A DNA stretch of 32,305 nucleotides, from contig JACRFY010000033.1 of NCBI GenBank assembly GCA_016212565.1, positions 1 to 32,305 of the forward strand, in the 5' to 3' direction. The first letter of the stretch is position 1. Each line of letters starts with the position of its first letter. The translations under genes and the position numbers were made by a program. The DNA is from Magnetospirillum sp. Its GTDB lineage: Bacteria; Pseudomonadota; Alphaproteobacteria; Rhodospirillales; Magnetospirillaceae. Shown here piece after piece: positions 1 to 32,305 of this stretch. The notes beneath the pieces were generated by a model, which was given only the letters and a program-made list of their open reading frames with translations, was not told where the DNA came from and did no database searches.

Positions 1-1175
1 AGCTTGCCGGTGGAGATGCCGATTTCCGCGCCCATGCCGAACTCGCCGCCATCGGCGAACTGGGTCGAGGCGTTCCACAGCACGATCGCCGAATCGCAGC
101 CGGCGAGGAATTCCTTCGCCGCCGCCGGGTCGGCGGCGATGTTGCTCTCGGGGTGATGCGAGCCGTAGGTGTTGATGTGCGCCACCGCCGCCTCGACGCC
201 GTCGACCACCTTCACCGAGATGATGGCGTCGAGGTACTCGGTGCGCCAGTCGTCCTCGGCGGCGGGCACCACGCGGGGATCGACCGCCTGGGCGGCCGCG
301 TCGCCGCGGACTTCGCAGCCGGCATCGAGCAGGGCGACGACCAGCGGTCCGAGATGGGGACAGTTGCGGTCGACCAGCAGGGTCTCGGTGGCGCCGCACA
401 CCCCGGTGCGGCGCAGCTTGGCATTGAGCACCACCGTGCGCGCCATCTCCAACGCGGCCGAGGCGTGGACGTAGGTGTGGCAGATGCCTTCGAGGTGCTG
501 GAACAGCGGGATGCGGCTTTCCTCGACCACCCGGGCGACCAGCGACTTGCCGCCGCGCGGGACGATGACGTCGATGAACTCGCTCATCTTCAGCATCTCG
601 CCCACCGCCGCGCGGTCGGTGGTGGGGACCATCTGGATGCCATCGGCGGGCAGGCCGGCGGCGGCGATGCCGGTGCCCAGCGCCGCCATGATCGCCCGCG
701 ACGAGGCGAAGCTCTCCGAGCCGCCGCGCAGGATGGCGGCGTTGCCCGACTTCAGGCACAGCCCGGCGGCATCGGCGGTGACGTTGGGCCGGCTCTCGTA
801 GATGATCCCGACCACCCCCAGCGGCACGGCGACGCGGGCGATGGTCAGGCCGTTGGGTCGCTGCCACGCGGCCAGGGTGCGGCCGACCGGATCGGGAAGG
901 GCGGCGATGTCCTCCAGCCCCCTGGCCATCGCCTCGATGCGCGTATCGTCGAGGAACAGGCGGTCGAGCATCGCCTTGGTCAGGCCCTTGGCCGCTCCGG
1001 CGGCCATGTCCGCGGCGTTGGCGGCCTTGATGGCCGGCGCAGCGGCCCGCAGCGCGGCGGCGGCGCGGCGAAGCGCGTCGTCCTTGGCCGCACCGTCGGC
1101 GCGCGCCAGCAACCGCCCGGCGGCGCGGGCGCGGGCACCAAGGTCGTGCATCAGGGCGGAGAGGTCGGCGGTCAT
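1..1175 (-). CDS. proA: Gamma-glutamyl phosphate reductase (glutamate-5-semialdehyde dehydrogenase), 3' end cut by window
   Basis: Second enzyme of proline synthesis: NADPH-dependent reduction of gamma-glutamyl phosphate to glutamate-5-semialdehyde in the cytoplasm. Reading the minus strand from the ATG at 1175 gives [20 protein letters not shown], an open frame to the window edge (about 391 residues, where the family usually has about 420), so roughly the last 30 residues lie outside. The catalytic-cysteine motif TGVCGATET is encoded near 385-410, and the conserved [19 protein letters not shown] segment lies close to the edge. No upstream partner such as proB is next to it; the 5' side is a repeat-filled gap followed by murI on the same strand. 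The assignment is secure. Confidence 0.95.
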
Positions 1176-1320
1176 GGTTGGGGTCCGGTCATTGGGTGGT
1201 CAGCGCCGAGTCGACAGGGACTGATGGCCGATATTCATGCAGCGCTGCGGCAAACGGCGCAAGAAGGATTGGGGGGCAGAGGCAATCGGGGTGAAGGGAT
1301 GCGGTCCCCAAACATGGTCG

Positions 1321-1411
1321 TCATCCCCGCGAAGGCGGGGATCCATGCGTCCGCAGGCGTGATCTTCGGCCTTCCGTATCATCCGTCCCGACCATGGATC
1401 CCCGCCTTCGC
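1321..1411. repeat. Palindromic REP-like doublet (CCCCGC-GAAGG-CGGGG type)
   Basis: The left arm, tcatccccgcgaaggcgggg followed by atccatg (1321-1347), is itself a hairpin. It returns in inverted orientation as ccatggatccccgccttcgc at 1392-1411, about 45 bp away. The doublet layout, two inverted palindromes around a spacer, is typical of bacterial REP/BIME-like elements. It abuts the next repeat unit directly. Confidence 0.75.
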
Positions 1412-1568
1412 AAGGAATTGCCGTCATGGCCGGGCTTGACCCGGCCATCCACGTGGTGCCGCTTTCGACAAGGATCGTCATGCGGAAAGACGTGGATGCC
1501 CGGATCAAGTCCGGGCATGACGATTATTTTGGGGGCGCGGCAAAACCAAATAGAGATGTGTGAATGCC
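1411..1568 (+). repeat. 158-bp interspersed palindromic repeat, copy A
   Basis: It contains two hairpins with 9-bp arms and 5-nt loops: atggccggg/cccggccat and atgcccgga/tccgggcat. The two halves are also roughly reverse complements of each other, giving a nested palindrome. The same 158-bp unit occurs inverted at 11067-11224 with about 8 mismatches and no indels by hand alignment. This is non-coding, presumably a mobilised REP-type element. Confidence 0.9.
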
Positions 1569-1604
1569 GTCACGCCGGATGGCAGGGCATTCGCGTTCCT
1601 CTCC

Positions 1605-2435
1605 CTACCCCAGATCCACCCTCTCGACCATGTCGGCCGTCATTTCCCACGGGACGAAGGCCCGCGCCACCCGGGCGAAGCGCTCGGGGTCGTCGGTGGC
1701 CAGGGTGCGCAGCGTGCCCGCATGTCCCGCGGGGGCGGCGAGGCGGCGGTTCTCCAGCAGGTCCTCGACCGCGTGGGCGGTGGTGGTGGCCGAATCGACG
1801 ATCGCCACCTCGGGGCCGAGCAGGCGGGCGAACAGCGGCGCCAGCAGCGGGAAATGGGTGCAGCCCAGCAGCAGGCAGTCGCCGTGGCGCTCGGCGGGGC
1901 CGGAAAACAGCGGGTCGAGATAGTGGCGGGCGATCATCTCGGCCAGCGTTCCCTCGACCAGACCTTCCTCGGCCAGGGCGACGAACAGCGGGCAGGCCTT
2001 GGACACCACCGTTGCTCCCGGCCGCAGGTGGAGGATGGTGCGGGGATAGGTGCCGGCCTGGACCGTGCTTTCGGTGGCGATGACGACGATGCGGCCGCGG
2101 GCGCTGGCGTGGCTGGCGGCGGCGCAGCCGGGCTCGACCACGCCGATCACCGGCAGTCCGGGGAAGGTGGCGCGCAGATGGTCGATGGCGTGCGCCGACG
2201 AGGTGTTGTCGGCCACCACCAGCGCCTTGATGCCCTGGCGGACCAGGGCTCCGGCGGCTTCTGCGGCATAGGCGCTGACGGTGGCGGCGCTCTTGGTGCC
2301 ATAGGGCAGGCGGGCGGTGTCGCCGAGATAGAGCAGCGACTCGGCCGGCAGCCGCTCGCGCAGGGCCTTCACCACCGTCAGGCCGCCGACGCCGGAATCG
2401 AACACGCCGATGGGACGTTCGTTGGGGCTGATCAT
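1605..2435 (-). CDS. murI: Glutamate racemase family protein (first catalytic Cys replaced by Asp)
   Basis: The family interconverts L- and D-glutamate for peptidoglycan. The protein has 276 residues, normal for the family. The start is the ATG at 2435 (MISPNERPIGVFDSGVGG), which matches the family N-terminus; the longer open frame upstream is not family-like. Conserved elements are FDSGVGG (12-18), PYG (44-46), GVVEPG (98-103) and the second catalytic cysteine in LGCTHFPLL (C192, H194). The first catalytic site, normally an A-C-N-T motif, reads VVADNTSSA here: codon 76 (2208-2210) is GAC, Asp. That change could alter or abolish racemisation, or it may be a lineage variant. The gene is divergent from the cytochrome c gene. 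Family membership is certain; racemase activity is not. Confidence 0.9.
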   Translation of the reverse strand: MISPNERPIGVFDSGVGGLTVVKALRERLPAESLLYLGDTARLPYGTKSAATVSAYAAEAAGALVRQGIKALVVADNTSSAHAIDHLRATFPGLPVIGVVEPGCAAASHASARGRIVVIATESTVQAGTYPRTILHLRPGATVVSKACPLFVALAEEGLVEGTLAEMIARHYLDPLFSGPAERHGDCLLLGCTHFPLLAPLFARLLGPEVAIVDSATTTAHAVEDLLENRRLAAPAGHAGTLRTLATDDPERFARVARAFVPWEMTADMVERVDLG

Positions 2436-2534
2436 CGCCGCATCTTCTCCGTCGCACGGTGAATTGCAAGAGGGAAGGGGAACCTTCCCGCGCCGCGCCT
2501 GTTGGCCGGAGCGCAACCACCCGAGGAGGAGGCG

Positions 2535-2936
2535 ATGCCCGTGCCCTCTGCGCCCTCTGCCGCTGCCGCCGTGGCCCTGCTGGCGTTGATGTCCGCGGCG
2601 GCGTCGGCCCAGCCGCCGGCGGGCGATCCGGTCGCCGGCGAGAAGATCTTCATGCAGTGCAAGGCCTGCCACTCCCTGGAACCGGGCAAGAAGCTGATCG
2701 GGCCCAGCCTGGCCGGCGTGATCGGGCGCAAGGCGGGAACGGTCGAAGGGTTCTCCTATTCCCCGGCGATGAAGAACGCCGACGTGACGTGGACGCCGGA
2801 AAACATCGACAAATACCTGGCCGATCCCAAAGGGTTTATCCCCGGCAACAAGATGGCCTTCAACGGCCTGAAAAAGCCCGAGGACCGGCAGAACGTCATC
2901 GCCTATATCGCCGGCAAGGGGGGAACCCGTCCGTAG
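2535..2936 (+). CDS. Periplasmic class I cytochrome c (c2-like)
   Basis: A small soluble electron carrier. The ATG at 2535 is preceded by a strong GAGGAGGAGG ribosome site at 2523-2532; an in-frame start 33 bases upstream lacks one. Of 133 residues, the first ~24 form a signal peptide (hydrophobic AAAAVALLALMSAAASA, probable cleavage after ASA), so the protein is exported and haem is attached in the periplasm. The haem motif CKACH lies at about residues 40-44, and the likely axial Met is in PGNKMAF near residue 107. The spacing fits mitochondrial-type c2/c550 cytochromes that shuttle electrons to terminal oxidases or photosynthetic reaction centres. The partner cannot be told from the neighbours. 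Confidence 0.92.
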   Translation: MPVPSAPSAAAAVALLALMSAAASAQPPAGDPVAGEKIFMQCKACHSLEPGKKLIGPSLAGVIGRKAGTVEGFSYSPAMKNADVTWTPENIDKYLADPKGFIPGNKMAFNGLKKPEDRQNVIAYIAGKGGTRP

Positions 2937-2951
2937 CAGACGGGTTCCCCC
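2919..2951 (+). terminator. Hairpin at the end of the cytochrome c gene
   Basis: A perfect 12-bp inverted repeat (gggggaacccgt / acgggttccccc) with a 9-nt loop that contains the TAG stop codon. It lacks a clear U-tract directly after the stem, so it is a probable transcription end or mRNA-stabilising hairpin rather than a textbook terminator. Confidence 0.65.
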
Positions 2952-3106
2952 AACGGCGATCCGATTTTGGTTTTGGGCGCAAGCGGGGAAGGGCCGCTGC
3001 GGAGGGAGAGGGAGTCGTTGCCGGCCCGCTGTTCCGGCGCCACCTCTCGACCGTCCGTAAGGTCGATCGCTTCCCAAGCAGGCCGCAACGGAGCGGAGGA
3101 ACGCCA

Positions 3107-3538
3107 ATGAGGACGCGGTATTACGCCCTGGTGATGGGCATCTTCCTGATTGCCTTCGGTATCCTCGGCTTCGTGCCGGGCTTGATGGCTCCGCCCATCG
3201 CCGACGCCCCCCTGCGGGTTGGCGCCGGTTATGGGCTGCTGTACGCCCTGTTCCCCGTCAACGTGCTGCTCAACCTCGTCCACCTGGCGTTCGGCGTCTG
3301 GGGGGTGGTGGTATGGCGCAGCTTCGGCGCCTCGCGGGTGTTCGCCCGCACGACTGCCGTCGTCTTCGCCGTGCTGGCGGTGATGGGCCTGCTCCCGGTG
3401 TTGAGAACGACCTTCGGCCTGATGCCGCTCTATGGGCACGACATCTGGCTGCACGCGCTGATCGCCATCGTCTCCGCCTATTTCGGCTATGCGCCGATTG
3501 CCGCGGTGGAGACGGGAACGACGGCACGCCGGCCTTGA
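3107..3538 (+). CDS. DUF4383-like four-helix membrane protein
   Basis: 143 residues, almost entirely hydrophobic. Four membrane segments are visible: residues 5-27 (ALVMGIFLIAFGILGFVPG), about 44-67, about 80-100 and about 110-133. The start ATG follows GGAGGA with good spacing. The arrangement, with a Gly/Pro-rich first loop and the GYGLLYALFPVNVLLNLVHL segment, resembles the DUF4383 family of unknown function. It is the first gene of a same-strand cluster reaching 5285; the next gene starts 24 bp downstream. A role in envelope or stress response is only inferred from the neighbours. Confidence 0.75.
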   Translation: MRTRYYALVMGIFLIAFGILGFVPGLMAPPIADAPLRVGAGYGLLYALFPVNVLLNLVHLAFGVWGVVVWRSFGASRVFARTTAVVFAVLAVMGLLPVLRTTFGLMPLYGHDIWLHALIAIVSAYFGYAPIAAVETGTTARRP

Positions 3539-3562
3539 TCGCCGCCAACAGGAGAAGACGAC

Positions 3563-4129
3563 ATGGCAGAACGTAGTACGCGAACGGGTGCCGGCCAGGT
3601 CGTGGCCGGGGAGGCGCCGGGGACCGTCGCCACCGCCCAAACCTCGGCGGCGGGAGAGACCCGCTCGGTGACCGAGATGTTTCGTGCCGGCCGCGACCAG
3701 GCCATCGACGAGGCGCGGGTGATGGTGCGCGACCTCGCCGACACCCAACGCCGCAAGGCCGCCGAAGGCATGCTGGGCATCGCCCAGGCCCTTCGCCGCA
3801 CCGCCACCAACCTGCAGCCGGAGAATGTGACCATGGCCCGCTACACCGACATGGCCGCCAAGCGCCTCGACGAGGCCGCCCAGTACCTGCGCCAGACCAA
3901 CTGGAACGACATCGTCACCGGGGCCGAGAAGATGGCGCGGCGTCAGCCGGCGTGGTTCATCGGCGGCGCCGCGGTGGCCGGCTTCATGATCGCCCGCGCC
4001 CTCAAGGCCACCACCGCCGCTCCCGAAGCCAAGGCGGCGGGGGCGGGGGTGATGCCGACGGTGGCACCGGCCGGCTTCGCCAGCAATCCGGCGCGCGCGG
4101 GCCTCGCGGCAACGGGGGAGAGGCCATGA
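3563..4129 (+). CDS. Hypothetical protein with one C-terminal hydrophobic segment
   Basis: 188 residues. It starts after AGGAGAAGACGAC. The N-terminal 35 residues are Ala/Gly/Thr-rich and probably disordered. Residues 36-125 are mostly helical with charged and Ala-rich stretches (RDQAIDEARVMVRDLADTQ). A single hydrophobic segment at about 129-145 (PAWFIGGAAVAGFMIARAL) follows, then an Ala/Pro-rich tail. Such proteins often occur beside holin-like and DUF3618 membrane proteins, as here. No enzymatic motif is seen. Its stop overlaps the next start (ATGA), so the two are translationally coupled. Confidence 0.75.
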   Translation: MAERSTRTGAGQVVAGEAPGTVATAQTSAAGETRSVTEMFRAGRDQAIDEARVMVRDLADTQRRKAAEGMLGIAQALRRTATNLQPENVTMARYTDMAAKRLDEAAQYLRQTNWNDIVTGAEKMARRQPAWFIGGAAVAGFMIARALKATTAAPEAKAAGAGVMPTVAPAGFASNPARAGLAATGERP

Positions 4130-4518
4130 CGGAAATCACCCCCGACCGGACCCTGGCCGGCCTGTTCACCGAGCTCACCCGCGAGACCGCGACCCTGTTC
4201 CGCCAGGAAATCTCCCTGGCCAAGGCCGAGGTGGCGGAGAAGATCCGTCAGGCCGGATCCGGCCTGATCATGCTCACCATCGGCGGGCTGTTGCTGTTCG
4301 TGGCGCTGCAGGCGCTGCTGGCGGCGGCGGTGCTGGGACTGGCCCTCCGCATCCCGCCGTGGCTGGCGGCGCTGGCGGTGGCCGTCGCGGTGGCCGTGGT
4401 GGGGGCGGGGGTGCTGGCACGGGGGTTGGCGAATCTGCGGCGCGAGACACTGGCGCCGCAGCGGACCATCGACACGCTCAGGGCCAATACCCGCTGGGCG
4501 AGGGAGCAGATGAGATGA
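4126..4518 (+). CDS. Phage-holin-like (superfamily III / DUF1469-type) membrane protein
   Basis: 130 residues. An amphipathic N-terminal helix (LFTELTRETATLFRQEISLA) is followed by two closely spaced membrane segments at about 47-70 and 77-100 and a short charged tail. This is the pattern of the chromosomal holin-X/DUF1469 proteins that commonly accompany DUF3618 proteins and membrane-stress operons; it does not indicate a prophage. Both ends overlap the neighbouring genes by ATGA, so it is translationally coupled on both sides. Confidence 0.8.
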   Translation: MTEITPDRTLAGLFTELTRETATLFRQEISLAKAEVAEKIRQAGSGLIMLTIGGLLLFVALQALLAAAVLGLALRIPPWLAALAVAVAVAVVGAGVLARGLANLRRETLAPQRTIDTLRANTRWAREQMR

Positions 4519-5285
4519 CGACCGAAGACATCCAGGAACAGATCGAACGGACCCGAGGGGAGATGGCGAGCACCCTGAGCGCCATCGAACGCAAACTCTC
4601 TCCCAGGCAACTCATGGATCAGGCGGTGGACACCATGCGTGAACTAGCAAGCGATCAGTCTCGCGTCAGCCAGATGGTGCGCGAGAACCCCATTCCCCTG
4701 GCTCTCATCGGCCTTGGCATCGGCTGGCTGGCCGTCGCGGGCAGCGTCGGCCGCCGCGAGAACGTGTTTGCCGAGCCCTGGTAGGGCGAATCCGGCTTCG
4801 GCTATGCCGCCGGCATGGGCGCGGCCGGCGCGGTCGAAAGTCCCGTCGTCGGCGACGGCGGCGGGGCGTTGCGCGACAAGGCCAGCCAGCTGGCCGCGCA
4901 GGCCCGCGAACGTCTCAGCCAGGCCGGCGACATCACCCGTGAGCGGGTCGGCGAATGGAGCCGCGAGGCCCGCCGCCAGGCCGGCCAGGCGGCCGACCGC
5001 AGTCGGGAACTCTACGAAGACCACCCGCTGACCATGGGCGCGGTGGCGGTGGCGGTGGGGGCGGCGATCGGGGCGCTGCTGCCGCGCACCCGCATCGAAT
5101 CCGAGATGATGTCGGGCGAGACCATGGAGCAGATGATGTCCCGCGCCCGCTCGACCGGCGGCGAGTTGATGGAACGGGCCAAGCGCGTCGCCGGCCGGGC
5201 GGTGACCGCGGCCAAGGAAGAGGGCGGCGAGGCGGTGCGCAAGGTCAAGGAAACCGCCAAGGGCGAAGCGGGCCTGATGCACTGA
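4515..5285 (+). pseudogene. DUF3618-domain protein interrupted by an in-frame amber codon
   Basis: The first part (4515-4784, 89 aa) is a clear DUF3618 domain: IEQTRGEM-like helix, AIERKLSPRQLMDQA, then a hydrophobic segment ENPIPLALIGLGIGWLAVAG. It ends in ...FAEPW followed by TAG at 4782-4784. The same frame then stays open (GESGFGYAAGMGAAGA...) to the TGA at 5285. The second part has an Ala/Arg-rich coiled region and another hydrophobic segment (about 5026-5080), HPLTMGAVAVAVGAAIGALL, as in full-length DUF3618 proteins. Without the stop the product would be 256 aa. The second part has an ATG at 4815 but no ribosome site before it. Most likely a nonsense mutation; a sequencing error or readthrough is possible. 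Confidence 0.7.
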
Positions 5286-5286
5286 G

Positions 5287-5320
5287 ACCGGCGAACGCTC
5301 GAACTGACCCGTTCGCCGGT
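5287..5320 (+). terminator. Hairpin downstream of the DUF3618 gene
   Basis: An 11-bp inverted repeat (accggcgaacg / cgttcgccggt) with a 12-nt loop starts two bases after the TGA stop at 5283-5285 and is followed by ATTTG. It is a likely end of the 3107-5285 operon. Confidence 0.65.
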
Positions 5321-5425
5321 ATTTGCCGCCATTGAGGCGGCGGCCAAGCGAGCGGACGCGAGCGCCCGGCGAGGGGCAATCCGCCGAGTCACGTCAGTAG
5401 CTCGGCGGTATGAGACCGGCGTTTC

Positions 5426-5459
5426 CGGCCCCCTTTCCATGCGGGAGGGGGGCCGTTTT
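5426..5459 (+). terminator. Rho-independent terminator between convergent genes
   Basis: An 8-bp GC stem (cggccccc / gggggccg) with a 14-nt loop is followed at once by TTTT (5456-5459) on the plus strand. It lies between the plus-strand operon and the end of the antiporter gene at 5462. Confidence 0.75.
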
Positions 5460-5461
5460 CG

Positions 5462-7255
5462 TCACCGCCGCAGCCACCGTTTGATCTTTTGGCGGACCTC
5501 GCGGCCATTGGGGAACAGCGGCAGGCGGGGGGTGTCGATGCGGGTCGGCTCGGCGGCGAGGCCGATTTCGGCGATGGTGTCCTCGGGGGTCAGGGCGCGG
5601 ACGATCAGTTCCACCTCGCCGATGCCGATGCGGTCGCCGATCCCCGGCGGTGCGCCGAGCATCCATTCCAGGTATTGGGCGACGGTGACGTCGGCGGCTT
5701 CGTCGGGCACCGGCAGGCCGTACATCAGCGTCAGTTCGCCCATCCGCGCCATCGGGTCGATGGGGAAGTCGCCGAAGAAGCGGTGATCGCCCTCGGCGGC
5801 GGGGGCGGAGCTGGCGAACAGACGGTCGAGATGCGGCACCCGCTCGGGCTTGGCGAACAGGTAGACGGTATCGCCCGGCCGCAATACCCCGGCGGCATGG
5901 GCGAGCAGCGAGCGGCCGTCGCGCACCACCAGCGACGGCTCGGCCCAGCGCGGCATGCGGTGGCCGCGCGCCACCAGGGCGTCGGCGACGATGCGGTAGG
6001 AGACCAGTTCGTGGCGGGCGCCGGGGACCTCCAGCTCCATCCGCTGCACCGGCCCCAGGCGACGCGGCACGATCTGGCCCAGCCAGCGGGCCACCGGGCG
6101 GATGGTCCAGCCCTGCACGGCCAGCGACACCATCACCACCAGGAAGGTGATGTTGAACAGCAGCCGCCCCTGTTCGAGCCCGGACATGATCGGCAGCAGC
6201 GCCAGCAGGATCGATACCGCGCCGCGCAGCCCGACCCAGGAGATGAAGGCGGTCTCGTTGCTCTTCATCCGGAACGGCAGCAGTGCCACCCACGCCGCCA
6301 GCGGCCGCGCCACCAGGATCAGCACCGCGGCTATGGCCAGGGCCGAGAGGATCAGCGGCGGAAACTCGGATGGCGTCGCCAGCAGGCCGAGGGTGAGGAA
6401 CATGGCGATCTGCGCCAGCCACAGGGCGCCGTCCTGGAAGCGGCGCAGGGTGTCGGGCGCCACCAGACGGGAGTTTCCGGCCACCAGTCCGGCGATGTAG
6501 ACGGCGAGGAAGCCCGAGCCGCCGACCAGGGTGGTGGCGGCGTAGACCATCAGCGCCAGCGACAGGGCGGCGATGGGCAGCAGCGAGCGCTCGATGCCCA
6601 GGCGGTTGACCGCCTGGACGATCAGCGCCCCGCCGGCCGCCCCGCCCAGCAGGCCGAGGCCGAACTCGCGGGCCAGCTCCAGGATCACGAACAGGCCGAA
6701 GCCGGTGTGAATCGAGCGGTCGGCGAGGAAATGGACCAGGACCACGGTGAGGAAGATGGCCATCGGGTCGTTGGACCCCGACTCGATCTCCAGGACCGAG
6801 CGCACCCGGTCGCGAACGGTAATGCCGCCGACGCGCAACAGGAAGAACACCGCCGCCGCGTCGGTCGAGGCGACGATGGCGCCGAGCAGCAGGCCCTCGG
6901 TCCACGACAGCGACAGAAGGTAGTGGGCCGGCACCGCCACCACCGCGGCGGTCACCACCACGCCCAGCGTCGCCATGCTCAACGCCGGCAGGGCGGCGAG
7001 GCGGACGCTTTTGATGCTGGTGTGGAATCCGGAATCGAACAGCACCACCGCCAGGGCGGTGCTGGCGACCAGATAGGCGGTGCCGGCGTCGTTGAAGGTG
7101 ATGCCGCCCAACCCGTCCTCGCCGGCCAGCAGCCCGACGCCCAGGAACACCAGCAGCAGCGGCGCGCCGATGCGGAACGACAGCAGGCTGGAAAAGATGC
7201 TGGCGGCCACCAGGCCGGACAGCACCAGGACAGCCAGGCTCATGTTCTCGATCAC
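5462..7255 (-). CDS. K+/H+ antiporter, NhaP2/CvrA type
   Basis: A cation:proton antiporter of the CPA1 family in the inner membrane, thought to expel K+ and protect the cell at high external K+ or osmotic stress. 597 residues, the usual size of NhaP2. About twelve hydrophobic segments fill residues 1-390. Family motifs include GEDGLGG (45-51), ASTDAAAVFFLLR (about 127-139) and the ion-site stretch ESGSNDPMA. The C-terminal third is soluble: a TrkA-C-like part (VVRDGRSLLAHAAGVLRPGD) followed by a CorC-like end, as in NhaP2. The frame opens with GTG at 7255 after AGGCGGA; an in-frame ATG at 7243 is an alternative. It stands alone in its operon. Confidence 0.92.
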   Translation of the reverse strand: MIENMSLAVLVLSGLVAASIFSSLLSFRIGAPLLLVFLGVGLLAGEDGLGGITFNDAGTAYLVASTALAVVLFDSGFHTSIKSVRLAALPALSMATLGVVVTAAVVAVPAHYLLSLSWTEGLLLGAIVASTDAAAVFFLLRVGGITVRDRVRSVLEIESGSNDPMAIFLTVVLVHFLADRSIHTGFGLFVILELAREFGLGLLGGAAGGALIVQAVNRLGIERSLLPIAALSLALMVYAATTLVGGSGFLAVYIAGLVAGNSRLVAPDTLRRFQDGALWLAQIAMFLTLGLLATPSEFPPLILSALAIAAVLILVARPLAAWVALLPFRMKSNETAFISWVGLRGAVSILLALLPIMSGLEQGRLLFNITFLVVMVSLAVQGWTIRPVARWLGQIVPRRLGPVQRMELEVPGARHELVSYRIVADALVARGHRMPRWAEPSLVVRDGRSLLAHAAGVLRPGDTVYLFAKPERVPHLDRLFASSAPAAEGDHRFFGDFPIDPMARMGELTLMYGLPVPDEAADVTVAQYLEWMLGAPPGIGDRIGIGEVELIVRALTPEDTIAEIGLAAEPTRIDTPRLPLFPNGREVRQKIKRWLRR

Positions 7256-7321
7256 GGCGTCGGTCCGCCTCGGCGAAGGGTCTCCCCCCGGTTTAAGGGC
7301 GGCGGCGGCGCTTGTCCAGCC

Positions 7322-7639
7322 TCACGCCGCGCCGGTCTGTACCGTCGCTCGTTCGGCCATGATGATTTTCCGGAAGGCCGGGCTGGTGGTGGCCCAGTCG
7401 ACCACATCCACCTTGAACGGCAGATCCGATTCGGAAAAATCGTCGGCAAGCGCCGCCGCGACGGTCAAGCCGAGCGGCGATTCGCCGATCACGGCCAGAT
7501 CGAGGTCGGAATATGTCCTGGCGCGTCCCGTCACCCGCGACCCGAAGGCCCACACCTCACGGTCCGGCACATGCCGGCGCAGGATCGCGCGGACGATGTC
7601 GAGCTCGGCAGGACTGACGTCGAGTCCGCCGGTGCTCAT
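7322..7639 (-). CDS. MNT-type minimal nucleotidyltransferase (antitoxin-like)
   Basis: 105 residues. It has the nucleotidyltransferase signature G-S-x10-D-x-D as FGSRVTGRARTYSDLDLAV (about residues 32-50), with D45 and D47 as metal ligands and a third acidic position in the KVDVVDW strand (about 77-82). In HEPN/MNT pairs the MNT protein neutralises the HEPN partner, in studied cases by adding AMP to it. Its ATG overlaps the TGA of the upstream HEPN-like gene (ATGA), so the pair is co-translated. Confidence 0.87.
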   Translation of the reverse strand: MSTGGLDVSPAELDIVRAILRRHVPDREVWAFGSRVTGRARTYSDLDLAVIGESPLGLTVAAALADDFSESDLPFKVDVVDWATTSPAFRKIIMAERATVQTGAA

Positions 7640-8040
7640 ACCGAGCGTTCCTGCAGCCGGGCCAGCAGGAACTCCGCCTCGTCGAGAAAGGCGTCGATGC
7701 CGCCGACCACTTCGCGGGCCACGGTCTCGTCGTAGGTGTGGCTGGTCTTGGCCCACATGTCGCGATAGGTCTTCCACGCCGGCCAGTTGCCGCGCAACAG
7801 GCCCCGCTCGTTGCCGCTGCGGATCAGATCGGCGAAGTTCATGTCGTCGAATTCGGTCGGGCTCGGTGCGGTGGCGACCAGGAAGCGCTTGAGCATCCTG
7901 TGGGACAGCTCGTAGGTGAATTCGAACCGCTGGATCAGGCCGTCGCGAATCTGGGCGTCGGCGACGTCGCGACGGTAGCGCTCCAAGCCTTCCCGCAGGC
8001 GCGCGACGGCGTTGCGCAAGGGGGTGACATCCAGGGTCAT
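7636..8040 (-). CDS. HEPN-like protein, HI0074 family (MNT partner, putative toxin)
   Basis: 134 residues, all helical. The start chosen is the ATG at 8040 (MTLDVTPLRN); a TTG two codons upstream is less likely. It belongs to the HI0074 'nucleotidyltransferase substrate-binding' group: FEFTYELSHRMLKRFL near residues 39-54 and the conserved K-T-S-H-T-Y-D-E motif near 98-105, which corresponds to the HEPN R/K-x-H active region. Members act as RNases or as the AMP-accepting partner of MNT proteins. It is co-transcribed with, and overlaps, the MNT gene. A toxin role is inferred. Confidence 0.85.
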   Translation of the reverse strand: MTLDVTPLRNAVARLREGLERYRRDVADAQIRDGLIQRFEFTYELSHRMLKRFLVATAPSPTEFDDMNFADLIRSGNERGLLRGNWPAWKTYRDMWAKTSHTYDETVAREVVGGIDAFLDEAEFLLARLQERSV

Positions 8041-8102
8041 CTGCAATCGTCCAACCAGCCCGGCATGGCGGCATTATGCCAGGAAGAGGACCGGCCACAC
8101 GG

Positions 8103-8131
8103 AAAAAGGGCTTGGGATTTCTCCCAAGCCC
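8103..8131 (-). terminator. Strong rho-independent terminator of the rplM-rpsI operon
   Basis: A perfect 10-bp stem (gggcttggga / tcccaagccc) with a 4-nt loop. Read on the minus strand it is followed by five Ts, 31 bp after the rpsI stop. It should isolate the ribosomal operon from the HEPN/MNT pair downstream. Confidence 0.92.
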
Positions 8132-8161
8132 CGGTTCCAACCGACCGTGGTCCGTCTGCGC

Positions 8162-8632
8162 CTAGCGCTTCGAGAACTGGGTCGAACGACGCGCCTTGTG
8201 CTTGCCGTACTTCTTGCGCTCGACCACGCGGGGATCGCGGGTGAGGAAGCCGCCGGCCTTCAGCGCCGAGCGCAGGCTGGGGTCGAAGTAGGTCAGGGCG
8301 CGGCTGATGCCGTGGCGCAGGGCGCCGGCCTGACCGGACAGACCGCCGCCGGTGACGGTGCAGGTGACGTCCCAGCTGTTCTCGCAGCGAACGCACTGGA
8401 TGGGCTGGTTGATCAGCATGCGCAGCACCGGGCGGGCGAAGTAGACTTCGATCACCCGGCCGTTGACGGTGACCTTGCCGCTGCCGGGCTTGACCCACAC
8501 GCGGGCAATGGCGTTCTTGCGGCGGCCGGTGGCGTAGGCGCGGCCCTGCGCATCGACTTTCTTCTCGTACGCGGGCTGCCCCTGCGCCGGAGCGGCGGCC
8601 TTGAGGCCGGCCAAACTGGTGAGATCGGCCAT
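8162..8632 (-). CDS. rpsI: 30S ribosomal protein S9
   Basis: A component of the small ribosomal subunit near the P-site tRNA. 156 residues. It shows the S9 core [39 protein letters not shown], and the C-terminal tail [21 protein letters not shown] that reaches the decoding centre. The N-terminal ~27 residues are an extension typical of alphaproteobacterial S9. The gene starts 3 bp after the rplM stop, the near-universal rplM-rpsI order. Confidence 0.97.
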
Positions 8633-8635
8633 GGA

Positions 8636-9094
8636 TTACCTCTTGTTCTTCGGATTCATCGACGCGACGTCCAGCACCTGCGGCTGCTGGGCGTCGTGCG
8701 GGTGGCTGGGGCCGGCATAGACGCGCAGATTCTTCATCTGCTGGCGTCCCAGCGGACCGCGCGTGATCATGCGCTCGACCGCCTTGACGATCACCCGCTC
8801 GGGGTAGCGGCCCGACAGCAGCTGACCCATCGAGCGGTCCTTGATGCCGCCCGGATGGCCGGTGTGCCAGAAGAAGCGCTTGTCGGCGAGCTTGTTGCCG
8901 GTCAGCTTGACCTTCTCGGCGTTGACGATGATGATGTTGTCGCCCATGTCGATATGCGGCGTGAAGGTGGCCAGGTGCTTGCCCCGCAGTCGCATGGCGA
9001 CAATGGAGGCCAGCCGGCCGAGAACGAGGCCATCGGCGTCGATCACGAACCACTTCTTCTCGACTTCGGACGGTTTGGCGGAATAGGTCTTCAT
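8636..9094 (-). CDS. rplM: 50S ribosomal protein L13
   Basis: An early-assembly protein of the large subunit. 152 residues from the ATG at 9094 ([20 protein letters not shown]), which matches the usual L13 N-terminus; an in-frame GTG at 9103 is a less likely start. Hallmarks are [32 protein letters not shown] and the HTGHPGGIK loop, with [20 protein letters not shown] near the end. First gene of the rplM-rpsI operon; its promoter must lie in 9095-9253. Confidence 0.97.
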
Positions 9095-9253
9095 GGCACC
9101 CACGGCAAAACCAGTTGAACGCGCCCGGGCATGACTCGCTCGGGCGTTCGGAAGCCGCGGAGTATGCCACGCAACGCCCCGAAGTCAACCGCGAAAAAAT
9201 CACGGAAAAACAGCGCGCTAGAATAGCGGTATTCCTGTACCGCCCAGGTGGGG

Positions 9254-9652
9254 CTACGGGTCGGCGTGTCCCAGATCCGCCAGTTCGGCCTTGGCATTGG
9301 CCAGTTCGTCGCCCATCGCCCGCATGCTGGCGATCAGCGAAGCGATCAGGTGGGTCAGGCCCTCGGGGGCCTGGTCGAGCATCGAGCGGATGCTGGCCTT
9401 GGACAGCGACACGCACACGGTGTCCTCTTCGGCCATCGCCGAGGCCATGCGCAGGCCGTCGTCCATCATCGCCAGTTCGCCGATCACCTGGAAGGGGCGG
9501 GCCACCGCCAGGGTGACGCGGCGGCCGGAGACCGACTTGAAGATGCGCACCGCGCCCTTCTGGATCAGGTAGGCCTCGTGGCCGGTGTCGCCTTCGCGGA
9601 AAATGACCGCTCCCTTGGCGAACACGCGCCGTTCGGGATTGCCGCCAGCCAT
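9254..9652 (-). CDS. Stand-alone cyclic-nucleotide-binding domain protein
   Basis: 132 residues with a single cNMP-binding beta-roll (about 8-110). It shows GAVIFREGDTGHEAYLIQKG and the phosphate-binding cassette GELAMMDDGLRMASA, with the conserved Glu and Arg. No helix-turn-helix follows, only a short helical tail (SLIASMRAMGDELANAKAEL), so unlike Crp/Fnr it cannot bind DNA by itself. It may be a small regulatory or scaffold protein. GGAGGAGCGC precedes the ATG. It is divergent from the patatin gene. Confidence 0.87.
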   Translation of the reverse strand: MAGGNPERRVFAKGAVIFREGDTGHEAYLIQKGAVRIFKSVSGRRVTLAVARPFQVIGELAMMDDGLRMASAMAEEDTVCVSLSKASIRSMLDQAPEGLTHLIASLIASMRAMGDELANAKAELADLGHADP

Positions 9653-9786
9653 GCGCTCCTCCCCTGGACCTCTCTATCCCATCCAGCATACCCGCCCGCA
9701 GACGGATGTCCATTGCCTGGGTTGTGGGTGCAGCGCGTCATCCGCTAGGCTCTGGAAAAACGCATCGCACCGCCGGGGAGACAACC

Positions 9787-10926
9787 ATGGGACGTCGCAA
9801 ACGGATTGCCTTGGCGCTGCAAGGGGGGGGGACGCACGGGGCCTTTGCCTGGGGGGTGCTCGACGCCCTGCTCGAGGAAGTGGGCAAGGGAACCATCGAG
9901 CTGGTGGCGGTCGGCGGCGCCTCGACCGGGGCCTTCAACGCCACCGCCCTGGCCTATGGCCTGCACGAGGGGGCGGCGCGGCCCGGCCCGGCCACCGCCG
10001 CCGGCCGGCGCATGGCCGACGGGGCGCGGGCCAAGCTGGGCGAGCTGTGGGAGGCGGTGGCCCGCACCGCCTTTTGGGGGGCCAATCCGCTGGTGGCGGC
10101 CATCGGCCTGATTCCCGGCTGGAACATCGACGACACCCCGGCCGCCCGCTGGGCCGACGTCGCCGCCGGGACGTCGACGCCGCAGGATTCGGGCATCTCC
10201 AACCACCTCTCCGCCGTGGTCCGCGAGGTCCTGCCGGAAATCCCCGCCATCCTCGCCCTGCCCGGGCCGGGCCTGCCGCGGCTGGTGGTGGCGGCCACCG
10301 ATGTCGGCGAATGCCGCCGGCAATTGTTCATCGACGGGGCGGTGAGCCCGGACGCGCTGCGCGCCTCGGCGGTGGTGCCGGCCAGCCTGCGGCCGGTGGA
10401 GATCGGCGGCCGCCACTACTGGGACGGCGGCTTCATGGGCAACCCGCCGCTGACCCCGCTGGTCGAGTGCCTGCGCGAGGCCGATGCCGAGGATCTGGTG
10501 GTGGTGACCTCCAGCCCGCTGCACCGCGACGGCGTGCCGCGCACCCCGCATCAGGTGATGGACCGCCTCACCGAGCTGACCTTCAACGCCGGCCTGATCC
10601 ACGAGGTCAACGCCATCGAGACCATCAACCGCATGATCGACGCCGGGATGATCAAGGACCCGCCCCCCGGCCAGCACCCGTTCCGCCGCGTCAACCTGCA
10701 CCGCATCCACGACGATGCGGCGATGGCCGAGCTGGGCATCTATTCCAAGGAGGCCCCGGCCTGGGACTTCCTTGCCCATCTGCGCGACCTCGGCCGCGCC
10801 GCCTTCCAGCGCTCGTGGCCGGGGATCGAGGGGGCGTTGGGGCGGGAATCGTCGTGGGACACCAAGGCCCTGTGCGATCAGGTGCTGTCCCGCGCCGCCA
10901 TCGCCCGCGGCACGGCGGTGGCGTAG
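9787..10926 (+). CDS. Patatin-like phospholipase
   Basis: A putative serine lipid acyl hydrolase. 379 residues from the ATG at 9787, preceded by GGGGAGA; an upstream in-frame start at 9706 is less supported. All patatin motifs are present: oxyanion hole ALQGGGTHGAFAWG (about 8-21), nucleophile elbow GASTG (about 43-47) and the catalytic Asp in YWDGGFMGN (about 215-223). No signal peptide or membrane segment is visible, so it is probably cytosolic. The C-terminal part (MIKDPPPGQHPFRRVNLHRI) is typical of alphaproteobacterial patatins. No partner gene is present; it is followed by repeats. Confidence 0.93.
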   Translation: MGRRKRIALALQGGGTHGAFAWGVLDALLEEVGKGTIELVAVGGASTGAFNATALAYGLHEGAARPGPATAAGRRMADGARAKLGELWEAVARTAFWGANPLVAAIGLIPGWNIDDTPAARWADVAAGTSTPQDSGISNHLSAVVREVLPEIPAILALPGPGLPRLVVAATDVGECRRQLFIDGAVSPDALRASAVVPASLRPVEIGGRHYWDGGFMGNPPLTPLVECLREADAEDLVVVTSSPLHRDGVPRTPHQVMDRLTELTFNAGLIHEVNAIETINRMIDAGMIKDPPPGQHPFRRVNLHRIHDDAAMAELGIYSKEAPAWDFLAHLRDLGRAAFQRSWPGIEGALGRESSWDTKALCDQVLSRAAIARGTAVA

Positions 10927-10938
10927 GGAGAGCGAAAA

Positions 10939-11066
10939 CCCTCGCCCGCCTGCGGGAGAGAGTGGCGCGCAGCGCCGGGTGAGGGCGTTGCGGACTCCGT
11001 GTCCGCGGCTCCCTCACCCTCCCATTGCTGCGCAATGGGCCCCTCCCTCTCCCGCAAGCGGGGTAC
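10939..11066. repeat. GC-rich compound palindromic repeat (ccctcgcccg...cgggagag type)
   Basis: Several hairpins lie side by side: cccgcctgcggg, ggcgcgcagcgcc, cccattgctgcgcaatggg and cccgcaagcgggg. The outer ends (ccctcgcccgcctgcgggag and ctctcccgcaagcgggg) are related inverted motifs. This resembles the widespread intergenic repeats of GC-rich proteobacteria. It may also end transcription of the patatin gene. No second copy lies in the window. Confidence 0.65.
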
Positions 11067-11224
11067 GGCGTTCACACATCTCAATTTGGTTTTGCCGCGA
11101 TCCCAAAATAATCGTCATGCCCGGACTTGATCCGGGCATCCACGTCTTTCCGCAAGACTATCGTTGTCGAAAGCGGCGCCACGTGGATGGCCGGGTCAAG
11201 CCCGGCCATGACGGCAATTCCTTG
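11067..11224 (-). repeat. 158-bp interspersed palindromic repeat, copy B (inverted)
   Basis: Reverse complement of the unit at 1411-1568: same length, about 8 mismatches, no gaps by hand alignment. The hairpins atgcccgga/tccgggcat and atggccggg/cccggccat are intact. The two copies are about 9.7 kb apart in opposite orientation, so they could support inversion of the segment between them. Confidence 0.9.
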
Positions 11225-11274
11225 ATTTAAATGGACAAAATGTGTGAATGCCATAGCGCAAGCGGGCGTGGGGG

Positions 11275-13782
11275 TTATCCGAGCGCCTTGGCCAGCTCCG
11301 CCACCGCGCCGTCGCGGCGGTGGTAGCCGCACGCCTCGACCAGCGCACGGCCGGTGGCGAGTTCCGTCCGCGCCGCCGCGCTCTGCCCCTGGGCGAGGTG
11401 CAGCCGCGCCCGCTCCAGGGCGATGTCGGCGAGGAACAGTTTCATGCTGCCGCGCCCGGCGATGGTGGCCGCCTCGGCGAGATCGCGCTCGGCGTTATCG
11501 AACGTGCCGCGAAGGCGGAAGAATTCGGCGCGGGCGAGCAGGCCGCGGGGGAGATGATCTTGCCGGCCGGCCGCGCGGAGGGCGGCGACGGCGGCGTCCA
11601 ATTGGCGACGGGCGTCGTCCCAGTTCCCGGCCCCGGCCTGGGCCGCCTGGACGGCGGCACGGGCCAGGGACAGGGTGTCGAGGGCGCCAGTGAGGAGGGT
11701 GGCCATCGCGCCGAAGATTTCCTGCGAATGTTCGGCCCGTTCGCGCACCTCGGTCCAGCGGCCTTGGTCGAGGAGGACGCCGCAGTAGTGGAAGCCGGCG
11801 TAGGACACCAGGAAGCGGGCCCGCGGGGCGTCCTCGATCTGGCGCCGTTCCGCCTCGGCAAACAGCTCCGTCGCTTCGGCATCTTTCCCCGCCTGGACCA
11901 GGGCCGCGGCGAGGGTGGCGTGCGCCCTTATCCGCTCGAAGGCCGACGCGCCGCGGTCGCCGGTGGCGATCGCCCGCCGCGCCGCGGCGATCGCCGCCGG
12001 CAGCGCCCCCCGCGTCGCCTCGGTCTCGCTGAGATTTTCCGCCGTCGCTCGGGCATTGCCCCACTCTTCCAGCTGCTCAATTCGTTCCAGCGCCGCCGCC
12101 ATCGCCTGCCGCGCCTCGTCGAGACGGCCGAGGGCGTGCAGGCTGGAGCCGGCCTCGGCCAGGACCCAGGCCTGGCCCTGCGGGGCCAGGGTTGCGGCGG
12201 GTCGCTGCCACGGTTCGGCGAACAGGCCGGCCAGGGCGAGCAGATCGTCGCCAAGGGCGCCCAGAATGTTGACGCTGAAATGCTCGCCACCCCGCCGGAT
12301 GCGCGGATAGACCACCTTCACCAACGCCTCCTGGTGCCGCCCCGCCGCACAGCCGTGGCCGACCGCCTGGAACAGCGGCGTCATCGCCGCCCTGGTCTCC
12401 GGCCGGTCGTCGGCGCTGTCGCGCAGGTGCTCGTAGAGGCAGGAATGCGCCTGCCGCCACGCCGCCGGATCTTCCCGCTTCAGGCGGTCGGCGAAGAAAG
12501 CGCGCACCAGGGGGTGGGCGTCGAGGGTGTCGGGGTCGCCGGCTGCCGCCGCCTCCAGCAGATGGGCGCGGCGCAGGGTGGTCAGGGTTAACCGCCACTG
12601 CGTCTCCGGCAAATCGGCCAGGGGAGCGGTGAGGCCGGGGATCGCCGCCTGCCGCAGCATCCGCACCAACTCGCCGTCGGCGGGGCGGTCGAACAGGCCG
12701 GTCAGGGCCAGCACCGCGCCTTCGGGGCGGTCGCCGAACCAGCGGATGTAGCGCTCCAGCATGGCGCGGGCGCGGCCGCCTTGAGCGGCATCGGCGTCGA
12801 CGAGATTGATCTCGGCCGCCCGGCGCAGGTCGCCGCCGCAGGCGTCGCGGAGATAGGTGCCGAGCAGGGTCAGGGTATAGGCGTGGCCGTGGCAGCGTCC
12901 GGCCGCCGCCCGGCGCTCGCCGTCGCTGCCGTCGACCGCCAGCCGCCGCAGCAGATCGGCGCCTTCGGCAGCGGAGAGCGGGCCGAGGTCGCGGCTTTGC
13001 GCCGCCGGCAGGCCGGCGAGGTCGGCGACCGCCGCCCGGGTGGTCACCACCACCAGCCCGGGATGGCCGCCATGGGCCAGCTCCGCCAGCAGGGCCTGGA
13101 CGATGGGTTCCTTGATCGCCCCCGGTTGCACCGCCCCGGGCGGGTACTGGAGCGGCTCCAGCCCGTCGAGCACCAGCAGGGTCCGCTTCCGGCGCAAACA
13201 GGCGGCGAGGCGCTCGCCCAGCGCCCACGGGTTCTGCGTCGGCGTGGTGTCGCCGCCGAGGAACGCCAGCACCTCGTCGGCGAACGGGCCGGCCGAGCCC
13301 TGGCGCTCCGACGAGCCCTGGCTGAAGAACGAGAACCCGGTCACCGCCGCGGCGCCGTCCCAGCCGCGCCGGCGCAGGGTGTCGAGCCAGCGCACCACCA
13401 GCGCCGACTTGCCCGCCCCGCCCTCGCCGACCACCACCGCCACCGCGGTGTCGTCGTGCCAGCAGGCCTCCAGCCAGGCGAACTCCGCCGCGCGACCGAC
13501 GAATTCCGCCCCGGGGGCGGGGAGGCGGTTGAGGCGCACGGCGGGGCCGGCGGGGTTCGGGTGCGGGGCGGGCGGTGGCGCAGGCGCGGGCAGGGGAGCA
13601 GGGGGTGGAGGAGGGTGATTGTTGACGATTACCGTCGGCGGGGTCGGGTCCAGTATCTTGCGATAGGCGATGATGCCGACGACACCGATGGCGGCAAACG
13701 CCAACAGCATCCACGGATGGGCGAGGACGACCCCCAGGATCAGGTCGTAGGCGTCGGTCAGATTGGGATGTTCCTCGGCCAT
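11275..13782 (-). CDS. Membrane-anchored STAND NTPase with TPR-like C-terminus
   Basis: 835 residues from the ATG at 13782 (MAEEHPNLTD). Layout: one membrane helix (about 13-40); a long Pro-rich linker (about 46-80); a STAND/NB-ARC-like NTPase with Walker A VGEGGAGKSAL (118-128), the SFFSQGSSERQGSA stretch (151-164) seen in related STAND ATPases, and Walker B LLVLDGLEPL (202-211); a winged-helix-like region with HPLVRAFFADRL; then about 350 residues of Ala-rich helical hairpins resembling TPRs. STAND proteins are switch ATPases that sense a signal with their repeats and oligomerise; several are anti-phage sensors. There is no separate effector domain, so the membrane helix could be the output. 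Function is inferred. No operon partner. Confidence 0.83.
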   Translation of the reverse strand: MAEEHPNLTDAYDLILGVVLAHPWMLLAFAAIGVVGIIAYRKILDPTPPTVIVNNHPPPPPAPLPAPAPPPAPHPNPAGPAVRLNRLPAPGAEFVGRAAEFAWLEACWHDDTAVAVVVGEGGAGKSALVVRWLDTLRRRGWDGAAAVTGFSFFSQGSSERQGSAGPFADEVLAFLGGDTTPTQNPWALGERLAACLRRKRTLLVLDGLEPLQYPPGAVQPGAIKEPIVQALLAELAHGGHPGLVVVTTRAAVADLAGLPAAQSRDLGPLSAAEGADLLRRLAVDGSDGERRAAAGRCHGHAYTLTLLGTYLRDACGGDLRRAAEINLVDADAAQGGRARAMLERYIRWFGDRPEGAVLALTGLFDRPADGELVRMLRQAAIPGLTAPLADLPETQWRLTLTTLRRAHLLEAAAAGDPDTLDAHPLVRAFFADRLKREDPAAWRQAHSCLYEHLRDSADDRPETRAAMTPLFQAVGHGCAAGRHQEALVKVVYPRIRRGGEHFSVNILGALGDDLLALAGLFAEPWQRPAATLAPQGQAWVLAEAGSSLHALGRLDEARQAMAAALERIEQLEEWGNARATAENLSETEATRGALPAAIAAARRAIATGDRGASAFERIRAHATLAAALVQAGKDAEATELFAEAERRQIEDAPRARFLVSYAGFHYCGVLLDQGRWTEVRERAEHSQEIFGAMATLLTGALDTLSLARAAVQAAQAGAGNWDDARRQLDAAVAALRAAGRQDHLPRGLLARAEFFRLRGTFDNAERDLAEAATIAGRGSMKLFLADIALERARLHLAQGQSAAARTELATGRALVEACGYHRRDGAVAELAKALG

Positions 13783-13862
13783 GGCGCCCCCCGTCCTGGC
13801 CGATGCTAGGGGGAAATACGACCTTAGGCAACCGGGGCCCGACGGCTCGCCGAAGTCTTCGC

Positions 13863-13889
13863 CACAGATGAACACAGATCAACACAGAG
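13863..13889. repeat. Short tandem cacagatgaa/cacagatcaa/cacaga repeat
   Basis: Two and a half copies of a ~10-bp unit (cacagatgaa cacagatcaa cacagag) upstream of the STAND gene. Similar 'acacagat' tandem motifs are found between genes in many bacteria. No function is known to me. Confidence 0.55.
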
Positions 13890-13999
13890 GGCCCGTCGCG
13901 GTAACGGTGCGTTAAACCGAGTTCGTTGCCCTGTCCTGGCTGGGAAAGCGGTTGACCGCGCGGCGCCGTTGGCTATGATCGCGGCTCCATTCTCGCGGT

Positions 14000-14085
14000 G
14001 CCCCAGTGGCGGAATGGTAGACGCGGCAGACTCAAAATCTGTTGCCCGCAAGGGCGTGCTGGTTCGAGTCCGGCCTGGGGCACCA
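14000..14085 (+). tRNA. tRNA-Leu (anticodon CAA), CCA end encoded
   Basis: The acceptor stem gccccag pairs with ctggggc. The anticodon arm gcaga-ctcaaaa-tctgt gives anticodon CAA (reads UUG). A long variable arm (class II, ttgcccgcaagggcg) and the T-arm ggttcgagtcc are present; the gene ends in an encoded ACCA at 14082-14085. It is followed by attttt. It sits at the left edge of the DISARM-bearing region; tRNA-Leu genes are common integration sites. Confidence 0.95.
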
Positions 14086-14287
14086 AATTTTTCAAGGGGT
14101 TAGCGCCTGATAGGCGTGCCTTTGATAGCCGGGGCAATCCCGCCAAGATACCACCACGATACCAGTGGATTTGCACGTTACGGCCATTCGTGGTGCGGCA
14201 CGAGGGCATGGATTCTTTCGCAATCGCGCCGGAGGCGCCCGCCCCTCGATGTATTCCTCAAGGAGGGCAGGCCCAGTGTTCGTCCCG

Positions 14288-16162
14288 TCAGTCGAGGGAG
14301 AAGAAGCCTGCGCCCAGGCCGGCCATGGTCTCTACGAGCAGGCTTCGGTCGAGGAATAGGTTGCGGTTCTCACAGCTGGTTTCGGCGATCAGCAGGCAGC
14401 CGTGGCAAGCGGCGCCGTGGAGGGCGCGGTCGTCGGCACTGGAGGCCGGTTCGTGGTCGGCGCAGATGGGATCGTTCGAGCACACCTCGAGCCGGTCAAG
14501 CGCCGAAGTCAGGATGGTGGCAAATCGCGCCGATGTGGCGACAAGGCCGCCAAGCGTGCCCTGATTGCCCGAGGTGGCGGTGTAGACGAGAATGCCGCAG
14601 CTATCGATATGATTTCTCCGCAGCGGATTGGCGAGGGCGTAGATGCGCTCCTTCAGTGCGCTCGCCGGGTACCCGCATTCCAAGGCTATTTCCGCCATCA
14701 GGACATGAGAGAGGCTGTGGAGCATGGTGTAGACGAGGCCGGGGTTGGGAGCGCGTCGATCACCACGCAGTTCCGCCCAGCGTTCGTAGCCGCCGAGGAG
14801 CTGGCGGGCACGGGGGCCGACTGCCTCCCGTCCAAGCCACTCCGTGATTGCGGCCTCGTCGAAGTGGATGAACAGGCCCTCGCCGAACTGCTCCACCGCT
14901 GGTAGCCAGTCTGCCCCCAAGCTCAGGGGCGCTCCGTCAACGGCCAGCTGCACGTCCTCCAACTCCCCGTCGGTAGAGGTTGGGGCGGCTTCGAAGCGAG
15001 TGAAACCGTAAAGACAGGAGACTTCCCGGAGACGGTGAACGGCGACCAGGCTTCTGATGCCCCGGCAGACGGGCGCATGGTTTGCGTCCCAAGCCTCGCG
15101 CGGCAAAGTCTCGGCGAACAGTTTCGACTCCGGCAGGTTCTCGCCGATCACCGGATGCCCGCTGGCGAACACCGCAAACTCGGCTAGCCGAGGCGGCGCC
15201 GATGCATCTTGCTGCACCTGGGCATTGAAGAGCTGCAGGCGCGCGAAAACATCGGTATCCGCGTAGCCCTCAAAGGAAGCCGCCAGTACCCGGTTGAAGC
15301 GACGAGCCAGACCGATATCCTCGGCGCTTCGGGCGGCGGCCAAATCGTCGAAATGGGTCTGCACCAAGCGCGACAGTGCATCCTCGCCGCTCGGCAGGGA
15401 GATGACGGTGGCGATCTGGGGAAAATATGTGTTGGTCGCGGTTCGGGTGAGGAAGCGGAGAGGGTTGGTGCAGCCTGCAGGATCACGGTCGCCGAGCCAG
15501 GGACGATCCCCCCGACAGGTTCCCAGACGATGGGGAGCGAAAGCCTGTTCCAGGGAAAGCGACTTGCCGCAGTCGCATTCCACCAGGGTGTCGCGCGGGT
15601 CGGCACTGGTGCCGCGCTCGACCAGCCACATCGCTTCCCGGCATTCAGTCGGCCCATGGACCACTCGCCGCCAATCGATGTCCTGAAGATGGCCCTTCTC
15701 GCAGCCGGCAACGAAGCGGATGGGTGTGACATCGACCTTCTTGCCGCTTTCCAGCTCGAACTGGCGGCGTCCATTGGCCGGGTTCAGTTCCTGCCAGCGG
15801 ACCAATCGACGGCGGCGGGTGTCGATGCCACCTCCCTCTGTGGTCTGCGCCTCGGCTTCGCAAACGAACCAGGTCGGAAACACCGTGACCGCCACGCCGG
15901 GCGGCTCCCTGCCGGCGATGTCGACTGCCAGCGGTGGTGTGCGCAGCGAGAGCGTGCGCGTCTCTTCGAGCCGTCCCGTCTTTTTCAGGTTGCGCTCGAT
16001 CATCTCGGCCAAACGCCGCTCATCAATGGCGGTGAAGGCGCGTTCCCGCATGTCCCAGCGCTCAAGGCCGCCGATCAGCACCGAGCGGGTGGGCAGGTCG
16101 AGCATGGCGCCCGGCCCGAAGGTCGTGATCAACTGGCTGAGGCGCTGAAGGTTGCGGGCCAT
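14288..16162 (-). CDS. drmB: DISARM anti-phage protein DrmB (DUF1998)
   Basis: 624 residues. The N-terminus (FGPGAMLDLPTRSVLIGGLERW) and C-terminal region (YTMLHSLSHVLMAEIALECGY, DSCGILVYTATSGNQGTLGGL) are typical of DUF1998 proteins. Cysteine clusters at C196/C198/C216/C231 and C560/C567/C586/C589/C597 suggest bound zinc. In DISARM, DrmB works as a complex with the helicase DrmA, the core needed to block phage. The drmA TGA is fused to this gene's ribosome site (TGAGGAGCAACC before the ATG at 16162), so translation is coupled. Last gene of the operon: no drmC follows before the tRNA-Leu. Confidence 0.93.
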   Translation of the reverse strand: MARNLQRLSQLITTFGPGAMLDLPTRSVLIGGLERWDMRERAFTAIDERRLAEMIERNLKKTGRLEETRTLSLRTPPLAVDIAGREPPGVAVTVFPTWFVCEAEAQTTEGGGIDTRRRRLVRWQELNPANGRRQFELESGKKVDVTPIRFVAGCEKGHLQDIDWRRVVHGPTECREAMWLVERGTSADPRDTLVECDCGKSLSLEQAFAPHRLGTCRGDRPWLGDRDPAGCTNPLRFLTRTATNTYFPQIATVISLPSGEDALSRLVQTHFDDLAAARSAEDIGLARRFNRVLAASFEGYADTDVFARLQLFNAQVQQDASAPPRLAEFAVFASGHPVIGENLPESKLFAETLPREAWDANHAPVCRGIRSLVAVHRLREVSCLYGFTRFEAAPTSTDGELEDVQLAVDGAPLSLGADWLPAVEQFGEGLFIHFDEAAITEWLGREAVGPRARQLLGGYERWAELRGDRRAPNPGLVYTMLHSLSHVLMAEIALECGYPASALKERIYALANPLRRNHIDSCGILVYTATSGNQGTLGGLVATSARFATILTSALDRLEVCSNDPICADHEPASSADDRALHGAACHGCLLIAETSCENRNLFLDRSLLVETMAGLGAGFFSLD

Positions 16163-16171
16163 GGTTGCTCC

Positions 16172-19100
16172 TCAGACGGCGTCGTCGGCATTGGCGATCG
16201 GGTTGCCCCAGGGATCGCGGAGCTTCAAGTGAACGTTCGCTTCCACGTCACGCATGGAGCGGCCGGCAACGAAGCGCTGGTGAGCCTGTGACAGGTTGGG
16301 CAAGGCCGGATCAAGCGGCGCATGCAGCAGCGTCTGACGCGCGCCTTGCCGCGTATAGGCGAAGGCCAGCCCATTCGCCGTCTGCTCGTCGGCGACGGCG
16401 ACCCAGTCGGCAAGGAGGTCATCGATCAGGCGGGCCAGGTCGGCCGTGCCGCCGGCCACCGCACCCTCGGGGGCGCGGTCAATAATGGCGTCACGCACCC
16501 GGCCCGCAATGTCAGGCTGGTCCCTGAGCGCGCGCACCGCCAGCTCTGGGGTCAGTGCCGGATCGATATGACGGGCGATCGCCACCACCACGGCCGCCAA
16601 TGCCCGGTCGAGGGCACGTGCCGCCCACGGTGTCACGCTGGTCGCCTCGACCACGCGATAGAAGGTGCGATGAAACTGGCCGAACTGCTCATAATGCATG
16701 CGGTCGCGGGGCTTGTGGACGTTGAGTACGGTCACCACCAATCCCGGCTTTGTCGGTGCGCGGCCGACGCGGCTGGTCGCCTGAATATACTCGGCCGCCG
16801 TCTTCGGCTGGCCCTGGACCAGCATCAGGCCAAGCCGGGTGATGTCGAGACCGACCGAGATCATATTGGTCGCCAGTGCCACATCGACGGTGTCGGCGGC
16901 GACCCCAAATTCCGTCTCCAGCCGCCGTTTCGCTTCGGCCACCTGATCGGTGGACACGCGCGAGGTCAGCTCGAGGGGCTCGCCCAAGCGCCGGTTGGCA
17001 AAGGGCGTGTCAGCCGGCAAGATTCGTCGCCGTTCGCGGCCGTAGCGACGAGCGCGGTCCCGCACCTCGTCCTCGACGATGCGCCGCGCGCCGCCGAGTT
17101 CGCGCAATGCGTTGAAATAGCAGAGCGCCGTCAGGTAGGGATCGGCCGGGTTTTCCGCGCCGCCGCCAGCAGCATCATAGGCGGCCTGGGACGCGGCCAC
17201 CAAGGTGGTCAGCGCGCGCAAGAACACCAACTTCGGTCCCCGCCCCTGGGCGGCGAGGCCGAGATACCAACGCGGCGGGTTGTTCTCGTCCCGCACCGTT
17301 CGGGCGAAAAAGCTGTCGGTGCGCTCGATGCCGGGCGGTGGGAAAACCTCCGTGCGCTCGCGGTCGAACAGGGCTCGAATTTGCCCGGCGGCGCGGCGGA
17401 CCGTGGCGGTTGACGCCACGATCTTGGGCCGGATGCGGTGCCCTCCCCGCATGCGGGTCGACAGCCGGTCGATGGCGGTCTCATACAGCCCCGCTACCGT
17501 CCCCAGCGGCCCGGAGATGAGGTGAAGTTCGTCCTGGATGATCAGATCGGGCGGCTCGAGGGTCCAGTCATTGTGCAGTCGCTGACCTTGGCCGGGCTCC
17601 GACGCCCCGAAGAAGCCCTGATTGGGGTCGAAGCGATCGACATGGCCAAAGAAGGCACCGCTAGCCCCCACCCATGGCAGTGCCGCGAACTTGTCGACGG
17701 TGGCAATGAGGAAGGCTGGCAGGCGGCGATAGATCGGCTCGTCAACGGTCAGGAGCGGCAGCGCGCGATCGCCGGTAAAATCGCAAGCCGGATTGCTGCA
17801 ACGGATTTCCAGATTGCGAGGGGCGTGATCGTTGGGCACGCAGCGGAACGATTCGCGCCCGAACGGGGTGCCGCACCAGGGGCAAGCCTTGATCGGAGCC
17901 GGCGCCCGCCCGCCCTTTTGGCGGAAACGACGGACACGGGTGACGGCGGTCTCCTCGCCGGTGTCACCACGCCCACCGAGACGATTGGGAGAGGCATCCG
18001 AACCCACCCACAGCCCGATCTCGATCGGCCAGGTACCGAGCAGCGGCTGACCGCCAGGACCGGCGTTGGCGGGGTCGGTACGCATCAGTTCCAGGGCACA
18101 CACCACCCCGGCGGCGCGGGCCAACTGGTCGAGGGTCAGCAGGCGGAGCGTGTAGCGCATCATCACCGTCACGCCCGCCCCCAGCACGCCCCCGGCCGAC
18201 AGCCGGCGGTGGGCGATGGCGAATGCGGCGAGGCCGAGATAAGCCTCGGTCTTGCCGCCGCCGGTGGGGAAGAACAGGAGATCGACGACTTCACGGTCCG
18301 GATGGACTTTGTCCGCCAAGGAGCCGAGATTCAGCAGGATGAAGGCGAGTTGGAAGGGGCGCCAGGTCGGCGCCCGCTGGGCGGCGGGATCACCATTGGC
18401 GCCGGCATTGCGGCGTCGCGCGGCCCGCGCCACCGCCTCATTCATCATGCGAAAGGCAAGGCGAACGCGATCGTCCTGCAGCAGTGCGATGCCGGCGGCG
18501 ATGCGTGCCTGCGCCGACCCCATGCGGGCGGTCAGCACTTCGGCGGTCTGGCGCCGTCGCTCGGCCCGCACCTGTCCGGCCACCGCTTGCTGGGCCGCGA
18601 TCCATACGCCATAGAGTTCGGGCAATCGCCTTAACCCGGCGATGAGCGGCGCGCTGCCTTGTTCGGCCAGATCGGCAAGCGCTTCCATGCCGAACTCCAC
18701 GCCTTCCATGTCCTCGTTCGGAGCCACCCGCTCGACTTCGGCGAGCGGCAGGAAGTCGGTATGGACACGGCAAACCCGTCCCTCGCTGTCGGGAGGTGTC
18801 CACCCCGCCGCAGCGTTGCGGCCGACGCCGTACTCGGCAAGGTCACGGTAGTGCAGATCGCCGAGACGCAGGTCGTCGTCGGGCGACCAGTACCCCGACA
18901 GGTCATAGCGCGGGCTGAACCCAGTGGGGCACAGCAACTCGATGCAGACTTGGAAGGCGTAGGCGGCATCGGAATAGCGGCGCGACGCCGCCGACCGCCG
19001 ATTGACCAAGAAAACAGTAACGGCGCGCACGCGCTCCTCGCCGCCTTCCGGCGTTTCGAAGGCGAAGGCACGGGCATGGACGGTCAATTCGAGCGCCCCG

Positions 19101-19651
19101 CCCGGCACCAGCGGCGACGCGCTTTCGGGCACCAACATGCGGCGGCGGCCATCGGCGATGGGCAGACGGACGCGGCGCTCCTGCGGCACGCGCACCCAAT
19201 CGACCTTGGTTTTCTTGGCTTCGACCTCGCCGCCGCCATCATCGGGCAGCAGGACGCCCGGCGGCAGGGGCGGCTCGGTGACGTAGTCACCCCAGCTGAT
19301 CACCGCCTCGACCTCGGCGACATCGAGCGGCAGCAACACGGTGAGACCAACCGAGGACGGCAGGAAACGGCGCCGGACACTCGGGGCTTCGGGTTCGGCA
19401 TCGTCGCCCGCCGCACCGCCTGCGCCGTCACGCTCGGCGCTCTCGGCCTCCAGGTCCATCTCTTCCTGAACTGCCGGATCGTCCTCTTCCGGCTCATCCT
19501 CGGCCGGGGCGAGGAAGCCGGTCAGATACCAGCGCGACGGATTCTCGCTGAGGCGTTCGCGGGCGAGATCGGCATCGCCTGAAGCCGGCCCGACAAGGTC
19601 GCGCCGCAACGTGTCGACGAGGGTCGCTCGAATCTCGGTGCTGTTGGTCAT
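16172..19651 (-). CDS. drmA: DISARM anti-phage helicase DrmA
   Basis: 1159 residues, a superfamily 2 helicase-like protein. Visible motifs: Walker A FFPTGGGKTEAYLG (460-473), DEAD-box variant IIQDELHLI (704-712), motif III VASTAT (745-750), motif VI QATSRVGRA (957-965). A zinc-binding insert lies between motifs I and II (C590, C593, C604, C618, C623). The N-terminal third contains an acidic stretch (EDEPEEDDPAVQEE) and DrmA-type unknown domains. DrmA forms the DNA-binding core complex with DrmB. Its ATG overlaps the stop of the PIN-like gene (ATGA), and drmB starts 9 bp after its stop. DrmA is normally directly downstream of drmMI; here four genes intervene. Confidence 0.93.
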   Translation of the reverse strand: MTNSTEIRATLVDTLRRDLVGPASGDADLARERLSENPSRWYLTGFLAPAEDEPEEDDPAVQEEMDLEAESAERDGAGGAAGDDAEPEAPSVRRRFLPSSVGLTVLLPLDVAEVEAVISWGDYVTEPPLPPGVLLPDDGGGEVEAKKTKVDWVRVPQERRVRLPIADGRRRMLVPESASPLVPGGALELTVHARAFAFETPEGGEERVRAVTVFLVNRRSAASRRYSDAAYAFQVCIELLCPTGFSPRYDLSGYWSPDDDLRLGDLHYRDLAEYGVGRNAAAGWTPPDSEGRVCRVHTDFLPLAEVERVAPNEDMEGVEFGMEALADLAEQGSAPLIAGLRRLPELYGVWIAAQQAVAGQVRAERRRQTAEVLTARMGSAQARIAAGIALLQDDRVRLAFRMMNEAVARAARRRNAGANGDPAAQRAPTWRPFQLAFILLNLGSLADKVHPDREVVDLLFFPTGGGKTEAYLGLAAFAIAHRRLSAGGVLGAGVTVMMRYTLRLLTLDQLARAAGVVCALELMRTDPANAGPGGQPLLGTWPIEIGLWVGSDASPNRLGGRGDTGEETAVTRVRRFRQKGGRAPAPIKACPWCGTPFGRESFRCVPNDHAPRNLEIRCSNPACDFTGDRALPLLTVDEPIYRRLPAFLIATVDKFAALPWVGASGAFFGHVDRFDPNQGFFGASEPGQGQRLHNDWTLEPPDLIIQDELHLISGPLGTVAGLYETAIDRLSTRMRGGHRIRPKIVASTATVRRAAGQIRALFDRERTEVFPPPGIERTDSFFARTVRDENNPPRWYLGLAAQGRGPKLVFLRALTTLVAASQAAYDAAGGGAENPADPYLTALCYFNALRELGGARRIVEDEVRDRARRYGRERRRILPADTPFANRRLGEPLELTSRVSTDQVAEAKRRLETEFGVAADTVDVALATNMISVGLDITRLGLMLVQGQPKTAAEYIQATSRVGRAPTKPGLVVTVLNVHKPRDRMHYEQFGQFHRTFYRVVEATSVTPWAARALDRALAAVVVAIARHIDPALTPELAVRALRDQPDIAGRVRDAIIDRAPEGAVAGGTADLARLIDDLLADWVAVADEQTANGLAFAYTRQGARQTLLHAPLDPALPNLSQAHQRFVAGRSMRDVEANVHLKLRDPWGNPIANADDAV

Positions 19652-20166
19652 CGGGAAATTCCCGTCTCGAGGGACGCCAAGTCGCTCAACTTAGCCTCAT
19701 GCCATCTTTTTGCGTATTGGACTTTCAGTTGCGGGTTCGATCGATGGCCGATGTCGTTCAGCAAGCCTTCCAGCGACACCAGACGATCACGTAGACCGAG
19801 CCTTATCCCGATCCGTAGGCTACTGGCGTCCGGCCCGCAAAGAACCCAGGCGTCAGCGCGGGTGAGCGCGTGCGCCCACAGATGCTTTTCGCCCGGATCG
19901 AGATCGACGATGCGCGCCTCCCGTGCCAACGCCTGTGCGAGATCGGCGTCCGCAACGGCGTGGACGGCAGCAAGGCTTCGGCGCAATTCAACCTGGTCGA
20001 TCTGCAGCTCCGGGCGCCGATTTTGGAATCCCGTGAGCGTTTCTTCCACGCACTTTTCGACGGCTTCCGTCCGGTATCGCTGGGTCAGAGCCCGCCAACT
20101 CGCCGTCCGGTGACACTCCAGGATCGCATTGGTATCGACAAGGAGGGGACCGGAATGCGACGCCAT
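19648..20166 (-). CDS. PIN-like domain protein (putative RNase)
   Basis: 172 residues. The start LLVDTNAILE puts an acidic residue (D11) at the end of strand 1, as in PIN nucleases. Other fitting positions are E37/E41, E93 in PGEKHLWAHAL and D113 in VLCGPDASSL. This is the usual four-acid spacing of PIN-like folds, though overall similarity is weak and the family is not named with certainty. It lies 6 bp after the XRE-ImmA gene, a pairing seen elsewhere between HTH-peptidase proteins and PIN (for example DUF4411-like) proteins. Its stop overlaps the drmA start, so it is co-expressed with DISARM. Role inferred. Confidence 0.68.
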   Translation of the reverse strand: MASHSGPLLVDTNAILECHRTASWRALTQRYRTEAVEKCVEETLTGFQNRRPELQIDQVELRRSLAAVHAVADADLAQALAREARIVDLDPGEKHLWAHALTRADAWVLCGPDASSLRIGIRLGLRDRLVSLEGLLNDIGHRSNPQLKVQYAKRWHEAKLSDLASLETGISR

Positions 20167-20172
20167 GGCGGG

Positions 20173-21282
20173 TCACAACTCCATTGCCGCGTCGATTCCG
20201 TGCGCTCGATATAGCTCCGGCAGGTCGTCGAGGGTGACGCCGAGCAGGCCAGCCGCCCGCCGGGTGGAGAGGACGCCGTCGTCGAGCGCGCTGGCGATCA
20301 CCTCCATGAACCGCCGCGAAAACGGCGGCGGCATGTCGCGTGCCCTGCCGGGTCGGCCGTTATTGCGGATGGCGGCCTCGGGCACCTGTCGCGCCACCGC
20401 CTGGGAAATGATCTTGAGATCGGCCAAACGCCACCGCAGTGCGGACGCGGTGACCGCCAGTTCGTCCGCCATACGGTTGAGCTTGGCGACGATGGCTCCC
20501 ACGTCCATGCCGGCCCAGTCCCCGGCTCGCGCGATGACAGTCCGCGGCATCAGCACTGCCGATGCGAAGCCGTTGGCGAGGCGCTCGACGTGCGACTTCG
20601 AGATTTCGCTGGCAGCCTCGGAATGATGGGGTGGCATCGCTTCCCAGGTCAGGATGTGGAAGAGTTCATGGGCCAGGTCGAAGTGGCGCCGCCCTTCCGG
20701 TTCGCGGCGGTTGATCAGGACGGCGTCCAATTCCTGCAGGCGGCAGGCGGCGCCCGAGACGCCATCGATGGCGTCGACCATCAGCACCAAAATGCCGAAT
20801 TCCTGGTCCATGACCTCGGCCAAGCGCCGGGCCGGCACGTCGCCGAGGGCGAAGTCGGCCGCAAAACGTTCGCCAGCAGCGCGGGCCTCGTCGTCGGTGC
20901 TCCTTGTGGTAAGGGTCAGGGTACGCCGGAACAGGGGAGCGGCGTGGCCGACCTGGGGGGCAACCCGGCGGAAGGTGGCGATCCATTGTCCGGCGCCCTG
21001 CTCGAAAGCCATCAGTCGCTCCGGCGCGATCCCCGTCTGCCGCCAGGAGAACCGGCCCTCGTCGCCGACGAGGACGAAGGGATCGGTCATTTCCTCGACG
21101 GTCGTCTTGAACACCTTCGCCGCCTGCAGCAGCTCGTCGGCCGACAGGCGGCGTTCGCCGGTCTCGATGGCCGAGATCGTCTGGCGGTCCTTGAATCCGA
21201 GTTGGCGCGCCAGCTCATCCTGGGTGAGCTTGTGCGCCTCCCGCAGGGCTTTGATGCGGGGACCGAAGGCAGGTTGTGTCAT
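20173..21282 (-). CDS. XRE-type regulator fused to ImmA/IrrE zinc peptidase
   Basis: 369 residues. Residues 7-62 form a helix-turn-helix of the XRE/Cro type (IKALREAHKLTQDELARQLG, TISAIETGERRLSADELLQAA). The C-terminal half is an ImmA/IrrE (COG2856-like) peptidase with the zinc motif HELFH (205-209) in RRHFDLAHELFHILTWEA and a downstream helix (SHVERLANGFASAVLMP) supplying the third ligand. ImmA peptidases cleave repressors on a stress or DNA-damage signal. A GGAGGG ribosome site precedes the ATG at 21282, and a candidate promoter and operator lie upstream. Together with the PIN-like gene it looks like a regulator/nuclease cassette placed inside the DISARM operon. Confidence 0.88.
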   Translation of the reverse strand: MTQPAFGPRIKALREAHKLTQDELARQLGFKDRQTISAIETGERRLSADELLQAAKVFKTTVEEMTDPFVLVGDEGRFSWRQTGIAPERLMAFEQGAGQWIATFRRVAPQVGHAAPLFRRTLTLTTRSTDDEARAAGERFAADFALGDVPARRLAEVMDQEFGILVLMVDAIDGVSGAACRLQELDAVLINRREPEGRRHFDLAHELFHILTWEAMPPHHSEAASEISKSHVERLANGFASAVLMPRTVIARAGDWAGMDVGAIVAKLNRMADELAVTASALRWRLADLKIISQAVARQVPEAAIRNNGRPGRARDMPPPFSRRFMEVIASALDDGVLSTRRAAGLLGVTLDDLPELYRAHGIDAAMEL

Positions 21283-21286
21283 GGCA

Positions 21287-21329
21287 CCCTCCGCAGAGGG
21301 GTATGCTCTTGCGAATTGCCGATTGCAAG
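21287..21329 (-). promoter_or_regulatory. Candidate internal promoter with operator and SD hairpin
   Basis: In the only sizeable gap of the operon insert: TTGCAA (21323-21328) and GCATAC (21301-21306) on the minus strand are spaced 16 bp apart, like a -35/-10 pair. They overlap an imperfect inverted repeat cttgc...gcaag (21308-21329), a possible operator for the downstream XRE protein. Nearer the gene, ccctc-tgcg-gaggg (21287-21300) forms a hairpin that would cover the ribosome site. Inferred from spacing only. Confidence 0.4.
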
Positions 21330-21347
21330 ATTTTCATGCGTCTTAGA

Positions 21348-22877
21348 TTAGGGAGCCCTTTCTGATATCTCGTCCAACAGACGGTCCCGGGTCGCATCGG
21401 TGATCTCGCCCATGTTGGCAAGATGACGTATGAGCGCCGTTCGGCTGACCTCCATTTGCCTCGCGGCGCCGATGATGGCGTCGATCGTCACCCTATCGCC
21501 GGGCTCGGACATCGTGCGGCGAATCAGTTCTGCGGGCATCAACAGCATCGCTGCAAAGGCGTTGGCTCGTTGTTCGATTTCCTGAGGCGCCCAAGGGGTG
21601 CTGGTATGGGTAACCCGCTTTGCCCGATTTCGATCATGCAGGAGATGGCATAGCTCGTGACCAATCGTGAATCGCCGACCGGGCGAATAACGGTTTGCCG
21701 AATGGTCGGTATTGATCAGAATGGTGGGCTGAATCTTCTCCCCGGCCAAGGCAACGCCTCGCGGTCCGTCGCCGTCCAAGCGTTCTTCATCGACCTTCAC
21801 CTCAAGGCCGGCGAGCAGAGCATCGAGATCGAGATGATTGCCTTTCGGCAGCGCGTCTGCATCCTCCAAGAAATATGTCGCCAGCCGATAGCCTTCATCC
21901 CACGGTGACCGATCCACGACCGGCCGAGGCTCAACGAACTGGTCGATCGTCGCCTTTATCGGGCTGTCGGCCATCCTGCTGGCAGTCACCTCCAACAGCC
22001 TGCGAGCCGCCTTAGATGATATGTTTGGCGACAGCGATCCAAACATGGCAACAGCAGGAGACGGGCTGGCCAAATAAGTATTCCGACGCATCACGTCGAA
22101 TATACTTGATGATTTCACCCTCATTTCCGACTTTATACAGCCATATATTTTGCTCAGTTTGTCGTCGACGGCGGAGCCGTCAATGAACCAATTGATCCAG
22201 CGGTCAACCGATCCTTCTCCGCTCCGTGACGTCACTGCCTGGGAAAAATCCGGAAACCATGGGCGATCTTGAAGGGCTGGCTGCAAAACGGCCCATTCCA
22301 ATGCCCGATCTAACGCCTCGGCGACCGCTTCGACGGGAGGGTGGGCGACGCCGGTTTCCAGACGGAAAGAAACGGCATCGCCGCCCGGCTGGACGCGATC
22401 CCCCCAACTTATTTCGATCGTATCTTCCAGCCGGCGGAGAAAGAAATCGGGAATCACCCCGCCCTCGGCCGCGCAGCGAATGGAGTGGCGAGACGCCCAT
22501 GCCTGCCACGGAACAAAGGCGCCGCTGTCGAGACTGCGCCGTGCCAATACCGCCAAGTATGCGTCGCGCGCCGAGTGGTGGCGCGTGGGCGTGGGAAAGC
22601 GCTCTTCATGGAGCAGGGGCGCCCAATTGTTGGCAACCCACCGCAGGAGCGGCGCCAAATACCAAGTGACGGCGTCTTTTGATCGGGACTGGTCGTCGTC
22701 GAAGGTCAGGTCGTGCAGACAGAGGTTATAGCCGTTAACCCAAAGTCGCCACTCTCCCCATGACCCTACGGATGCATGTGGAGCCGCGTTGTCGCCATCC
22801 GGATCTTCGACGAGACGAAGATCAAGGGCGAACGAGTGGATGTCGCCGAAGCGCTCGAAACCGTCATCCAACCTCAT
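21348..22877 (-). CDS. ImmA/IrrE-type zinc peptidase with a long unknown N-terminal domain
   Basis: 509 residues from the ATG at 22877, which has a GGGGAGG ribosome site inside the end of the upstream gene; a GTG at 22892 is the alternative. Residues 1-380 match no family I recognise (GEWRLWVNGYNLCLHDLTFD, VANNWAPLLHEERF). The C-terminal part carries the zinc motif HELCH (407-411) in RRFTIGHELCHLLHDRNRAK, with the third ligand probably in EIEQRANAFAAMLLMP (E435 region). The peptidase class matches ImmA/IrrE, but there is no HTH. The gene overlaps the 126-aa upstream gene by ATGA. It is the second ImmA-like protein in the operon. Confidence 0.82.
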   Translation of the reverse strand: MRLDDGFERFGDIHSFALDLRLVEDPDGDNAAPHASVGSWGEWRLWVNGYNLCLHDLTFDDDQSRSKDAVTWYLAPLLRWVANNWAPLLHEERFPTPTRHHSARDAYLAVLARRSLDSGAFVPWQAWASRHSIRCAAEGGVIPDFFLRRLEDTIEISWGDRVQPGGDAVSFRLETGVAHPPVEAVAEALDRALEWAVLQPALQDRPWFPDFSQAVTSRSGEGSVDRWINWFIDGSAVDDKLSKIYGCIKSEMRVKSSSIFDVMRRNTYLASPSPAVAMFGSLSPNISSKAARRLLEVTASRMADSPIKATIDQFVEPRPVVDRSPWDEGYRLATYFLEDADALPKGNHLDLDALLAGLEVKVDEERLDGDGPRGVALAGEKIQPTILINTDHSANRYSPGRRFTIGHELCHLLHDRNRAKRVTHTSTPWAPQEIEQRANAFAAMLLMPAELIRRTMSEPGDRVTIDAIIGAARQMEVSRTALIRHLANMGEITDATRDRLLDEISERAP

Positions 22878-23254
22878 TTCCAGCCTCCCCACGACGCCCT
22901 ATCTATATCAGTTCGGGACCAAAGCCTGTCGACATCACGGCTCTTTATCTTCCGCTCCATTTTCCACCGATCGACAATATGCTGTTCGATCTTGTCCCAT
23001 TCAACCGGGTAGCCGTGCCACACGTTCTTATCATCCGGATAGGTCAGTCGCGCCATAAAGGCGACGCCGTCCCGAGTGGCGACGCGTGCATTGTCGCCCA
23101 TGGGCAGGCTGTGCTCGAACAAGTCCCGCGCCTCCTCCAGCGACATCCTCGGGCATCGCGTCCCCGGAGCGGTATAGGGTGGGCAATGCTTGTTGCTGGG
23201 CTCGTAGGTGGGCGTGGTGAGCGAGGCAGAGGCATCAGTCTTGCGTCGGATCAT
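22874..23254 (-). CDS. 126-aa protein of unknown function within the DISARM operon
   Basis: 126 residues. An excellent GGAGGTGA ribosome site lies 4 bp before the ATG at 23254, and the start overlaps the drmMI stop (ATGA); the 3' end overlaps the ImmA-like gene (ATGA). The N-terminus (STTPTYEPSNKHCPP-like, with two cysteines in CPPYTAPGTRC) is polar. The rest contains LEEARDLFEHSLPMGDNARVA, VWHGYPVEWDKIEQHIV and a Lys/Arg-rich tail. I do not recognise the family. The tight coupling suggests that it acts with the ImmA-like protein, DrmMI or both. No transmembrane segment is seen. Confidence 0.72.
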   Translation of the reverse strand: MIRRKTDASASLTTPTYEPSNKHCPPYTAPGTRCPRMSLEEARDLFEHSLPMGDNARVATRDGVAFMARLTYPDDKNVWHGYPVEWDKIEQHIVDRWKMERKIKSRDVDRLWSRTDIDRASWGGWK

Positions 23255-26200
23255 TCGTCACCTCCCTCCTGTTCCTCATCATTCCCGCCGTTGCCCTGCC
23301 GCCGGCCGCCCTGGCCGGGGGCGATGCCGAGGCGGAGTTCTTCCTCGTGGCGTTCGGCGTTCAGCGCCAGCAGGCGGGCCAGCACCTCGTCGCGCACCTC
23401 GGCCGGCCAGAAGTAGCGGCCCTGGTACTTGTGGTCGTCCTCGTTGCTCTCGTCGAGGAACACCGGCACCGCCAGCGGGATCAGGTCGTCCCAGCCATAG
23501 GCGCCTAGCACGGCCTGGTCCATGGCGTCGTGCAGGCGGCGGAGTTCGACGATGTCGGGCGACCGCTCATCGCGCTTGTGGAAGCGGTTGTAGGTCTTGG
23601 TCAGGCCCTCGTTCCGAGCGATCATCAGTTGGGCGCGGTGATTGTGATAGGCGCGGCCAGCATCTTCCGGACCGGAATCGGTCTCGAAATCCGCAGGGAA
23701 GGGGAAATTCACCAACACATCGCTTGGGTTGTAGGTATTGTCGTCCGCAGCTCCCCGTGTTGATCCAAACATCGTGCACCAGAGCTCATGTGACCGTGCT
23801 TGAAGCACGGCCAAGCCAGATAATGACGTTATGGCAAGTATAATAAGTTTGTGAGAAAAAATTTGATTCGCTGGAACGCGCACGAACGCGTGATGGGTTA
23901 GGGCTGCTGCGCCAACAGCCAACACGGTGGGCAATCTATTAATTGCGCGGTAAAGGCCAGGTTGCCGGTCTCCGAACCGCCACCAGCGTTTCCGTCTGGC
24001 CTCCCGATTGTCTTTGTCCCGTTGGGGTTTCACCATCTGGCGCACGATATGGATCAGGTCCGGCCAGTCTTCGGCCACAGGGCCGGGATAGTCTTGCGGC
24101 ACGGAACCTTCGCGCAGGTTCTTGGATTGGGTCTCCGGCGCCATCTGGAGCCAGCCGCGCTCGCGGTGGTCACGGCACAGCGGCATGTCAGCAAAGTCGA
24201 TGACATACCGGCGGTGGGCGTGCCGCGGGTCGTTTGTGATTTCCTGATTTCCAATAAAGGGGAAGATGCGTTCAGCGTTTCTCGCGTCCTTGTCGATCAG
24301 CTGCCGCATTTCCGCCAACGAGGAAGCCGTGCCTTTGGCTGCCGCTTCGTCGTCGAAGGTGAAGCCCATGCCGAGAACAACGGAGCCTTGAAAAGCCTTG
24401 CCTTGATTGGCTGCCAAAGCGGCAGGGCTTCCATCCAGGTTACCTTCAACCAGATAGGCGGAAATCCGCCGCACGGGCCGTCCGTCCAGTACCGGCTGTA
24501 GTGCCCGGCCCTTCATGACATGGACCACCGACACCACCACCGCTGCTTCGCCAGGCCACTTCAGGCGGCGGAGGGCGTGGCCGATAGTGCCACCGGCCTT
24601 CAGGATGGCCGCCAGGCCGGTCTGCCGCGTGTCGCCCTGGGCAATGGTGTTGGTGGCGATCAGGCCGAACATGCCATCCTGCCGCAGCAAGCCAAATGCC
24701 CGGCGGAAGAAGTGGGCAACCAGATCGGCGTTGCCGTGTGCCTCGGCGTGAAGGGTCTGGTACCAATCGAGAATGCCGTCGCGGCTGCCGGCGATGATGG
24801 TGTTCTTGCCGGCAAAGGGCGGATTGCCGACGATGGCGTCGAAACCATGATTGTCGCGGGCAAACACTTCGGGGAACTCGATCTCCCAGTGAAATGGAGT
24901 GATCGGGTGCCGGCCGGTTTGCAAGGTGGCTTCCAGCGCCTCTAGCCGTGGCCAAAGCTGGTCGGTGGGGCCGTGCGCCCAGCTTTCAATTTCCTGGCGC
25001 TGGCGCTCCCGGTCCTTGGGCTTCTGAGCCGAGAAGAACGCCGCAATGATGGCGTTGCCAACCAACCGCACGTGGTCGAGGCGCTGCTCGACCTGACGGT
25101 ACCGCACCTCCTGCACCGCGCGGGCCACGTCGTCGGGCGCGTTCTGAATTTCGGCCCGTCCGCGCAAGGCGGCCTCGAAGCGCTCGCGCACGAGCTGGCC
25201 GAAAAGCGGCAAACCCTTGCCGGCATCCCAATGCAGCGCCGCAATCTGCGCCCGCGTCAGCCCGACCAGACTATCTCCGGCCTTCATCGCGTGGTCGAGG
25301 AAGGTGAATTCGTGGTCGCGGGCCAGGGTCGCCAGCCACAGCGACAGCCGCGCCAGGTCGACCGCCATCGGGTTCTTGTCGACGCCGTAGAGGCAGCGCT
25401 GCGCCACCAGGCGGCGGGCGTGCAGGTCCTCGTCCTCGTCGGTGGGGATCGCCGGCCGGGTGCCCGGCCATTTCGCCCATGCCTTGACCAATCGGGCGGC
25501 CAGGGCACGGCAGGCTTCGACCAGGAAGGCACCCGAGCCCATGGCGGGGTCGCAGACCTTGAGGTCGAGAACCTGCTCCGGGGTCGCGTCGTCGCCCAGG
25601 CGGGCGAAGGCCGGCTCAAGGGCGTGGCGGACGATGGGCTCGGTCAGGCTTCGGGGGGTGTAGTGGCTCCCCGTCCGGCGGCGTTCGTCGGTGGGCTGCA
25701 GGATCGGCGTGCCGGCCGGCACCACCCGTTTGCCCGGCGAGCCGCGCTCGTCGACCAGCGGCTCCAATGCCGCCGCAAGATCGCCTTCGCCCTTGGCCGC
25801 CTTGATCGCCGCCTGCTGTTTGGCGGTCAACGAACTGCGCTTGGCTTCCTCCTTGAGGTGCTTCAGCCGCTCCTCGGGCTTGGCGGCGGCCAGGGCCTGC
25901 AGGTCGACGAAGACCGGGGTGCGGTTGTTCTTGCCGGCATGGATGGCCAGCACCGGGCCGGTGGCGACCTCGACGGTGAAGCCCATCACCGTCTCGTAGA
26001 CCGAACCGATTTGTTCGACATCGAGGGTGCGGTAGGACAGCCGCTCGCCCTTCAGCATCACCAGATCGTCGAGCAGGCGCAGCACGCTGCCGTCGCTCAC
26101 CCGCGGGATGCGCGGACGTTCGGCCGGGTCGGCGCGGCCTTCGAGGAAGGCGAAGGTATCGGGATCGAACAACTTGCCGCCGCGGCCGGTGATCCAGCCG

Positions 26201-27255
26201 GTGCGGTCGCCGGCATGGACGAGGCGGAACAGGGCGAGCAGGCGGCCCCAGGCGCCCAGACGCTCGTCCATGGTGTCGGGATTGCGGGCGGCATCGTCGA
26301 GCAGCTTGGCGTGCAGGCCGCGCACGGCATAGCCCTGGTCGTAGAAGGCCCGCGCGGTGGCGTCGGTTCGCGAGGGGATGAGGTCGCGGTCCTCGGCATA
26401 GAGCACGAACACCAGCCGCATCAGCACCGTCAGCAGGCCCTCGTAGAGATGGGCCGGGCGGCTTTCCGCCAGGGTTCCGACCAGCTCGGGCTCGGCGGCG
26501 GTCAGGCCGCGCAGCAGCTCGTGCAGCGCCCCCAGCACCTGCTCTGACAGCGCCGTGGAGACGGCGGCCTGGGCCTCGCGGCTGCGGCTCAATAGAGCCG
26601 GCAGGCGGCGGTCCTCGGCGTCGTTGAGCAGGCGGAAGCGGTGCAGCAACAGCTTGAGCCCGCCCAGCATCGCCCGCCCGGCCACCGTCGCCAGCGGGCG
26701 TAGCGGGAAGGCCAGCCAGCCCGAGGTCTCGCCGCGCGGTGCGAACACCAGCCGCAGGGTGCGGTCGCTGATCAGCACGCCGATGCCGACGCCGGTCTCG
26801 CGCAGCAGGCGTTCGAAGCGTTGATGCGCGGTCGCCTCCCAGCCGTCCAGCGCCCCGCGGGTGTCGGGATCGACGCCGTCCGGCTCGATGCGTACCAGCA
26901 TCTGCCAGCCCGCCGCCTGTCCCGCCGCCTTCACCGCCCAATGGGGTTCGAGGGTGGTGTCGTATTCGGGCAGGCGGACCACCAGCTCTTCCGGCAGGTT
27001 CGGGCCGCCGGGGGCACCGGCGACGAACGGTGCAGTCCAGCCGAGGACACGCTCGGCGAAGGCCCAGGGGTCGATCAGCGCCGGTCCCTCGTCATCATCC
27101 GACAAGGTTTCCGCCACCACCGCGTTGTCGAGCTGGGTCTGCAGCGTCGGCGTCAGGCCCAGTTCCTTGATCAGGCTGGGGGCGACCACCAGGCCGACCG
27201 GCTGGACGTGGTCCAGCCATTCGAGATCGGGATCGCGGGAGAGCGGCTCGGCCAT
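23251..27255 (-). CDS. drmMI: DISARM DNA N6-adenine methyltransferase DrmMI
   Basis: 1334 residues from the ATG at 27255, preceded by GGGGTGAG; an in-frame GTG at 27264 overlaps the drmD stop and is an alternative. SAM-binding motif I CDPAMGSGAFLVEA lies at about 568-581 and catalytic motif IV VGNPPFAGK at about 809-817. This is the N-P-P-F amino-methyltransferase type, as in Eco57I-like enzymes. The N-terminal 500 residues are the long helical domain seen in DrmMI and other large RM proteins (SVYETVMGFTVE, SLTAKQQAAIKAAKGEGDL). In class 1 DISARM this protein marks the host DNA and is needed for self/non-self discrimination. It follows drmD directly. Confidence 0.93.
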   Translation of the reverse strand: MAEPLSRDPDLEWLDHVQPVGLVVAPSLIKELGLTPTLQTQLDNAVVAETLSDDDEGPALIDPWAFAERVLGWTAPFVAGAPGGPNLPEELVVRLPEYDTTLEPHWAVKAAGQAAGWQMLVRIEPDGVDPDTRGALDGWEATAHQRFERLLRETGVGIGVLISDRTLRLVFAPRGETSGWLAFPLRPLATVAGRAMLGGLKLLLHRFRLLNDAEDRRLPALLSRSREAQAAVSTALSEQVLGALHELLRGLTAAEPELVGTLAESRPAHLYEGLLTVLMRLVFVLYAEDRDLIPSRTDATARAFYDQGYAVRGLHAKLLDDAARNPDTMDERLGAWGRLLALFRLVHAGDRTGWITGRGGKLFDPDTFAFLEGRADPAERPRIPRVSDGSVLRLLDDLVMLKGERLSYRTLDVEQIGSVYETVMGFTVEVATGPVLAIHAGKNNRTPVFVDLQALAAAKPEERLKHLKEEAKRSSLTAKQQAAIKAAKGEGDLAAALEPLVDERGSPGKRVVPAGTPILQPTDERRRTGSHYTPRSLTEPIVRHALEPAFARLGDDATPEQVLDLKVCDPAMGSGAFLVEACRALAARLVKAWAKWPGTRPAIPTDEDEDLHARRLVAQRCLYGVDKNPMAVDLARLSLWLATLARDHEFTFLDHAMKAGDSLVGLTRAQIAALHWDAGKGLPLFGQLVRERFEAALRGRAEIQNAPDDVARAVQEVRYRQVEQRLDHVRLVGNAIIAAFFSAQKPKDRERQRQEIESWAHGPTDQLWPRLEALEATLQTGRHPITPFHWEIEFPEVFARDNHGFDAIVGNPPFAGKNTIIAGSRDGILDWYQTLHAEAHGNADLVAHFFRRAFGLLRQDGMFGLIATNTIAQGDTRQTGLAAILKAGGTIGHALRRLKWPGEAAVVVSVVHVMKGRALQPVLDGRPVRRISAYLVEGNLDGSPAALAANQGKAFQGSVVLGMGFTFDDEAAAKGTASSLAEMRQLIDKDARNAERIFPFIGNQEITNDPRHAHRRYVIDFADMPLCRDHRERGWLQMAPETQSKNLREGSVPQDYPGPVAEDWPDLIHIVRQMVKPQRDKDNREARRKRWWRFGDRQPGLYRAINRLPTVLAVGAAALTHHAFVRVPANQIFSHKLIILAITSLSGLAVLQARSHELWCTMFGSTRGAADDNTYNPSDVLVNFPFPADFETDSGPEDAGRAYHNHRAQLMIARNEGLTKTYNRFHKRDERSPDIVELRRLHDAMDQAVLGAYGWDDLIPLAVPVFLDESNEDDHKYQGRYFWPAEVRDEVLARLLALNAERHEEELRLGIAPGQGGRRQGNGGNDEEQEGGDE

Positions 27256-27260
27256 ATTTC

Positions 27261-30200
27261 TCACCCCGACGCCGGCCAGAGATAGACCAATCCGACCGCT
27301 TCCAGCCGATCGGCCCGCACCGAATAGGACTCGCGGACACGGGCCGGCTCATCGGCGATTTCGCGTTCGATTTCACCCAGGCGCGACCTCCAGTGGCGGC
27401 GGTCGCGGTCGAGCTGCTTGCGCTCGGTCTCGGCAATGCCGGGCAGCGCGAGCTGGTTGGGGTCGAAGCCGGCTTCCGCCTTGACGATGCGGGCGCGTTG
27501 CGCTTCCAGCAGCTCGGCCAGCGATTTGGCCTCGGCCTCGCCCCGCGCCGCCAACTCACGGGTCACCACGGCAAGCCGTTCCCTGGCCCGACTTTCAAGC
27601 TCGTCGCGCAGGTTCTTGGCGTCGGTCCGCGCCCAGCCCTTGAGCCGCGAGACGATGGCGGCGGGGGCGGCGCGCGCCTCGCGCAGAGCCTGTTCGAGCT
27701 GATCCAGCGTTGTCTCCTCGCCGTGACTGCCCAGCGGGCGCAGCGGCTTGCGATCGCGGCCGGCTTCGGTCCACACCGCGGTCACCGGCACGAACTCCTC
27801 GTGCAGCCGCGCCGCGCCGGGGCCATAGACCGCCAGACGACCGACCATGACGACGCGGGGCTGGGCGCCGGGACCGACCACGACGCACACCCGTTCGAGT
27901 CCCGACTGGAAGCCCTGGGACAGGAAGCGCGACAACAGGCGCCGCACCAGACGGTGTTCGAGATGGACCTGGACCACGTCTGCGGCATCGGTGCCGTCGG
28001 GACGGATGGGCGGCTCGAACGAGATAGCGCGGACGGGCGTGTCGCGGCGCCACTCGGCCAGCCGTTCGCCGCGGCGGCGGCGGCGGGGACGAAGGTCGTC
28101 GAACGCATCGGCCCAACTCGGATCACGGGCGAACACCTCGGCCGCCGGGTCGAAACGGAAGGTCTCGACCCGGCCGACCGGCTCGGCATGGGCCTGGTCG
28201 AGGTCGGACTTGGCCTTGGTCAGCGCAGTCGCCACCACCTGCCTCAGTTCGCGCGGATCGACGCCGACCCGCTCGCGCGAGCGCTCCAGCACCTTGCGCA
28301 GGTCGTCGAGGTCCTTCAGCAGGCGCTGCCGGCGCGCACGGTCCTCGTCGTCCATCTCGGTCTCGGCCACGCCCATGCGACCGTCATTGTCCTCGTCACG
28401 CAGGCGCTGGGCCAGGACCTGGGCATTGCCGCGGGTGATGCCGCTTTCGTGCAGCCGTTCCTCGATGACCCGACCGACCGAGCCGAGCTGGCTGCGGACC
28501 CGTTCAGTCTTCCACACCAGGGCTTCGAGGACGATATCCTCCTCGCGTTGGGCATATTTGAAATAGCGGCAGAACACCTGCTTGGCCGGCTGCAACTTGC
28601 GGTCGATGCGGCCGTTGCGCTGTTCCAGGCGTGACGGGTTCCAGGGTAGGTCGATGTGGACGAGGTCGTGACAGCGGGTTTGCAGGTTGATGCCCTCGCG
28701 TGCGGCGTCGGTGCAGATCAAGATACGCAGCGGCTCGACTGCGGGGTCGGCATTGAAGGCGCGCTTCACGCCCTCGCGACGATCGACGCCGGTGGCGCCG
28801 GTGAAGGTGCCGATGCGTTCGTCGATACGATCGGTGTCGGCCAGAACCTCGCCGAGGCGCCTTTCCAGCCAGCGCCGGGTGTCCTCGTACTCGGTGAAGA
28901 GGATCAGGCGGCGGTGGTTCCACTGATCGCCGTCCAGCATATGCTGGCGAATCCAGCCTGTCAGCCAGGCGATGCGGGTATCGGGCTTGGCGGCATGCTG
29001 CTTGGCAAATGCCAGCATCTCATCGACGGCCGCCAGCTCCGCTTTGATGTCCCCCGCACTGGCACCGGTCACCCCGAGGAGGGTGGCGGCATCGGCGGCG
29101 GCATCATCGTCGGCCGCCAGCTTCGCCTCGATATCGGCCTCGTCGGTTCCGAACGGCAGGTCCTGGTCGGCGGCGGCGATGGGGGCGAAAAGCTGTGCGG
29201 CGGCCTCCGGCACCGCTGTGCCATCCCGCTCGATCGCGGCGTGAAGGCTCTTGCGATGGACCTCGATGGTGCGGGCGAACGCCGCCACCGATGACAGCAG
29301 CCGCTGCTGCAGCCCGATGAACACCAGCTTGGCCTGGTTGGCCTGGTGACGGGGCAGGAGGGCGATGCGCTTGCCGCGAAGCTCACCGTATTCGGCCAGC
29401 ATACGGGCGAGCCGCAATTCGGGCGTGGTCTCGGGCAGGCCGTCGAGGAAGATGGGATCGACGATGCGCTCCGGGAAGGGCTCGCCGATGCGCCGCAGGT
29501 CGGATTTCAGCCGCCGCACCATCACCGGATCAAGGTCGCGCGGACGCACTTCGACGCCACGGGTGAAGCGCTGGGGGTCGAGCATCTCCAGCAGCGCCGA
29601 GAAGCTGTTGGAATGGCCGTTATGCGGGGTGGCGGAGAGGAACAGGCGATGCTCGAAGCGGCCGGCCAGATCGCGCACTGCCTTGGTGAACTGGCTGTCG
29701 ACGGCGTATCGCTGGCCACTGGCGGGGGCAGCGTGGTGCGCCTCGTCGAGGATCAGCAGCGCCCGCGGCCGAAAGGCGCCGAGCAGGTCGCGCAGGCCGG
29801 CGGTATAGGTCTCGTCGGTCAGCAGGCGATGCGAAACGATGAAGCGTGAGCCGGTCGACCAGGGATTGACACCGAAACCCCGCTGCCGACGCATGTCGGC
29901 CAGGCGATCGCGGTCGATGATGATGAAGGAGAGGCCGAACTTGGCCTCCAGTTCATCCTGCCACTGCAGCGTCATCGACGGCGGCGCCGCTACAAGGGCG
30001 AAATCGATGCGGCGACGCAGCAGCAGCTCGCGCAGCACCAGGCCGGCCTCGATGGTCTTGCCCAGGCCCACGTCGTCGGCGATCAGCAGATTGACGCGCG
30101 GCAGGCGCAACGCCTTGCGCAGGGGCAGCAGCTGATAGGCATCGAGCCGGATGCCGGCGCGGAACGGAGCCTGGAACAGATCGCGATCCGCAGCGGTCGC

Positions 30201-30494
30201 CGTGTTCCATTTGAGGGTGCGCAGATAGGCGGCGAAGGTCGCCGCATCGTCGGTACCGTTGGCGGCGATCTCGGCCCAAAGGTCCTCGGACAGTGGGTGC
30301 GCGCCGATCTCGGTCTCCGCCGCCCATGCGACTTCAAGCGCCTCACCCTGCGCATCGTCGGAGATGCAGGAAAGCTTGAGCGCGGTGAGCCCCTCCCCCT
30401 TGTCCTCGATGCCCTCCACTAGCCAGGGCCGGCCACGGACCTCGACGAAATCACCCAGTTCCGGACACGTCTTTGAATTGCTCACGGCCTGCAC
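27261..30494 (-). CDS. drmD: DISARM SNF2-like helicase DrmD
   Basis: 1077 residues. SNF2/SF2 motifs: Walker A IADDVGLGKTIEAGL (138-152), motif Ia LVAAPPSMTLQWQDEL, motif II LILDEAHH (247-254), motif III LFLSATPHNGH (284-294), and motif V/VI DLPWNPSRLEQRNGRIDR (about 600). It has the long C-terminal region characteristic of HepA/DrmD-type proteins. DrmD is the marker of class 1 DISARM. First gene of the operon. The frame opens with GTG at 30494; another GTG at 30485 is possible and no strong ribosome site separates them. The stop touches the start region of drmMI. Confidence 0.92.
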   Translation of the reverse strand: MQAVSNSKTCPELGDFVEVRGRPWLVEGIEDKGEGLTALKLSCISDDAQGEALEVAWAAETEIGAHPLSEDLWAEIAANGTDDAATFAAYLRTLKWNTATAADRDLFQAPFRAGIRLDAYQLLPLRKALRLPRVNLLIADDVGLGKTIEAGLVLRELLLRRRIDFALVAAPPSMTLQWQDELEAKFGLSFIIIDRDRLADMRRQRGFGVNPWSTGSRFIVSHRLLTDETYTAGLRDLLGAFRPRALLILDEAHHAAPASGQRYAVDSQFTKAVRDLAGRFEHRLFLSATPHNGHSNSFSALLEMLDPQRFTRGVEVRPRDLDPVMVRRLKSDLRRIGEPFPERIVDPIFLDGLPETTPELRLARMLAEYGELRGKRIALLPRHQANQAKLVFIGLQQRLLSSVAAFARTIEVHRKSLHAAIERDGTAVPEAAAQLFAPIAAADQDLPFGTDEADIEAKLAADDDAAADAATLLGVTGASAGDIKAELAAVDEMLAFAKQHAAKPDTRIAWLTGWIRQHMLDGDQWNHRRLILFTEYEDTRRWLERRLGEVLADTDRIDERIGTFTGATGVDRREGVKRAFNADPAVEPLRILICTDAAREGINLQTRCHDLVHIDLPWNPSRLEQRNGRIDRKLQPAKQVFCRYFKYAQREEDIVLEALVWKTERVRSQLGSVGRVIEERLHESGITRGNAQVLAQRLRDEDNDGRMGVAETEMDDEDRARRQRLLKDLDDLRKVLERSRERVGVDPRELRQVVATALTKAKSDLDQAHAEPVGRVETFRFDPAAEVFARDPSWADAFDDLRPRRRRRGERLAEWRRDTPVRAISFEPPIRPDGTDAADVVQVHLEHRLVRRLLSRFLSQGFQSGLERVCVVVGPGAQPRVVMVGRLAVYGPGAARLHEEFVPVTAVWTEAGRDRKPLRPLGSHGEETTLDQLEQALREARAAPAAIVSRLKGWARTDAKNLRDELESRARERLAVVTRELAARGEAEAKSLAELLEAQRARIVKAEAGFDPNQLALPGIAETERKQLDRDRRHWRSRLGEIEREIADEPARVRESYSVRADRLEAVGLVYLWPASG

Positions 30495-30656
30495 ACTCGT
30501 TAGGGGATGCGATCATGCCCGAACGGCCGGCGGGATTGAAGGGGATTGGCGCACTATGAGCACATTGAGCGTCAAAACTTTCCCCGTGACAGCGGCGCTC
30601 ATGAATGGGAGTTTCTAGCGACGCGTGCCAGATGGATTTGAACAGGCGGGGTCGAA

Positions 30657-32231
30657 ATGAAGCAGACCATTCAGGCGCAGGAAAAGGAACTGAAGCGCAT
30701 CTTCAGTGACGACTACCTCTTCCGCATCCCCACCTACCAGCGCCCCTATGCCTGGACCAACGAGCAGGCCGGCGATCTGCTCGATGATCTGCTGACCGCC
30801 CTCGGCGATGACGATGGCGAACCCCTTGACGAGGTTGCCCCCTACTTCCTCGGCAGCATCGTCTTGATCAAAGACCCGCTCCGTCCCGAGGCCGACGTGG
30901 TTGACGGCCAGCAGCGCCTGACGACCCTCACCATCTTGATCGCTATACTCAGAGACATGTCTCCCGACCCCACCGCGGCGACGGCATTACATCGTTACAT
31001 CTGCGAAGCCGGTAACAAGTTCGAGGGCACCAAAGACCGCTTCCGCCTCACGCTCAGGGATCGGGACAGCGTCTTCTTCCGGGATCGGCTACAGGAAATG
31101 AACGCCCTTGCCCTCCTGGTGGAGGAAACCGGCTCGCTTTCCGATAGCCAGGAATGCGTCCGCGCCAACGCGCTGCTGTTCAAGCGGCGGCTGGAGGAAA
31201 TGACGCCGGATCGTCGCGACCGCCTCGCCATGTTCCTGGCTCAGCGCTGCTTCCTGGTGGTCGTCTCGGCGTCTGATCGCGAAGCCGCCTAGCGCATCTT
31301 CTCGGTCATGAACTCCCGCGGGCTCGATCTTTCGCCCACCGACATTCTCAAAGCCGAAATCATCGGCGAGTTGCCAGACCCCGAGAAGCCCCGATACACC
31401 GACGTATGGGAGGAAATTGAAGCGGACCTCGGGCGAGAATCGTTCCTCGAGTTGTTCGCCCACATCCGCATGATCTTCGTAAAGGCGAAAGCCAGGCAGT
31501 CGCTGACCCAAGATTTTCGCGCGGGCATCACCAATGCCATCGAGCCCCGTGCGTTTATCGACACAGTGCTGACGCCTCTGTCCGGTGCCTACGAAGTCGT
31601 CAGTAACGCCGCCTACGAGGCGGCCACGTTGGCTGACCAGGTCAATGCCTATCTGCGTTACCTCAATCGCCTCGACAATACCGACTGGGTACCGCCCGCC
31701 ATCAGTTTCGTCAGCCGGCACGGCAAAGACCCCGTACGGCTGCTGGCGTTGATCCGCGACCTTGAACGTCTGGCCTACGCCATGTTCATCGTCCGTGCCA
31801 ACGTCAACGAGCGCATCAGCCGCTACGCCGATGTTCTGCGCGCAATTGAGAAGGGAGACGATCTCACGGCAGAGGCTTCGCCGCTCCAACTAAGCGCCGC
31901 GCAAAAAGCACAGGTACTCGACGCGCTTGACGGCCCCATCTATCCGCTTCTGCGCGTGCGTATGCCATTGTTGCTGCGCCTCGACAGTTTGTTGGCGGAT
32001 GGTGGCGCGATTTATGACCACCGCATCATCAGTATCGAACACGTCCTGCCGCAGACTCCGCCTGATGGAAGCACATGGCTGGAATGGTTTCCGGAGGGGG
32101 AAATGCGAGAGCACTGGGTGCATCGGCTGGCAAATCTTCTGCTGCTGTCGCACCAGAAAAATTCGCCTCTTCGACGTCGGAAGTGGAAATGGGGCGCTTC
32201 CGGCGTGACCGGATCGCCTACCTGCAGCTGA
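30657..32231 (+). pseudogene. DUF262/DUF1524 (GmrSD-like type IV restriction) gene with in-frame amber stop
   Basis: The frame 30657-31292 (211 aa) has the DUF262 N-terminus: FRIPTYQRPYAWTNEQAGDL (about 22-41), FLGSIVLIKD and the nucleotide-site motif VVDGQQRLTTLT (about 81-92). It ends at TAG (31290-31292) inside a conserved stretch: DREAA-stop-RIFSVMNSRGLDLSPTDILKAE, where relatives have Tyr or Phe. The same frame continues (ATG at 31308, no ribosome site) to 32231 and holds the DUF1524 HNH-type motif SIEHVLPQTPP and HRLANLLLLSHQKNS. After that only about 23 atypical residues follow, where the family usually continues longer. GmrSD enzymes cut modified (glucosylated) phage DNA. The gene is probably inactive unless the stop is suppressed. 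It is divergent from drmD. Confidence 0.78.
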
Positions 32232-32305
32232 ATATCCTCTTGTTCGATCAGTTCGCTGGCCATCCCCCCGTCCCGACCTGCCGTCCGGCGGGCCACCGGG
32301 CGGAG
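32232..32305. other. Window edge: nothing recognised
   Basis: The last 74 bases carry no feature I can support. A minus-strand frame beginning near 32296 (MARRTAGRDGGMASELIEQ) might be the start of a gene that runs under the end of the DUF1524 gene, but it shows no recognisable family. Confidence 0.4.

Follow-up and report, generated by a model that had tools for sequence, protein, structure and literature searches.

The usual picture of DISARM is that of a fixed gene set with loosely defined auxiliary genes. The DISARM locus of Magnetospirillum sp. (contig JACRFY010000033.1) carries four extra genes inside its core, between drmMI and drmA, and raises the question of whether these form one unit that belongs to DISARM, as was originally predicted, or separate modules lodged in it. 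The window analysed here is the whole stretch of 32,305 nucleotides.

A class 1 DISARM core with four extra genes

The core consists of four full-length genes in canonical order with strong family scores, all on the minus strand. drmD (27261–30494), with which the class 1 core begins, encodes an SNF2-like helicase (NF038317, 1025 bits, cut-off 610; PADLOC DrmD), and drmMI (23251–27264) encodes an adenine methyltransferase (PADLOC DrmMI, 1226 bits; Eco57I/N6_Mtase). On the other side of the insert lie drmA (16172–19651), encoding the class 1 DISARM helicase DrmAS (NF038325, 1084 bits, cut-off 950), and drmB (14288–16162), encoding a DUF1998 protein (NF038324, 527 bits, cut-off 240). The end of drmMI and drmA mark the left and right edges of the insert, whose four genes are also on the minus strand; every gene named in the original prediction was present.

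No drmC (PLD nuclease) was found 3' of drmB in the window, where the next ORF encodes a NACHT-TPR protein. Since DrmC has been reported as dispensable and frequently absent (PMC9142583), we did not treat it as defining, and the locus is a class 1 DISARM, assigned on its four core genes without drmC. It shares these genes, their order and their family scores with the class 1 arrangement (drmD-drmMI-drmA-drmB-drmC), and differs from it by the four-gene insert and by the lack of drmC, with a NACHT-TPR ORF, not counted here as part of DISARM, next to drmB instead.

The insert comprises two independent modules

Next to drmMI lies U126 (22874–23254, minus strand), which encodes a 126-aa protein matching no known family. 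It is followed by M78L (21348–22877, minus strand; about 509 aa), with a C-terminal IrrE/CapP-like M78 peptidase and an uncharacterised N-terminal domain. XRE-M78 (20173–21282, minus strand), encoding a predicted repressor in which an HTH is joined to an IrrE-type peptidase, and a PIN-like gene (19648–20166, minus strand; 172 aa) complete the insert. The ATGA overlaps at drmMI/U126 and PIN-like/drmA were exact. The listed M78L ORF starts at GTG 22892; a start at ATG 22877 (509 aa, good Shine-Dalgarno), which the sequence suggests, gives the ATGA overlap with U126 that had also been predicted. Within the block, a 65-bp gap containing a conserved palindrome splits M78L from XRE-M78, so the four genes are not a single co-translated unit.

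The insert is made up of two independent mobile two-gene modules, XRE-M78 with the PIN-like gene and U126 with M78L. All four genes were found together in no other locus examined, and each pair occurs apart from the other. A U126 homologue lay immediately upstream of an M78L homologue in 8/8 other genomes, and drmA was present in 0/8 of them. One four-gene cassette was rejected, because U126 and M78L form their own pair in genomes without drmA and the two pairs are independent. An independent cassette unrelated to DISARM, which had been named as the finding that would speak against the original prediction, describes U126 and M78L fully and XRE-M78 and its partner in part.

M78L matched Peptidase_M78 (Pfam PF06114, 8e-13) with a HELCH motif, scored best to capP in PADLOC (81 bits) and aligned with CapP in the PDB (7t5t, E 9.5e-5); its HExxH and E440 were invariant in 6 relatives. 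Profile searches gave no HTH match in U126. No M78L relatives were found in viral contigs. A separate scan of genome contigs, made with a two-row M78L alignment whose back-translated patterns were poor, gave two relatives. U126 and M78L are lower in GC and probably a later arrival.

The drmMI/drmA junction is a variable cargo slot

Among 23 class 1 loci, the drmMI/drmA junction was filled in 12 and empty in 11, and the drmA/drmB junction was interrupted in none (0/23). The contents were unrelated modules, including MqsA/SecB, PARIS-like, XisH/XisI and others, several of them of defence type. Near-identical DrmA proteins were found with different slot states, filled in Nostoc N6 and empty in Calothrix NIES-22. 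The junction is better described as a variable cargo slot of class 1 DISARM with interchangeable contents. XRE-M78 and its PIN-like partner were absent from 19/23 class 1 loci, so DISARM does not need this pair.

The same pair was located directly before drmA in three further DISARM loci, on Methylocystis, Acidibrevibacterium and Sinorhizobium plasmids, the last being plasmid pC of the plant symbiont S. meliloti LMB1, and the four loci occupy two separate positions in the DrmA tree. The claim that the insert was not random holds for this pair, and its recurrence at the junction makes the proposed regulatory switch or back-up response plausible. Three of the five plasmids with the pair also carry drmMI, which was present on 26 of 72,556 plasmids. 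Copies without DISARM occurred in Rhizobium, Burkholderia, G457 and prophage contigs, in settings that included plasmids, prophages and another defence island. DISARM and non-DISARM copies were intermixed in both the XRE-M78 and the PIN phylogenies.

XRE-M78, its palindrome and the PIN-like protein

XRE-M78 matched HTH_3 (5e-14) and Peptidase_M78 (4e-11), its HELFH motif and E233 were invariant, and it is predicted to act as antitoxin and repressor. FSWR (78–81) was invariant too, and self-cleavage would be expected close to it. It aligned with the VapB52 structure 9vzy over the peptidase and C-terminal domain (E 9.4e-10), with HExxH aligned. It is a homologue of VapB52, the HTH and IrrE-peptidase antitoxin of VapBC52. 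The Cys of the VapB52 switch loop, which follows HExxH, was absent at the aligned place in XRE-M78, and the invariant Cys180 of XRE-M78 is placed before HExxH.

The palindrome TCTTGCAA-N8-TCGCAAGA (21307–21330, minus strand) is the predicted operator of XRE-M78, and its conserved form is TCTTGCAA-N8-TYGCAAGA. It was kept at the same place in loci L011, L012 and L013 and partly in G457, and prophage loci L054, L056 and L058 likewise have it upstream of the pair; it occurred once in the 4.0-Mb genome. A sigma-70 scan across the palindrome found no promoter, and we infer one here solely from conservation. Read on the plus strand, the palindrome is terminator-like. It may alternatively serve as a terminator, against which its conservation at the XRE start argues.

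The PIN-like gene lay directly 3' of XRE-M78 in the relatives examined; L057, with its two ORFs in convergent orientation, was the exception. In 13 relatives, D11, E42 and E93 of the protein were invariant and D113 nearly so. It had no Pfam match, and a PDB sequence search did not recover VapC52. Against VapC-type PF01850 proteins encoded by the same genome, profile comparison aligned the first motif alone, and DUF4411 proteins aligned less. The top eight rows of its weak fold matches, obtained with a low-confidence AF2 model (pLDDT 55), were all PIN proteins; nothing negative follows from VapC52 and further PIN families being absent among the matches listed. Neither this model nor that of M78L (pLDDT 34) is by itself the basis of a fold claim. 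The putative RNase of the original prediction lacked Pfam support, and the acidic residues, the PIN-like first motif and the weak fold matches point weakly to a predicted RNase toxin.

Proposed mechanism and alternative explanations

The best explanation overall, which we consider reasonably probable, is that two mobile modules occupy the drmMI/drmA slot and that XRE-M78 and the PIN-like protein are a peptidase-controlled toxin-antitoxin regulating itself and drmAB. It builds on what was observed: the gene order, the mutual independence of the pairs, the repeated presence of XRE-M78 and its partner in the slot, and the conserved site. We infer repression, toxicity, trigger and read-through into drmAB as follows. 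Bound to the palindrome that immediately precedes its gene, XRE-M78 would hold down expression of its own gene, of the gene for the PIN-like toxin and, through transcriptional read-through, of drmA and drmB; the protein would also bind and silence the PIN-like RNase. Upon ssDNA from phage or damage, or another infection sign, the IrrE-type peptidase would become active and XRE-M78 would cut itself, whereupon the promoter would open and drmAB would rise. The freed PIN-like RNase would be a back-up that stops growth. The second module combines a related peptidase, M78L, with the uncharacterised U126 and is probably likewise a pair triggered by stress or phage.

The slot could instead be just a tolerated insertion point between co-transcribed genes, filled by addictive modules that stabilise the operon or plasmid and neither take part in DISARM nor control it. 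The unrelated contents, the many empty loci, the differing slot state of near-identical DrmA proteins and the commonness of toxin-antitoxin modules on plasmids are all in line with such hitch-hiking. It is nevertheless a rather doubtful account, since drmA/drmB is never used as an insertion point, the first pair occupies one position, abutting or overlapping drmA, in two DrmA clades that are separate from each other, and several contents are defence-type modules.

It is improbable that the PIN-like and M78 proteins are dedicated subunits of a DISARM complex in which the PIN-like nuclease replaces drmC. The pair is widespread without DISARM and its phylogenies mix both kinds of copies; alphaproteobacterial loci without the pair also have no annotated drmC adjoining drmB, and DrmC is reported as dispensable (PMC9142583), although the window and the plasmid loci with the pair all lack drmC after drmB and the PIN-like gene overlaps drmA by ATGA. 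A single four-gene unit, in which M78L would cleave XRE-M78 and so trigger the PIN-like protein and DISARM, as CapP cleaves CapH, would accord with the capP score of M78L and its position directly upstream of a repressor gene. That XRE-M78 has its own peptidase domain, that the two pairs meet in no other locus examined, that U126-M78L relatives occur in genomes without drmA and that these two genes are lower in GC make it very improbable.

Within the favoured toxin-antitoxin explanation, XRE-M78 might couple two immunity layers, its ssDNA self-cleavage derepressing drmAB and releasing the PIN-like RNase, with the slot as a general socket for back-up effectors sharing DISARM's trigger or promoter; this extension is speculative and rather unlikely. 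The reported substrate of DrmAB is DNA with a 5' single-stranded overhang. The module brings its own predicted regulatory site right before drmAB, which offers a direct, testable link between modification-based defence and an infection-triggered back-up.

Comparison with known systems

Of the relatives that have been studied, VapBC52 of M. tuberculosis (Rv2515c-Rv2514c) is closest to the first pair. There, VapB52 cleaves itself in response to ssDNA, and its PIN toxin partner VapC52 cuts tRNA and confers resistance to phage (PMC13273310). In both systems a protein of HTH, M78 peptidase and helical C-terminal domain, here a predicted antitoxin, is encoded ahead of a small PIN-like gene, but the present pair is embedded in DISARM and its PIN-like protein is too divergent for a sequence match to VapC52. 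Because the switch-loop cysteine is not at the same place, we compare the pair with VapBC52 and do not file it there. Makarova et al. 2009 predicted XRE-COG2856 with PIN as a toxin-antitoxin kind (PMC2701414). As far as that class is set out there, the pair agrees with it in the XRE-M78 fusion, in the pairing of two genes in one operon and in mobility on plasmids and prophages, the partner here being a predicted PIN-family protein with a weakly supported fold; it differs by its DISARM-operon location and conserved palindrome.

As in CapH/CapP, which controls CBASS, an M78 peptidase adjoins a defence operon, and M78L scores to CapP; here, in contrast, there is no separate CapH-like repressor, repressor and peptidase being fused in XRE-M78, and U126 has no HTH match. 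BREX loci carry back-up effectors, PARIS-like and RNase modules, within the core operon (PMC12839542). The likeness lies in such modules sitting inside the core operon of a modification-based defence, whereas the host here is DISARM, unmentioned in that paper, and the position is fixed to one junction. Our survey suggests that, comparably to BREX, one class 1 DISARM junction serves toxin-antitoxin modules and further defence modules as a reusable slot, which gives a simple rule for finding new ones: search between drmMI and drmA.

Organization of the DISARM operon

The operon is transcribed from the minus strand of the window in the order drmD, drmMI, U126 (a 126-aa protein), M78L (C-terminal M78 peptidase), XRE-M78 (HTH repressor fused to an IrrE-type M78 peptidase), a PIN-like gene, drmA and drmB. 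The drmD, drmMI, drmA and drmB proteins gave curated DISARM family matches above cut-off or top PADLOC scores, and drmA occurs once in the genome. Both peptidase genes keep the HExxH zinc motif (HELCH in M78L, HELFH in XRE-M78). The originally predicted gene overlaps were confirmed, with the M78L start better placed at ATG 22877, and the insert is split where 65 bp separate M78L from XRE-M78. Directly downstream of drmB, a same-strand ORF encoding a NACHT ATPase with TPR repeats (11275-13875) occupies the expected drmC place; PADLOC gave no match for it. Divergent from drmD, two adjacent ORFs (30657-32231) carry GmrSD-type (type IV restriction) N- and C-terminal domains and are possibly a split gene.

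The insert consists of two modules

The four genes between drmMI and drmA had been predicted to form one block. Instead, the insert is two modules: U126 and M78L are paired in 8/8 other genomes, all lacking drmA, and XRE-M78 + PIN is distributed differently, also occurring without DISARM. An M78L search recovered a full-length relative in Pararhodospirillum oryzae, whose upstream end is overlapped by a U126 homologue, and a wider search added seven further genomes; the U126 homologue adjoins M78L in all eight. The GC content of U126/M78L is 59%, versus 65-68% for the DISARM core. The two U126 homologues of the window (22874-23254) and locus L003 (2997-3464) both gave the same weak PADLOC match, to the C-terminal portion of NsnC.

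XRE-M78 + PIN was found in only 5 of 72,556 plasmids. Three of these, from Methylocystis, Acidibrevibacterium and Sinorhizobium, have it after drmMI and directly before drmA, while the other two, genome G457 and prophage contigs carry it without DISARM. Its neighbours in G457 resemble HerA, helicase and Dsr2 genes; in a DISARM-free defence island (L007 2517-13005) the pair is flanked by a RecD/helicase-like gene on one side and a Dsr2-like gene on the other. The XRE-M78 to PIN order was kept among the relatives examined, except in L057, where the two ORFs converge. In the class sample, the pair occurred in 1/4 genomes with drmD above cut-off (the window) versus 1/381 others. On the DrmA tree it occupies two separated places (window/Acidibrevibacterium/Methylocystis, and Sinorhizobium), and on the XRE-M78 tree the non-DISARM G457 copy is nested within DISARM copies; the trees are small, and some of their branches are weak. 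These trees indicate that slot contents turn over and that the pair moves independently.

Variable cargo at the drmMI-drmA junction

Junctions were surveyed in 23 class 1 loci with drmMI and drmA both placeable: the window, 19 plasmids (the Ensifer plasmid judged by ORFs only) and 3 genomes from a class-wide drmD search. Extra genes separated drmMI from drmA in 12/23 loci and were absent in 11/23, whereas drmA-drmB was interrupted in 0/23 (Fisher p = 7e-5, a guide only since the loci are related); drmD-drmMI held extra genes in 3/22. XRE-M78 + PIN was accompanied by U126 + M78L in the window, and elsewhere by a PLD-annotated protein and antisense DUF2188, by antisense DUF2188, or by a 162-aa protein whose tail resembles a membrane helix. 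Other slots contained MqsA + SecB-like genes of toxin-antitoxin-chaperone type (Thiodictyon, L030 13438-14915), AAA15 + DUF4435, PARIS-like (Trichormus, L033 12035-14018; Nostoc carneum, L039 12092-14019), HATPase (HSP90-like ATPase) + Methyltransf_35 (Microvirga, L034 11879-14293), 480-aa and 299-aa unknown proteins, antisense XisH/XisI, or three antisense genes. The Thiodictyon set comprises an unknown protein, an MqsA-family protein and a SecB-like protein, with IS elements present. In genome G490, whose DISARM is closely related to that of Microvirga, the slot is empty. It is also empty in Paracoccus, sister of Sinorhizobium on the DrmA tree, and the DrmA proteins of Nostoc N6, where the slot is filled, and Calothrix NIES-22, where it is empty, are almost identical. 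Acidibrevibacterium drmMI (L012 5848-10657) is broken by an IS5 element, the remaining operon being intact. No description of cargo at this DISARM junction was found in the open-access literature searched.

XRE-M78 resembles the antitoxin VapB52

XRE-M78 matched VapB52 (9vzy, taken as the VapB52 chain from chain length and the paper's construct) across the peptidase and C-terminal domain (E 9.4e-10). VapC52, a PIN toxin that cleaves tRNA and confers phage resistance, has VapB52 as its antitoxin, and ssDNA triggers VapB52 to cleave itself (PMC13273310). A 2009 study predicted that fused XRE-COG2856 genes together with PIN genes form a kind of toxin-antitoxin system (PMC2701414). By inspection, XRE-M78 has an invariant FSWR (residues 78-81) at the boundary of its HTH and peptidase domains, the position of the FR cleavage motif in VapB52. 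The switch cysteine of VapB52 has no conserved counterpart at the corresponding position, so the pair is not filed as a VapBC52 member. The 172-aa partner had no Pfam match and no sequence match to VapC52. Its acidic residues D11, E42 and E93 are invariant and D113 nearly so, and its structure matches, weak, were PIN proteins throughout the top eight; on these grounds we call it PIN-like.

A palindromic site precedes XRE-M78

When upstream regions were aligned, the window and the three DISARM plasmids shared TCTTGCAA-N8-TYGCAAGA immediately ahead of XRE-M78, and G457 had a weaker form. Among the other fetched loci, a relaxed pattern matched only in three prophage loci, where the start of the upstream XRE-M78 gene would be expected, judging from the PIN match. 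The site occurs once in the 4.0-Mb genome (reversed control, 0). A small antisense DUF2188 gene adjoins the palindrome in two DISARM loci (L011 10695-10898; L012 10679-10882). The palindrome belongs to the XRE-M78 + PIN module and within DISARM precedes XRE-M78-PIN-drmA-drmB; we read it, from sequence, as the predicted operator of XRE-M78. A consensus promoter scan at the palindrome found nothing, and any promoter there, like its control of drmAB, is therefore putative.

Discussion

XRE-M78 is best read as a candidate repressor, sensor and antitoxin combined; infection or damage would release the PIN-like RNase and raise drmAB. Unmodified DNA carrying 5' single-stranded overhangs reportedly activates DrmAB (PMC9142583), so the PIN-like and DrmAB layers could, speculatively, share a trigger. 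The main rival explanation is that the slot genes hitch-hike without function. The nearest precedent for DISARM slot cargo is BREX, in which PARIS-like and RNase back-up modules have been reported inside the core loci (PMC12839542).
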